64,000 nucleotides of DNA from Porticoccaceae bacterium. GTDB taxonomy: Bacteria; Pseudomonadota; Gammaproteobacteria; Pseudomonadales; Porticoccaceae. The translations under genes and the position numbers were made by a program. Positions 1-64,000 of this stretch are shown piece after piece; the stretch's first letter is position 1, and every line of letters starts with the position of its first letter. The stretch covers positions 1-64,000 of the forward strand of contig JAQWYJ010000136.1 of NCBI GenBank assembly GCA_029254005.1, in the 5' to 3' direction. The notes below the pieces were generated by a model. The model saw only the letters and a list, made by a program, of their open reading frames with translations, was not told the origin of the DNA and searched no databases.

Positions 1-2
1 TA

Positions 3-1169
3 GATAGCAATATTCAAGACGGCAGCCCTTTCTTTGCTTATGTGCCCTTTCAGGCAGTGCATATGCCGGTGCAAGCGCCTCAAGAGTTTATTGATAATTA
101 CATGGGTACTTATGATCAAGGATGGCATGAATTGAGACAAGCCAGATTAGCCAGGGCTATTACCATGAATCTAGTAGCTGACACTACTCAAGCATTACGG
201 ATGCCTACTACAGACCAATGGGATGATCTCTCTGATGAACGCAAGCGCTATGAATCCAAACGCATGGCTGTCTATGCTGGAATGATAGAAGCGATGGATC
301 ATCATATCGGTCGGCTGGTGGATTATTTAAAACAAACAGGGCAATACGATAATACGTTTTTTATATTTACTTCAGACAATGGCAGTGAACCCTCTGGGCC
401 AGTAGATCCTGATCGTTTTATAAATAACCTTACAATGGCGCGTCAAGGCTATTCTACTGACTACGACAGTTTGGGCCTTAAAGGTAGTTACAACTCAATC
501 AGTCCAAGCTTTGCCAGCGCATCCGTATCACCTTTAGCTTATTTTAAATTTTATGTTGGTGAAGGCGGGTTGCGAGTACCTATGATTATGGCCGGTAGCG
601 GCATTGTTGATAAAGGACAAAAAAGCGATGCATTTACCCATGTAACTGATATAACACCAACCATTTTAAAACAGGCTGGTGTCGACAAACCCTCGATATA
701 TTTTGGCGGTCGCAAAGTTGAACCAATCTCTGGTAGGGATATAAGCCTACTACTTAACAATACCAAAGCTAAAGTACGCGGCGAACAAAATCACGATGCT
801 GTTGGCTACGAACTAGCGGGCAACGCCGCACTATTTTTAGGGGATTTTAAAATAGTACGACATGTTGCCTCTCCCGGAGATGGTCAATGGCGGCTTTTTA
901 ATATTAAAAAGGATCCAGGAGAGACTATTGATCTGAGTAAAAGTGAGCCTAAAAGACTTCACCGAATGCTCAATCTGTATCAGCAATATGAAATAGAAAA
1001 TCGAGTGTTACCGATCCCAGCGAACTACGATCGAATGCAACAAGTCGTTATAAATGGCATACAAAACAGACAAGCAGTACCGCTGTTGAGTATTATTCTT
1101 TCACTATTTGTTGTAATACCTTTTTACACCGTCTACCGTAGGCGTAAAAATCGCATTAAAATTAACTAA
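3..1169 (+). CDS. Sulfatase / arylsulfatase, 5' end outside the window; C-terminal TM segment
   Basis: Reading frame open from base 3 (DSNIQDGSPFFAYVPFQAVHMPVQAP...), 'TSDNGSEPSG' and 'GEGGLRVPMIMAGSG' sulfatase motifs; C-terminal hydrophobic helix followed by RRRKNR. Confidence 0.9.
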   Translation, partial: DSNIQDGSPFFAYVPFQAVHMPVQAPQEFIDNYMGTYDQGWHELRQARLARAITMNLVADTTQALRMPTTDQWDDLSDERKRYESKRMAVYAGMIEAMDHHIGRLVDYLKQTGQYDNTFFIFTSDNGSEPSGPVDPDRFINNLTMARQGYSTDYDSLGLKGSYNSISPSFASASVSPLAYFKFYVGEGGLRVPMIMAGSGIVDKGQKSDAFTHVTDITPTILKQAGVDKPSIYFGGRKVEPISGRDISLLLNNTKAKVRGEQNHDAVGYELAGNAALFLGDFKIVRHVASPGDGQWRLFNIKKDPGETIDLSKSEPKRLHRMLNLYQQYEIENRVLPIPANYDRMQQVVINGIQNRQAVPLLSIILSLFVVIPFYTVYRRRKNRIKIN

Positions 1170-1216
1170 AGTATTTTCTCAAACCTACATACAAACTAAC
1201 ATTTACAGGAGATTTT

Positions 1217-1888
1217 ATGGACTTTACAGCCTTTTCCCAATCACGAAAAAGCGTCCGTGGCTTCCAACAAAAACCCATACCCAAAGATGTCGTTGACGAT
1301 ATTATTAGCACCGCGAAATGGGCCCCCACCTCATACAATACACAAACATGGCATGTTCATGCAGTGGCTGGAGACGTGCTGAATGAAATCCGTAAAGGTA
1401 ATACAGAAGACACTTTAGCAGGAAAACCCAATGTCCGTGATTTTCCCTATAAAGAAAAATATGAGGGTCAACATCGCCAGAATCAAGTTGATGTGGCCGT
1501 ACAGCTGTTTGAAGCGATGGACATTGCGCGAGATGACAAAGAAAAGCGAATGGATTGGATGCTCAGAGGGTTTCGCCAATTTGATGCTCCCGTGTCCTTG
1601 GTACTCACTTATGATAAATACCTTGAGCCTGCAGCGATCACACAGTTCGGTCTTGGCTCGCTAGCCTATGGCATTGTGCTCGCCGCGTGGGAGAGAGGCA
1701 TAGGATGTGTAATTAATGGACAAGGCATAATGCAGTCTGATGTTGTTCATAAACACGCCAAGATACCAGATGATCAAGCTATTATGATTTGTATAGCCAT
1801 GGGTTATCCTGATGACAGTTTTGCGGCAAATGCTGTGCGCTCTACGCGCGCAGACAACAGCACCTTTGTAACTTATAGTGGCTTTTAA
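1217..1888 (+). CDS. Nitroreductase family protein
   Basis: 'SRKSVRGFQQKPIPKDVVDDIISTAKWAPTSYNTQTW' nitroreductase N-terminus; RBS 'caggaga' upstream. Confidence 0.92.
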   Translation: MDFTAFSQSRKSVRGFQQKPIPKDVVDDIISTAKWAPTSYNTQTWHVHAVAGDVLNEIRKGNTEDTLAGKPNVRDFPYKEKYEGQHRQNQVDVAVQLFEAMDIARDDKEKRMDWMLRGFRQFDAPVSLVLTYDKYLEPAAITQFGLGSLAYGIVLAAWERGIGCVINGQGIMQSDVVHKHAKIPDDQAIMICIAMGYPDDSFAANAVRSTRADNSTFVTYSGF

Positions 1889-1904
1889 CACTTTAACAAC
1901 GCAA

Positions 1905-1929
1905 AAGAGCGCATTTTTACTGCGCTCTT
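1905..1929. terminator. Stem-loop downstream of nitroreductase
   Basis: AAGAGCGCA-ttttact-TGCGCTCTT, 9-bp perfect stem; no strong U tract. Confidence 0.45.
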
Positions 1930-2012
1930 AAATACTAGGTTATTTGACCGAACCACTGCTAATCTATAATCTCTTGAGTAATTACTTCCACTGATTAGCT
2001 ACAGGCTTCTGT

Positions 2013-2954
2013 ATGAGTGAATTTCCGAAATTTAGGCAAGCTGACTATCCCAAATTATATCTTGAGCAAACCGATAAAGATTTATCAAAAAGTCTCCATC
2101 CTAGCTTCCGTTATGCCTATTTTAAAACCATCGCAAAGGGTGGAAAATCTCTTATTCAATCCTGCAAAGATTTGCACTTAGGACGGGTAGTATGCCATAA
2201 GTCTTTAAAGCCTGAATTTGCCGAGGATCCCATCGAACAAAAACGTCTTTTGCGTGAAGCCCGCATTTCAGCCATGTTACAACACCCCAATACAATGCCT
2301 ACCTATGAATTAGGTCGAGATCGCAAAGGTCATTATTACTTTACGATGAAACTTGTCCATGGTTATACCTTTCGAGAGATCATTAACTATCGTGAACGCT
2401 ATGATACCTCCCAACTTTTAGATATTGTCATTCAAGTAGCGTACGCGCTTGAGTATGCACATACTCATGGTGTTGTGCATAGAGATATAAAACCTGAAAA
2501 TATTTTAGTTGGCCCCTTCGGCGAGGTATTGTTACTTGACTGGGGGTTAGCCAAAGTCAGAAGTGAGGAAGGAGAGCTTTCAGAGATTGAAGATATTGAC
2601 CCACAAAGAGCAGTAGAAGACCAAAGCATGACCGGATTTCAAAAGCTTCAGGGAACTATCAGCTACATGTCTCCAGAACAAATTAAGAAGGCATCTGATA
2701 TAAATGGCAGAACTGATATTTATAGCCTTGGCGCGGTGCTATATGAGGCACTTAGCGGCAGAACACCTGCCTCAGGTGAAACCATGGATAAGCTTATATC
2801 CAGCACCCTGCACGACCAGGCTCCCTGTATTTCGTCAATAGCATCTGTGCCATTATCAACAGCGCTTAATAACACCATCATGGCATGCTTACACAAGATT
2901 CCGGACCATCGCATCGCCACCATGGCAGAGTTGATCAGACATCTAAAGCAGTAA
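2013..2954 (+). CDS. Serine/threonine protein kinase (soluble)
   Basis: 'VVHRDIKPENILVGPFGEVLLLDWGLAKV' catalytic loop, 'GTISYMSPEQIKKASDINGRTDIYSLGAVLYE'. Confidence 0.95.
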   Translation: MSEFPKFRQADYPKLYLEQTDKDLSKSLHPSFRYAYFKTIAKGGKSLIQSCKDLHLGRVVCHKSLKPEFAEDPIEQKRLLREARISAMLQHPNTMPTYELGRDRKGHYYFTMKLVHGYTFREIINYRERYDTSQLLDIVIQVAYALEYAHTHGVVHRDIKPENILVGPFGEVLLLDWGLAKVRSEEGELSEIEDIDPQRAVEDQSMTGFQKLQGTISYMSPEQIKKASDINGRTDIYSLGAVLYEALSGRTPASGETMDKLISSTLHDQAPCISSIASVPLSTALNNTIMACLHKIPDHRIATMAELIRHLKQ

Positions 2955-2986
2955 ATACTTGAGCACAGATATGTTTAAAAGGTTAC

Positions 2987-3730
2987 TTATTTTACCACTT
3001 TCGCTAGAATAAATGAGATGTTGTCTTGACCACCGCAATCCAGAGCGCGGTCAAGTAATTTATCAGCATAGGCATCTAAATTTTCTCCATAAATAATCGC
3101 ATAGTCCAGAAGCCTCTGGTTATCAATTCGGTCTGTAAGACCATCTGTGCAGGCTAAAATAATATCACCTACGTTTAAGTCAATGCAGCCAGTATCGGGC
3201 TGAATGAGCAATATACTGCCCACTTTTTGAGTCAAAATACTTGGTGCTCGCCTGTATAAATCAGGCGCTAACCTAGGGTCGATTTTAGTACGATCCAGCG
3301 TGTGGTCTTTAGTCAGCATCTGTACAGTTTTTTGCCGTGGGTTTAACCGATAAATTCTAGAATCTCCGACCCAGGAATAATGTAAATTATTATTCACCAA
3401 CGCCATACAGGTGAGAGTTGAGCCCATATGACGGTATTTTTTCTCATTGCGCTGTATGGCAATAATCGCCTCATTTGCATATTTGACTGCGTTTCCAAGC
3501 TCACGGTCAGGTTTTTCAGAAAAGCGAGTCTGATTAGAATTGAGCAAATAATCGATACAGGCATCTACCGCTATCTGACTTGCTACCTCACCAAATTCAA
3601 CACCTCCCATACCATCAGCAATTGCCGCGATGAGCCGATTTTTTTCAATCCGAAAAAAATCCTCATTGGTGCGTTTGAGCTTACCAGTGTGTGTGAGAGC
3701 GTGAAAATCAATAGTGAAGTTACTCGGCAT
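2987..3730 (-). CDS. PP2C-family protein phosphatase
   Basis: 'RTNEDFF', 'IADGMGG', 'WVGDSRIYRL', 'ACTDGLTD', 'GGQDNISFI' motifs. Confidence 0.93.
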   Translation of the reverse strand: MPSNFTIDFHALTHTGKLKRTNEDFFRIEKNRLIAAIADGMGGVEFGEVASQIAVDACIDYLLNSNQTRFSEKPDRELGNAVKYANEAIIAIQRNEKKYRHMGSTLTCMALVNNNLHYSWVGDSRIYRLNPRQKTVQMLTKDHTLDRTKIDPRLAPDLYRRAPSILTQKVGSILLIQPDTGCIDLNVGDIILACTDGLTDRIDNQRLLDYAIIYGENLDAYADKLLDRALDCGGQDNISFILAKVVK

Positions 3731-3914
3731 AGGGGATAGTTTACCTTATGTTAAATACGGAGCAAGAGATGATCCTGTTACAACCAAACAATGAAAAAAT
3801 ATTTCAGTTTTCTATTGCTGGATATTTGATTATGATTTAGCTTACATACTAATACTGCTACAGATCTATGGATAGGCGATTAGCATAAAAAGGTCAGCAC
3901 CATAAAAATAACAA

Positions 3915-5291
3915 TTGGTTGGTCATCACATGGATATGATTAATGAAGCTGCGCGTGAAACGCCTATTATCCGTAAAACTGACATTTTAGTTGTTGGCAG
4001 TGGCCCGGGGGGACTTGCAGCAGCCATAGCTGCATCAAGAGCTGGAGCCGAAACAACACTACTGGAACGATACGGCTGCTTTGGTGGAAATTTAACGCAA
4101 GTCGGCGTTGAAGGTTTTGCATGGTATCGCCATGATCAAACCGTAGATAGCCAGGGCATAGGTATAGAATTTGAAGAACGTGCTAAGTCTATGGGGGCCG
4201 CCAATCCTGAACCACAATCAAATAGTCATGCCATCGATGGCGAAGCCTTTAAATATGTTGCTGATGTACTAGTCGAAGAAGCCAATATTATCCCTATGCT
4301 ACATCGTACGATGGTGGAGCCAATCATGGACAAAGGCGTGATTAAAGGCGTTATCGTAGAGAGTAAAGCTGGGCGTGAGGCGATTCTAGCTAAACGAATA
4401 ATTGACGCAACTGGTGATGCAGATATTGCTTATCGTGCAGGTGCAGTAGTACATAAAACCCCTGTAGAAGATATGATGGCAGCCTCGGTTATGTTCTCAA
4501 TTAATGGCGTTGATAAAAAGCGCTTCATTGACGATGTTAAGGCAAATCCCCACAGCTACAGCGACTGGTGTGGACCGGACTGGTCGATGGAAACCAGCGG
4601 TAAAGAGGATGCATTATTTTCACCCTACCTAAAAAAGCCCTTCGAAAAAGCCATTGAGTCCGGTTTGATTCCTAAAAATTTAAATACGATTACCGGTACT
4701 TGGGGCGCGATTAGTGAACAGGGTGATCTAAGTTATCTCAATTTAGTTCACCTAGCAGGGTTAGATGCTACCAATCCAGACCATCTAACAAGAGGCGAAA
4801 TAGAAGGCCGCCGTCAGGCGATGCTAGCTATTGAAGCGCTCAAGCAATTTACTGCAGGATGTGAAAATGCCAAACTTAGAAATTTTGGTATGACCCTAGG
4901 TGTTCGCGATACGCGCAAAATAGATGCTATTTACAACATGACAGCAGAAGACGTTCGCAATCAAGGTAAATTCGACGATAGCATCGGTATATTTCCCGAA
5001 TTTATTGACGGTTATGGCATCCTTATTTTGCCTACCACAGGTCGCTATTTTCAACTGCCCTACCGTGCAATGTTACCCAAGGGTGTGAAGAATCTACTAG
5101 TTACTGGTCGCAGTGTTGGTGGTGATCGTGACTCTCACGCGGCCGTGCGAAATATGATGTGTTGCGCCGTCAATGGCCAGGGTGCTGGTGTAGCTGCAGC
5201 TATTTCTATTCAAACCAATGTAGATTTAGCTGACGTTGATATTAAGAAAGTACAGCATACCCTGTTACGACAAGGTGCAAGATTAAGTTAG
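3915..5291 (+). CDS. FAD-dependent oxidoreductase (FAD_oxidored-like)
   Basis: Rossmann 'DILVVGSGPGGLAAAIAASRAGAETTLLERYGCFGGNLT', 'RIIDATGDADIAYRAGA'. An in-frame Met two residues into the ORF region may be the true start. Confidence 0.85.
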   Translation: MVGHHMDMINEAARETPIIRKTDILVVGSGPGGLAAAIAASRAGAETTLLERYGCFGGNLTQVGVEGFAWYRHDQTVDSQGIGIEFEERAKSMGAANPEPQSNSHAIDGEAFKYVADVLVEEANIIPMLHRTMVEPIMDKGVIKGVIVESKAGREAILAKRIIDATGDADIAYRAGAVVHKTPVEDMMAASVMFSINGVDKKRFIDDVKANPHSYSDWCGPDWSMETSGKEDALFSPYLKKPFEKAIESGLIPKNLNTITGTWGAISEQGDLSYLNLVHLAGLDATNPDHLTRGEIEGRRQAMLAIEALKQFTAGCENAKLRNFGMTLGVRDTRKIDAIYNMTAEDVRNQGKFDDSIGIFPEFIDGYGILILPTTGRYFQLPYRAMLPKGVKNLLVTGRSVGGDRDSHAAVRNMMCCAVNGQGAGVAAAISIQTNVDLADVDIKKVQHTLLRQGARLS

Positions 5292-5414
5292 TTAGTACCT
5301 ACTATTTTAGCAAATTATATAAAAAGTGGCATTTGGAGCTTTTTATCGAGCAGTCTATGAGTTACACGGGTTCTTCAATCGAGCCTAATAATTGTCTAAC
5401 AAAAGAGTCTTACC

Positions 5415-6323
5415 ATGCCTTTAAATATTTCTTCATCAGTTTTTATCACCTGTGCAATTACTGGCTCAGGCAATACACAGGAGCGCAGTAAAGAAGTACC
5501 TCGATCACCAAAGGAAATTGCTGAAAGTGCGATTTCAGCTGCTAAAGCGGGCGCTGCTATAGTTCACTGTCATGTGCGCGATCCGCAAACCGGGGTTGCT
5601 TCAAGAGATCCTAAACTTTATCGTGAACTCACCGATAGAATTCGCGAGTCAAATGTAGATGTCGTGTTAAATCTTACCGCTGGAATGGGCGGTGATATGG
5701 TGTTTGGTCCACCTTCCAAACCACTTCCATTGCACGGTAGCACCGACATGGCAAGCGCCGAGGATCGCATGGCACCAATTATAGAGTGTCGTCCAGAAAT
5801 CTGTACTCTTGACTGTGGCACGATGAATTTTGCCGAAGCTGACTATGTAATGACTAACACTCCCGGGATGCTCAGAGCAATGGGAGGGATGATGACAGAA
5901 TTAGGGGTGAAACCTGAAATCGAAGCCTTTGATACTGGTCATCTGTGGTTTGCTAAACAACTTGCCAAGGAATCGGTAATTGCAGATCCCGTTTTGGTGC
6001 AACTATGCATGGGTATACCTTGGGGTGCCCCCAATGATTTAAATACCTTTATGGCTATGGTCAACAATATTCCCAAGCACTGGAATTGGTCCTCTTTCTC
6101 TATTGGTCGCGATCAAATGCCTTATGTTGCGGCTTCAGTGCTGGCTGGAGGCAATGTCCGAGTCGGTCTAGAGGATAATCTGTGGTTACAGAAAGGTACC
6201 TTAGCAACCAATGTATCTCTAGTAGAGAAAGCTACTAGTATTATTCACGCTATGGGCTCAACACTAATGAATCCACAAGAAGTTAGAGAACAGTTGGGCC
6301 TTATTAAACGAGCGCCACAATGA
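5415..6323 (+). CDS. Beta-keto acid cleavage enzyme (BKACE/DUF849), probable 3-dehydrocarnitine cleavage
   Basis: 'VFITCAITGSGNT...IAESAISAAKAGAAIVHCHVRDPQTG' BKACE signature; overlaps a carnitine dehydrogenase gene by 4 bp. Confidence 0.9.
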   Translation: MPLNISSSVFITCAITGSGNTQERSKEVPRSPKEIAESAISAAKAGAAIVHCHVRDPQTGVASRDPKLYRELTDRIRESNVDVVLNLTAGMGGDMVFGPPSKPLPLHGSTDMASAEDRMAPIIECRPEICTLDCGTMNFAEADYVMTNTPGMLRAMGGMMTELGVKPEIEAFDTGHLWFAKQLAKESVIADPVLVQLCMGIPWGAPNDLNTFMAMVNNIPKHWNWSSFSIGRDQMPYVAASVLAGGNVRVGLEDNLWLQKGTLATNVSLVEKATSIIHAMGSTLMNPQEVREQLGLIKRAPQ

Positions 6324-7762
6324 CAACATCAAAAAGAACGATGGAATTTATCACTAACACAAATACACGCGTTGCTATGATTGGTGGAGGAGTGATAGGT
6401 GGTGGTTGGATCGCTCGGTTTCTACTAATGGGTTTTGATGTCACAATTTATGATCCTGACCCAGAGGCAAAGCGCAAAGTGGAGCAAGTACTAGCCAATG
6501 CTCGACGGTCAATGCCAGGGCTCTATGATTATCTGCTTCCAGAGGAAGGCAAAGCGTTATTTTGCAAAAGCATAAAGGATGCCGTAAGCAATGCAACCTG
6601 GATCGGAGAGTCTGTGCCGGAGAGGCTTAATCTCAAGCAATCTATCTTCAAAGAAATACAAACTCATTGCTCCAAAAACGCCATTATTGCTTCGTCAACC
6701 TCGGGCTTTAAACCTTCAGAGCTGCAACAAAAATCCATCAATCCACAACAAATTATTGTCGCTCACCCATTTAATCCCGTGTACCTAGTTCCCTTAGTTG
6801 AACTAGTTGGTGACAGCGAAACCACCGATAAAGCGGCGGATATTTTAACCAAACTTGGAATGCATCCACTGGTGCTGCGCAAAGAAATTGATGCTCATAT
6901 TGCTGACCGTCTTCTTGAAGCTGTTTGGCGAGAAGGTCTGTGGTTAATAAACGATGGTATTGCAACTACCACTGAAATTGACGATGCTATTCGCTATGGT
7001 TTTGGTCTGCGCTGGGCACAGATGGGCATGTTTGAGACCTATCGCATAGCGGGCGGTGAACAAGGTATGGCACATTTTATAGAGCAGTTTGGCCCGGCAC
7101 TCAAATGGCCTTGGACCAAACTAATGGAGGTTCCAGAATTATCTGATGAATTGATCAACAAAATTGCTGATCAGTCTAATCAACAATCAGGTGACTACTC
7201 AATTAACCAATTGGAGCATATTCGGGATGATAATTTAGTTTCCATAATGCGTTCACTCAAACTAAAGGATTGGGGAGCAGGGAATTTACTGAACAGTTTA
7301 GATCTTGAACTAGCGCGCAATCAGGTTAATCCAACGGAGCCACTCTCACAGGCAACGGGTGTGCTGACCATCAACCGCGTAATTCCTAGCAGCTGGTTAG
7401 ATTACAACGGACATATGAATGATAGTCACTATGCAGAAGTATTTTCTAAAGCCAGCGACATTATTCTAAGACGCCTAGGGGCAGATCCCGACTATATAGC
7501 GCGCGGCTACAGCTACTTTACGGTGGACATGAAGATCGATTACTTAAATGAATGTCACGCAGGTGAAAAGATATCTGTACACACTAGTATAAGAATCGCC
7601 GATGGCAAAAAGCTTGATCTCCACCATGAAATGAAAACTGCCACAGGTACCCTAAGTGCAAAGTGCTCGCAATTTTTACTTCACGTAGATCTTAACTCAC
7701 GAAAATCTTGCTTACCCATGGAACCTCTAGCCAGTGCACTGCGCAAAGTAGTGTCATCGTAA
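6320..7762 (+). CDS. L-carnitine dehydrogenase fused to a hotdog thioesterase domain
   Basis: N-terminal 3-hydroxyacyl-CoA dehydrogenase-like 'VAMIGGGVIGGGWIARFLLMGFDVTIYDPDPEA'; C-terminal 'VIPSSWLDYNGHMNDSHYAEVFSKA' thioesterase. Confidence 0.9.
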   Translation: MTTSKRTMEFITNTNTRVAMIGGGVIGGGWIARFLLMGFDVTIYDPDPEAKRKVEQVLANARRSMPGLYDYLLPEEGKALFCKSIKDAVSNATWIGESVPERLNLKQSIFKEIQTHCSKNAIIASSTSGFKPSELQQKSINPQQIIVAHPFNPVYLVPLVELVGDSETTDKAADILTKLGMHPLVLRKEIDAHIADRLLEAVWREGLWLINDGIATTTEIDDAIRYGFGLRWAQMGMFETYRIAGGEQGMAHFIEQFGPALKWPWTKLMEVPELSDELINKIADQSNQQSGDYSINQLEHIRDDNLVSIMRSLKLKDWGAGNLLNSLDLELARNQVNPTEPLSQATGVLTINRVIPSSWLDYNGHMNDSHYAEVFSKASDIILRRLGADPDYIARGYSYFTVDMKIDYLNECHAGEKISVHTSIRIADGKKLDLHHEMKTATGTLSAKCSQFLLHVDLNSRKSCLPMEPLASALRKVVSS

Positions 7763-7779
7763 ATAACTAAAGAGGAGTA

Positions 7780-8967
7780 ATGAAGATGATCCTATCTAAT
7801 ACCATTCCAACACCAGATAATTTTTACTGGCCGCCTAGTAAATCCATTCTCTCCGCAGAGCTGGTCGGCAAGGCTGTCTTAGTAACATGGACAGATAACA
7901 AGCAATCAAAGCTCCACCCGCTTTGGCTGCGCGACAACTGCTGTTGCAAAGAATGTTTAAACCAGGTGACTCGTGAGCATCTATTTGATCTGCGAGATAT
8001 TAGGTTGGACTTAGTGCCTCTATCTGTGGAAATAGATTCTCAAGGAGGTCTCTCTGTCACTTGGCCTGATAATCACACCAGTCGCTTCAACCCCGCATGG
8101 CTTTATGCACAGACAACCAAACAGCTCTCTCCCAGAGATGATAGATTAACGCTATGGAGTTCGGCAGATCTCTCTGAGCCACCGAGTTTCGATATCTCTA
8201 ACGGTAACATTAGTGACGAGTTACTGTACCACGTGCTATTAACTATTCTGCGCCACGGCATGGTGCGACTTCATGGGTTACCTACTGATGAGGCCCAAGT
8301 AGAAGAGCTAGCGGCCCGTATAGGCCCGATAAGAGAAACGCATTTTGATCGAATTTTTGATGTTATATCCAAAGCTGATAGCGATACTCTGGCTAATACT
8401 AGTCATTATTTACCTGCTCATACGGATATACCCACAAGAGAGTCGCCTCCGGGCATTCAGCTTCTGCACTGTCGCGTGGCCGACGCCAAGGGCGGTCACA
8501 GTACCATGACCGATGGCTTTAGAGTAGCCAAAGACATCGCACAACAACATCCTGAACACTATAAAACACTCACCACCAAAAAATGGTGCTATGCCAACCG
8601 AGCAGGCCCAACGGACTATCGCTGGGAGGCACCTATTATCCGACTTGATGATAGTGGGCAGCCCCTCGAAGTACGCTTGTTACCTTTTTCAAGAGCTCCT
8701 TTGCAAGCCAAATATGAAGAAATAGATTCCATCTATGCTGCACTTTTATGCTTTATGGATAAGGCTAATTCAGCTGATTATCAAATCAGCTTTCCCTTTA
8801 GCGCAGGTGATCTTGTTATATTTGATAATCGTCGTATTTTGCACGGACGGGAAGAGTTCTATCCTAAAACGGGTGATCGAGCACTTCGCGGCACCTATGT
8901 TGAACGCGATGATATCCTGTCAAAAGTTCGCGAATTTGAACAGCGCTGTCAGCAACAATCTGAATAG
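7780..8967 (+). CDS. Gamma-butyrobetaine hydroxylase-like TauD/TfdA dioxygenase with N-terminal DUF971-type domain
   Basis: 'LHPLWLRDNCCCKECLNQVTREHLFDL' zinc-like N-domain; 'HTDIPTRESPPGIQLLHC' and 'FDNRRILHGREEF' Fe/2OG ligands. Confidence 0.9.
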   Translation: MKMILSNTIPTPDNFYWPPSKSILSAELVGKAVLVTWTDNKQSKLHPLWLRDNCCCKECLNQVTREHLFDLRDIRLDLVPLSVEIDSQGGLSVTWPDNHTSRFNPAWLYAQTTKQLSPRDDRLTLWSSADLSEPPSFDISNGNISDELLYHVLLTILRHGMVRLHGLPTDEAQVEELAARIGPIRETHFDRIFDVISKADSDTLANTSHYLPAHTDIPTRESPPGIQLLHCRVADAKGGHSTMTDGFRVAKDIAQQHPEHYKTLTTKKWCYANRAGPTDYRWEAPIIRLDDSGQPLEVRLLPFSRAPLQAKYEEIDSIYAALLCFMDKANSADYQISFPFSAGDLVIFDNRRILHGREEFYPKTGDRALRGTYVERDDILSKVREFEQRCQQQSE

Positions 8968-8974
8968 ATATAAC

Positions 8975-9013
8975 TACAGAAAATAGGGCGCCGAAGGCGC
9001 CCTATTTTCTGTA
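8975..9013. terminator. Bidirectional terminator between convergent genes
   Basis: TACAGAAAATAGGGCGCC-GAA-GGCGCCCTATTTTCTGTA: perfect 18-bp stem, 3-nt loop, A tract and T tract on the two arms. Confidence 0.93.
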
Positions 9014-9019
9014 CAGCCA

Positions 9020-11506
9020 CTAGAACTTGAGGCTCATACTAACTCCAAGTGTACGCGGACGGTTAGTCATAATACGATCATCCCAATTTACTGCATTACG
9101 GAATACTTCACCGCGCTCATCGGTCAAGTTACGAACGTACATCTCAGCACGCCAGGTGTCCAAGTCCATTCCCACAGCAACATTTAATATCTGATAATCT
9201 TTTTGCTTATAACGCTTGGTTGGAATAGTGCCCCCATCATAAAGATTATTATACGAGGAGCCAGTAAAGATATAACTAGCCTGAACAAACCAATTAGACT
9301 CTAACTCATAGCGAGTCGACAAATTCCACTTTGTTTTTGGTACTCTAGGCAATGTTGTACCTGAAGACGCGGTAGGCGCATCCTGACCATCGCTCTGATA
9401 ATAGTCTTGGCTGAGTTCTGCCTCAATATAAGAGAAAGCACCCGACAAACTCCAGTTTTCGGCAATCATCGCTGTGAAATCGGCCTCAACACCATCACTT
9501 TTGGCCTGACCAATGTTATAGGTCAACGTCACTGGTGAGATTGATGTATCCAAACGAGAGAACTGGAAATCATCCCAATCTTGCATAAAGGCCGCTGCAT
9601 TTAAAATCATGCGTCCGTCCATCAAAGTAGTCTTAACACCAACTTCAAAAGAGGTTAAGAAGTCAGGGACAAAATCACACTGAGCTCCAGTAGCATCATC
9701 TCGACCTTGGCCACCATAATCTGCTTCGTTACCCACGGAACAGAATCGATTCAAGCCTCCAGGACGGTAACCTTCACCCCATGCAGAATAAACCATTAAA
9801 TCATCGCTTAGAGACCATTCGGCAGTCAAACGATAAACTTCATCTTTCGAGGCGGTAATACGATTGGCATCAGCACAGTCCGCACCGTAATTATTAGTCG
9901 GTCTGTATTCGCCAGATGCTTCTTGAGCTGCTGCACTTGGACCACCCCCACAAGGCCAAAACACAGTTCCAGAGAATCCATCAAGATAACTTTCAGCATC
10001 AAACTGTCGAGCACTAAGGGCCAACGTCAAATTATCGGTGAAGTCATAAGCTACCTCTCCAAAAAACGCCTCTTCCTCATAGCTTCGTTTGAAATCAGTA
10101 GTCCAATAAATATCTGGAGCATCAATGGCGGTGACCATACCAAGGTCGGCTAAACCCAATACATGCCATTCGGCGTCGTCGCGATTTTTTACGTCAACAG
10201 AGTAGTATCCAGCTTGCCAGCGCAATGGCTTTGATGGATCTGATGCATAGCGCAACTCAATTGTCTCACGCTTGTAATTCGCATGATCTTCCAACAGCGT
10301 ACGCGGATCAGAGCAACCATAATAAGCGGCGTAACAAGAGTAATAAGGCTGAACATAACCACCAGAGACATAGTAGTCACTGTAAAGAGAATAATCGGCA
10401 TCAAGTTCGTAATCACGATCAAGATCACCATAATTAAATGTTAGGGTACCACCGGCCACGTCACCTTCGACGTTGAGGGAGTATTGTGTCCACTCATCAT
10501 CTAAACTATCTGGTAGTAACCGAAATACTTGCAGATCGCCCACGGTTGGATCATGATCCCACACGCCATCTGACTCGAGATCTTGATGCATAACAGTCGC
10601 TGTTGCTGTCCAACTGTCATTCAAATCTACTGTTAGTGCCGCACGAAAACCGGTCGTTTGCGCCTCATTGAAGTTCTCTCCTGCAACATCACCAATATCA
10701 CCTGACGTATAATTATTATAAGTAAAGTCCGGAGCCATCGCTAATGCTTCAGCTTCAGTGGCGCCAGCAGCCACTAGCCCATTGCGGATAAAGCCATGTT
10801 TGAAAGTATACTCACCTTCAACATTGTCAATAAAGCCCCCTTCTCTCTTGGAATAACCTACCAGTCTAATCGCAGCAGTTTCTGACAGTGGGATATTGAT
10901 AAAACCTTCTATAGTTTCACCCACATCACCACTTTTAGGAACACTAACATCAAGGTCAATACCTGCTGAAAAGGCGGTTGGATCAGGTTTATTAGTAATG
11001 ATCCGCATAGCACCAGACTGCGCATTAGCACCAAATAAGGTTCCCTGCGGACCGGCCAGTACTTCAATTCGCGAGACATCATAAATATGTGGATTAAGGT
11101 AGGCGCCTGTCGCGGTTACCGGCTGGTCATCCAAATAGACTGCCACACTTGGATTCGCTCCTAATGAGCTTTCGCCACCAGACGAAATGCCCCGAATGTA
11201 TACATTGCCATTTCCAGGTCCCAACGTTATGTAGCTTACATTAGGTAGCATAGTTACATAATCTTCAAGGTCTGTAATATTCAAGTTGCCCAAGGTTTCT
11301 TGTCCTAAGACAGAGATTGCCATTGGAATATCTTGAACGCTCTCAGACCGCTTAGTCGCTGTCACGATGACCTCTTCAACCTGTTGAGCTATTGCAGAAG
11401 AGGTTACCCCCACCGATAGCGCAGTGATCATAACGGCGAGTGGTTTAAGCGCATGCCGTCTCTTGGACAAATTAGATAAAGTTGATGTTTCCCCTGTGTG
11501 GATCAT
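9020..11506 (-). CDS. TonB-dependent outer-membrane receptor
   Basis: 'VEEVIVTATKRSESVQDIPMAISVLG' TonB box/plug start, beta-barrel ending 'RPRTLGVSMSLKF'. Confidence 0.95.
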   Translation of the reverse strand: MIHTGETSTLSNLSKRRHALKPLAVMITALSVGVTSSAIAQQVEEVIVTATKRSESVQDIPMAISVLGQETLGNLNITDLEDYVTMLPNVSYITLGPGNGNVYIRGISSGGESSLGANPSVAVYLDDQPVTATGAYLNPHIYDVSRIEVLAGPQGTLFGANAQSGAMRIITNKPDPTAFSAGIDLDVSVPKSGDVGETIEGFINIPLSETAAIRLVGYSKREGGFIDNVEGEYTFKHGFIRNGLVAAGATEAEALAMAPDFTYNNYTSGDIGDVAGENFNEAQTTGFRAALTVDLNDSWTATATVMHQDLESDGVWDHDPTVGDLQVFRLLPDSLDDEWTQYSLNVEGDVAGGTLTFNYGDLDRDYELDADYSLYSDYYVSGGYVQPYYSCYAAYYGCSDPRTLLEDHANYKRETIELRYASDPSKPLRWQAGYYSVDVKNRDDAEWHVLGLADLGMVTAIDAPDIYWTTDFKRSYEEEAFFGEVAYDFTDNLTLALSARQFDAESYLDGFSGTVFWPCGGGPSAAAQEASGEYRPTNNYGADCADANRITASKDEVYRLTAEWSLSDDLMVYSAWGEGYRPGGLNRFCSVGNEADYGGQGRDDATGAQCDFVPDFLTSFEVGVKTTLMDGRMILNAAAFMQDWDDFQFSRLDTSISPVTLTYNIGQAKSDGVEADFTAMIAENWSLSGAFSYIEAELSQDYYQSDGQDAPTASSGTTLPRVPKTKWNLSTRYELESNWFVQASYIFTGSSYNNLYDGGTIPTKRYKQKDYQILNVAVGMDLDTWRAEMYVRNLTDERGEVFRNAVNWDDRIMTNRPRTLGVSMSLKF

Positions 11507-11709
11507 AGTGTTTTCCTTTTATATTTATTCACTAGTCTTTCGACCATAACACAGAATTGTCACCTCAACATACACTGAGATATGATTTAAGAACAATAAT
11601 TCTTGTTTAAATCTATATTTTAGTTTTTAACCGCGAATCCGTTCAATAGTTAAAACCTTTGCACGAACCCACAAGGGTGACTACTTTTACTGCGCTAAAA
11701 AGCGGTCTC

Positions 11710-13695
11710 TCAACCGGCAGTATAGTCAGTTAACACATCTTCTAGCCTACCCAAATAGGGTCGATAGTTTTGCCACTGGGTCAAACCACCCTGGAAAATA
11801 GGCTGACGAACCTGCTCTGAACTAGCTGATCTGACTGGCCTTTTATTTTCATGGAAATTCACACACGACGCTTCAAAGGGGAGACCACAATGATCCAATA
11901 ATCTTGCGACTTGAGGCCGAAGATCGGTAACTACGTCTTCATAGTGAACTGTCAGACTGTAGCCAGGAAGAAGCTTTGCCCAATGATCCATTAGTCGATG
12001 ATAATCAGTGTAATAACGACCAATGTCTTCCAGACTGTAAGTAAAAGCCTGACCCTCAGCAAATAGCTGCTTGAAGTTAGCAAAGCAGGCTGCCATCGGT
12101 GCTCGGCGAGCGTCAATAATAGTTGCATTTGGCAAAATAGTGCGGATCAAAGGAATATGTATAAAATTGTTGGGCAACTTATCAACAAAACGTTTTGAAC
12201 CGTCTCTGTACACAGAACAAGCATCTAAATATTGTTGACCCAAATCGGCGCGCTGATCAACACTAAGATCGGCAAGTAATTTGGGATAGTGTCGCGTTTC
12301 TCCGCGCTTTCGGTTACCCTCTAACTGAGCTGCAATACGGCTAATAAAGTGAAGTTCAGCCGTAGCCTCCACCTGAGAATGGCTGGCTAATATTTGCTCT
12401 AATAACGTTGATCCTGAGCGCGGCAAACCAACAACAAAAATAGGACTATTATCTGAATGTCCACCACCATCTAGCTGTGACATAAATGTACCATCACAAA
12501 CATCTATAATGTTGTCTACTCTGGCTGTATTGTCTTCCGCGTCATAGCCACTGAAGCGGCATTTTATTCTATTACCTAGATCATAAGCAGCAAAGGACCC
12601 TGAGTAGTCTTTTACATCTTCAAGCGCCTTACCTACAGCGAAAGCAAGATGATATTTATCACTACTGTCAGTTTCAATACTATTTAATTGGTCTCTCATA
12701 CTGGCGACTTCAGCATCACTGAACTGCACGGTTTTTAGATTGGCAAGACTCCAATAAGCATCACCATGCTTAGGGTCAGCTACGATAGCGCGTCGATAAA
12801 CCTCTGCAGCCTGACTGCCCTTACCTGAATAACGTAATGAATGTCCATAACTGGTTAATATACTGACATCATTTGGAATACGAGCAATGACTTCTTCATA
12901 GATATCATGGGCCTGATGAAAGCGTCCTGCACTAGAGGCAATGGCCGCATGCAAAGTTTTGTAACCTATATTATTAGCATCTAAACCAATCAGATAATCC
13001 ACTTCAGCCATCGCCGCATCAAATTTATCCTGCTTGGACAGTGCTAGTGCATATTTGTGCCGAGCCATATGGTAGTCCGGTGCCAAAGTCAAACAACGCT
13101 TGTATAACTTTACCGCATCTTGCATCAAACCCAGCTTGTAACCTATGTCTGCTAACAGTCGAATAGCGTTAACATCAGTGGGATGAATGCGCAAGTACTC
13201 ACGACAAATACCCTCAGCAACACCAATTCGGCCAGAGGCAAATAACTCCGTAGCCTTCTTCAATGCCGGATCAACGCCGCGCGCCAGATGCGCTTTTGCA
13301 TGAGCTCTAGCGGCGGAATTTTCATCGCCCTGAGCCAAATAAATATCTGCTATCACTTTCCATGCAACTAAAAACTCAGGATCAAGAGTAACAGCTTGAT
13401 TCAGCGCATCTAAAGCATCTCCCAATTTTCCTGCAGAGTGCAAGGCAAGTCCAAGCTCATAAGCGCCTTGAGGAACGCTCGGTTTAATGGCTGTAAATTC
13501 TGATAGATAATAAATCGACTCATCAACTGACCCGTTTAACCTATGTGCAACACCCGCTAGAAATAATGCTGGAGGATGCGTTTTATCCAACTGAACTGCC
13601 TGTAGAGCAAAATCCAATGCCTCTGATACTTTTTTCATCTGTAGATGAGCTCGAGCAGACTCTACAAGCTGCATAATACTCGGGTTAGTATTCAT
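11710..13695 (-). CDS. TPR-repeat sulfotransferase family protein
   Basis: N-terminal TPR repeats; 'PIFVVGLPRSGSTLLEQILASHSQV' PAPS-binding loop. Confidence 0.92.
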   Translation of the reverse strand: MNTNPSIMQLVESARAHLQMKKVSEALDFALQAVQLDKTHPPALFLAGVAHRLNGSVDESIYYLSEFTAIKPSVPQGAYELGLALHSAGKLGDALDALNQAVTLDPEFLVAWKVIADIYLAQGDENSAARAHAKAHLARGVDPALKKATELFASGRIGVAEGICREYLRIHPTDVNAIRLLADIGYKLGLMQDAVKLYKRCLTLAPDYHMARHKYALALSKQDKFDAAMAEVDYLIGLDANNIGYKTLHAAIASSAGRFHQAHDIYEEVIARIPNDVSILTSYGHSLRYSGKGSQAAEVYRRAIVADPKHGDAYWSLANLKTVQFSDAEVASMRDQLNSIETDSSDKYHLAFAVGKALEDVKDYSGSFAAYDLGNRIKCRFSGYDAEDNTARVDNIIDVCDGTFMSQLDGGGHSDNSPIFVVGLPRSGSTLLEQILASHSQVEATAELHFISRIAAQLEGNRKRGETRHYPKLLADLSVDQRADLGQQYLDACSVYRDGSKRFVDKLPNNFIHIPLIRTILPNATIIDARRAPMAACFANFKQLFAEGQAFTYSLEDIGRYYTDYHRLMDHWAKLLPGYSLTVHYEDVVTDLRPQVARLLDHCGLPFEASCVNFHENKRPVRSASSEQVRQPIFQGGLTQWQNYRPYLGRLEDVLTDYTAG

Positions 13696-13804
13696 ATTTT
13701 TTTAGTATCCCAATCTAAAATGCATGGTTTTTCGATATTTCAGCATAGACCCACTCTAGGGCAAAAATGTGCCTACTCAGCCCTTGTAAACACTATCGAA
13801 TTAG

Positions 13805-15493
13805 TTAAATAGGCGTTGCAGTCTCTCGTTGACGCCGCTCCCAGTATTTATCGATAAATACATCCACCAGAGAGAATGATTGTATCGTTTTCCCTCTGAT
13901 AATATCAGCTGCACGCTCAGCAACCATCATGGTTGGCGCATTCAAATTACCATTTGGAATTGACGGAAAAACAGAGGAGTCAACCACCCTGATATTATGT
14001 AAGCCGTGCACCCTTAGCTCTGCGTCAACCACAGCCATTTTGTCAACACCCATTTTACAAGTGCAAGATGGATGATAAGCACTATCGACAGATTGCCGAA
14101 TAAATGCATCGATTTGCTCGTCAGTTTTTGTATCGTCAGTGGGCTGAATAACCTCACCACGAAAATCATCCATCGCGGGTTGGCTCATGATTTCTCGTGT
14201 TAAGTGGACACAGTTACGGAAGCCCTCACGATCCTCAGGTGTAGCCAAATAGTTAAACAGTATTTCAGGATGCTGTCTAACGTCGCCAGATCTAATGCGA
14301 ACATGGCCGCGACTGGTAGGTTTATTATGGCCGGCATGGACCTGAAATCCATGGCCTGTGAAGGCTACTTTGCCATCATAGCTTATTGCACCGGGTAAAA
14401 AGTGGTACTGAATATCAGGCCATTTAACGCCTGCTTTAGATCGAATAAAAGCACAGGACTCAAAGTGATTTGTTCGCCCCAAGCCAGTTTTTAGAAGCAA
14501 CCATTGAACACCAATTAGTGCTTTTTTAAATAAACCAAGTTCACTATTAAGCGTAATGGGCAGTTTACATCGATACTGAAAATTAAACTCGAGGTGATCC
14601 TGAAGATTTTCTCCAACGCCAGGCAAATGGTGCACCATGTCAACTCCCGCCTGTTCTAAAACCTTCTTTGGCCCCACACCAGAGACCTGTAAAAGTTGCG
14701 GTGAGCCTATGGATCCTGCGCTAATAATCACCTCGCTACGAGCATTGAACTTACGTAATCGCCCATTGATACTACATTGAATTCCCGTCGCGGTTTTACC
14801 TTCAAAAATAATTCGTGTGACTAATGTTTTTTTCAAAATAGTAAGATTAGCGCGTTTTTTTGCCTCGGTTAAATAGGCATGGCTGGTTGATGCGCGAATA
14901 CCTTGATCAACATTCATAAATTTCTGACCAAAACCTTCCTGTCGATACCCATTGTAGTTTTCAGTCTCGATATATCCAGCCTGAACTCCGGCATCAATAA
15001 ACGCACGATACAATGGATTGCGCATATTGTTGCCGCCGCTTATCATAACCGGCCCCTGATCGCCGGTGTACTCGCTGCTGACACACTGATGATTCTCTAA
15101 CCTATTGAAATAGGGCAAACAGTTCTGATAATTCCATCCTGCAGCACCCAGAGACTCCCACTCATCAAAATCTAGGGCATGACCTCTAACATATACCATG
15201 CCATTTATAGATGAAGAGCCTCCCAATACTTTACCGCGCGGGCAATTCATTCTACGATTATCTAAATAGGGCTCAGGTACCGACTCAAAACCCCAGTTGT
15301 ATTTTTTCGTGTTCATAGGTATGCCCAATGCCGAAGGCATTCGCACAAAAACACTGCGATCAGAGCCTCCACATTCAACTAACAGTACACTGCAGTCACT
15401 GTCTTCACTCAGGCGTGCCGCCACTATAGCTCCAGCAGAGCCAGCGCCAACAACAATATAATCATAGGTTTTTTGGTTCATAATTAGTGTCAC
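13805..15493 (-). CDS. GMC-family oxidoreductase, choline dehydrogenase-like
   Basis: '[22 protein letters not shown]', '[26 protein letters not shown]', '[31 protein letters not shown]'. Confidence 0.88.
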
Positions 15494-15771
15494 ATTCTCA
15501 CTTAATAAAGTAATTTTAAGGTCAGCGAGCGATTAAATAATATCTTACTTACCTTTGTTCATTGATCTTACACAAGAATACTATCACCGCATTTTGTCTT
15601 AAAATTTATGCGCAACAAAGAAGATTTTCAGAGCCATCTTGTGTACTCTCTAGAAAAAGAATAAATACATAAACTGACCAAAAAAAGCATTGATCTAAGT
15701 ATAATCAGGTAAGGGGTATTGGCGCATAAATAACCCAATCAAGTCAACAAAACTCTGGAGCACTAGAACCA

Positions 15772-16800
15772 ATGAAATCGCACTATTTTGTTATGCTTCT
15801 CCTATTTTTGGCGTTTAGCAAAGCGCAAGGATCAGAGGTGCCGCTGCCTTTGACAACATCTTTTGACTCTCTAGGGCCGACTGTTCATCAACTTAAAAGC
15901 AAAGATGGCCGTCTTATTCACTATATCGATGATGGCAAAGAAAGTGCTATTCCAGTTGTTTTTACTGGCGGTTTGGGGACCTCTGTTCGCGCTATAAGGC
16001 TGTTGGACTTCTTACGCACTATGCGTCAATCATTAAACTTACGTTTCATAACAGTTGAACGCAATGGCTTTGGCCAAACTGCATTTAACCCTATGCTGGG
16101 CATGGCCGATTATGTCAAAGATGTAGAGCAGGTGTTAGCTCACCTGAATATTGATAAATTTTCACTCTTTGGTGTCTCCGGTGGTGGAGCTTACACGGCA
16201 AAAATTGCTGAAAAAAATTATCTGCGACTGTTATCGATCCACATGGCAGCCACATCGCCCCTAATGGGTCAGGCGGCTTGGTGTGCGCAAAATAAAGGTC
16301 AACATCCCTATCGTGATCTTCTTACTTATCCAATGCAATTTTTCGGCTTTCCCGCAGCCAGTGGGGTCCATCAGATCATAGGTTTTCAAGATACAGCTTT
16401 TGATGAGGCGGCACGCGCTCACAATATTCGTGGCCAATCTGCTGATCCAGCACCCTTAGACCATGAAATAGCGCTCTACTGTAAAGAAAATCCCATTAAT
16501 ACAGCCAATATTAACGCCAAAGTATTTGTTTATCGAGGGCTCGCTGATAGCTTACTAAACATGGAAAGTAATGATATTTGGTCCACAACATATCCCAATG
16601 CAGAAATTATTCTAAGGCAGTATCCCGGTGAAGGACATGACGTGCAATACCGGCATCTTGACCAAATTCTACTCGACATCGCTTACCTTAATACTGATAT
16701 TTTAGTCTGTCAAAACGGATCCCAGAAGTTTATAAAATCGTCAAAAATGAACTCTGAATTAAGCAAAAACGAACACCTAGGTTTATGTGTGTGGCAATAG
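15772..16800 (+). CDS. Alpha/beta hydrolase with signal peptide
   Basis: '[19 protein letters not shown]' nucleophile elbow; N-terminal signal '[21 protein letters not shown]'. Confidence 0.8.
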
Positions 16801-16837
16801 TATATTGACTTCATGCGATCAAAATTTTAATGGAGAC

Positions 16838-18295
16838 ATGATGAATACCCAACCAATAGCAAGTCACTTTATTAACGGCACCTACATCGAAGATACTCAA
16901 GGTCAACCTATTGATGTGATATATCCCGCCACCGGTGGCATTATTGCGCGTGTTTACTCAGCAACACCTGATATTATTCAGCGGGCTATTGAAAGCGCTA
17001 TTCAAGCACAAATCGCCTGGAGCAATATGTCAGGTGCGGAGCGTGGTCGAATTTTACTCCGAGCAGCAAGCATTATTCGGCAACGAAATCATGAACTCTC
17101 GGTATTAGAGACTTACGATACTGGTAAGCCATTGTCTGAGACTATCTATGCTGATGCTACCAGTGCTGCGGATTGTTTGGAGTACTTTGGTGGCTTAGCT
17201 GGCACAATTACCGGAGAGCACATCCCATTGGCCGATGGTAATTGGGCTTATACCCGCCGTGAACCTCTGGGGCTTTGTGTGGGCATTGGTGCATGGAATT
17301 ATCCGACTCAGATATCATGTTGGAAAGCTGCTCCAGCATTAGCCTGTGGCAATGCTATGATATTTAAACCATCAGAAACAACACCACTTTGCGCACTTAA
17401 AATTGCCGAAATTTTTATTGAAGCTGGTTTGCCCGCAGGTCTGTATAATGTCATCCAAGGTTTGGCGGATGTTGGCGCCGCACTTGTTAGCGACCCTCGC
17501 GTTGATAAGGTTTCTCTCACCGGATCAGTGCCCACCGGACGTAAAGTCTATGCCGCTGCCGCCTCACAGATGAAACAAGTAACAATGGAACTAGGAGGCA
17601 AATCACCCCTAGTCATTTTTGATGATGCTCATCTTGAAAATGCCGTTAGTGGTGCCATTTTGGCTAATTTTTACTCAACTGGGCAAATTTGCTCCAACGG
17701 TACCCGAGTATTTGTCCAAAAAGGGATCCTGAAGGAATTTTTAGCACGACTAGTGGAACGTCTAGACCAAGCCATAGTGGGGGATCCGCAAGATTTAAAA
17801 ACTACTTTTGGCCCAATGGTTAGTAAGCGCCAACTTGACATTGTGCTCGGTTATATTGAGAAGGGAAAGGCAGAAGGTGCGAGACTGGTAAGTGGAGGTA
17901 AAGCTATTTCTGGGCCAGGGTACTATCTGCAACCAACCATATTTTGTGATGTTACCGATGAGATGACTATTGCTAAAGAAGAAGTATTTGGCCCTCTTAT
18001 GTCCGTGCTTACGTTTGACGATGAAACTGAAGTTATTGCGCGGGCAAATGCGACGGAGTTTGGCTTAGCCGCTGGTGTATTTACAGCAGATATCAGCCGC
18101 GCTCACCGGATGGTCAACGCCATTAAAGCCGGGACATGTTTTATCAATTCTTACAATGACGCACCTGTAGAAGTCCCTTTTGGCGGCTTTAATATGTCTG
18201 GCGTTGGCCGCGAAAACTCAAAGGCCGCAGTGGCACACTATACGCAAATAAAGTCTGTATTTGTTCGTATGGGCAATGTGGAAGCGCCTTTTTAA
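16838..18295 (+). CDS. betB: Betaine-aldehyde dehydrogenase / aldehyde dehydrogenase
   Basis: '[17 protein letters not shown]', '[14 protein letters not shown]', '[16 protein letters not shown]'; start chosen at the MMNTQ Met after a 'tggaga' RBS. Confidence 0.88.
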
Positions 18296-18393
18296 ACTTG
18301 TCTATCGAACGTATTCATAAAGAAAATAAAATAATTAATCTTTTTTAAAATAAATTGAACTAATTCAAAATAAGCTGTCAAATTAAAGGCAAG

Positions 18394-18440
18394 TGATGAT
18401 TGCATATACTCTCCCCTGAGTAGTAGTGAAACTGTTAGAC
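18394..18440 (+). pseudogene. 5S-rRNA 3'-end-like remnant
   Basis: 'gatgattgcatatactctcccctgagtagtagtgaaactgttagac' resembles the 5S 3' end (GATGGTAGTGTGGGGTCTCCCC...GAGAGTAGGGAACTGCCAGGC) with conserved spacing; directly followed by a strong terminator. By-eye comparison only. Confidence 0.45.
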
Positions 18441-18452
18441 CCCAAGAAGCAG

Positions 18453-18485
18453 AAAAACCTCAGCCCTAGTGGTTGGGGTTTTTTT
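18453..18485 (+). terminator. Rho-independent terminator
   Basis: AAAAACCTCA-gccctagtggt-TGGGGTTTTT followed by TT; alternative pairing ACCCCAA(18439-18445)/TTGGGGT(18473-18479). Confidence 0.85.
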
Positions 18486-18632
18486 GTTATCGCTATTAAA
18501 AAATAAAACAGAAGTCTGTCAGATTTTATCTTACTTAGACCAATCACAGATATTGCCTGTTAAACGCAAGTAGTGTTACTGTCACCAAAGAAAACGTTTA
18601 TTAGTTGTTGCTACATACCTTTGGAGCTGACC

Positions 18633-19835
18633 ATGAATCTTTATCCTGTCAACTTTGTGTGCCTAGTTACTTTAATAACTAGCTTTAGCTCTTCTGCGCC
18701 AGCCCATGAACAAGCCGAGACATCAGCTGTGCTGAACGAGCGGATTATCATGTTTCCCGACACTGTTAACTATCAAACCTTGGCAGTAGATCTGCACACG
18801 CACAGCGTCTTTTCTGATGGTCATGTTTGGCCTAATATTAGAGTTTCTGAAGCGCAACAAGATGGACTCGATGCCGTGGCTATTACAGAGCATTTAGAAT
18901 ATCAACCACACCTTGCTGACATTCCGCATCAAGATCGAAATCGCGCCTATCAGATTGCAGCTGAAGCGGCCAAGGGGTCTAATGTCATTGTCTTGCGTGG
19001 CAGCGAAATCACCAGAGAAGAACCCGTCGGGCATATTAATGCAATATTCATTGATGATGCTAATAAGTTACTGTATGTGGAAGGCACTGCAAAAACATCT
19101 AATGATCCACACATCTTTGGCCATGCTGCTATCCAATGGCCGGCGCAAAATGCCGTGGAGGCAGCTCACAAGCAAGGGGCCTTTATGTTTTGGAATCACC
19201 CCAACTGGTCGAACCGCAAGACCTCGGGGATAACCAAAATGGCATCATTTCACCAAAAAAATGCCAAAAATGGTTTGCTGCATGGTATCGAAGTTGCTAA
19301 TAGTAAATGGTATGCTGAGGCTGCGTTTCAAACAGCGCTGGACTACAACCTTACGCTAATTGGTACCTCTGATGTACATGACCTGATTGACTGGGACTAT
19401 ACACCACACCAAGGTGGCCATCGTCCGGTTACATTGGTTTTTGCAAAAGAAAAATCAGCCGATAGTATTAAAGAAGCACTTTTTGCCCGGCGCACAGTAG
19501 TTTGGTTTAAGAATCTACTGATCGGACGTCAGACTGATCTTTATCCTTTACTCAAAGCAAGCCTTGAAATAACTGATATGCGCTATCAAGCTGGCACAGT
19601 CATCGTAGAGATAGACATAAAAAATCGATCTGATGCAAATTTCGAAGCCCGTTATAATGGACCTCACAGCTTAGGATTGACCAGTGATCGATTTTTAATT
19701 GAAGCGCACAAAACAACCACCATTGAAATCAAACCAGGGGCAAGAATTGACACTATACAGCTGCCCTTAATATTAGAAAACACACTGATAGATCCGAACA
19801 CACACGGAACAATAATACTTAGTGCCAATCTATAG
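18633..19835 (+). CDS. PHP-domain phosphoesterase (Sb-PDE-like), secreted
   Basis: 'AVDLHTHSVFSDGHVWPNIRVSEAQQDGLDAVAITEHLEY' PHP motif; signal peptide after Met at 18633 preceded by 'ggagct'. Confidence 0.82.
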   Translation: MNLYPVNFVCLVTLITSFSSSAPAHEQAETSAVLNERIIMFPDTVNYQTLAVDLHTHSVFSDGHVWPNIRVSEAQQDGLDAVAITEHLEYQPHLADIPHQDRNRAYQIAAEAAKGSNVIVLRGSEITREEPVGHINAIFIDDANKLLYVEGTAKTSNDPHIFGHAAIQWPAQNAVEAAHKQGAFMFWNHPNWSNRKTSGITKMASFHQKNAKNGLLHGIEVANSKWYAEAAFQTALDYNLTLIGTSDVHDLIDWDYTPHQGGHRPVTLVFAKEKSADSIKEALFARRTVVWFKNLLIGRQTDLYPLLKASLEITDMRYQAGTVIVEIDIKNRSDANFEARYNGPHSLGLTSDRFLIEAHKTTTIEIKPGARIDTIQLPLILENTLIDPNTHGTIILSANL

Positions 19836-19852
19836 AAATGGCAGCTAGCAGT

Positions 19853-19877
19853 TGAGTCTTGTGTAATAAAAGACTCA
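19853..19877. terminator. Stem-loop downstream of PHP gene
   Basis: TGAGTCTT-gtgtaataa-AAGACTCA 8-bp stem. Confidence 0.4.
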
Positions 19878-20026
19878 CCAACGATGGCATTGACTCAAAG
19901 TGAAGTATCACCAAATCAATGCTATTTGGAACACCATGATCTCCCATAAAATTGCTGGTACTATCCTAAAGCAGTATGTAGATATCAATGTGTCACATAA
20001 CCAAGGCAACCGAGGTAAACTGACTA

Positions 20027-20533
20027 ATGAACAAGCTAATATTATGTATCTTTTTACTGCCACTACCTGCATTGGCTGAAATAATGACCTCAGATACGCC
20101 AAGAAATCACTGTATTTCTGACGACCAATCGATAGGCGATTCAGCTTTTTGGGCTAGCTCTGCAGTGCTTAAATTCGCCAACAAAGAGTATGCAAGTGCC
20201 ATCGCCACAGTGGATGCCTGTTTTAGCCAATGGGCCCCAGAAGCTGCCCAGACACAAAAAAAAATGAACAATAAACGCAAAGATTGTCCATCTGTAGGTT
20301 CAGTGAATAGAAGAACTAAGAAAAAAATCGAAAAAAATTATCTTATCAACGATGTCTCGATGGCTCTCTGGGCAAAAGCACGCTCTCTACACGAATTGGA
20401 GGGACTTGAGGCGGCTACCCAAACTTACAGCCAATGTGTGTATATGTCCTGCGGTCGCGCCTGGGACCCCAATGGGTGGTACTGGAGTCCCGCCTCAGAT
20501 TGTGCAGACAAGATACGTCACCTGATAGAGTGA
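20027..20533 (+). CDS. Hypothetical secreted Cys-containing protein
   Basis: Signal peptide 'MNKLILCIFLLPLPALAE'; no family recognised. Confidence 0.6.
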   Translation: MNKLILCIFLLPLPALAEIMTSDTPRNHCISDDQSIGDSAFWASSAVLKFANKEYASAIATVDACFSQWAPEAAQTQKKMNNKRKDCPSVGSVNRRTKKKIEKNYLINDVSMALWAKARSLHELEGLEAATQTYSQCVYMSCGRAWDPNGWYWSPASDCADKIRHLIE

Positions 20534-20549
20534 TTTTCACTCCATCAGG
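20521..20549. terminator. Imperfect hairpin between convergent genes
   Basis: CCTGAT-ag-AGTG-atttt-CACT-cc-ATCAGG. Confidence 0.4.
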
Positions 20550-20559
20550 CAACAAATAA

Positions 20560-22386
20560 TTACTCACTATAATAAATGTTCTTTATTAAAATCTGCTTAT
20601 TATCAGCACGCTCTTGACTCAAAAATGACAATATACCAGTAACGTTCTGCATATTTTTGCTCTTATTCAGATCAGCTATGGACAGTTTATAGGTGCGCCA
20701 CTGCTCAGAGACGGGGTATGCAGATCCCTTACCGAATGCCACAAAACTATTGACCTGGTTACCCTGCAAAAAACGTCCCGTTTGAAATCCTAAGCTAAAC
20801 GTAACATCAGCATCACCCTTGATATCAAAATGCAGATCACCAGAGCTGAAATTGCTTAAATCTTCTCCCACTGCCCCCTGAAACTCGAGACTAGCGCCCC
20901 ACCAATCACTGGCACGAGTAGCAACAGTAATTACCCCTTTGGGTGACATCTCGATACTTGCGGTTCCCTCCCAAGGAACTAATTTAATATCCGCACTGGG
21001 ATAGGTCATCTGATTATCTGATGCTGGCACAAAGGTATCATGAGACACCAAATAGTGACTTGCGATTACTGTCTCACCTGCTGAAGATGTGCTATTTACG
21101 GTACTGATTTTTCGTACCGGCATAGTACTTTTGAATGGCGGTTTGAGCACGTCAGCAAGCAATGCATTTTCATCACCTGAATAACTTTTAATTAGGGGTC
21201 TGCCATTTCGCGTTAGACCATCAAATTTGCCGCTCTCAACGAAATCCCATAAAGCATACTTTACTTCATTGTTTAGTCTAATCAATCCAAAGTGATTCTC
21301 AGAGCCCTGGCCATCAGCAGCATCCTTCCATTGTTCATCAAACGCCTCAAAATAGAATAGCGAGATACCCTCAGCATCAGTCCACTCACGCATATATTGA
21401 TAAAACATTTTTTCTTTGTATTCATCAGCTGCCTTTGAACCACCAGCACCATAGGCCGCACTATCTGATGACGCCCAACCGGTCTCTCCTATATGCATCG
21501 GTTTATCAATATTCAAAGAAGCCAAATAATTCACTACCCCTTGATATTGTGAGGCACCGTACTCTACCGCACGTTTCATCGTGGCATCAATCATCTGAGT
21601 TTTGGACAATTGCTCTTCATCGGGAAGAACACCCCAAAAATCTTGGTTATAAAATGAATCATGAAAAGGGTAGGTATGAACTGACAGAAAATCCACCGCG
21701 TTAATCAATGCTACAAGATCATCAGTATGGTAAACATTTGATCCACCACCCCAAGATTCATAGTTATCGGAGCTTGTAATCCAAATATCACTATTGAGTT
21801 GTCCAGATACTTTTAATGACTGCAAATGATTAACCCACTTAAGAATTGTTTTTGGGTAGACAAAGTAATTAACTGCCCACTGCACCATGGCCTCATTGCC
21901 AACGGCAATGGCTTTAACAATATCAGGGTATTCATTAGCCATGGCCACAGCAGTGTCAATCTCTTTAGTGTTGTTATCGACATTGCCCTGAGAATGATCA
22001 GTCCCTGGACGCCACGAACCCTGAGCTTCAATCCAAGTTCCTAACATTAGATACATTTCAAAATCTGGGTCAGCCGCCTTTAATTCTTTGATGGCATTTA
22101 GCAGTAATGCTGCCTGAGGAAACTGTGATGTATTGTACGTACGCAAGATTTTGACACCCATGGCCGCAAGGATTTTCAAGTCTTCGGTAATTTGCTCATG
22201 AGTAGGGGCTATATCTCTAGTTTTTTCTAGGTAGCCTCCATAAGAAAACGCCTGATAATCGGGATTACCGAAAATATCGGCCGCCTTGGGACCATAATCA
22301 TCACCAGCGGATGGTGATTTATTGCCACAAGCTGCTAATAAAATTAACATCACAAAAAGAATACTAATCTTGTTAAATTTTGACAA
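20560..22386 (-). CDS. GH17-like glucanase/glucosyltransferase lipoprotein
   Basis: GH17 acid/base 'AVGNEAMVQW' and nucleophile 'HIGETGWASS'; a TTG start at 22386 gives 'MSKFNKISILFVMLILLAACGN' lipobox with GGAG upstream (the ORF track extends to 22506). Confidence 0.85.
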   Translation of the reverse strand: MSKFNKISILFVMLILLAACGNKSPSAGDDYGPKAADIFGNPDYQAFSYGGYLEKTRDIAPTHEQITEDLKILAAMGVKILRTYNTSQFPQAALLLNAIKELKAADPDFEMYLMLGTWIEAQGSWRPGTDHSQGNVDNNTKEIDTAVAMANEYPDIVKAIAVGNEAMVQWAVNYFVYPKTILKWVNHLQSLKVSGQLNSDIWITSSDNYESWGGGSNVYHTDDLVALINAVDFLSVHTYPFHDSFYNQDFWGVLPDEEQLSKTQMIDATMKRAVEYGASQYQGVVNYLASLNIDKPMHIGETGWASSDSAAYGAGGSKAADEYKEKMFYQYMREWTDAEGISLFYFEAFDEQWKDAADGQGSENHFGLIRLNNEVKYALWDFVESGKFDGLTRNGRPLIKSYSGDENALLADVLKPPFKSTMPVRKISTVNSTSSAGETVIASHYLVSHDTFVPASDNQMTYPSADIKLVPWEGTASIEMSPKGVITVATRASDWWGASLEFQGAVGEDLSNFSSGDLHFDIKGDADVTFSLGFQTGRFLQGNQVNSFVAFGKGSAYPVSEQWRTYKLSIADLNKSKNMQNVTGILSFLSQERADNKQILIKNIYYSE

Positions 22387-22510
22387 ACCGCAACTCCGTT
22401 TAAAAACTGTTTCAATTAATCCGATGTACACTAACTTACCAAATAATAAGATATGCACCATAGTCCTTTTAACTATTCGCGGTGAATAATACTTTTTTAA
22501 CGACAAACAG

Positions 22511-22534
22511 CGTCAGTTTTTATGAAAACTGACG
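22511..22534. promoter_or_regulatory. Inverted repeat in the divergent intergenic region of the glucan locus
   Basis: CGTCAGTTTT-tatg-AAAACTGACG perfect 10-bp arms between divergent GH17 and GH2-like genes. Confidence 0.5.
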
Positions 22535-22569
22535 TACACTGCTTCTAAAAAAATTCTAGGACAACACTC

Positions 22570-23814
22570 ATGAGGCCTAAAAAAGTCACGTTAATCAAGT
22601 GCTCTACTCATTTTCAGCTTTTTGTGGACGGTAGCCCGTTCTATATAAAGGGTGCAGGGCTAGAATTAGGTAGCATAGCGCGTCTTGCAGAATTTGGCGG
22701 TAACGCATTTCGTACCTGGCGAGTAAATAACGGCGACAAAACGGGCTTACAGATTCTTGACGAGGCTCAAGCGTGTGGCTTAATGGTATGCATGGGTCTG
22801 GAAGTGGCTCGCGAGCGCCACGGCTTTGACTACAACAACTCCTCACTGGTAGAACAACAATTACAAGAAATTAAACGTGATGTTGACGCTTTAAAAGATC
22901 ATCCTGCACTTTTGATGTGGGGTATTGGCAACGAACTGAATCTGCGCCATAAGAATGCAAAAGTATGGGATGCGGTGAATGATATCGCTAACATGATTAA
23001 TAAAATTGATCCAAATCATCCGACAACCACAATGCTTGCGGGAGCAGATCCAGAGGTTATTCAACAGGTTGTGATGCGCGCTTCAGCACTAGATCTACTG
23101 TCATTTCAACTCTATGGCGATATTGATAAACTGCCTAAGTATCTTGCCCAGAGTAACTATCAAGGGGCGTATACAGTCTCAGAATGGGGTGCCACAGGTC
23201 ATTGGGAAGCCCCAACAACAAAATGGGGCCGTCCGATTGAAGCCAATAGCACCGACAAAGCAAACGATTATCGAAAACGCTATATTGATTATATCATAGC
23301 TGACACACACCAGTGTATCGGCTCATTTGTGTTTCTTTGGGGACAAAAACAAGAGCGAACACCTACATGGTATGGAGTATTTCTTGATAATGGCCGCTAC
23401 ACTGAAGCCGCCCAAGTTATGAGACAGTTATGGACTGGAATAGAAGCTAAACAACCCGTTCCAGAAATCAAAACACTGCGTCTACAGGATATTGAGGGTA
23501 CTCAGCGCTCTATACTAACGGCTGGCCAAAGCTATACCGCTACTCTTATTGTGAACTTAAAAAACAAAAATTTAGTCCGTTATCGATGGTTTTTAATGCG
23601 TGAAGTTGACATAACTGAGCAAAGTGACGGTGGTGATTTTGAACCTATACCTGAGATCATTTGGCAGCAACAACGCCCAAACACCCCAGATGTTATTGAA
23701 TTTAAGGCCCCACAGTCTGGGGAATATCGACTGTTTGCATATGCAGATGATTCCTTCGGCGGTTCAGCTACCGCAAATATGCCCGTTTTAGTCGATTCAA
23801 TAGAGACTACCTGA
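22570..23814 (+). CDS. Glycoside hydrolase family 2-like TIM-barrel protein
   Basis: 'FYIKGAGLELGSIARLAEFGGNAFRTWRVN', 'LLMWGIGNELNLRHKN', 'YTVSEWGATG'. Confidence 0.75.
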   Translation: MRPKKVTLIKCSTHFQLFVDGSPFYIKGAGLELGSIARLAEFGGNAFRTWRVNNGDKTGLQILDEAQACGLMVCMGLEVARERHGFDYNNSSLVEQQLQEIKRDVDALKDHPALLMWGIGNELNLRHKNAKVWDAVNDIANMINKIDPNHPTTTMLAGADPEVIQQVVMRASALDLLSFQLYGDIDKLPKYLAQSNYQGAYTVSEWGATGHWEAPTTKWGRPIEANSTDKANDYRKRYIDYIIADTHQCIGSFVFLWGQKQERTPTWYGVFLDNGRYTEAAQVMRQLWTGIEAKQPVPEIKTLRLQDIEGTQRSILTAGQSYTATLIVNLKNKNLVRYRWFLMREVDITEQSDGGDFEPIPEIIWQQQRPNTPDVIEFKAPQSGEYRLFAYADDSFGGSATANMPVLVDSIETT

Positions 23815-23899
23815 AAATCTCAACCTATACTCTTGCGTTAGGGGAATTTTAGAAGTCTTTCCAGAAGAGGCTCATCAACAAAAAAACGTGTGTACAATT

Positions 23900-25339
23900 A
23901 TGAGTCAAATAAATCAGCCACCGGAGCGTGCAAACGCCATCCCGTTAAATCAAAAAATTGCCTTCGGCTTAGGCATGCTTGCCAATCAAATGTTTCCAGC
24001 TGCCCTAGGTATTTTTATGGTGCTTTTGGTGCAGAGTCTCGGCATGAGTCCATTACTCTGGTCACTGATATTTTTTATTCCCAAACTAATCGATGCCATT
24101 ACCGATCCTGTGATGGGTTATATTTCAGATCATACGGTTTCACGCTGGGGTAAACGCCGACCCTATGTCTTTATTGGCGCGCTTATTTCAGGGTTTGCCT
24201 TCGTTATGATGTGGCAGTTATCAGCTGAAAATTCTGAAATGTACAATTTTTACTATTTTCTAGCTTGGTGCTGTGTATTTTGGATAGGAATGACTATCTT
24301 TGGTGTTCCCTATGTTGCCATGGGCTATGAGATGAGTTCGGACTTTCACGAACGCACTCGACTTATGGCCGTTGCACAATGGATAGGTCAGTGGGCATGG
24401 GTAATTGCGCCCTGGTTCTGGATAGTACTTTATGACCCAGAATGGTTTGATTCTGCTACCGAAGGTGCAAGAACACTATCCTTATGGGTCGGTGGTATAT
24501 GCATGGGATTAGCCTTAGTACCCGCCTTCTTTTGCACCTTTAACAACACCGAGGATGATAACAATACCACTACTGAGAGCCGTGATTTTCGCGCAACAAT
24601 GAAAGATTTTGGCAATGGCATTCTAATTACCTTAAGGAATAAACCCTTTCAAAAAATCTGTATCGCAACCTTTCTCATCTTTAATGCCTTTCAAACAGTG
24701 GCTGCGTTCTCTTGGTTCATTGTTGTCTATTATATGAACGGTGGCGATACCACAGCAGCGGGAGTCTGGCCAACACTGTTTGGTTCCATCGGTGCTCTTT
24801 GTACATGCTTTTTAGTAATTCCAATTGTCACTCATTGCGCACAAAAGTACGGCAAAAAGGTTACTTTCCTCTATACTCAGACGATATCTTTGGTGGGCTA
24901 TAGCTTGTTTTGGTGGGGCTTTTCTCCTGAAAACCCGTGGATGATGTTTATTCCACTCCCTCTATTTGCCTTTGGCATCGGTGGATTGTTTACCATCATG
25001 ATGTCTATGACCGCCGATATTTGTGATATGGACGAACTGGAAACAGGGCAACGTCGAGAAGGTACCTTTGGCGCCATTTATTGGTGGATGGTCAAGTTTG
25101 GTGCGGCCGTGGCTGGTGGTGCTAGCGGTCTTATTTTAAGCCTTATAGGCTTCGATCAATCGGTTGCTGTACAAAGCAATGAGACCCTGCAACTCTTGCG
25201 CTTAACCTATATTATTGTGCCCAGCGTTGGTACGCTTGTGGCAATTTTAGTAATGCGTAACTATGATCTAGATGAGCAGCGTGCTAATGAGATTCGCATT
25301 CAACTTGATGCCCGGCGTGAGGCACAGACTGCAGTTTAG
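23900..25339 (+). CDS. MFS transporter, GPH (glycoside-pentoside-hexuronide) family
   Basis: 'PKLIDAITDPVMGYISDHTVSRWGKRRPYVFIGALISG' GPH signature. Confidence 0.92.
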   Translation: MSQINQPPERANAIPLNQKIAFGLGMLANQMFPAALGIFMVLLVQSLGMSPLLWSLIFFIPKLIDAITDPVMGYISDHTVSRWGKRRPYVFIGALISGFAFVMMWQLSAENSEMYNFYYFLAWCCVFWIGMTIFGVPYVAMGYEMSSDFHERTRLMAVAQWIGQWAWVIAPWFWIVLYDPEWFDSATEGARTLSLWVGGICMGLALVPAFFCTFNNTEDDNNTTTESRDFRATMKDFGNGILITLRNKPFQKICIATFLIFNAFQTVAAFSWFIVVYYMNGGDTTAAGVWPTLFGSIGALCTCFLVIPIVTHCAQKYGKKVTFLYTQTISLVGYSLFWWGFSPENPWMMFIPLPLFAFGIGGLFTIMMSMTADICDMDELETGQRREGTFGAIYWWMVKFGAAVAGGASGLILSLIGFDQSVAVQSNETLQLLRLTYIIVPSVGTLVAILVMRNYDLDEQRANEIRIQLDARREAQTAV

Positions 25340-25456
25340 CCTTGGCATTGATGCCTAGTAAAATAGCATCAAATAGAAAAACAGGAATTAGGCCACGTTT
25401 TTGTTTGGTGGATCGCGCGAATATTGGTACTCAATCAACAACTCAACGTTTTTTGG

Positions 25457-28400
25457 TTAGTCTAACCCGGGTTTTAGTGACACCTCAATTCGAGCGATAG
25501 CGCCTTTCTTATCAAAAATTTGCATCGATAAGTCTGCATTGATCATGTTGCTGTTAATATCTAAGGTTGTGTCATCTGCAAAAATCAATTTAATAGCCGT
25601 TTGTGACGCCAAGCTGTAAATAATTGGTACCTGACAATAAGTAAAGCCAAGCTGACCAGTCGATAAAGGCAAGATTTTTTGATCTCCACTGATATCAAAA
25701 TAATTCAGCTGATTGTCAGCGGTGAGAAACTCAGATTTTCTTAAAATAAATGGATCAAAACAGATCTTTCCATGCTGAACCGATACGCCCAATTCCATTA
25801 AACGTGTAATAACCTCTTCCTTCACCTGGCCTGTCATACCTGGTTGTCTGGCACCGCCAAATTCTGGAGTATGAGAATAGGGGTCGGTGGGAAATGCACC
25901 ATAATTGTCTGGTGTTTTGTTAAAGCCAATCCCAGCGCGAATATCAAAATAACTATCTGCCAACTTTCCTATAATGATTGGATCTGCTTTTGATGCGACA
26001 GCTTCTCGAAAATTCTCTAAGGCTGCCAATAACAATTTAGACACCATGTGCCAATAAATTGACCCAAGTCCTTCATAGGCATACATACCGCCAGAACGCC
26101 CGGTGAACTGACGATGATTGAATACGTGCTCGAAAATATCTTCTGTCATTCCTCTATCTTGCTCAACAAAGTCTTTATAGCCATTCTGAGCCAACACCTG
26201 AAGACGTTGTTTTACATCATCAACACTATTAAAGGACCCGTTAAAATAACAACCACCATCATAATCAGTCTCAATAAGGGATTGATCATTTTCTTCAATC
26301 AACTTGTTGAGAAGTTTGGAGCCTGTCAAAAGAGACCGCGGGATAATATTTTTATCCATAAATCGAGTCAATTCGCGATCTGGGTATAGCAGATATGAGT
26401 TCTGCCTTTCAGTAAAAATTGCCGATCGCTTCAATGCAGTTAGTACATCAATCGCTTGCTCTGGATTTAAATAACCAGAGCTCAATACAGCTACTTGGCC
26501 TTCTAACATTTCATAGAGGTGGGTAATTTTTATGCTAGCGTCAGTGGCTGTCATTAAATTATAGGCGTGATACAAGCCGTCTGTACGCCGATTTGCAACA
26601 ATCGTGTGATCTATATATTCAATAGAAAGTTTACAAAACGCCACTATACGAGCTGTCTTAACCTGCCGACGTTCTCCACTAAAAGATTGCTGGTAGAGGC
26701 CTGCGCGATAATCACTTGCAGCAGTACCTAAACGATCTAGGATGATTTTACGATCAGAATCACTAAAACCGCCATTAAGGCGATGATGGTGATCAACAAA
26801 CGTTGCCTCAATAGAATCAAGAAGATCTACAAGTTCTGCAGAAACTGGAACTTGGTCAAACTCAACATTTGAAAATAAGTCTACCAAGCGTACCTGAAAT
26901 CGCCGCGTGTAATACAACGTTACCATAGATACGCCAAACCCAACTAATGCATTGTTAGCATCATTCCACTCCGGACGCTGAGTATTCATCCAAATGCCAG
27001 CTTCAGGGATAAAATTTGATAGTTTCGCCAGCACTGTCGCTAGTAGTTTCTCAGTCAGATTAACTCTGTAAATATTATCATTAGCATCTCTGACTAGTCG
27101 GCCATCTGCACCAATCTCATCAATACGTTGCTGGATAATTAGCTCAGCGTCTTCATCAAAATCAATAGTATTGTGGGGATCTTGCAATAACTCTCCATAA
27201 GACTTTATACGATAGGGAACATTTGCATAGCAAAACAAATCTGCACTTAAAAAAGATTTCAAAGTCCCAGGATGGTAACTATTAGACAGTTCTAAGAATT
27301 TAAGTAAATAAACAATCTGATGGTCTCCCCAGTAACCAATATTGGCCCAAGGGTCAGTAGGATCAGGTTTTTCCCAATCAATACCCGCCTTGGTGATGCG
27401 ATAGGGATTATATCCATCTACGGTTGATGCATTGACAAACTTGCAGATCATGCTTTCAACATAGTTTGGAATAGAAAGACTTAGCCCCTCCCAATTTTGA
27501 AAAATATCTCGCCAATTACCCTCAAAATTCAATAACTGAGAACCATCATCCTGTTTTACTTGAATGTTGAATTTATTCCACGGCCGAGACGGATCGCCAT
27601 GCCTACGGCTAAATGACAATGGTAAATATTCATAACACAATCGCTGTAATCCAGCATTACCAGTTACCTTGGCAGCTTGAATAAGATCGCTGTAATGAAG
27701 TCGTGCCTCCAAATGCGCAAAGACCGAAGCTGATTGTTCATAAAGACGCTTGTTAGTGGCTTTTGCAAATGCGATTAGATCCTCTTTGTCTACCCAATAG
27801 TTGTCCATAAATAGGCCGCCACGCATGACGTTAAACAACACATTAGAAAAATGGTGATTCGCACTTAATCGATCTTCAGTTACCTGAAAACCATCAGAAG
27901 TACCGACTATTTTGGCTAAATTATGCGACCCAAGTGCCACATCAGCTTCAATATCAGCATTAATTTTAAAGTCTTTTTTAATATAAGCCTGTAAATTTCT
28001 GATCTGCGCTGGCCCTTGATTGACATCAGCAACAATATGCCAAGAAGATGTTTGTCCAGGCTCAAGAGCTATAACATCATTGACAAAGTAAGCCCCGCGG
28101 CGACCTCGAACATCCACCTCCTGCTCTACGGCCAAGCCTTCTCGAAACTGGTCTAACTGTCCGGAGGACAATAGTTTCTTAGCCTGTGGCAGACCTTCAC
28201 ACCAAACAGATGTAACGGACAAGGCTTCGCTAGGCTCAGCACGATCAACTAGAATTGAGCTCATGCTATAAAGGCCTATGCCCGAAGGCTCATCAAGCTC
28301 GCATTTTTTATAGGCGTCAACTAAACAACTTAGAGAGCTTTGAACTCCAGACTCCACACCATATGGAATAATATTTTCAATTCCATCAAGAATGTCTACG

Positions 28401-28921
28401 CTAACTGACCTTTGCAAATTGTTCTCAAGTGTGGCTGTTTTTACAAAACCGAACTGATCAGATGTTCGCCAGGCATAGCGGAACGTAATACCTAGATCAT
28501 GATTTATTTCTTCAAAGATTAACGTGTCGCCTAAAACATTTTTATATAGATTACGAGTGATCTGGTAAACGCCCTGATAATTTTCTGAGAAGGGCTCCCA
28601 AAGAGAGGTCTTCTGGTCGTCAGATACAAGAGCAAGGGTGCGACTGCCCGTAAAGCTGGAGCCATCACTGATCTTGTCATCAGAGTAATAAGGGAAAAGA
28701 GCGCTTTCTGAATTTACTCTGCCAGCACTTAAGCCACCGCGGGTCGATATAAACATCCAATGATTAGAGTCACTGACTACACTAATAAAAAAATCAGTCA
28801 TTTGATCAAAATGACCAATTTGATAAAAAGACTCACCTTGCAGCTCGACGTACTGACCAGTTACTTCACTTGCGTTTTTTTGTCGGAAATTTTTCCCAAC
28901 ATATATATTTTTCACAACCAT
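25457..28921 (-). CDS. GH94-clan glycoside phosphorylase-like protein, possibly beta-1,3-glucan phosphorylase (GH149/GH161-like)
   Basis: 1154 aa; N-terminal '...NHWMFISTRGGLSAGRVNSESALFPYYSDDKI' and central 'LNFEGNWRDIFQNWEGL' (GH94-like GNWRDxxQ segment); sits among GH17 genes. Confidence 0.7.
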   Translation of the reverse strand: MVVKNIYVGKNFRQKNASEVTGQYVELQGESFYQIGHFDQMTDFFISVVSDSNHWMFISTRGGLSAGRVNSESALFPYYSDDKISDGSSFTGSRTLALVSDDQKTSLWEPFSENYQGVYQITRNLYKNVLGDTLIFEEINHDLGITFRYAWRTSDQFGFVKTATLENNLQRSVSVDILDGIENIIPYGVESGVQSSLSCLVDAYKKCELDEPSGIGLYSMSSILVDRAEPSEALSVTSVWCEGLPQAKKLLSSGQLDQFREGLAVEQEVDVRGRRGAYFVNDVIALEPGQTSSWHIVADVNQGPAQIRNLQAYIKKDFKINADIEADVALGSHNLAKIVGTSDGFQVTEDRLSANHHFSNVLFNVMRGGLFMDNYWVDKEDLIAFAKATNKRLYEQSASVFAHLEARLHYSDLIQAAKVTGNAGLQRLCYEYLPLSFSRRHGDPSRPWNKFNIQVKQDDGSQLLNFEGNWRDIFQNWEGLSLSIPNYVESMICKFVNASTVDGYNPYRITKAGIDWEKPDPTDPWANIGYWGDHQIVYLLKFLELSNSYHPGTLKSFLSADLFCYANVPYRIKSYGELLQDPHNTIDFDEDAELIIQQRIDEIGADGRLVRDANDNIYRVNLTEKLLATVLAKLSNFIPEAGIWMNTQRPEWNDANNALVGFGVSMVTLYYTRRFQVRLVDLFSNVEFDQVPVSAELVDLLDSIEATFVDHHHRLNGGFSDSDRKIILDRLGTAASDYRAGLYQQSFSGERRQVKTARIVAFCKLSIEYIDHTIVANRRTDGLYHAYNLMTATDASIKITHLYEMLEGQVAVLSSGYLNPEQAIDVLTALKRSAIFTERQNSYLLYPDRELTRFMDKNIIPRSLLTGSKLLNKLIEENDQSLIETDYDGGCYFNGSFNSVDDVKQRLQVLAQNGYKDFVEQDRGMTEDIFEHVFNHRQFTGRSGGMYAYEGLGSIYWHMVSKLLLAALENFREAVASKADPIIIGKLADSYFDIRAGIGFNKTPDNYGAFPTDPYSHTPEFGGARQPGMTGQVKEEVITRLMELGVSVQHGKICFDPFILRKSEFLTADNQLNYFDISGDQKILPLSTGQLGFTYCQVPIIYSLASQTAIKLIFADDTTLDINSNMINADLSMQIFDKKGAIARIEVSLKPGLD

Positions 28922-29260
28922 GGCTAGCCCAGTTTGTTTTTCCCTGCATTACAGGTTTGCATTGTACGCGGCTCATTAAGTGCAATGAACTGACTACAAC
29001 CTTTGCCTTTAACCCTGATCTAAGGGCTAAGGACTAATATTTCGGCAGTATCCTAAGGTCACAGTGACTATTTGGCAACTCGCAAATCTAGCGAATGAGT
29101 TAATAGGAGCTCTCACTGGGTTGGAATGGCAGTGTTTTCGTTGTCAGCAGCAGCGCCCTGAGGTAGCATTTAAGGCATAAAAAAACAGCCTTTTAGCTTA
29201 CTGGTAAACTGCTGTGATGCTCCCATTGATTCAACCAACAAAACAGGTAACAAAATTTCC

Positions 29261-30151
29261 ATGTCAAAAAGAGACGGTAAACTACTTTCCTTAGCAGGAA
29301 CTGATGTTTCAGCATCGAATATTGATCAACTGCGCAAATCGTTTAAATCCACCTTGAATAACGGGATTTTTGGAATAAGTTTTAGTGCCTATGAAGAAGG
29401 CCAGAAACCAGGCGACATAATTTCCCTGCAACAGATACAAAAAAGAATGGCAATTCTACAGCCAAACGTGTCTTGGATGCGGTCTTTCTCCTGCAGGCAT
29501 GGCAATGAACTAATACCAGTGGTGGCAAAGTCAATGGGTCTAAAAACCCTGGTAGGTGCATGGCTTGGAGATAATTTAGAGGAAAATGAAGAGGAAATTG
29601 AAGGTCTCATTAAGCTTGCCAAAGAAGGGCATGTCGATATTTGTGCGGTCGGCAATGAAGTTCTTTATCGAGATGATCTTTCTGAAGCGCAATTACTAGA
29701 CTATATTAACAGAGTAAAAGAAGCGGTACCTGAGCTACCCGTTGGGTATGTGGACGCTTATTATGAGTTTGAAGATCGTCCCGCGGTCACCGAAATCTGC
29801 GATGTAATCTTGGCAAATTGCTATCCGTTCTGGGAAGGCTGTGCCCTAGAGTACTCATTGCTTTACATGAAAGACATGTTCCGAAGAACTCAGGTTGCAG
29901 CAGCAGGAAAGAAAGTTATCATTACCGAAACGGGCTGGCCTAATCAAGGAAGAAGCTTCCACGGTGCCCATCCCTCTGAAGAAAATGCTATAAAGTACTT
30001 TTTAAATGCTCAACAATGGGCGCAAGCAGAAAATATAGACTTGTTTTACTTCTCATCTTTTGACGAATCTTGGAAGATTGATGCAGAGGGCGACGTTGGA
30101 GCCTACTGGGGTTTATGGGACAAGTACGAAAACCTAAAATACCTAAAATAA
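29261..30151 (+). CDS. GH17-like glycosyl hydrolase
   Basis: 'CAVGNEVLYRD' and 'VIITETGWPNQG' catalytic motifs. Confidence 0.85.
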   Translation: MSKRDGKLLSLAGTDVSASNIDQLRKSFKSTLNNGIFGISFSAYEEGQKPGDIISLQQIQKRMAILQPNVSWMRSFSCRHGNELIPVVAKSMGLKTLVGAWLGDNLEENEEEIEGLIKLAKEGHVDICAVGNEVLYRDDLSEAQLLDYINRVKEAVPELPVGYVDAYYEFEDRPAVTEICDVILANCYPFWEGCALEYSLLYMKDMFRRTQVAAAGKKVIITETGWPNQGRSFHGAHPSEENAIKYFLNAQQWAQAENIDLFYFSSFDESWKIDAEGDVGAYWGLWDKYENLKYLK

Positions 30152-30175
30152 TCACCTAAAAAGAAAAATATAATA

Positions 30176-31099
30176 ATGTCTAAACACACAACATTGCCGT
30201 TTACCAAGGCGATATGCTACTCGGGGTATAGGGACGGTCAAAGTCCAGATGGAAAGAGTCTGCCAAGCTATATGCAGGTCAAGCAAGATCTGCTTATTTT
30301 GCGAGGCCATTGGCAGTCACTTAGATTGTATGCGAGTGATGCTCATTCAGATACCATTATGAAGGTCATTAGAGCAGAGAAACTGCCCTTTGATGTTATG
30401 CTGGGGGCCTATATAACTGCCGAACAAAATAATCCCTCTTGTCCTTGGGGAGGAGTCTACTCGACCGAACAACTAGCTGCTAATAAACTGCATAATTGCA
30501 ATCAAATTGAACGTCTAGTTCAGATGGCCAATGACTTCGCGGACATTGTTAGCTGCGTATCGATTGGCAATGAGGCAGCCGTAGACTGGACCGATCATCT
30601 AGTGCCCACAGAAAACTTGACGGCTTATGCTAAACAGGTAAAAAGCAATGTTGTGCAGCCTGTGACCTTTTGCGAAAACTATGTCCCTTGGCTCGATAAA
30701 TTAGCGCCACTAGCAGATGAGCTCGATGTTATTGCTATACACACATACCCTGTCTGGGAATACAAAAGTATTGAGGAAGGGCTTGCTTACACAATCGAAA
30801 ATTACAATTCTGTCGCATCACGCTACCCTAACAAACAGGTTATTATTACCGAAGCGGGCTGGGCAACCAAATCTAACGGTAGAGGCATAGAGCCAAATAA
30901 TGTTAATGAAGTTCTGCAGAAACAGTATTTGCGCGAACTGATGGAATGGGCCGAAACTAACCAAATTTTGGTTTATTTTTTTGAAGCTTTTGATGAAAAC
31001 TGGAAAGGGTCCGATGATCCATTTGAACCAGAAAAGCACTGGGGCATTTACAAAGCTGATCGAACGCCTAAGTTAGCTATGCAATCTCATCTCAGTTAA
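30176..31099 (+). CDS. GH17-like glycosyl hydrolase (tandem paralog)
   Basis: 'SIGNEAAVDW' and 'VIITEAGWATKS' catalytic motifs. Confidence 0.85.
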   Translation: MSKHTTLPFTKAICYSGYRDGQSPDGKSLPSYMQVKQDLLILRGHWQSLRLYASDAHSDTIMKVIRAEKLPFDVMLGAYITAEQNNPSCPWGGVYSTEQLAANKLHNCNQIERLVQMANDFADIVSCVSIGNEAAVDWTDHLVPTENLTAYAKQVKSNVVQPVTFCENYVPWLDKLAPLADELDVIAIHTYPVWEYKSIEEGLAYTIENYNSVASRYPNKQVIITEAGWATKSNGRGIEPNNVNEVLQKQYLRELMEWAETNQILVYFFEAFDENWKGSDDPFEPEKHWGIYKADRTPKLAMQSHLS

Positions 31100-31108
31100 C
31101 AGCAAAAC

Positions 31109-31998
31109 ATGCAGCCTATTAAGCTGTCCGATGAGCTCTCTATTTCACCCATAGTTTATGGTATGTGGCGACTTGCAGATGTCACTGATGCCTCTTTGCG
31201 CCGACATTCATAGAAAGATAGAACTCTGTCTAGACCAAGGTATTACCGCTTTTGACCAAGCCGATATTTATGCTGGCTATACCGGTGAATCTTTATTAGG
31301 AGCGACACTCAAAATCGCACCAATGCTCGGTGAAAAAATGACAATATTACTAAGTGTAATGCTGTCGCGCCGATTGGTATCTTCGCGGAAAAAGGGGTGA
31401 AACACTATAATAGTCCCGCCAACTGCATCAATCAGCGTGAACAACGGTCTCCTATGGAGATGGATATAACTCAGATTAATTTACTGCTAACTCATCGACC
31501 CGACCCCCTAGTGGATCCTGCAGAAACTGGTTTAGCCCTTGATGACCTGCTCAAGCAAGGAAAAATTAATGCTGTTGGCGTCTCTAACTTTAAGCCTTGG
31601 GACATTGCCCCTTGGCAATCCCACATGAAAAATCGCTTGGTAACCAACCAAATTGAGATAAGTCTTGCTGAAACCTTAGCGCTAATTAATGGCGATCTAG
31701 CTTATCTACAGCAGAAAAAATAACGCTAATAGTCTGGTCCCCCTCACAGGCGGGTCATCTACTAAAGGACACTAATTCCGCTGTGGGAAAAAGTAATCCA
31801 GGTAGCCCACGACCAAAATATGATACTGCCTTTAGTTGCGATAGTCTGACTATTAAAACATGCAGCAAATATTGTCTCAATTATGGACAGTAATAATATG
31901 CTGCGAATAAAATGTTTTTATCAAGCCTTTGTATTAACCATGAATAGAGAGACCTGGTTTGATCTCTTAAAAAAAACAATGGTCACCAGGTGCCTTAA
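31109..31998 (+). pseudogene. Aldo/keto reductase (YdhF-like), inactivated by frameshifts and stops
   Basis: Homologous segments in successive frames: MQPIKLSDELSISPIVYGMWRLADVTDASLRR / HRKIELCLDQGITAFDQADIYAGYT / MDITQINLLLTHRPDPLVDP...INAVGVSNFKPWDI / WSPLTGG / LLKHAANIVSIMDSNNMLRI / WFDLLKKTM; ends one base out of frame with GHQVP*. Confidence 0.88.
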
Positions 31999-32055
31999 CG
32001 CTCAAATCTATACCTCTCAGATCACATGCTCAAGGCCAAAATGCGGTTCTAATTA

Positions 32056-32082
32056 AAAATACCATATCAAATATGGTATTTT
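32056..32082. terminator. Perfect AT-rich inverted repeat, probable terminator
   Basis: AAAATACCATAT-caa-ATATGGTATTTT, 12-bp stem. Confidence 0.65.
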
Positions 32083-32351
32083 ATTTATACTGATTATGCA
32101 TTTTAAATATCACCTTTTGTTAAGTACACTCAAAGTGAGGACTCAGACGGTATATGCAAAAAAATGTAAAAGTGCATATTTTCTGTGAGCAAAATAGCGT
32201 TGACATTAAAGATTTTTATTTTGTTTCCGGACACCCATTGAATGATCATCTGTCGGGTACTGACATTAACAACCAGACCCTCTGAGTTTGTTACAACAAA
32301 CCATTAGAGAGTACAAAAACTGTTTACTTAATCAACAAGGAAGGCTCCAAA

Positions 32352-32612
32352 ATGAAACAAATATTTATCGCTCTGGCATTAACGTTTTTTGCAAATATTG
32401 CCGTTGCCGAACATCCGTTAATGCAGAGATTTGACCTGAATTCAAATGGACTGGTTACTGCTGTTGAGTTAGAACAAGCTGGTTGTTCTATTAAAAGTAG
32501 CTTATTTAAAGCGGCTGACAAAAACGCTGATGGAACTTTAACAAAGAAAGAGTTACTCAAAGCAAAAAGCTATATTGCCACAAAACGTCGTTGCCCCAAA
32601 GCCTCTGGCTGA
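32352..32612 (+). CDS. Small secreted EF-hand protein
   Basis: Signal peptide; 'FDLNSNGLVTAVEL' and 'ADKNADGTLTKKEL' EF-hand loops. Confidence 0.75.
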   Translation: MKQIFIALALTFFANIAVAEHPLMQRFDLNSNGLVTAVELEQAGCSIKSSLFKAADKNADGTLTKKELLKAKSYIATKRRCPKASG

Positions 32613-32753
32613 GGCGACCGGTTGAGCGTGGGAGAACCCGGCAAGTCATTACTTAGATACCGGGTTCAACGCCAAACCTTACTCAGGCCACGCTTCAAAA
32701 CTAGTTAATCTGCCTATCATTTGATGCGCGAAGATCGTAGAGACGCTGAGTAA

Positions 32754-33149
32754 TTATGCTTCTTTGTTAAGCTCCCACGGCACCATGTTCTGTGACTTGA
32801 GGCGATTTACAACCAAACCAAATCGGCTTTGCTCTTGCTGCCATTCCTCTAGCCATTTGGCCCCTGTTCGCTCTGCGTCTACAAATACTGCATTAGTAAC
32901 TATCAAAGGAATTAGAACCGATAAATGAACCACCATACTGGTAATCGTGCTGTATCCTATCCAGCCAAAATGGTAGGTCGCGATGAGTCCAAATGCAGCA
33001 CTCCAAAGTGTGAAGAGCACTAACATAAAGTAAGCTTGCAGGCTTTGATCAGGTACGTACTTCAACGGGTTAAATTTTACATTCATTATGCGACGCCACA
33101 GGTAGACAATAAACATTACTGAACGTCTAAATTTACTGATTTTTTCCAT
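32754..33149 (-). CDS. Small membrane protein of unknown function
   Basis: Two hydrophobic segments; start chosen at MEKISKF with 'gggagaatacc' upstream. Confidence 0.55.
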   Translation of the reverse strand: MEKISKFRRSVMFIVYLWRRIMNVKFNPLKYVPDQSLQAYFMLVLFTLWSAAFGLIATYHFGWIGYSTITSMVVHLSVLIPLIVTNAVFVDAERTGAKWLEEWQQEQSRFGLVVNRLKSQNMVPWELNKEA

Positions 33150-33551
33150 GGTATTCTCCCTCTTTTTGGTCAAATGCCAGACACGATTGATGCCGGCTCG
33201 CGGTGCATTTAGGGACTCATCAAATTTTTGAGGGGTGTTAAAGCAAAAGTAAAAAACCTTCTAACGATAACTGACAATCTTATTATTTTACCCCGCTAAG
33301 CGTGTTTTTTTGAGTCTTTAAATATAAAGCACCAAGTAGTTACGCAAAAAAATGCCCCATAGGTCACTTAATTTGATTTTTTTACAAAAGGGGTACCTTA
33401 AATATTGGCTAAATAAGATGTAAGAACCATAATATCTAAGCTTATTGTAGCTCCAAAGTAGTTAGCAGCCCAAGGAGCACATTGAGGCAAGAGTTCAATC
33501 AAACACCATAGTAAGACGCCCAGTTTTGAACGTCAAACAAGCATTGTAGGA

Positions 33552-34913
33552 TCACAGCGCTGCAAGTAACGTTAAACCGAGTGCAGCGATGAACGCCGCT
33601 ATTAGTGCATAAGGTATTTGTGTCAACGCATGATCCATAACATTACAGCCACAACCTTGCGCGGCAAGGACAGTAGAATCTGAGTAAAAACACGCATGAC
33701 TGCCAAACGCACTTGCAGAAACAATTGCGCCAATTGCCAGGGGTATGCTGACCCCAAGGCTTTCAGCCAAGGGCAAAATGACGGGAATAGCAATGGTAAA
33801 GACTCCCCAGCTGGATCCTGTTGCAAATGAAATAAATGACATCGTTACAAACACCATTAACGGCAGTAAAACAGGCGTCATAGAATCAGCGACATTATCA
33901 ATCACATAATTTGCAAGACCTAGTTGATCATTAACATCCTTAAACACAAAGGCAACGATAACAATAATCAACGCTGGTAACATGATCTTAACTCCGTCTA
34001 GCACGGCATCGAACATTTCAGTCCAAGAAAGCAGTTTTTGTGCGCCAAACAGCACCATGGTTAACGCGACGGCCGCAATCACACCAAGCTGCACATCTGG
34101 ATTCCAGGGGTTGCCCCAAAGACTAAAAATAAGCAGCGTGAGAATAGGCAGCACAAAATGGTACATCCTGACAGGATTTGCATTATCTTCAGCCGCATAA
34201 ACTTCAATGTCACTTGGCACTGCAGAGATAAGACCTGCCTCAGCTCGCTCCTGTGCCCGTTTCATTAAGCCCAACGCTGGTAAACGCCCAGTTGCTACAA
34301 GAGGGACCATTGCCACCGCCACCATAGGATAGAGCATGTAAGGAATAGCACTGATATATACAGCCATACCTTCACCAGATTCGGCAAACCCTATTTCAGT
34401 AAATAATCCCGCATAAAAAACTGCCCAAGTGGATAATGGTACCAATACACAGATTGGTGCTGCGGTAGAGTCCACAACATAGGAGAGCATTTCACGAGAC
34501 ACATTGAACTTATCAGTTACCTTTCTCATTGCTGAACCAACAGCTAAGGCATTGAGGTAGTCATCAACGAAGATAACCAAACCTAACAACCAAGTGTAAA
34601 TTAGAGCACTGCCTGAATTGCGCGCGCGCGCGGCAAGAACTTGACTAAATGCGTTGGACGCACCCACGCGCATTAATAACGCAATTAAACTACCCATCAA
34701 GCCGCAGACAATGATAATCCAAGCAATAGTCTCGTCCATCATGACAGCAAGTAGAATAGAAGAGAAATTTGTCAGTGCCGCTTTTGGATCAAGAAGTAAA
34801 AGACCCACGGCAACGCCGGATAGGAGGGACTCAATCGGACGTCGGCTTAAAATTGCAACAATAATGGTGACGGCCGCTGGAAGCAATACCAACCAAGATG
34901 GTTCAATTGCCAA
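33552..34913 (-). CDS. Na+/H+ antiporter NhaC family protein
   Basis: Multi-TM; 'VFVDDYLNALAVGSAMRKVTDKFNVSREMLSYVVDSTAAPICVLVPLSTWAVF', 'FATGSSWGVFTIAIPVILPLA'. Confidence 0.9.
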   Translation of the reverse strand: MAIEPSWLVLLPAAVTIIVAILSRRPIESLLSGVAVGLLLLDPKAALTNFSSILLAVMMDETIAWIIIVCGLMGSLIALLMRVGASNAFSQVLAARARNSGSALIYTWLLGLVIFVDDYLNALAVGSAMRKVTDKFNVSREMLSYVVDSTAAPICVLVPLSTWAVFYAGLFTEIGFAESGEGMAVYISAIPYMLYPMVAVAMVPLVATGRLPALGLMKRAQERAEAGLISAVPSDIEVYAAEDNANPVRMYHFVLPILTLLIFSLWGNPWNPDVQLGVIAAVALTMVLFGAQKLLSWTEMFDAVLDGVKIMLPALIIVIVAFVFKDVNDQLGLANYVIDNVADSMTPVLLPLMVFVTMSFISFATGSSWGVFTIAIPVILPLAESLGVSIPLAIGAIVSASAFGSHACFYSDSTVLAAQGCGCNVMDHALTQIPYALIAAFIAALGLTLLAAL

Positions 34914-35472
34914 ATGCTATCTCCAAGATAATAATAAGGGGCTGGAGGTTATCATTACAATGGAACTGTTACTAGTAGTAAACCAGCAGCCTTGTCGTTT
35001 TTAATGTTATTTGAGTCAACCAGAATAGTACGATAGTGATAATTCTGTTTAGATCAATCCCTTAACATAAGCAGATCAAAGACATCAGTTGCACTTACTC
35101 TGCTGAGCACCAGCTGAAGTAGCAACAGTGTATTAATAGCTACCGAACTAAACCAGCTTCGCGATGCATAAGACATTGCTGAGATAGCTGCACTTTTAGA
35201 CTATAGCGAGTCTATAATTTTTAGACGTGCCTTTGCTCGCTGGAACAAAACGACGCCAAGCGCTTTTCGCCAAACTCCCCATTGATTTTATCGGTGTTAG
35301 TTGTTAGCTATGGCGCAGCCTTCTCTTCTATTTAACCGCGCAAACTACAAGTACCCCAGTATGATACTCTCTACTTTGGGCTATTTACTCGCACGGATAC
35401 TAGTGATTTTTATTCCAAAGCATGGCTATTATTTTTCTTTTGAGTAAGAAATAATCTTGTGATTTTTTAGCT

Positions 35473-36609
35473 ATGGCTACACAATCAAGCTGTTTCAAAC
35501 ATAATTACTATTCTAGGAAATTTCTTGTGACTCAACTGTTTAATACCATTGACTTTGCCAACGGCCGAACGATGAAAAATCGTTTTATGCTAGCACCACT
35601 CACTAATACTCAATCTCATACCGATGGCACGTTGTCAGATGATGAATATACTTGGTTAACTATGCGAGCCAAAGGGGGCTTTGGACTTACCATGACCTGT
35701 GCAGCCCATGTGCAAGCGCAAGGTCAGGGCTTTCCGGGCCAATTAGGTATTTTTTCTGATGATCATTTGCCGGGCTTAAGTAAACTGGCAAATGGTATTG
35801 GTAAAGAAGATAGCCTGTCGATGGTACAGCTTCATCATGCAGGTATGCGCTCGCCAGAAAAACTCATTGGCTGTAAACCTCAGTGTCCTTCAGACAACGA
35901 GCAATGGGGGGCACGGGCGCTAAGCACCAAAGAAGTTGAACAACTCATCGAAGACTTCATTTGTGCGGCTGTGCGAGCTGAAAAAGCCGGCTTTGACGGC
36001 GTAGAGGTGCACGGTGCTCACGGGTATATTTTAGCGCAGTTCCTAAGCCGTTCAACCAATCAAAGAACTGACCAATTTGGTGGCAGTGCAGAAAATCGTG
36101 GGCGGGTTATCAATACTATTATTGATGGAATACGAGAGCGTTGTGCCAGCAACTTTATTTTGGGCCTCCGCCTTTCTCCTGAACGCTTTGAAGTGGAGTT
36201 AGCTGATATTATTGAGTATGCACAAACTGTTCTAAATGATGGAAAGATAGACTTTCTAGACATGTCTTTGTGGGATATTTTCAAAGAACCTGAGGACGAG
36301 GCCTACAAAGGTCGTAGCCTTATGTCTTATTTTACCGAGCTCAATCGTGGCAAAGTGGCACTAGGTGTCGCTGGAAAAATGCGTACACCAGAAGAAATCA
36401 ATCAAGCTATGGCTTCTGGTATTGACTTTGTATTGCTTGGCCGTGCAGCGATCATGCACCATGACTACCCGCATAAGATGCAAGCAGATGATAACTTTGT
36501 ACCAGTCTCAAATCCAGTCTCTGCAGATCATCTGCGCACTGAGGGATTAGGAGAAGCTTTTGTTACCTACATGTCCGGCTGGAAAGGTTTTGTTAAAGAG
36601 CAATCATAA
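35473..36609 (+). CDS. NADH:flavin oxidoreductase / old yellow enzyme family (start may be GTG 35527)
   Basis: 'TMKNRFMLAPLTN', 'GFDGVEVHGAHGYILAQFLSRSTNQRTDQFGGSAENRGR'. Confidence 0.92.
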   Translation: MATQSSCFKHNYYSRKFLVTQLFNTIDFANGRTMKNRFMLAPLTNTQSHTDGTLSDDEYTWLTMRAKGGFGLTMTCAAHVQAQGQGFPGQLGIFSDDHLPGLSKLANGIGKEDSLSMVQLHHAGMRSPEKLIGCKPQCPSDNEQWGARALSTKEVEQLIEDFICAAVRAEKAGFDGVEVHGAHGYILAQFLSRSTNQRTDQFGGSAENRGRVINTIIDGIRERCASNFILGLRLSPERFEVELADIIEYAQTVLNDGKIDFLDMSLWDIFKEPEDEAYKGRSLMSYFTELNRGKVALGVAGKMRTPEEINQAMASGIDFVLLGRAAIMHHDYPHKMQADDNFVPVSNPVSADHLRTEGLGEAFVTYMSGWKGFVKEQS

Positions 36610-36627
36610 GGTCGCAGGACAAATACT

Positions 36628-37971
36628 ATGCAAACACGACTGCTGACCGACCCCATAGGGCCTACCTTGGCCAAATTGGCCGCTCCCAACATTGTCGCCA
36701 TGTTTATTATGCTCGCTACCTCAATGGCCGAAGCTTTTTATATCGGCCAGTTGGGCATAGCACCGCTGGCAGGCCTAGCCCTAGCATTTCCCATGATCAT
36801 GTTAACTATGATGATGGCTGGCGGTTCTTTTGGTGGTGCTATTGCCGGCGCTGTTGCCCAACAATTAGGCGCCAACAATAAAAAAGCAGCTGAGTCAGTA
36901 GCATTGCATTCCTTTCTGCTAACAATCGGGTTCTCTATGATTTTCTCATGGTTGTTCCTCAGATTCGGTAGTCCGCTATATTCTGCTCTTGGAGGAAGGG
37001 ATGCTGTTCTCACGGAAGCTCTAATTTACTCTGATATGTTTTTCACCGGATGTATTGCCATTTGGGTAGCCAATGGTCTTAACGCAATTATTCGTGGTAC
37101 GGGGCAAATGACTGTCGCTGCTGGAGCAATGGCATTGGGCTCTTGTATCCAAATTGTCGTATCTGCGCTTTTGGTATTTGGTATAGGGCCCTTTCCTGCA
37201 ATGGGGGTGGCTGGGGCCGCATTGGGCAATATTGTTGGCTTCACTGTTGCCGGTCTAATTCAACTTTGGTATCTGGTGCGTCTTTCGCCAACGCTAAGAT
37301 TAGGTTTTCAAGGTAATCCCATAAAGTTTGCAGCATTCTTAGACATTCTAAAGGTGGGTAGCATGGCCTCTGTGTCGCCTCTTTCCTCAGTTATCACGGT
37401 AATAATAATAACCGCTATGATGGCACGACTTGGAGTAGATGTATTAGCTGGATACGGCATTGGTGCTCGTCTTGAGTTTCTAATGATTCCCTTAATATTT
37501 GGTATTGGCTCAGCATCAATTACTATGGTGGGGGCTCATTTTGGTGCCGGCAAATATCAACGTGGTGTCAAGATCGGCTGGATATCCTCGCTCACCGCCG
37601 CTGGTTTAGCAGGCCTTCTTGGCGTAGTTTTAGCGCTATTCCCATCACTTTGGGCTAATCTTTTCACTGAAGTTGAAGCTGTGCGTGAAGCATGTCGACG
37701 TTATTTGCAAATAGTCGGTCCATTTTATGCTTTTTTTGGGTTGGGACTTTGCCTCTATTTTGCATCCCAAGGGGCTCGGCGTTTGTTCTGGCCTGTAATG
37801 GGAGCTTTTTCCCGATTAATCGTTGTTGCCATCGGTGGTTGGTATCTCAGTATTCAACCAGATACCAGTGCCGACGATTTTTTTGTGCTGATCAGTATCG
37901 CTATGGCTACTTATGGCCTAGTCACTGCGGCTACTGTTTATCTTGGTGCATGGACGAGAGGTCTGGATTAG
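36628..37971 (+). CDS. MATE family efflux transporter
   Basis: 'TLAKLAAPNIVAMFIMLATSMAEAFYIGQLGIAPLAGLALAFP'; 12-TM pattern. Confidence 0.92.
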   Translation: MQTRLLTDPIGPTLAKLAAPNIVAMFIMLATSMAEAFYIGQLGIAPLAGLALAFPMIMLTMMMAGGSFGGAIAGAVAQQLGANNKKAAESVALHSFLLTIGFSMIFSWLFLRFGSPLYSALGGRDAVLTEALIYSDMFFTGCIAIWVANGLNAIIRGTGQMTVAAGAMALGSCIQIVVSALLVFGIGPFPAMGVAGAALGNIVGFTVAGLIQLWYLVRLSPTLRLGFQGNPIKFAAFLDILKVGSMASVSPLSSVITVIIITAMMARLGVDVLAGYGIGARLEFLMIPLIFGIGSASITMVGAHFGAGKYQRGVKIGWISSLTAAGLAGLLGVVLALFPSLWANLFTEVEAVREACRRYLQIVGPFYAFFGLGLCLYFASQGARRLFWPVMGAFSRLIVVAIGGWYLSIQPDTSADDFFVLISIAMATYGLVTAATVYLGAWTRGLD

Positions 37972-37982
37972 GCTGGTCAGAT

Positions 37983-38006
37983 AGTCAGGTAGTCAGGTAG
38001 TCAGGT
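37983..38006. repeat. Tandem 8-bp repeat AGTCAGGT x3 plus partial flanking units
   Basis: ggtcagat|agtcaggt|agtcaggt|agtcaggt|agtca immediately 3' of the MATE stop codon. Confidence 0.9.
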
Positions 38007-38176
38007 AGTCATTTTGCAGCTCAATGCCGAACTTTTTACTATGCTTATCTTAACTGGCCTCGTACAGAAAATCCTAGTGAAAAATAAATCATGAGAGTTT
38101 ACAGCTAGGAAAATTGATACCTTAATTCAGAGAATTTTATTGAACTCCGCATTGCTAAATAGCCGTAGAAGAATAC

Positions 38177-39037
38177 TTATCGAGCGTTAATTAGCGTACC
38201 GTAATCTGCCTTACCCTTGGCAATATTTGTAAATGCTAGGGCATTACGCGTGTCAACAATAGCAATTGTATCAACGCCTGATTCTAACAATGATAGAGCC
38301 TCTTCTACTTTTGGGATCATACCCCCCACTATAACCCCCGACGTTATATATTGCCTTGCCGTAGTTGGATTTAAATGGGTAAAACGACTTGTGGAATCCT
38401 CTATATCACGGAAAATACCACCAATGCCGGTGACAAAAATAAGCAGTTCTGCTGCCATTTTTCGAGCAATCTGCACAGCGCTTGTGTCAGCATTAATATT
38501 AAACACATTACCCTTAGAATCAACTCCTAAAGATGCGATGATCGGCACAACATTAGCTGACAGTAACCCTAATAGTAATGTTCTATTTATGGAAGTGATA
38601 TCACCAACCTCACCAAAATCTATAGGTGTTGGACCACCACCAGAAACCAATATTGGTAGCCGTTTTTTAGCCTCAATAAGTCGTCCGGATGCACCGTGAC
38701 ATCCAAACCCATTAATTCCATGGGCTTGCATAAGTGCGACAAAATCGACATTTACTTGACCACAGAGCACCTGTTTTACAAAGACTAAATCTTCCTTACT
38801 GGTGATACGTCGCCCAGCGATTTTGCGCGGCGCAATGCCGTAGCGAGATTGCACGGCAGATACCTGAGGTCCGCCACCATGTATTACCACTACATGCCAC
38901 CCTTCATAGAGAAGGCCTAAAATATTCTTTGATAAACCAGTACGCTGTTCATTATCGAGTAATATATCCCCACCTACTTTAATCACCGCCAAAGGTCTGG
39001 TCTTAGTTTGTAGGTTTATCGAATCACTCATGGCCAC
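38177..39037 (-). CDS. argB: Acetylglutamate kinase-family protein
   Basis: 'AVIKVGGDILLD', 'VVVIHGGGPQVSAV', 'VSGGGPTPIDFGEVGDI', 'NINADTSAVQIARKMAAELLIFVTGIGGI', 'GGMIPKVEEALSLLESGV'. Confidence 0.9.
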   Translation of the reverse strand: MAMSDSINLQTKTRPLAVIKVGGDILLDNEQRTGLSKNILGLLYEGWHVVVIHGGGPQVSAVQSRYGIAPRKIAGRRITSKEDLVFVKQVLCGQVNVDFVALMQAHGINGFGCHGASGRLIEAKKRLPILVSGGGPTPIDFGEVGDITSINRTLLLGLLSANVVPIIASLGVDSKGNVFNINADTSAVQIARKMAAELLIFVTGIGGIFRDIEDSTSRFTHLNPTTARQYITSGVIVGGMIPKVEEALSLLESGVDTIAIVDTRNALAFTNIAKGKADYGTLINAR

Positions 39038-40086
39038 ATCCCTAAACTATCTAAAAGGTAGTTATTCTCATGACCAGTCATCAGATTAAAGTTCTGCATA
39101 GCTTGACCAGCGCCGCCTTTTATTAAATTGTCCAACACACTGGTCACGCATAAAGTTTTGGTGCCATTAGCATGTGCTTCGCTGACATCAATGCCTATTT
39201 CAATACGAGCAGAATTTTTAATAGCCGCAACCTCTGGTGCCATACCTTTGGGCAATATTGATATAAGCGGAAATTCTTTATAAAACGCATGATATATTTC
39301 CCGCAACTCGTGTTCCTCAAGTCCGTTGGGAACATCAAACTGCGCTATGGACATCATTCCCCGTGACAAAGGCGCCGATACCGGAACAAAATCAAATTGG
39401 ATGTCAGTAGCACCTGCGGCAGCTAAGGTTTGCAAAACTTCTGGCGTGTGTTGGTGATTAAATACTTTGTAGGCTTTTAAGTTATTAGTACGAACAGCAT
39501 GGTGATTACCCATCTGTGGATGGACCCCTGAACCACTGGAACCCGTTAATGCAACAACATTAATCGCCGTTTGGCGCAGGTGATTCGCACTGGCTAATGG
39601 CAATAAAGCGGTGGCAATACACGTTGCAAAACAACCCGGATTAGCCACATGCTTGGCGGTTTTAATTTGTTCTGCATATAACTCTGGCATGCCGTAAATA
39701 AAGGTACCTAGTCTTTCCGGACAAGGATGCTGATCTGCATAATAACGCGTATAGTCGCTAAGTTGATCTAGTCGGAAATCTCCAGATAAATCGATAATTC
39801 GCACATCCAAAGCAAACAATTCCATGGCAACGCGAGCTGTAATAACATGTGGCATGGCTAAAAATACTATGTCCGCTCCAGCAGCACATTCGGTGGGTGA
39901 GATGTCTTCAAGAACAATATCACTAAGTCCCCAAAAAGAGCGATTGACCTGGCCGATATTTTTACCAATGTGATCCTTACTAGAAACACGCAGTATGTCA
40001 ACATCTTCACGGCCTATTAGATTCCGCAGTAATTCAGCAGCAAGGTAGCCTGAGCCACCAATGATAGAGACTTTGGTTTTTTTCAT
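39028..40086 (-). CDS. argC: N-acyl-gamma-glutamyl-phosphate reductase
   Basis: 'KVSIIGGSGYLAAELLRNL', 'HVANPGCFATCIATALLPL' active-site Cys, 'GSSGSGVHPQMGNHH'. Confidence 0.93.
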   Translation of the reverse strand: MKKTKVSIIGGSGYLAAELLRNLIGREDVDILRVSSKDHIGKNIGQVNRSFWGLSDIVLEDISPTECAAGADIVFLAMPHVITARVAMELFALDVRIIDLSGDFRLDQLSDYTRYYADQHPCPERLGTFIYGMPELYAEQIKTAKHVANPGCFATCIATALLPLASANHLRQTAINVVALTGSSGSGVHPQMGNHHAVRTNNLKAYKVFNHQHTPEVLQTLAAAGATDIQFDFVPVSAPLSRGMMSIAQFDVPNGLEEHELREIYHAFYKEFPLISILPKGMAPEVAAIKNSARIEIGIDVSEAHANGTKTLCVTSVLDNLIKGGAGQAMQNFNLMTGHENNYLLDSLGMWP

Positions 40087-41141
40087 AGAATACTCGCTTT
40101 TATATTATCTTCAGACTGGACAATTACCAGTGCTCGCTGGCCAATAGCAACGTTTTCGTTTGGAAATAAAATGCGTTCGCCATTAGCTGAAACAACATAT
40201 TGATAATTGTGATCCGTTGCTAAAATATCGCCCTCTTGAAACTCAGTAAAATTAACAATGTCCTCAGAAAAGCACAGTCGAAAGGATTCTGTTTGCTTGG
40301 TCACCTCACCGACAACGCGAAACCGTTCTACTATCGAAGGCTGCATGATTAGACTTCTTGTGTCGCTGATTAATGCTTTCAACCCACTAATTATCGAGGC
40401 GAACTCATCTAAATCATTTTCGCCAAACGGCTTTACCTGACCGAGCTCTAAAGTAAAGCTGGTGGCACCGCAAACCTTAGCCGTGAACGCTGAATAAGTA
40501 GAACTTTTTTGTCGTGTACTCAATATAGCTTGAATACCCCATTGCCCCAATAATTCATATTGGTATTCTATGTCTGGCGAAGCGATACTATTTGGCGAGA
40601 TAGCAAACTGTTTGTAAAAAGATCCTCTGATAGCTGTGTGTAAGTCATAATGGATTTTGTCTGCTTTTGCTCTCTGGAAAAAAATCCGGCTATGGGTCAT
40701 TAGTCTGTGACACCTAAGACATTCATCACTTGAGTTACTGTTAGGCGTAGAGTCTTGACTGAAGAGGCGGTTCATATTTTCATCACATTGCCGACAGTTT
40801 TTAGTAATGGCCTTTGGATTGGCTATCACCACCAGTAAATTATGTTTCACTGGTATTTCCCCAGAAAAAATCTCTCGAACTAATTGATCAATAATCTCTA
40901 CGGGAGCCGTCTCATTACCATGCACTCCAACCGACAATAAAATGGAATTCAGCGTTAAATCATCCTGAGGATGGAAGTACAAAACACCATTGTCCCAGAG
41001 CTCTACTCGAACATTATTGTCAATAGTAACAGCAGGGCAACCTTCAACAGTATTACCCTGTAGGGTGAATTCTAAGAAGCTGTGGTCACCAAACAATGAT
41101 GATTTACAATCAGCCACTGCATCAGACCTTTTGGAACGCAT
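40083..41141 (-). CDS. astE: Succinylglutamate desuccinylase
   Basis: 'LLSVGVHGNETAPVEIIDQLVREIFSGEIPVKHNLLVVIANPKAI' zinc-carboxypeptidase-type AstE signature. Confidence 0.92.
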   Translation of the reverse strand: MRSKRSDAVADCKSSLFGDHSFLEFTLQGNTVEGCPAVTIDNNVRVELWDNGVLYFHPQDDLTLNSILLSVGVHGNETAPVEIIDQLVREIFSGEIPVKHNLLVVIANPKAITKNCRQCDENMNRLFSQDSTPNSNSSDECLRCHRLMTHSRIFFQRAKADKIHYDLHTAIRGSFYKQFAISPNSIASPDIEYQYELLGQWGIQAILSTRQKSSTYSAFTAKVCGATSFTLELGQVKPFGENDLDEFASIISGLKALISDTRSLIMQPSIVERFRVVGEVTKQTESFRLCFSEDIVNFTEFQEGDILATDHNYQYVVSANGERILFPNENVAIGQRALVIVQSEDNIKASIL

Positions 41142-42465
41142 AAAAACTACCCAACTGCATAATTTGTGTTAACTCATCCAGTGCAGCTCGACTTTCAACC
41201 AGTAATGCAGGATCAGCTAAATCGTTACTACAAAGTTCATCTCGATAATGTTTATCTACCCAACTATTTAAGGTTAAAAATAACCTATCGGTAAACAAAA
41301 ATGAGGGATTAACTGCAGCTAACTGCTGCTCATTCATGACCACTCTTAACCGCAAACACGCTGGACCGCCTCCATTACGCATGCTTTGTCGTACATCGAC
41401 AAATTCTAAATGTTTTATCGGTGTATCTTGCTCGATAAGATCAAGCAAATAGCTATGCACAGTCTTATTCTCCTGGCTTTCCATAGGTAATATCAGTGTC
41501 ATTTCTTCTTGACCAGGCAAATTTACTAATTGTGAATTGAACAAATATGATCTGATCGCATCGCTCAAAGACACACGATTCTCGGGCACCTCTATAAAAT
41601 GAAGAGCAGTGTCGCCACAGGCCTCGTTGAGTTTTGCAAACAAATTGGCTTTATCGGCAAATGCTCGCTCATGCATAAATAAAACATTTTTGTTAGTTAC
41701 ACTCACGACATCATTGTGGAATCCACCAGCATCTATTACCTCCAAACTTTGTAAGGCCATTACCGTTTTGCTCTCTGCTAAACCATGCTTACGGGCGATC
41801 GCCATAGACGCCTCTAAAGACTGTCGGGCCGGGTAGCGTTTAGTCATTGTAGAAGATCCAAAATCTTGTTTTCCATAAACAAATAGCTCTACCCCTTGCT
41901 CACCATAGGCATTGCATAGTCGATTATGGTTAGCTGCCCCTTCATCACCTAAATAGATACCTCCAGAAAGGGCATCATGATGATTGAAATACTTATCATT
42001 GTTGAAAATAGTCTTTAGGATGTCACCCGTCATATCTTGCTCGATGGATCGATGAAACATAGTTTTTAAGTTTGCTGGGGTAAAATGAACTCTCCCATCG
42101 GCAGTATCACTACTTGGGGATACTGTGGCTGCGTTGGCTGCCCACATAGAAGAGGCTGAGTAACATCTAGCTAATAAGTCAGGTGCAGATTTATGTACTT
42201 TTTCAACAATAGATTGGTCTGTACCGCTAAATCCCATTTTTCGTAGTGTTGGAATATGTGGTCGCTCATGAGGAATTAAAATGCCTTGTTGGAGTCCCAA
42301 TTGATGTAATCTTTGCATTTTCGCTAAGCCTTCTTTCGCCGCTTGACGCGGCTGCGATACATGCTCAGCATTATTTGTTGAGGCTAAATTTCCCTGTGAC
42401 AAACCCGCATAATTATGGGTGCTGCCAATCAAACCATCAAAGTTCATCTCCACGGTAGCTGACAC
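41122..42465 (-). CDS. astB: N-succinylarginine dihydrolase
   Basis: 'MNFDGLIGSTHNYAGLSQGNLAST', 'GGFHNDVVSVTN', 'VDVRQSMRNGGGPACLRLRVV'. Confidence 0.96.
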   Translation of the reverse strand: MSATVEMNFDGLIGSTHNYAGLSQGNLASTNNAEHVSQPRQAAKEGLAKMQRLHQLGLQQGILIPHERPHIPTLRKMGFSGTDQSIVEKVHKSAPDLLARCYSASSMWAANAATVSPSSDTADGRVHFTPANLKTMFHRSIEQDMTGDILKTIFNNDKYFNHHDALSGGIYLGDEGAANHNRLCNAYGEQGVELFVYGKQDFGSSTMTKRYPARQSLEASMAIARKHGLAESKTVMALQSLEVIDAGGFHNDVVSVTNKNVLFMHERAFADKANLFAKLNEACGDTALHFIEVPENRVSLSDAIRSYLFNSQLVNLPGQEEMTLILPMESQENKTVHSYLLDLIEQDTPIKHLEFVDVRQSMRNGGGPACLRLRVVMNEQQLAAVNPSFLFTDRLFLTLNSWVDKHYRDELCSNDLADPALLVESRAALDELTQIMQLGSFYAFQKV

Positions 42466-42531
42466 GTGTTGCCTCCTATCTTTAAGTAAATATAGTGATC
42501 AGGTAATTTATTTTGCCCAATGCCTTTTATC

Positions 42532-43548
42532 TTAGAGTGCTACGTACCTGACGCGCTCACCAACAGATAAACTCAATCCATCTAATGTCTGCGAAGGCAG
42601 TTTAATATTGCCCTCAGATGTTTCTTCAATAACTGAAATGCAGGCTTTGAATGATCTAATATCACCCCCACAAACCAAATATTCAGTACTGTCAGGCGCC
42701 TCTGCTTGCCCAATTATATTCGCCACAGCGCTGGATCTAATAGTGGCTATGTGATCTATAAACGTATCAACGCTTGGGGCACCATCAAAAATATCTATCT
42801 GGCCACGCCAAAGAAAGCCTTCCTTCTCCAGCATTGCCAAGGCAGCTCTACCCTGATCATTAGGACGACCTATAACCTCCCGTGCAGCTTTAGATAATAA
42901 ATTCACATAGATAGGCTGCTTGGGCATTAGATCAGCAATAAATTGGTTACCATTAACTGCACCAAACAGGTCAGCAGCAGCAAAATCCATATCAAAAAAA
43001 TGCTGCCCTATGGCATCCCAAAATGGTGAGCGTCCATTTTCGTCAAAATAGCCACGTAAATCTGCCATCACTTGTGAAGGAAACCGCTGCCTAAACTGAG
43101 CCATAAATAAGTAACGACTTCGAGCCAGTAATTTGCCGTTACCTTTTTGTCGATAAGCATCATCTAGAAAGAGTGTGGCAACCTCAGCGAAACCTTCGAA
43201 GTGGTTGGACAAATTAAGGGTTTCAACGCTAACTTTTTTACCTAGAACTTTACTACTATGGGTAACCTTGTTTAGCTTATAGGAATAAAATTGATCATCT
43301 TCGCCAAGCTGCGAAATAATGCCCGCAGTCCCTACCAATAGGCCGGTAACAGTATCTTCCATGACCAAAAGATAATTTTCACGTCCAGGCTCAACAACAT
43401 CCCTGTGGAGACTAGTAGTTGATTTTTCAATTTTTTTAATCAACGCGTCTCTATCTGGAGGTAAGGTTGTCATTCCAGGATAAGCGGCTTTAGCCAAGCG
43501 CAGCAGATTATCAAGGTCATGCTCTTTAATAGGTCTTACAATAATCAT
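42532..43548 (-). CDS. astA: Arginine N-succinyltransferase
   Basis: 'MIIVRPIKEHDLDNLLRLAKAAYPGMTTLPPDRDALIKKIEKS', 'MADLRGYFDENGRSPFWDAIGQHFFDMDF'. Confidence 0.95.
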   Translation of the reverse strand: MIIVRPIKEHDLDNLLRLAKAAYPGMTTLPPDRDALIKKIEKSTTSLHRDVVEPGRENYLLVMEDTVTGLLVGTAGIISQLGEDDQFYSYKLNKVTHSSKVLGKKVSVETLNLSNHFEGFAEVATLFLDDAYRQKGNGKLLARSRYLFMAQFRQRFPSQVMADLRGYFDENGRSPFWDAIGQHFFDMDFAAADLFGAVNGNQFIADLMPKQPIYVNLLSKAAREVIGRPNDQGRAALAMLEKEGFLWRGQIDIFDGAPSVDTFIDHIATIRSSAVANIIGQAEAPDSTEYLVCGGDIRSFKACISVIEETSEGNIKLPSQTLDGLSLSVGERVRYVAL

Positions 43549-43595
43549 AATGATTAACCTTCATGTAACATTTAATAGTTGTGCCCAATACAAAT

Positions 43596-44960
43596 TTACA
43601 GTACCTGGCTAATTACCGTGCGCACGGACGCCTCAAACCGATCAACAATGTTGTCAATATCATTGTTTGTACAGATTAGTGGTGGTGAGAACGCAATTGA
43701 GTCCAACGATGGCAACGGTCTTGCAATCAGACCATTTTCATAACACTGCTGAGCTACTTTGGCTGAAATTTTTGTCTCTTTCTCAAAAAAAGTTCTCTGA
43801 TTTTTGTCTTTGACCAGTTGTACCGCAGCAATCATACCTACCCCGCGCACCTCAGCGACAAAACTATCTTTAGAAAACCTTTGCTTGAGCTGCTGATGAA
43901 AGTAAGTACCAACTAATGCAGCGTTGTCTACCAAATTTTCGTTTTCAATAATATCTAAGTTAGCCATAGCAACGGCCGCCCCAATAGGATGCCCAGCATA
44001 GGTATAACCGTGCGCAAAATTACCGTATTTAGCCGAACCCTTTTTTAGAAGCTGCCATATTTCATCAGATACAAATGAGGCTGAAAATGGAAAGTAGCCA
44101 CTGGTTAAGGCTTTTGCAGTAGTCATCATATCCGGTTTCAGATCATAATACTGACTGCCAAACCAGGTACCCAAACGGCCATAACCACAAACAACCTCAT
44201 CGACAATAAATAAAATGTCATAGCGTTTTAGAACCTTTTGAATAGCATCAAAATAACCTTTTGGTGGTGGAACTACGCCGCCAGCGCCTAATACGGGTTC
44301 AGCAATAAATGCTGCAACAGTGTCTTTACCTTCTTGTAGGATCATATCCTCTAGCTGTTGGGCCCGTCGTAATGAAAATGCTTCTTCGGTTTCGCCCTCC
44401 AGTCCATGCCGAAAAAAGTCGGGTGACTCAGTATGCAAAATATTATTCACTGGCAGATCAAAATCCGTATGAAATGAGGGTAATCCGGTAAGGCTTGCAG
44501 TAGCCAACGACGTCCCATGATAAGCTTGCCATCGCGAAATAATTTTTTTCTTTTGCGGCTGGTTGCGAATGTTATTGATATACCAGATTATTTTTATCAG
44601 GCTATCGTTGCCATCAGAGCCACCGCTACCAAAAAATACTTTGGACAATCCCTGGGGAACTTTTTCTAATAACCGTTCGGCTAATTCTATTTGTGGTGTA
44701 TTAGACATGCCTGAAAACGTATGATAGTAACTTAATTGCAAAGCCGATTTATGCATCGCATCTGCTAGCTCTTCCCGTCCATAGCCCACATTGACACACC
44801 ATAGACCCGCTACAGCATCAATTAATTTTTTACCCGAATGGTCTTGTAAATAAATTCCCTTTCCGGATTCAATAATTTTAGGCCCCGTTCGGGCAAAATC
44901 ATCTGCATTGGTTGCTGGGTGAAGGATACTACTAGCGTCTATCGCAGGTAAATTTTTCAT
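43596..44960 (-). CDS. Class III (omega) aminotransferase, candidate AstC-step enzyme
   Basis: 'IDAVAGLWCVNVGYGREELADAM', 'ISRWQAYHGTSLATASLTGLP', 'FIVDEVVCGYGRLGTWFGSQYYDLKPDMMTTAKALTSGYFP' with PLP lysine. Confidence 0.92.
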   Translation of the reverse strand: MKNLPAIDASSILHPATNADDFARTGPKIIESGKGIYLQDHSGKKLIDAVAGLWCVNVGYGREELADAMHKSALQLSYYHTFSGMSNTPQIELAERLLEKVPQGLSKVFFGSGGSDGNDSLIKIIWYINNIRNQPQKKKIISRWQAYHGTSLATASLTGLPSFHTDFDLPVNNILHTESPDFFRHGLEGETEEAFSLRRAQQLEDMILQEGKDTVAAFIAEPVLGAGGVVPPPKGYFDAIQKVLKRYDILFIVDEVVCGYGRLGTWFGSQYYDLKPDMMTTAKALTSGYFPFSASFVSDEIWQLLKKGSAKYGNFAHGYTYAGHPIGAAVAMANLDIIENENLVDNAALVGTYFHQQLKQRFSKDSFVAEVRGVGMIAAVQLVKDKNQRTFFEKETKISAKVAQQCYENGLIARPLPSLDSIAFSPPLICTNNDIDNIVDRFEASVRTVISQVL

Positions 44961-45104
44961 AAAGCCTTGCTACCTCATTTCTAATCCATGCATCTATATC
45001 AAACACTGCTCAAATTGTAGATAGATGTTTATTTATATAGTGAAATAGTACGGACATTGTCAGCTAAACGATATAGCAATATTTTGTAATAATTATTCTA
45101 ATAT

Positions 45105-45140
45105 TTGCCATAATGCTAGCTGAAAATGGCATAATGGCAA
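45105..45140. promoter_or_regulatory. Candidate Lrp/AsnC operator (inverted repeat)
   Basis: TTGCCATAATGC-tagctgaaaatg-GCATAATGGCAA, 11/12 matching arms, 28 bp upstream of the lrp-like ATG in the divergent promoter region. Confidence 0.55.
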
Positions 45141-45167
45141 TTAATTTATAGTAATGCTGTCTACCGT

Positions 45168-45611
45168 ATGAAAAAACACAATCGAACAGTAAGTTATGAC
45201 TCTGTAGACCGTGAACTCATATCACTACTTAGAACTGATGCAAGAGCTTCTATTTCTAAATTAGCTCAAATCCTCAAAGTATCTAGAGGCACAGTACAGA
45301 ACCGCTTAGATAGATTAATAGCAACTGATGCCATCATTGGCTTTACCATACGTGCAAGCGCAAGTATTGATGACGGTGCTATTCGTGCTGTTATGTTGAT
45401 AGAAGTCACTGGCAAATCAACCTCTAAAATTATTACCAAGTTACGCGGATTACCTGAATTACAAAAGGTTCACACCACCAATGGTGCCTGGGATCTAGTT
45501 GCCGAAATTCAAGCATCTAGCTTAGCTGATTTTGACAATGTGCTACGAGAGGTGCGCTTGATTGATGGTATTGCCAATAGCGAAACCAGCATTTTGTTGA
45601 GCACAGTTTAA
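45168..45611 (+). CDS. Lrp/AsnC family transcriptional regulator
   Basis: 'DRELISLLRTDARASISKLAQILKVSRGTVQNRLDRLIATDAIIGFTI' HTH and RAM-like C-domain. Confidence 0.95.
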   Translation: MKKHNRTVSYDSVDRELISLLRTDARASISKLAQILKVSRGTVQNRLDRLIATDAIIGFTIRASASIDDGAIRAVMLIEVTGKSTSKIITKLRGLPELQKVHTTNGAWDLVAEIQASSLADFDNVLREVRLIDGIANSETSILLSTV

Positions 45612-45675
45612 TTGTTCCTTAAAACCGTATTCTAACGTTACAGTATTCAGCAAATAGGGCGTTCTAGAACATTTA

Positions 45676-46872
45676 TCAATAAGCACTGTCTGTAAAGAAT
45701 GTCTTCAAGGTGTATAACAAATGGATCGCTTTGAGTAATATTGGACTTCTTACGTTATTCTCGTATTCGTCATAGCTCTGCAAGTACTCTGGATTACCTG
45801 GCACCACTATGAGTTGTTTCATGCGCTTGTTAGCCGGCGCGTGAATATCGCCCATGACCACAATGTCATTTCTAATATGGTCAATGGCCATGTAGGTAAA
45901 ACGCTCTAACGTCTCTGGCCGTTTAATCGCATCTTGATAGGCCAATTGAAGCCGTTTTTTTACTTCAGCATTGCCATTTCTATAGAGATTAGAGATTGCC
46001 CATGAAAGATGCCAAACGGCGTGATTCCAATCCAGCATAGTAAATGGCGATGTTTCATAAAGCATATCAATGTTATCAAAATATAGAGCAGCAATCTTTG
46101 TGGCGATATCAGGAGTGATTACCTGATCTCGAATACCCCAAATTGGCAGTTCCGATGTAGACAACTTCCTGGCAAATTCTGCCTCAGCTACCTTTAAGGT
46201 GGCCTGCCAATCTATGTTTTTGATTAAGACCGATTGTTGATCATTGTAACTAACATAGGGCATCGCAGCTTCACAGACGGGATTGCGCGCACCTGGTGAT
46301 GCGAAACGTCGGTCATCATACATCAACGATTCAATTAGAATTGCCGAGCACCATTTTTTCTCATTCATTTGAAGATCTGACTCAGGCAAATCAGATGCTA
46401 ACTGCCATGATCTAGCACTTGCTGCAACGGTTTTCGGACTGACTTCATAGATTACCTTGTCTATAATTCGTCCATCGCAAGACAGACTAAGTTCGCCGAT
46501 TTCTACTATATTAAAATCCTCGGATGCAAACGTTATATTGGCATCTCTAAGTACATTATGCGCTGTATGCTGAGTAGTTGCTGCACTAGGAATAACTGAA
46601 AAATCTCGAGATTCAATAATGAGATCATCAGTAATCTGGAACATTTGCTGATTCTGATTACTTATCTTACAGCCAATAAGATTGACCGAGGCAGTGGTTA
46701 TGTTTGAAAGTTCAAGCCATTGAGTTGGTTGAACATGCTGGATTGCACTGACCGGCATTAGCTCATTAAACACAACACCACCTTCTGGAGGTGCCTTGAC
46801 AGCTTGATCGCAGCCGCTAACTAACAGCGTGAGACTGGTGAATAAAATTAAATACAGTTTTTTAATAATCAT
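45676..46872 (-). CDS. Lipoprotein with lamin-tail-domain-like N-terminus
   Basis: Lipobox 'LLVSGC'; 'VFNELMPVSAIQHVQPTQWLELSNITTASVNLIGCKISNQ'. Confidence 0.55.
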   Translation of the reverse strand: MIIKKLYLILFTSLTLLVSGCDQAVKAPPEGGVVFNELMPVSAIQHVQPTQWLELSNITTASVNLIGCKISNQNQQMFQITDDLIIESRDFSVIPSAATTQHTAHNVLRDANITFASEDFNIVEIGELSLSCDGRIIDKVIYEVSPKTVAASARSWQLASDLPESDLQMNEKKWCSAILIESLMYDDRRFASPGARNPVCEAAMPYVSYNDQQSVLIKNIDWQATLKVAEAEFARKLSTSELPIWGIRDQVITPDIATKIAALYFDNIDMLYETSPFTMLDWNHAVWHLSWAISNLYRNGNAEVKKRLQLAYQDAIKRPETLERFTYMAIDHIRNDIVVMGDIHAPANKRMKQLIVVPGNPEYLQSYDEYENNVRSPILLKAIHLLYTLKTFFTDSAY

Positions 46873-47909
46873 TGCACAAGCTCCACAAGAGATGGAAATA
46901 TCCAGCGGCCGTCTAGTAACTCGGCTCTAGGCCTATACATTCTAACAACATAATTCCAACCCTCAGTAATGGGCATATAGTTAGTACTCAGAGGATCACC
47001 GCCGAAGTGCAGTGTTATTGAACCATCAATGTTTTTTTTCGCCGATTTATCATTGTAGCTATAAATATTGTTTTTATTTTTTTCAAAATAGCCATCTTTA
47101 TTATACATCGCCAGAGACCAAAATCCGTCTACAGGCACATCTTTGACCGTCAACGCATAAGCTTTTTCGGCAGTCAAGTTGGGTGTAACAGTCAGCAAAT
47201 AAGACTCTGACTCAGGCAAGGTTCCAAACCCATAGGCAGTCAGCAAAAGCTGCTTAATCGGATTGACTTGCGCTTTAGTACCAGCGGCCTGTGCATTATC
47301 GTGAATGCCTTGACTCAACAACAATAAAAGCTCTGTAGTGGCCCCCATGCTGACTGCATCATAGTCTGGATGGGTATATAACCGCTGTGATGCACTAACA
47401 ATAGTCAACTTATCCTGTAGCGCATGTGCCTTTGCTAAATCATCTGGTATTGAATCTGATACTAAGATTCGTACTAAAAGCAGAACAAATGGTGTGTCAA
47501 ATTTTTTCACAGTGAGATCATGCTGACCAACATCATGAAAAATTTTATTGGTAAAACCATGTTCATTTATCACTTGCACAGACATATAGCGACCGTGAGC
47601 CTCTGGAATAGTGAGACTGGCACCCTCACTAATATCAACAATGGCGACACTGTATAGGGTGTCGCGATTAAGCCGCTTGCTGCTGCGCTGGTCAATACCA
47701 ACAAGCCTTCGACCATGACTAAAGGTGTTAACTTTTCCATGTGCCCTGGCTAGATACTTATCAAACTGAATAGCAGTTTTTGCTTGTACATAATTCAGGG
47801 CAGTGACTTCTACGGTAGACTCATCTGCACAGAGACTACCACTGGTGAAAGCCACAAGAATACTCACCCAGAACCCAAGTAATTTTGCGCGTATCTTTAA
47901 TATTATCAA
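46869..47909 (-). CDS. DUF1254/DUF1214 domain protein
   Basis: 'NRDTLYSVAIVDISEGASLTIPEAHGRYMSVQVINEHGF', 'GFWSLAMYNKDGYF'; signal peptide. Confidence 0.78.
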   Translation of the reverse strand: MIILKIRAKLLGFWVSILVAFTSGSLCADESTVEVTALNYVQAKTAIQFDKYLARAHGKVNTFSHGRRLVGIDQRSSKRLNRDTLYSVAIVDISEGASLTIPEAHGRYMSVQVINEHGFTNKIFHDVGQHDLTVKKFDTPFVLLLVRILVSDSIPDDLAKAHALQDKLTIVSASQRLYTHPDYDAVSMGATTELLLLLSQGIHDNAQAAGTKAQVNPIKQLLLTAYGFGTLPESESYLLTVTPNLTAEKAYALTVKDVPVDGFWSLAMYNKDGYFEKNKNNIYSYNDKSAKKNIDGSITLHFGGDPLSTNYMPITEGWNYVVRMYRPRAELLDGRWIFPSLVELVQ

Positions 47910-48120
47910 TTTCTACCCTCTTCCTACACACATAGCTGTCTACTGTTAATTTTTCAGACCTTGGCCACATTCGACGACCTATGAACGTCTAAATCCTCAA
48001 AAAAATTCAGATTAACTATCTGAGCAAACCAACATGTCAACAACTCATATTACGTTATTCACCCATCACTGACAGCGGAAAATAACCCTATACAATATTT
48101 TTGTGCTATGCAGGCTTGTG

Positions 48121-48145
48121 TTTATTATATTTTTTATATAATAAA
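48121..48145. repeat. AT-only hairpin
   Basis: TTTATTATAT-ttttt-ATATAATAAA. Confidence 0.5.
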
Positions 48146-48538
48146 AATACCAGTGAAGAGGACAGATTAATCCATGACACAAATAGCCATATTACTGAAT
48201 AAAGAGGCCGGCTAGAAAACTACTACAGTAGTTATGTAAACGCCAACCTAAGCTCCGATATTATTTCTCTGGCTATGAAACAACTCAACTCACTAATGGC
48301 CATGGCTAGTAATCGCTTAGCAGGCAAAGATCTAATACAAGCATCAATTATGCAGTACTTTCTATCGACTATTTGTTAAATGAAAACTACGACAAAACCA
48401 TATAGCTACTTCATGATTATCTATCTGCAACTCCCACGCTGAGAATACCGAAATTCTAAGTAGCTCAATACAGTCCTGATTGTGAAAACTATCTATATCT
48501 AGTAAAGATGTTAGCGCCCTTATAATACTCACCTACGT

Positions 48539-49876
48539 TTAGGCCCCTAATAAACTCTGACCACAAACTCTTACCATATTACCGTTGATACCGGCCGCCT
48601 GAGGACTAAGAAAAAAGCCGATAACCTCGGCTACATCAACCGGAAGACCGCCCTGCCCAAGAGAACAGAGCCTACGACCCATTTGCCGCGTAACAAAAGG
48701 AATAGCTGCGGTCATCTGTGTTTCAATAAACCCCGGCGCAACACCATTGACAGTAATCCCCCGCGATGCACAAGGTTCTGCTAAGGCATCAATTACGCCA
48801 ATAATTGCTGCTTTTGAAAAGGCATAATTAGTCTGTCCAACATTTCCTGCGATACCGCTAATCGAGGCAACTCCAATGATCTTACCGCCGTTGTCCAGTA
48901 ACGTAGTCTCCAACAAGGCGTTATTAATGCGCTGCACAGCACCAAGATTTATTTGCATCAGCAAATCCCATTGATATGCAGACATTCTTGATAATGTCTT
49001 ATCTCTGGTTACACCGGCATTATGCACAACAGCATGTAAGGCTGAACTATGAGCGTTGCAAAAATCCCGAAGTCTATCTGGCGCATCATTATCTGTGATG
49101 TCTAATGGCAAACTTAAACCGCCAATCGCATTCATCACTGCTGTCAGCTCATTCTGTGACTGAGGCACATCAACACCTATCACCTCTGCACCATCTCTGG
49201 CAAGAATCTGACTAATGGCCAAACCAATTCCCCTTGCAGCGCCCGTAACTAACACAGTTTTACCCACAAGAGGCTTTTCCCAATCAGCAGCCATATCAGC
49301 CACTGGCGCGGCTACTGTTAGTGCCTGCGCATTCATAAAAGCCGAACCTGCAGAAAGCAAAAATCGAACTGGCGCCTCAAGTGCCTGATCACCTCCTTTA
49401 TCAATAAATACCAAGTTAGCTGTAGCACCTTTACGACCGATTTCCTTAGCAATAGACTTAACAAAGCCAAGCAAGCCACGCTGAATTGCGGCATGCTCTG
49501 GATTATCTAAAGAGCAGGGTTTATGACCGATGATAATTATTCGCCCAGAATTTTTTACGGACTTTAGGTGTTTATTAAAGAAATGGTAAAGTTCTGAGCT
49601 TTGCTTTGCACTGGAAATACCTGAGGCGTCAAAAATCAAATGTCCGCTGCCCTCCATGGAATCATTGCACAATGTAGCACCAGCGGCAGTAACAAAAGCG
49701 CCAATAGATGTTGCAAATACAGCATCCTGACTGCTACCCAATAATATTTGACCAGTCAATGTATGTGGCTGCTCAGCATCCTCACGTACAAGGGAAACTG
49801 GGTCGGGTAGTCCAACTGCAGCCAATAGTTTTTTACCAATGGTTGAGTTGGCAATTTCTAGGTACTTATCAGACAT
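48539..49876 (-). CDS. 3-oxoacyl-ACP/acyl-CoA reductase, long FabG-type with N-terminal Rossmann-like domain
   Basis: 'GKTVLVTGAARGIGLAISQILARDGAEVIGVD', 'YAFSKAAIIGVI', 'GITVNGVAPGFIETQMTAAIP'. Confidence 0.92.
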   Translation of the reverse strand: MSDKYLEIANSTIGKKLLAAVGLPDPVSLVREDAEQPHTLTGQILLGSSQDAVFATSIGAFVTAAGATLCNDSMEGSGHLIFDASGISSAKQSSELYHFFNKHLKSVKNSGRIIIIGHKPCSLDNPEHAAIQRGLLGFVKSIAKEIGRKGATANLVFIDKGGDQALEAPVRFLLSAGSAFMNAQALTVAAPVADMAADWEKPLVGKTVLVTGAARGIGLAISQILARDGAEVIGVDVPQSQNELTAVMNAIGGLSLPLDITDNDAPDRLRDFCNAHSSALHAVVHNAGVTRDKTLSRMSAYQWDLLMQINLGAVQRINNALLETTLLDNGGKIIGVASISGIAGNVGQTNYAFSKAAIIGVIDALAEPCASRGITVNGVAPGFIETQMTAAIPFVTRQMGRRLCSLGQGGLPVDVAEVIGFFLSPQAAGINGNMVRVCGQSLLGA

Positions 49877-50057
49877 TTCGTTGTTACTCCAAAACAGTGT
49901 ATTGACTGGTTCTGTTAGTCTAACCGTAGATATAACCTAATAGTTAGCCCAGATGACAATTAATCCCTCGCACCAGTCAATGGCTTTTATATTCAGTCAA
50001 TTTAGTATTGCTGTTGAGACGAGGATCGTTAAATTTAAAACCGACGAGATAATCACT

Positions 50058-51338
50058 ATGACAACTATCCGCAAAGTCGCCATCATTGGTGGCAACCGTA
50101 TTCCCTTCGTGCGCAGTAATACTAGCTATAGCCATTCCAGTAATATGGATATGCTAAGTGCCACTCTTCAAGGGCTAGTAAAGCGCTTTAATCTCTCCGA
50201 AGAGCGCCTAGGAGAAGTGGCTGCTGGCGCCGTGATGAAGCACTCTCGTGATTTTAATTTGGCTCGAGAAGCCACCTTAAACTCAGGTTTATCCCCTCAA
50301 ACACCTGCCTATGATGTTCAACAAGCCTGCGGCACGGGGTTAGAAGCAGCTATTCTAGTTGGCAATAAAATAGCTCTTGGCCAAATTGAATCAGGTATAG
50401 CAGCTGGCACAGATACTGCCAGTGATGCACCGGTGGCAGTCAATGAAAAATACCGACATATGTTGCTCAATCTGAATCGTGCCAAGACTTTAGGGCAGCG
50501 ATTAGCAGCTCTGGCAAGTATCAGGCCAAGCTTTATGGCTCCTCTGTTGCCGGCTAACGCTGAACCTCGCACGGGACTGTCAATGGGGCAACATTGTGAG
50601 TTAATGGTTAAGCAATGGAACATTAGCCGCGAAGAACAAGATCAACTAACATTTAATAGCCATCAAAATCTGCTTGCAGCCTATCAACGCGGCTTCTTTG
50701 AAGATTTAGTCATGCCTTTTAATAATGTTAAACGTGACGGAATTATGCGTGACACACCGCTAGAAAAACTGGCTAAATTAAAACCTGCTTATGACTCCAA
50801 AAACGGTACCTTAACAGCTGCGAATTCCACCACACTCACCGATGGCGCAGCTGCAGTGCTATTGGGAAGTGAGGAATGGGCACAAAAGCATAAGCTACCT
50901 ATACAAGCCTATCTGACTCATAGCGAAGTTGCCGCAGTAGATTTCTATAGTCAAGGAGAGCAAAGCGAGGGCTTGCTTATGGCACCTGCCTATGCCGTAC
51001 CCAGACTCCTCAAGCGAGCTGGCATTAGCCTGCAAGATTTTGATTTTTATGAGATCCATGAAGCCTTTGCCGCTCAAGCATTGTGTACCATGAAAGCCTG
51101 GGAAGATATTGCCTTCTGTACCGAAAAACTTGGGCTTGATGCACCATTAGGCAGTATTGATAGAGCTAAGCTTAATGTAAACGGGTCCAGCGTAGCTACT
51201 GGTCATCCATTTGCCGCCACAGGACCAAGAATTATCGCAACCTTAGCGAAGTTATTAGAACAAAAGGGCGGTGGTCGAGGGCTTATTTCCATTTGCGCTG
51301 CTGGCGGGCAGGGTGTGACGGCAATTATAGAGAGATAA
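50058..51338 (+). CDS. Acetyl-CoA C-acyltransferase (thiolase)
   Basis: 'AYDVQQACGTGLEAAILVGNKIALGQ', 'NVNGSSVATGHPFAATGPRII', 'GLISICAAGGQG'; start at the Met after TDEIIT. Confidence 0.94.
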   Translation: MTTIRKVAIIGGNRIPFVRSNTSYSHSSNMDMLSATLQGLVKRFNLSEERLGEVAAGAVMKHSRDFNLAREATLNSGLSPQTPAYDVQQACGTGLEAAILVGNKIALGQIESGIAAGTDTASDAPVAVNEKYRHMLLNLNRAKTLGQRLAALASIRPSFMAPLLPANAEPRTGLSMGQHCELMVKQWNISREEQDQLTFNSHQNLLAAYQRGFFEDLVMPFNNVKRDGIMRDTPLEKLAKLKPAYDSKNGTLTAANSTTLTDGAAAVLLGSEEWAQKHKLPIQAYLTHSEVAAVDFYSQGEQSEGLLMAPAYAVPRLLKRAGISLQDFDFYEIHEAFAAQALCTMKAWEDIAFCTEKLGLDAPLGSIDRAKLNVNGSSVATGHPFAATGPRIIATLAKLLEQKGGGRGLISICAAGGQGVTAIIER

Positions 51339-51740
51339 TGCTTTGTCGAATCAGGCTATCGAAGGCAAATGCCGAGTGGATTCTATTAACGGAAAATCCA
51401 CACAAGTTTGTTTAGTTAACAAGTTAACTAAACTGCAAATAGCCACGAAGGCCACTTAAAAGAGACTCAATAATTATATCTAAAATATTCGTTACTGATA
51501 TCTAGACCACAAGGTAAATAGCAAAAAAGTCTTTCAGGCGAAGAATACTAGGCCTTAATGTAATACATAGATGCTCTAAAACCTAAGAATGAGTATTCTT
51601 AAACCAAGATACGTCGAATTTTAATTGCATATCACAGAAAAAGATTTACTCAAGTCACAGTCACTTTAAATGTGAAATTAGATGTACTGACATAGACACA
51701 TCTGAAAGTAGCATACCTATGCGTAACTGTATGTATAAAA

Positions 51741-52715
51741 TCAATACAGTTGCTCTACAGATACGCTAATACCTTCCTCTAACTTGCTTATAAGGTCGCT
51801 TATTTTTCTATTTGTTGGTGCCTCAATACCTAACATCTGGGCGCGTTTGGCGACCGCTTCATTAAGAAACGCTATTTCGGTTTTTCTACCTATTTGAATA
51901 TCCTCCCACATTGAAGAGCGTGCATGGGGATCTATATCCAGCATAGTCTTGGCTAAACGCAAAAATATCCAGTTTGGTAGACGCAGAATTGTCGGCATCC
52001 AAGAAGGCTTTACCGTAGTAAATTGAGCAAGCTTAATCCCTTCCATTTTTGCCACAGAGAGCCATTCACTCTGAGCATTAGCATAAACCTGTCTTAACTG
52101 ATGATTCTCAAGTTGTGTCTTTATCGGCTGATCCGCTATCGCATTAAGTGCATTATTAAGATTGAGTAATAATTTACCATAAATCACAGATTGCATATCC
52201 TCATGCAGTTCGCAGGAAAAACCAATCGCTTTGAGATACTTGGTAAAAAGCTTAGATACCGGTGTGTGATGAAACAATAAAGTTCCTTCAGTTCCTCGAT
52301 GAAAACGTGCGTTTTCCAAGCTTAAGACATTAAAAGGTGTAATTCCCTGCCTCACTTTTTCTTGAGGTAGGTGGTCTCTAATAATATCCAGACTACCTAA
52401 ACCATTTTGCATAAAAAATAGTTCCGCTCCATTTTTCGCAAGCCTCTGCAAGTCTGGTAGCGCCGCCTCAAGCTGATGACACTTTAACATGACAAACACA
52501 GCCTCAAATTTTTCATCTGACAACTTAGTCAACAATGCACTTGGCATGACCTTTTCATTTTGGCCTGTATAGTCAGTTAACGTTATACCGCCAGCGCCAA
52601 CAATAGAGTCACAAATACGCTGACGGCAAATTAGACTGACCTGACAACCACCAAGCTGCAGCAGTCCTCCAAGATAACAACCTGTTGATCCAGCACCAAA
52701 AATTGCAACTTGCAT
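51741..52715 (-). CDS. Ketopantoate reductase family protein
   Basis: 'MQVAIFGAGSTGCYLGGLLQLGGCQVSLICR', 'YGKLLLNLNNALNAI'. Confidence 0.85.
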   Translation of the reverse strand: MQVAIFGAGSTGCYLGGLLQLGGCQVSLICRQRICDSIVGAGGITLTDYTGQNEKVMPSALLTKLSDEKFEAVFVMLKCHQLEAALPDLQRLAKNGAELFFMQNGLGSLDIIRDHLPQEKVRQGITPFNVLSLENARFHRGTEGTLLFHHTPVSKLFTKYLKAIGFSCELHEDMQSVIYGKLLLNLNNALNAIADQPIKTQLENHQLRQVYANAQSEWLSVAKMEGIKLAQFTTVKPSWMPTILRLPNWIFLRLAKTMLDIDPHARSSMWEDIQIGRKTEIAFLNEAVAKRAQMLGIEAPTNRKISDLISKLEEGISVSVEQLY

Positions 52716-53103
52716 GTAGTTTCCTCAAAGTATTTCAATGGCTTAGACAAACAACTCATCAGGGCTATTAATATAGTAATCAAATAAACACCAGTGACTG
52801 CAAAAATGCGATTTCTCCGAAGATACCATTACAGCGAAAGATCATTCAAGAATCAATAATAAGGTGCCACTGATACCATAGCTTGTGGCTATGTCTTGAT
52901 ATGATAGGTAAAAAATTGCCCGCCATATGCGCTACTTAGCGTCAGCCAAAAAGCAACCACTAAACAAGAAGAACAGTCTTGACAATAAAATTTTAATTAG
53001 TAGATATCGCTAGCTCATATATTCACGCGATAATATTTAGAGCATTAGGTGGATGGATAAGAACTCAGTAGTTCAAGCTATTTCACAAAGAGCATGGTGA
53101 AAA

Positions 53104-53289
53104 CTAACGTTGCTGACCACAGCATTTTTTAAATTTACGGCCGTTACCGCACGGACAAGGATCATTGCGCCCAATTTTCGCCATCTCACGTCTCATTGGT
53201 ATGTTCGGTGCACAGCAACCTGCATTACTACAACAAGACGAATCACTGCCTGCAGAATTTTCACCAGATGATTGTTCTTCTCTTGCCAT
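53104..53289 (-). CDS. Small SEC-C motif protein
   Basis: C-terminal '[22 protein letters not shown]'; Cys-rich linker. Confidence 0.85.
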
Positions 53290-53407
53290 AATTGTCCTTC
53301 AATAACGCTAACTAAGGCGCGCTAATAGAGTCGTGTCAATACAAAAACCCACACTTTTTAGTAAAGGCTTGCCAATCTTCACTATGAAAAAAGACTAATG
53401 AACTTGT

Positions 53408-53836
53408 TCATTTTGCACCTGGCACTTGATCACCGGGGCAGCCACAATTTTTATCATCTTGTGCTCGACATAAACGAAAATTTAGCCAGTGCCCTACCGC
53501 AACGAGACTTGCGCCTGCAAGTGTCATTATCTTTTCCCCTGCCTCTCCAATTCGCTCCTCTCCTAATACCAAGGCCAACACTAGCATTGCTAATCCAGGT
53601 AATGCCCAGAAAAACAGTTGGTAACGTTTATGCTCTTTGCAACCCAAACTCAGCGCAAAGATACTGCAGGGAATAACGGCGACAACCATCCAAACATGAA
53701 AAGCTTCATTATCAAGATTGAGCGCAGCGATACTCGGTAGTGCCAAAATGAGAATGGGTAACATCAGACAATGCACGACGCAGGCAATTGATAATCCAAT
53801 GGCAATTCTATCTGTTGCTGCTTGTTGTATTTTCAT
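53408..53836 (-). CDS. MerC domain-containing membrane protein
   Basis: 'DRIAIGLSIACVVHCLMLPILILALPS' MerC-like VHC motif, 4 TM. Confidence 0.85.
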   Translation of the reverse strand: MKIQQAATDRIAIGLSIACVVHCLMLPILILALPSIAALNLDNEAFHVWMVVAVIPCSIFALSLGCKEHKRYQLFFWALPGLAMLVLALVLGEERIGEAGEKIMTLAGASLVAVGHWLNFRLCRAQDDKNCGCPGDQVPGAK

Positions 53837-53854
53837 AGCATTCTTTCCTAAGTA

Positions 53855-54325
53855 TTAAGCCGCCTGCGCAACGCAACCCTCGCAGAGGCAGTTCATTTCT
53901 AATTGAGTGGTTACCAGCTTGAACCCAGCCTCATTGACACTTTCGCGTAGTTCAGCGATCGTTGCAGGCTGGATACTAATTTCTTTTACTTTACTACACT
54001 GTCGGCAAATTAAAAATTGCGGAACAGTATGGGCATGACCGCAACTAATATGGGCACAGGCCACATACTTATTAGCCAAACTAAGCTTATGGACTAACTG
54101 TTCATGCTCTAGAAATTCAAGAATCCGATAAACAGACATAGCTGGCATAGTCTGCCCGTAGTGACGAGTACAAAAATCAACGAGTTCATAAGCAGAGAGT
54201 GCTTTGTCCGATTGGATAAGCCCAGCCAAAACCTGTTTTCGCTTCTCGGTTAACCTAACTCCATGTGCTTTGCACTGTTGCTCTGCATGTCCAATAATCT
54301 TTTCAACATGATTCATTCTTAGCAC
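53855..54325 (-). CDS. zur: Fur-family regulator, Zur-like
   Basis: 'GVRLTEKRKQVLAGLIQSDKALSAYELVDFCTRHYGQTMPAMSVYRILEFLEHEQLVHKL', 'LICRQCSKV', terminal 'CLCEGC'. Confidence 0.87.
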   Translation of the reverse strand: MLRMNHVEKIIGHAEQQCKAHGVRLTEKRKQVLAGLIQSDKALSAYELVDFCTRHYGQTMPAMSVYRILEFLEHEQLVHKLSLANKYVACAHISCGHAHTVPQFLICRQCSKVKEISIQPATIAELRESVNEAGFKLVTTQLEMNCLCEGCVAQAA

Positions 54326-54648
54326 CTGGCTTTATCACTATATTTTAAAAACGAAGATCTTTTTACGTGGTATTGTTTTGATATAACGCCTAAAACGTAA
54401 CACTCTAAAGATTTTCAAATAATCTGCAGAGCTGTCATGTTACAACATATCATTTGCGGTTGCTAATTCGATTTTGCCGTAAAAAACCACGCCATAAGGT
54501 AAAAAATGCAAATTAGAAGCAACTTAGTTCTTGAGTGTTGATGGACCGCATGCTCACAGTAGAGTCCGCAGTGGCAATTGGAATTGATTATTCTCTCTAG
54601 AAATTGTTTTCAACAGTAGCGCGATCTTTGCGGCAATGAATCAGTCAA

Positions 54649-55350
54649 TCAGCTACTAAAATCTAGTGTTAATAGCAAACGACGCTGGCCTTCTGATAAA
54701 GCAGGCGAACGATGTACCAGACCGGCATTCTCATTTCCCTCCCAGAGCTCACCCTTTAAAAGAGCAACATCACCGCTATGCAGTTGCTGTATATCGTGTG
54801 AATGTCTATATAACCCCGATTGACTGTCGATCTTGCCTTGACTTCCAAGACCAAGCTTTTGTCGGTTTACCGCTTGGTGAGGCAACCATTCCGTAGCCAC
54901 ACCTTGAAAGGTCGTAACCAAGCGGCAAGGTACTTTGTCGACATGAAATTTTGGGCACATTGCTCGGTCAAGTGCAGAAAGACGCAAACCAACACGCTTG
55001 AGCTCAAAAAGGCAGCAGAACATCTCCACTAGTTCAGTAATATTTTCGCTTAACTGACCTTGGGCGGGATCCATTAAACACTCATTAATACTGTAAAGAG
55101 CGCTTTGTGGCGTAACAGTCATAGATGCTTGAAAATGAGGATTCGACGCAAGAAAGTCGTCCACATCACTGACCAATGTCTCACCTAATGAACGCTGCCA
55201 AATAACAATGTTGGTGTCTTCACGATAAATATCAGCTAACACTGAAGGCTCACAGCCTTGAATGGCGTCTCGAGTTTTTAGTGCTTGACCATTAATGGAC
55301 TCAAGATTTGTTAGTTGCGAAAGATTTGTGGAATTCATGCTTGTTCCCAA
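54649..55350 (-). CDS. DUF1826 domain protein
   Basis: '[22 protein letters not shown]', '[26 protein letters not shown]'; overlaps the COG0523 gene by 16 bp. Confidence 0.82.
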
Positions 55351-56531
55351 ACAGGAAACGGATCTTGCAATGTTGCCCAGTAAGCTTTTCCACGCAAAAC
55401 CTCTTGCTCACTTAGAAGGCACTCATCAAGTGACTCTGTCATGAGGCTTTGATTCAAGCCTTGACCAATAAAAACTAATTCTTGACGCATATCACCAAAA
55501 GGTTCAACCCATTGCTTCTCAATGGAGGCCAAGTACTCTTCATCCTCAGGCCAGTTGTGTTTGGGAATAGCCTTCCAAAACATTCCTGCGAAGCCATAGC
55601 GTGCAATGCCTCCTGCTTGACTCCACTGACCGGCAAACTCAGGGCGAGATGCGAGCCAAAAATAACCTTTGGACCGAATTAATTTACCGTATTTATCAGT
55701 ACTATGTAAAAAATCATGAAATTTTTGTGGGTTAAACGGTCGCCTTGCCTGGTAGGTGAAACTGCCAATGCCATATTCTTCTGTCTCAGGCACGTGCTCC
55801 CCACGCATTTCTTTGAGCCAACCCGGAGCTTGCTGAGCACGCTCGAAGTTAAATAAACCAGTATTAAGCACTTCATCAACGTTTAATTGGCCTTCGGCAA
55901 TAGGAATAATTTTAGCCTCGGTATTCAAGGTTTTCAGAATTGCCGTTAGACGAGCTATCTCCGTCGCATTTACTAAATCAGTTTTACTGATCAAAATTAC
56001 ATCAGCAAACTCCACCTGCTCTACCAACAAATCAGCAACACTTCTTTCGTCTTCATCACCCAAAGACTCAGCAGTATCTTGCAGGTATTTTGCCTCGTCA
56101 TAGTCCCTTATAAAATTTACCGCATCAACCACGGTGACCATCGTATCCAAGCTAGCGACATCTGATAGTGAAACTCCATTTTCATCTTCAAAAGTGAAGG
56201 TCTCGGCAACAGGGAGAGGTTCTGAAATCCCTGTCGACTCGATAACAAGATAGTCAAATCTACCCTCCCGAGAAAGCTTAGTGACCTCCTCTAGTAGATC
56301 TTCGCGAAGGGTGCAACAAATACAACCATTACTCATCTCAACGAGTTTTTCTTCACTGCGGTTGAGAGAAACCTCATTCTTTACAATCGCAGAATCAATA
56401 TTAATTTCGCTCATATCATTGACGATAACCGCCACTTTTTTGCCCTGTCGATTATTGAGAATATGGCTAAGAACAGTTGTTTTACCGGCTCCAAGAAATC
56501 CAGATAGCACAGTCACAGGTAGTTGCTTCAT
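55335..56531 (-). CDS. COG0523 (CobW/ZigA-like) GTPase, putative zinc metallochaperone
   Basis: '[42 protein letters not shown]', '[18 protein letters not shown]'. Confidence 0.95.
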
Positions 56532-57391
56532 CGAAATGAAATCCTATTAAGAGTTATTTATTGATTTAGAGAGATGATATAACATATCTTTATAAGCGTC
56601 TAGCCTGGAAAATTTCTTTATATTTTGCGGAGAAGACTTTAGCAATTCTGTTGATACTGTTAGGAGCGCAATACACAGGCTTTAACATTAATCAAAAATA
56701 GATCTGCTAGTAAGTTCAACAGCCTAATTTTAAAGCTATAAAAAATACCCGTATCTAGACACTATTTATTGAAGGCTAATTTTTCATAAAATGGACTAAT
56801 AGCAACCACAAACCCCAACAAACCAGAGAGTTAAGGTAAACTACGCGCACCGCAATGATGTTTATTAGCCCGCAGCCTCTACTATAGAGTGCACTAAGCA
56901 AATATTGTTGCCTGGCCCTCGGGGTGGGATGCGAGGAGGGTTAGATATCGACTGTCTTCTTCTCTTGCCCCAATCAAACTGGCCTGTGGCCTTTTACTCC
57001 GTAAGCGTAACCAAAAAAACATCGTAGTTGCTGCTATTGTATCGAGTAGTAATAATCTCCTGAAACATAAAACGAGAGATCACCGCGCTGAAACTCCAAA
57101 TAATAAGATTCTAACTACCTATATACTAATGGGCGTTTATTGCCCATACAAAGATTTACAAGTGACTACTAAAGAGAATCAATAAAGTATCTAAACGTAA
57201 TCTTTACCTAGCAATATAATAAAGATAGCCCACACTCAACAATAAGACGAAGCATAAGCTAAATTATCAAATACCCTGCATTGACAACTGTATTGAAGAT
57301 GCCTGGTCATGGTATCGTGCTATCAGAATTAATATTGAGTCCAGTGTTAGTTAATTTAACAACCGGCGATAAGCCAAAAAAGGAGCGAAAC

Positions 57392-58174
57392 ATGATCGAA
57401 TCATTATTTTCTATGCAAAATAAAATTTGTGTAGTCACCGGCGGAAGTCGTGGACTGGGGTCATTCATGGCCCAAGGCTTTCTGGAAGCTGGTGCCAAGC
57501 GAGTTTATATCACTGCGCGCAAAGCCGAAGCCTGTATTAGTGCCGCAGAGGAACTCAGCCAATACGGTGAATGTATCGCAATTCCAGGCGATATCGCAAC
57601 GTCTGAAGGCCTGCAAAATCTAGTTGCTCAGTTGATATCTCGTGAGCAACACATTGATGTGCTAGTTAACAACGCCGGTGCTGGCTGGGGCGCCTCTTTC
57701 GGCCAATTCCCCGAAAAGGGTTGGGATAAAACAATGAACATTAATACTAAAACTCCGTTTTTTTTAATTCAAGCTCTCACCCCATTACTTAAGATAAACG
57801 CAAGCGCAGAAAACACCTCTAGTATTATTAATATAGGTTCTATTGCTGGCATGGTGGGCAATGCTGTGGACAACTTTAGCTATGCAATCTCTAAAACAGG
57901 CGTCCATCAGCTTACTCGTATACTTGCAACTGAATTAGCTCAAGATCACATTCGTGTCAATGCAATAGCCCCGGGCCGCTTTTATTCAAAAATGACTGAA
58001 TTTTTAAGCAATGATCAAGAAGCCTTTGAAGAGGAACTGCAAACCATTCCCATGCAGCGTTGGGGAGAAGCGAGTGATATCAGCGGTGTTGCCATTATGC
58101 TGGCATCCAAAGCAGGCGCTTTTATTACCGGCCAAATTATTCCAGTTGACGGTGGCACATCCGTAGTAAATTGA
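57392..58174 (+). CDS. SDR family oxidoreductase
   Basis: 'NKICVVTGGSRGLGSFMAQGFLEAGA', 'YAISKTGVHQLTRILA'; start at the Met after 'aggagcgaaac'. Confidence 0.93.
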   Translation: MIESLFSMQNKICVVTGGSRGLGSFMAQGFLEAGAKRVYITARKAEACISAAEELSQYGECIAIPGDIATSEGLQNLVAQLISREQHIDVLVNNAGAGWGASFGQFPEKGWDKTMNINTKTPFFLIQALTPLLKINASAENTSSIINIGSIAGMVGNAVDNFSYAISKTGVHQLTRILATELAQDHIRVNAIAPGRFYSKMTEFLSNDQEAFEEELQTIPMQRWGEASDISGVAIMLASKAGAFITGQIIPVDGGTSVVN

Positions 58175-58436
58175 TAGACTCATAAGAGTTACCAAAAAAC
58201 CTCCAGTGTTACACAACGCCGTTATCGCGGTAAGCCCTTTGAACTTCATACTGGGATTTTTGTTTATCACCACAAGGCGCTAAAAAGGTTTATATTCTGA
58301 TAATAGCGCCTTACATTTTTTAAACGTAAGGGCAGTAGGCAGAACTACAGTAATTAGTCTGAATTCAATATAGTAAAACTGTGGCTAATAAAACCCTATA
58401 CCACCACCCTAACTTGACTGAACAGCTACTTTAGAT

Positions 58437-58946
58437 ATGATGAGCCGCATTATGAAAAAACTAAGCCTAATTTGTATCTGCGTTTTTGTGTCCTCATTTT
58501 GCTACTCTGCAGAAATAACCACCTACTACTTTATCCGTCATGCTGAAAAAGTGCGGATCGATAACACTGACAATGATCCAAAACTAAATCACAACGGTTT
58601 AATTAGGGCTAATAATTGGCGAGACATTTTCTCCAATGTATCCTTCGATGCTGTTTATTCTACCGACTTTAAGCGAACGCAGTTAACAGCTAAACCCACC
58701 GCGGATAGTAAACAGTTACCGATACTGTTATACCACCCAAACGACCTCTATTCAGCATCATTTCAGCAAGAAACTCAGGGGAAAACTACTTTGGTGGTTG
58801 GGCACAGCAATACCACCAATCTGTTTGTAAATAAGATTTTAGGAATAAGAAAATATCCGCAAATTAATGATAGCAATAACTCAAATCTTTACATTGTAAC
58901 TATTATTGCCGGCGAGATTTCCTCTATTTTGTTAACAATACAATAG
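58437..58946 (+). CDS. Histidine phosphatase family protein, secreted
   Basis: 'TTYYFIRHAEKVRID', 'VYSTDFKRTQLTAKP', 'TTLVVGHSNTT'. Confidence 0.87.
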   Translation: MMSRIMKKLSLICICVFVSSFCYSAEITTYYFIRHAEKVRIDNTDNDPKLNHNGLIRANNWRDIFSNVSFDAVYSTDFKRTQLTAKPTADSKQLPILLYHPNDLYSASFQQETQGKTTLVVGHSNTTNLFVNKILGIRKYPQINDSNNSNLYIVTIIAGEISSILLTIQ

Positions 58947-59331
58947 AAACTCATTTAAACACTATAAAGGGACTCAAAAAACATTGCCGACTGTTTAACT
59001 ACTAGCGTTTGGTAGCCATGGTTTAATACACTGACTATGATATTAAAGCACCTTAGTTCGATACAGTACGCGGTATGACAATAGGCTCACTTATTCCAGT
59101 TATTATTGCTCATAAAACATTTAAACCGCAAATAGATCGTTGCCGCAGTTGGCCTAAAGTTCTTTAGGCTATTTAGTGATTTAGTTAAAGACTACATTAC
59201 TCATAACGCCTTAATCTGAGTAAACTAACCCATATCATTAAACGCCTTTTAATTACTTGCTTAGCCTTGCTGTAGCCCATGCTGAGTTTTATTAGTCTGG
59301 ACATCAGCAAGCGCAATGTGGGCAGAAGCTT

Positions 59332-60480
59332 CTATCGATCAATAGGCATAGGTGGATTATTTTCCGCAATATTCCACATTGCCCGCCCAAGAGGCGACCA
59401 AGCTAACTCGGCATATTGTCGGGCTTTTTCTATACAGTTTGTGCCACTGATATATCGTTTGGCAAACAGCGGCAGTTTGCCCGACAGATCAGCCAGTAAT
59501 AGACCCCCAACTAGTTTTTCGTTAAATCTCATCACCGGTTTAGGCTGAGTCAAGTTCAGCGGCGGTAAACTGAGGTCGGATCTTGCAATTTCAATATCGC
59601 CAAATATATCATCAGCACGTTGCTCGACAATGTGCCAATCATCATCTGAAATCAACTTTGGCCTATAATAAGGATCTATGCGTGCGCTTTCCAAATCATT
59701 GTCCAGAGAGCCCAACAACTGTACAGCTGTTGAAATGTCGCCTAGCCTAGCGGCTACATCTGCCCATGCAAAGGCCTCAATATATTCATCTGACCAGTCC
59801 TTGTCGCCTCTTGCTGAGGCACCTAAAACCAAACCAACCGCATACTCAGAAACTGGCGCAGTAGCGCCGAAGGCGAGCGATTTATTCATGGCCCACAGCT
59901 TTTCCTCTGGCGAAGACTCTGGGTGAAGAGATAACCCTAAAAGAGCAGTCAAATCTCCCTGGCTGCCAAGTTGTCGCAGCATGGTTTTATTGTAGCTCTG
60001 ATAATTTAGCGGCCTGCCGTCTTTGTCTCTTTCTTCGCTCAGGCTTTGGCCGTTACGCTCTAAAAAGTCCTTGAATTCGGCGGTAGCCAGCACTCGACCC
60101 TCTTCGTTTAATTCCCACTGCTCACACCAGCCTTCTTCGTAACTCGCCGTACCCGGGGGATAAAAGCCAATTTCAGCCACAGCGTTGAAATATTTGATGG
60201 TTACATCGTCCCTGCTGCCTACTTCACTTGGCTCAGACGGCAGAGCTTGAACCCTCATCTCTGCCAAGTCAGTAGCCTCAACCTTTGTCTCTTTAGTAGA
60301 CTTAATCTTTGTCTCTTTGACAGCTGTTGCACTATCAGTGTTTAGTTGCTTATTACCGCCATCATCAGATCGCCACAGTAGGAAACCGGCGATTAGAACA
60401 ATAGCGGTAACTAGCGATACGCTAGCTGTTTTATTCTGAGATAAAGTATTATGTGTTGGCTTCAAATTTTTCTTTGACAT
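59332..60480 (-). CDS. Hypothetical membrane-anchored protein
   Basis: N-terminal TM 'SVSLVTAIVLIAGFLLW'; no family recognised; C-terminus duplicated near 61.3 kb. Confidence 0.65.
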   Translation of the reverse strand: MSKKNLKPTHNTLSQNKTASVSLVTAIVLIAGFLLWRSDDGGNKQLNTDSATAVKETKIKSTKETKVEATDLAEMRVQALPSEPSEVGSRDDVTIKYFNAVAEIGFYPPGTASYEEGWCEQWELNEEGRVLATAEFKDFLERNGQSLSEERDKDGRPLNYQSYNKTMLRQLGSQGDLTALLGLSLHPESSPEEKLWAMNKSLAFGATAPVSEYAVGLVLGASARGDKDWSDEYIEAFAWADVAARLGDISTAVQLLGSLDNDLESARIDPYYRPKLISDDDWHIVEQRADDIFGDIEIARSDLSLPPLNLTQPKPVMRFNEKLVGGLLLADLSGKLPLFAKRYISGTNCIEKARQYAELAWSPLGRAMWNIAENNPPMPIDR

Positions 60481-60995
60481 TTTTCATCTCTTTTATTCGC
60501 GCACTTGTTAGTGTCTTTTTCTCTCTCACTCTCTGCCCTTTTCACACAAATGATACCGTACGTTGCGGGGTCAACAAATGTAACACCACCACTTACTGTA
60601 ATCTCTCCTCCCAGCCACTTTACCCATCCAATGTCTGAGATACCAACTGTGGCATCAAGTGCCACTTTGGGCATCGCTTGCGAAACCAATTGACACCGGT
60701 CCAATTCTTTCACTTGTTTGTCTATCCCTTCATTTTCACAGGTTCTAAAGGCAATGGTGGCATTTACTTTGCATTGATCAATCACCCATTGTGGGGTTTG
60801 ATTATTATATGGCGCTGGAGGTCGATAACAAGAACTGCTGGACAGCATGTACATATAAGCATTTGGGTCAACTGGGTTATATGAGCCGGGCCCATAACCT
60901 ATTGTGATAATTTCTTCAATTTGCCTTTGCGCAAAAGCTTCAGTGCTCACAAAAAATATCATGGTAAGGAGAAGTAAAATTTTTGTTGAGGTCAT
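60462..60995 (-). CDS. Hypothetical secreted protein
   Basis: Signal peptide 'KILLLLTMIFFVSTEAFAQ'; overlaps the downstream gene by 19 bp. Confidence 0.65.
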   Translation of the reverse strand: MTSTKILLLLTMIFFVSTEAFAQRQIEEIITIGYGPGSYNPVDPNAYMYMLSSSSCYRPPAPYNNQTPQWVIDQCKVNATIAFRTCENEGIDKQVKELDRCQLVSQAMPKVALDATVGISDIGWVKWLGGEITVSGGVTFVDPATYGIICVKRAESEREKDTNKCANKRDEKCQRKI

Positions 60996-61034
60996 CTTTT
61001 AATTCCTTTTAAAAGTTGAGATTAGTTAGGTTAA

Positions 61035-61048
61035 ATACCGTACGGTAT
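61035..61048. promoter_or_regulatory. Perfect 14-bp palindrome upstream of the 60462-60995 gene
   Basis: ATACCGTACGGTAT, 40 bp upstream of the ATG. Confidence 0.5.
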
Positions 61049-61313
61049 AAATTTTCTTCATGAAACTGCCTGATGGGACAGCGTGAGTATGTTTATCAAT
61101 ACGTTACTTCACCTTTATAAGTAATCTTTAGCTTATGAAACCACATACTAGAACTACTTTGCGAAAATGCAGGTATGAATAACCAAGACCCTACCATAAG
61201 CAAGCTGGCCTGTTTCATCAGAGGCCTTTAATTTGCCTGCTTAGCCTTGTGCTGCAGACCCCACTGGGCTTGATTAACTTGAACATCAGCAAGCGCAACG
61301 TGGGGATAGGCAT

Positions 61314-61415
61314 CTATCGATCAATAGGCATAGGTGGCTTATTTTCCGCAATATTCCACATCGCCTAGCCAATGGGCGACATAATTAGGTCAGAATATGC
61401 CAATGATTTTTCTAT
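61314..61415 (-). pseudogene. Decayed C-terminal fragment of a paralog of the 59332-60480 protein
   Basis: Reverse strand reads IEKSLAYSDLIMSPIG*AMWNIAENKPPMPIDR*, versus IEKARQYAELAWSPLGRAMWNIAENNPPMPIDR* in the intact gene. Confidence 0.88.
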
Positions 61416-61705
61416 TATGCTAGTCCCTTCACTAATATAGAGTTTACTGTACTCCCGGCATTACGGTGTTTCGCGATCGCTTCATAGTCATCTGATGTCA
61501 TCCAAGCTAAAGCAGATTTTTCAGATGGGAACTCAATAATCACCGACCTAGTATCATCCCATTCACCCGCCAACACCATTGGATCTTCATCAACACTCAA
61601 CATTTTGCCATCGAATCTTTTGAAAACATCAGAAAAACCAGCTGAGTACTTATCATACTCACTGCGGTCATGTATTTTAAATCTAGCAATTATGTAAACG
61701 GACAT
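61415..61705 (-). CDS. DUF1330-like protein
   Basis: 'MSVYIIARFKIHDRSEYDKYSAGFSDVFKRFDGKML', 'VIIEFPSEKSALAWMTSDDYEAI'. Confidence 0.88.
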   Translation of the reverse strand: MSVYIIARFKIHDRSEYDKYSAGFSDVFKRFDGKMLSVDEDPMVLAGEWDDTRSVIIEFPSEKSALAWMTSDDYEAIAKHRNAGSTVNSILVKGLA

Positions 61706-61816
61706 AGTGTTTCACTCCTAATATTTTTTAAGCCTCAAGTATCGATGGCAACAAAGAAAAATTTAATCTGATAATTAGACTTTATTAAATTCATATTTTA
61801 ACTGATTCGATCTTGT

Positions 61817-61853
61817 AATGACCCGAGGTCATTAATATACTGACCGCCGGTCA
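61817..61853. promoter_or_regulatory. Paired palindromic operators, TetR-like
   Basis: AATGACC-cga-GGTCATT (61817-61833) and TGACC-gcc-GGTCA (61841-61853) between divergent DUF1330 and FAH genes. Confidence 0.65.
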
Positions 61854-62053
61854 TTTAAGTTATCTAGTCTATGCCTAAGGTAAGCGTGAGGCAACTAATT
61901 ACTGAAAAATACAAGCCAATACAGAGCGATATAAAATGAATACCGGTTACAACCATCCAACGGAAATTAATTTGACTCATATGTGCGGTAGAACTAATCA
62001 CCCTCTGTTTGGCATTTAGATGTTCAAATTATGCATAAAATAGGTATCTTTCA

Positions 62054-63010
62054 ATGAAATTACTCACATTTAAGCTACAGGACGCAGAATATTTAGGCGC
62101 TTTGACTAACGCCGGCATTGTTAATCTGAGTGCCGCTGCGCCAGAGGATGTTGCTTTCTCTTCCATGCAACACTTTATTGAAGCCGGTCAATCTGCCCTA
62201 GATAGAGCGTATAAACTGATCTCTTCAGATTTAGTAATGTTATCTGTCGATCAGGTAGAGTGGTTATCCCCTCTGCCTCAACCGGCTCAAATACGCGACT
62301 GTCTGGGCTTTGAAATCCATTTACAAAATTGTTTTGAAAGCGCGATTAAATTGAGCGCCATGAACGCTGAAGATCCAGTAATAGCTGAACAGGAGTTGCG
62401 CGCCAGTGGTCGGTTTGCAGTACCCGAAGTCTGGTATCAACAACCACTCTACTACAAGGCAAACCGTTTCTCTGTGGCACCAAGTGGCAAGGAGATTAAA
62501 TGGCCAGACTACTCCAACATCATGGATTTTGAATTAGAATTAGCCTGTGTTATTGGCAAAAAAGGCCGAGACATTGATAAAACCCACGCCGAAGATCACA
62601 TATTTGGCTACACAATTTACAACGATTTTTCTGCTCGAGACGCACAAATGCTTGAGTCTCCTGGCATGCTCGGTCCAGCCAAAGGCAAAGACTTTGACGA
62701 CTCTATTATTCTTGGTCCGGTTATTGTCACCACAGATGAACTTAGTGATCCTTATAACCTACGCATGCAAGCTCGCGTCAACGGTGAGATTTGGTGCGAT
62801 AGCAACAGCAACACCATTTACTGGACCTTCTCTGACATGATCGCTCACATAAGCAATAGTGAAACCATTTATCCTGGCGAGGTCATCGGCTCGGGCACTG
62901 TGGGTTTGGGCTGCGGCCTCGAACACCTACGCTTTTTGAACGACGGTGATGTGGTAGAACTCGAAATCGAAAATATTGGGGTTATCTCAAACAAAGTAAT
63001 AAGGCGGTAG
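62054..63010 (+). CDS. Fumarylacetoacetate hydrolase family protein
   Basis: 'MDFELELACVIGKKGRDI', 'IFGYTIYNDFSARDAQ', 'AKGKDFDDSIILGPVIV'. Confidence 0.93.
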   Translation: MKLLTFKLQDAEYLGALTNAGIVNLSAAAPEDVAFSSMQHFIEAGQSALDRAYKLISSDLVMLSVDQVEWLSPLPQPAQIRDCLGFEIHLQNCFESAIKLSAMNAEDPVIAEQELRASGRFAVPEVWYQQPLYYKANRFSVAPSGKEIKWPDYSNIMDFELELACVIGKKGRDIDKTHAEDHIFGYTIYNDFSARDAQMLESPGMLGPAKGKDFDDSIILGPVIVTTDELSDPYNLRMQARVNGEIWCDSNSNTIYWTFSDMIAHISNSETIYPGEVIGSGTVGLGCGLEHLRFLNDGDVVELEIENIGVISNKVIRR

Positions 63011-63015
63011 TATTT

Positions 63016-64000
63016 ATGAGCGAAAAAAACAGTCAAATTAATGATGATCAAAATACTGATGGCGAGTTTTCTCGTCACTGGCTATTAGTATTAGTCTGTG
63101 CCGTTGGGATAGGTGTCGGCGTGTCTTCGCTGCCCTTTTATACCCAAGGGTTATTTATTGAAGCCTGGATCGCAGACTTCGGCTGGACACGGGCACAGGC
63201 CTCCTTTGGTATTTTAGGATCCACCCTGGCCCTGGCCGCAGTGTTGCCCTTTATTGGCTTAATCGTCGATCGTTACGGTCTTGTAAAACCGGTATTGATC
63301 TCTTTACTTGGTCTATCAATAGCCTACATTATGCTCGGACTATTCGTGCAGTCCATCACTACCTTCGTCATTCTGGCTATGATACAGGCTGTACTGGGCA
63401 GTGCATCATCCCCCTTGGCATATACTCGTGCAATCAATAGTGTATTTAGTAAACAGCGGGGATTGGCGCTTGGCATTGCTCTCTCTGGCGCCGGCGTGGC
63501 CGCGACCTTTGGGCCTGTCTTAATCAGCAATGCGATCGCTGCGTTTGGCTGGCGGGGTGCCTACTTTGCAATGGCTCTGTTTACTGCTGTTGTCGGTGTG
63601 GTCATCGTCGTCGTTTTGTCGCGACTCAGCGGTGCCAAAACACCGGTAAATATCGATACAGATGCGGCTAGTAAGGACTTTAAAATGGCAAAGGCGAGCC
63701 GCACATACTGGACAATTATGGCAGCAATATTTTGTCTGTCATTAGGGCTTGGCGGATTGATGATCCATTTCATACCTATCCTCTTAGAAATGAACTTCAC
63801 CACCAGTGGCGCCGCTAAGATTGCCGGTGTTATTGGTATCGCCGTTGTGTTGGGCCGACTTTTAGTGGGTTTTGCTGTGGATCGTATCTTCGCCCCACGG
63901 GTAGCAATTGCCATTCTATTTGCCTGTGTTTGTGGTGTGTTGGCACTGGCAACCTTTGGCTCAGTTGTTGCTGTGCCAGCGGCATTTGTCATAGGATTTT
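63016..64000 (+). CDS. MFS transporter, truncated by window end
   Basis: ATG at 63016, open to the window edge: MSEKNSQINDDQNTDGEFSRHWLLVLVCAVGIGVGVSSLPFYTQGLFIEAW...; absent from the ORF track because there is no stop codon in the window. Confidence 0.85.
   Translation, partial: MSEKNSQINDDQNTDGEFSRHWLLVLVCAVGIGVGVSSLPFYTQGLFIEAWIADFGWTRAQASFGILGSTLALAAVLPFIGLIVDRYGLVKPVLISLLGLSIAYIMLGLFVQSITTFVILAMIQAVLGSASSPLAYTRAINSVFSKQRGLALGIALSGAGVAATFGPVLISNAIAAFGWRGAYFAMALFTAVVGVVIVVVLSRLSGAKTPVNIDTDAASKDFKMAKASRTYWTIMAAIFCLSLGLGGLMIHFIPILLEMNFTTSGAAKIAGVIGIAVVLGRLLVGFAVDRIFAPRVAIAILFACVCGVLALATFGSVVAVPAAFVIGF

Follow-up and report, generated by a model that had tools for sequence, protein, structure and literature searches.

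The window, a 64,000-nucleotide stretch of contig JAQWYJ010000136.1 from a Porticoccaceae bacterium (assembly GCA_029254005.1), carries a predicted operon of the arginine succinyltransferase (AST) pathway that includes paralogues of argC and argB, here termed argC2 and argB2. We consider it quite likely that a dedicated ArgC2-ArgB2 pair takes the place of AstD in this pathway, working like GAPDH and phosphoglycerate kinase and recovering one ATP. The predicted replacement of AstD, already put forward in an earlier sequence-only reading of this DNA, is well supported by the absence of AstD, the presence of a second argCB, the conserved linkage, and the succinyl-type signatures described below; the reaction direction, the actual substrate, the cofactor, and the ATP yield are inferred. 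It is likely, too, that the system is a form of the AST pathway not described before, which conserves ATP through a succinyl-specific ArgC-ArgB pair running in reverse, and that the operon is common to two lineages of Gammaproteobacteria and to at least one actinobacterium. No earlier description of an ArgC-ArgB-for-AstD variant was found in the open-licence literature searched.

If this is true, enzymes that make arginine would have been recruited in marine bacteria for ATP formation during arginine breakdown, and an energy-wasting oxidation would have been turned into an energy-conserving step. Pathway prediction would change as well, as genomes with the variant would score as lacking AstD and would carry a spurious biosynthetic argCB annotation.

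Operon layout and gene assignments

All six genes listed in the sequence-only reading were recovered as open reading frames on the minus strand, in the order aminotransferase-astA-astB-astE-argC-argB and with the same coordinates, and their families were assigned by profile scores (Table 1). There are tight gene overlaps within the operon, and an adjoining, divergently oriented Lrp/AsnC-type gene is likely to encode its local regulator. This gene is kept beside the aminotransferase in relatives (87-95% identity), and an AsnC-type gene adjoins the aminotransferase in one Arenicella locus, too. The previously noted overlaps of 20 bp (astB/astE) and 4 bp (astE/argC) stand, whereas the 10-bp overlap of argC and argB requires a GTG start at 39037; from the ATG at 39031, it is 4 bp (ATGA). 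The ATG is more likely to be the argB2 start, because its 4-bp ATGA overlap resembles the one between astE and argC, with the GTG as a possible alternative.

Table 1. Features of the window discussed in the text
Feature	Coordinates	Strand	Profile evidence
Betaine-aldehyde dehydrogenase	16865-18220		735 bits (cut-off 593)
argB2, N-acylglutamate kinase paralogue	38177-39031	-	TIGR00761, 197 bits (cut-off 151)
argC2, N-acyl-gamma-glutamyl-phosphate reductase paralogue	39028-40086	-	TIGR01850, 324 bits (cut-off 234)
astE, succinylglutamate desuccinylase	40083-41141	-	TIGR03242, 321 bits (cut-off 306)
astB, N-succinylarginine dihydrolase	41122-42465	-	TIGR03241, 657 bits (cut-off 538)
astA, arginine (or arginine/ornithine) N-succinyltransferase	42532-43548	-	TIGR03243, 379 bits (cut-off 284)
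Class III aminotransferase	43596-44960	-	PRK07482-like, 632 bits
Lrp/AsnC-type regulator, divergent from the operon	45168-45611	+	Pfam AsnC_trans_reg and HTH_AsnC

The astA product scores above the cut-off of the AOST subfamily and below that of the AstA equivalog model (TIGR03244, 350 versus 391 bits). The aminotransferase encoded in the operon, the enzyme covered by this test, is a class III omega-type (PRK07482-like) protein and not an AstC orthologue, and it reaches 230 bits against the argD model (cut-off 410). Its relatives, approximately 50% identical, are found beside astA-astD-astB in several other genomes. We propose that it takes the role of AstC, the conversion of succinylornithine to succinylglutamate semialdehyde.

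Canonical argC and argB genes are encoded elsewhere in the same genome, as found in a check of the housekeeping arginine pathway that covered ArgA-like, ArgB, and ArgC proteins. The argC-argB pair of the operon is therefore an extra one, and the notion that it is the sole biosynthetic copy can be rejected.

Absence of AstD and distribution of the variant

The observation that no astD lies in or beside the operon was borne out at the level of the whole assembly, a 94.5% complete draft, where the best match in a profile search reached 246 bits, below the cut-off of 579. AstD was likewise not found above the cut-off in any of 26 other variant-bearing genomes (0 of 27, including this one), as opposed to its presence in 121 of the 123 other AstB-positive genomes of the order-level sample. 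There are 8 longer aldehyde dehydrogenase matches in the genome; each of the 7 enzymes that were scanned best matches a family other than AstD, and the one in the window is a betaine-aldehyde dehydrogenase (Table 1). The null search of 27 genomes and the other-family scores of the scanned dehydrogenases speak against a functional AstD elsewhere. A GabD-like and other aldehyde dehydrogenases of this genome could be promiscuous.

The two genomes that have neither AstD nor the variant are weak counter-examples to this complementarity. In one of them (G325), astA and astB are paired next to a transglutaminase-like gene, and the stretch read there contains no match to astE, argC, or argB; the AstB match in the other (G329) is only a distant relative (26% identity). 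Since the variant AstB sequences form a single clade, the mutual exclusion of AstD and the variant counts as one evolutionary event.

The survey of gene adjacency and the trees suggested in the sequence-only reading yielded a conserved, monophyletic variant with argC-argB standing in for astD. The astE-argC2-argB2 order is kept in 21 of 21 loci that extend upstream of argC (23 loci were scanned) and is also found within the family and in three Arenicella-type genomes. Carriers of the variant belong to Porticoccaceae/Halieaceae and Arenicella, with one actinobacterial-looking contig in addition. In searches of 369 genomes sampled from the class and 398 from the phylum, ArgC2 scored 710-732 bits only in its own genome and in three genomes of a single genus, with all remaining matches at 270 bits or less; among plasmid records, neither ArgB2 nor ArgC2 had a match with at least 60% identity. 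Between the two main lineages, ArgC2 is the best-conserved protein of the operon (68-75% identity), matched by the aminotransferase (66-72% for most sequences) and followed by AstA and AstB (57-63%) and AstE (37-42%). The operon genes are under purifying selection (dN/dS of 0.04-0.28 where estimable), and this, together with the recurrence in related loci, indicates that the arrangement is not due to chance. An assembly artefact was likewise rejected, as the same order recurs in independent assemblies. An HQH-type ArgC of another genome (locus L120 of G491) was considered as a further variant and dismissed, because it sits in an arginine biosynthesis operon with a carbamoyltransferase.

Sequence signatures of ArgC2 and ArgB2

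In all 16 aligned ArgC2 sequences, HQH replaces HRH and GSGV replaces GAGR, so that the canonical Arg after GAG is missing; the canonical ArgC sequences in the alignment carry HRH. ArgC2 forms one clade (support 100/100). The catalytic Cys is kept (NPGC or SPGC). In ArgB2, GRR takes the place of G-M/L-R and the substrate loop reads GRRIT; the kinase motifs of ArgB2 (the Lys of IKVGG, N[IT]NAD, and GM[ILV][PA]K) are intact in 18 of 18 sequences. Conservation of these motifs and purifying selection point to a working kinase, as predicted from sequence.

Bacteroidota build arginine via N-succinyl intermediates. The ArgB of Bacteroides fragilis is an N-succinylglutamate kinase (PMC7311316). The ArgC HQH and ArgB GRR signatures are common to the operon enzymes and the Bacteroidota enzymes and are absent from the canonical enzymes sampled, in a comparison that draws its link between signature and substrate from families of known pathway. 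They suggest a succinyl-type substrate site in ArgC2 and ArgB2, in line with the earlier view of both as candidate succinyl-substrate enzymes, and such short signatures may serve to distinguish the succinyl type of ArgB and ArgC from the acetyl type. In the arginine-inhibited hexameric NAGK, an N-terminal helix precedes the kinase core; approximately 16 residues lie before IKVGG in the ArgB2 of the window (from the ATG start) versus 38 in the housekeeping open reading frame, while the starts of the relatives are uncertain.

Proposed pathway and comparison with known systems

In the proposed pathway, AstA would succinylate arginine, AstB would then give N-succinylornithine, and the aminotransferase would convert this to N-succinylglutamate semialdehyde. 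ArgC2 would use NAD(P)+ and phosphate to turn the semialdehyde into N-succinylglutamyl phosphate, from which ArgB2 would transfer the phosphate to ADP, yielding ATP and N-succinylglutamate, to be split by AstE into glutamate and succinate. One ATP would be recovered per arginine, offsetting the succinyl-CoA used by AstA.

The same two enzymes could instead be biosynthetic, leading from N-succinylglutamate via the semialdehyde and an aminotransferase to N-succinylornithine in a Bacteroides-like succinyl route. ArgC and ArgB families are biosynthetic by default, and the succinyl-type motifs are common to biosynthetic enzymes of Bacteroidota and G491. However, genes for a succinylglutamate synthase, a succinylornithine carbamoyltransferase, and an M20-type deacylase of the Bacteroidota-operon kind are missing from the operon, which encodes the irreversible hydrolase AstB as well as AstE, an enzyme that breaks down succinylglutamate. 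With canonical argB and argC elsewhere in the genome and the AstD step left unfilled, we regard this route as very improbable.

Equally small is the chance that a general aldehyde dehydrogenase encoded elsewhere, e.g., a GabD-like one, carries out the AstD step, leaving ArgC2-ArgB2 another role. Semialdehyde dehydrogenases can be promiscuous and the genome has the 8 longer matches mentioned above, but those scanned belong with other families, ArgC2-ArgB2 stays linked to astE in two lineages and on the actinobacterial-looking contig, and genomes without the pair nearly always have AstD. It is marginally less probable still that ArgC2 oxidises the semialdehyde while the acyl phosphate or the enzyme thioester is lost to hydrolysis, in which case no ATP would be kept and ArgB2 would have a side role: acyl phosphates are readily hydrolysed and ArgC is a member of the semialdehyde dehydrogenase families, yet the preserved kinase motifs of ArgB2 and the selection acting on it argue against such a loss.

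The preferred reading, phosphorylating oxidation by ArgC2 followed by ATP formation by ArgB2, can be set beside several known systems. The canonical AST pathway (AstCADBE in E. coli, Aru in Pseudomonas) likewise relies on astA, astB, and astE, here in one predicted operon, and on an aminotransferase able to fill the AstC step; here, AstD is missing, argC2-argB2 is present instead, the aminotransferase is of another subfamily, and the oxidation would be coupled to phosphorylation and yield ATP. Bacteroidota succinyl-type arginine biosynthesis shares ArgC HQH, ArgB GRR, and presumably N-succinylated substrates, but its ArgB and ArgC are used for making arginine, in operons with a carbamoyltransferase, a GNAT enzyme, and argininosuccinate genes, and ArgC2 forms a clade separate from the Bacteroidota ArgC. 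The LysY/LysZ proteins of the LysW pathway are related to ArgC/ArgB and accept substrates with a large N-acyl group; LysY resembles ArgC2 at the HH..R and YK positions but keeps HRH, and ArgB2 scores only 110 bits with LysZ-type models versus 197 with ArgB. Carbamate kinase of the arginine deiminase pathway has the amino-acid-kinase fold and makes ATP during arginine breakdown, but its substrate and pathway are different, and ArgB2 scores as ArgB, with E values of approximately 1e-7 to 1e-10 for carbamate kinase models. GAPDH and phosphoglycerate kinase share the proposed logic, phosphorylating oxidation of an aldehyde and then phosphate transfer to ADP, although with an unrelated kinase family and another substrate, so that the likeness is an analogy of mechanism only.

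The operon and its genomic background

The gene families of the operon are already known, and it is the use of ArgC-ArgB in place of AstD that we call a new variant of the arginine succinyltransferase (AST) pathway, its direction, substrate, cofactor and ATP yield being inferred. The sequence-only reading knew of no description of this replacement, and none was found in the open-licence papers searched. Re-reading of the sequence confirmed the strand and order of the six open reading frames and the astB/astE and astE/argC overlaps, and family models back the gene names. The argC/argB genes also overlap, probably by a 4-bp ATGA (ATG at 39031) and not by the 10 bp first given, the same pattern as at the astE/argC junction. 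The same models place the aminotransferase among PRK07482-like class III enzymes; it is not an AstC orthologue. Selection on the operon is purifying wherever estimable, and the ArgB2 kinase motifs are intact in the alignment. The N terminus of the window ArgB2 is shorter than that of the housekeeping ArgB, which may reflect a loss of arginine feedback. The NhaC/ArcD-like antiporter, also found downstream in the closest relative (L029), is a possible arginine or ornithine transporter.

Coordinates of the operon, its neighbors and the loci compared
Feature	Location	Coordinates	Orientation
aminotransferase-astA-astB-astE-argC2-argB2	window	38177-44960	- strand
Lrp/AsnC regulator, counted as part of the unit	window	45168-45611	divergent from operon
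NhaC/ArcD-like antiporter, downstream of argB2 beyond two + strand genes	window	33552-34913	strand of argB2
astE-argC2-argB2 end of variant operon	L113, contig labelled Actinomycetes	1-2840	
LytTR-type histidine kinase and response regulator between AsnC-type regulator and astA	L147, Arenicella-type locus	2638-4822	
astA-astB pair, then transglutaminase-like gene	L073 (G325)	4576-7922	
AST genes in two adjacent clusters	L089 (G150)	1-9522	
Gammaproteobacterial arginine-biosynthesis operon	L159 (G491:C11)	2760-10740	

The absence of astD, noted at first for the operon and its surroundings, extends to the whole assembly (2.55 Mb, 147 contigs, 94.5% complete; the window is contig C114), where the top match, at 246 bits, falls below the cut-off of 579. 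All seven of the aldehyde dehydrogenases scanned are closest to families other than AstD; one of them is GabD-like, and another is the betaine-aldehyde dehydrogenase located in the window. A second argC (C147; 423 bits) and argB (C92; 253 bits), which the sequence-only reading had proposed to look for, are present, so the operon pair is additional. ArgC2 and the second ArgC share only 31% identity, and an ArgA-like gene lies elsewhere in the genome (L013).

Distribution of the variant and of AstD

AstB is found in 12 of 112 genomes of the family, and each of these whose contig extends far enough has the astE-argC-argB arrangement. With the ArgC2 alignment as query, a collection of 84,980 species genomes yielded 23 loci, from Porticoccaceae and HTCC2207-type bins, a Halieaceae bin, several Arenicella bins, other Gammaproteobacteria and one Actinomycetes-labelled contig. 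The astE-argC2-argB2 adjacency holds in 21/21 loci extending upstream of argC; the contigs of L094 and L105 start at argC. The adjacency is shared by three genomes, each 99% complete, from a single genus, which is taken to be Arenicella because one of them has a contig in common with an Arenicella record. In the class and phylum samples, ArgC2 scores 710 to 732 bits and everything else at most 270. The other genes of the Actinomycetes-labelled contig look actinobacterial in our reading, which suggests transfer of the operon between phyla, with contamination as the alternative.

AstD was over the cut-off in none of the 27 distinct variant genomes (12 of the family, including our own, plus 13 and 3, with G594, apparently the same genome as G445, counted once). 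In the order-level sample, 121 of 124 genomes with an AstB match have AstD, the exceptions being our genome, G325 and G329. The Fisher p of ~1e-27 overstates the evidence, since AstB of the variant forms a single clade (support, 99/95). The loss of AstD is thereby one replacement event, retained over long divergence. In G325, which lacks AstD over the cut-off, the astA-astB pair possibly represents a different use of AstA and AstB. G112, G157, G192 and G421 have AstD over or near the cut-off and no AstB match in the same sample. In G150, one cluster holds astE, an Lrp-type gene, an aminotransferase, astA and astD, and the other astB and a second astA.

Signatures of ArgC2 and ArgB2

In the ArgC tree that had been proposed, ArgC2 forms one clade (100/100), separate from canonical and Bacteroidota ArgC; its deeper placement is unsure because of long branches. 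Bacteroidota arginine-biosynthesis genes from a plasmid collection provided ArgC sequences for comparison. ArgC2 has in common with them HQH at the HRH position of canonical ArgC, a residue other than Arg behind the GAG/GSG motif, an HH or HF stretch with R and N residues further on, and YK; the canonical sequences aligned have HRH and nearly all of them SGAGR. In one characterised ArgC, HRH binds the substrate phosphate and carbonyl, the GAG region makes room for the side chain, and the Arg that follows GAG contacts the NADPH diphosphate (PMC10170137), so ArgC2, with another residue there, may use NAD+ or NADP+. Likewise, GRR[IV]T is found in 18/18 ArgB2 and 3/3 Bacteroidota ArgB, in contrast to G-M/L/I/E/F-RVT in canonical ArgB and GHRVT in Thermotoga maritima; the loop with the GRR position holds the equivalent of the substrate-binding Arg66 (PMC3236213). 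In Bacteroidota, genetics and biochemistry indicate succinylated arginine intermediates, and Bacteroides fragilis ArgB is reported to be an N-succinylglutamate kinase (PMC7311316).

G491 represents a third lineage, with HQH-type ArgC and GRR-type ArgB beside an N-acetyl/N-succinylornithine-type carbamoyltransferase in its operon. At the position of this carbamoyltransferase that is Glu in the Xanthomonas-type wild type of the PDB, G491 carries Pro. A change at the corresponding position is reported to switch between N-acetyl and N-succinyl preference (PMC7311316), and the Pro agrees with this, although the two Bacteroidota enzymes read have Gln. This operon suggests succinyl-type arginine biosynthesis outside Bacteroidota.

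Proposed reaction and its energetics

The operon encodes AstA, AstB, an aminotransferase and AstE and the genome has no AstD, which leaves a gap where N-succinylglutamate semialdehyde must be oxidised to N-succinylglutamate. Semialdehydes of this type and the matching acyl phosphates and acids are the compounds that ArgC and ArgB together interconvert; ArgC2 and ArgB2 would fill the AstD step, going from semialdehyde through acyl phosphate to acid with formation of ATP. The one ATP gained would offset the succinyl-CoA spent by AstA. By standard values, aldehyde oxidation by NAD+ releases ~40-50 kJ/mol and ATP formation needs ~31 kJ/mol, so the coupled reaction would be favourable, comparable to the coupling of aldehyde oxidation to ATP formation in glycolysis.
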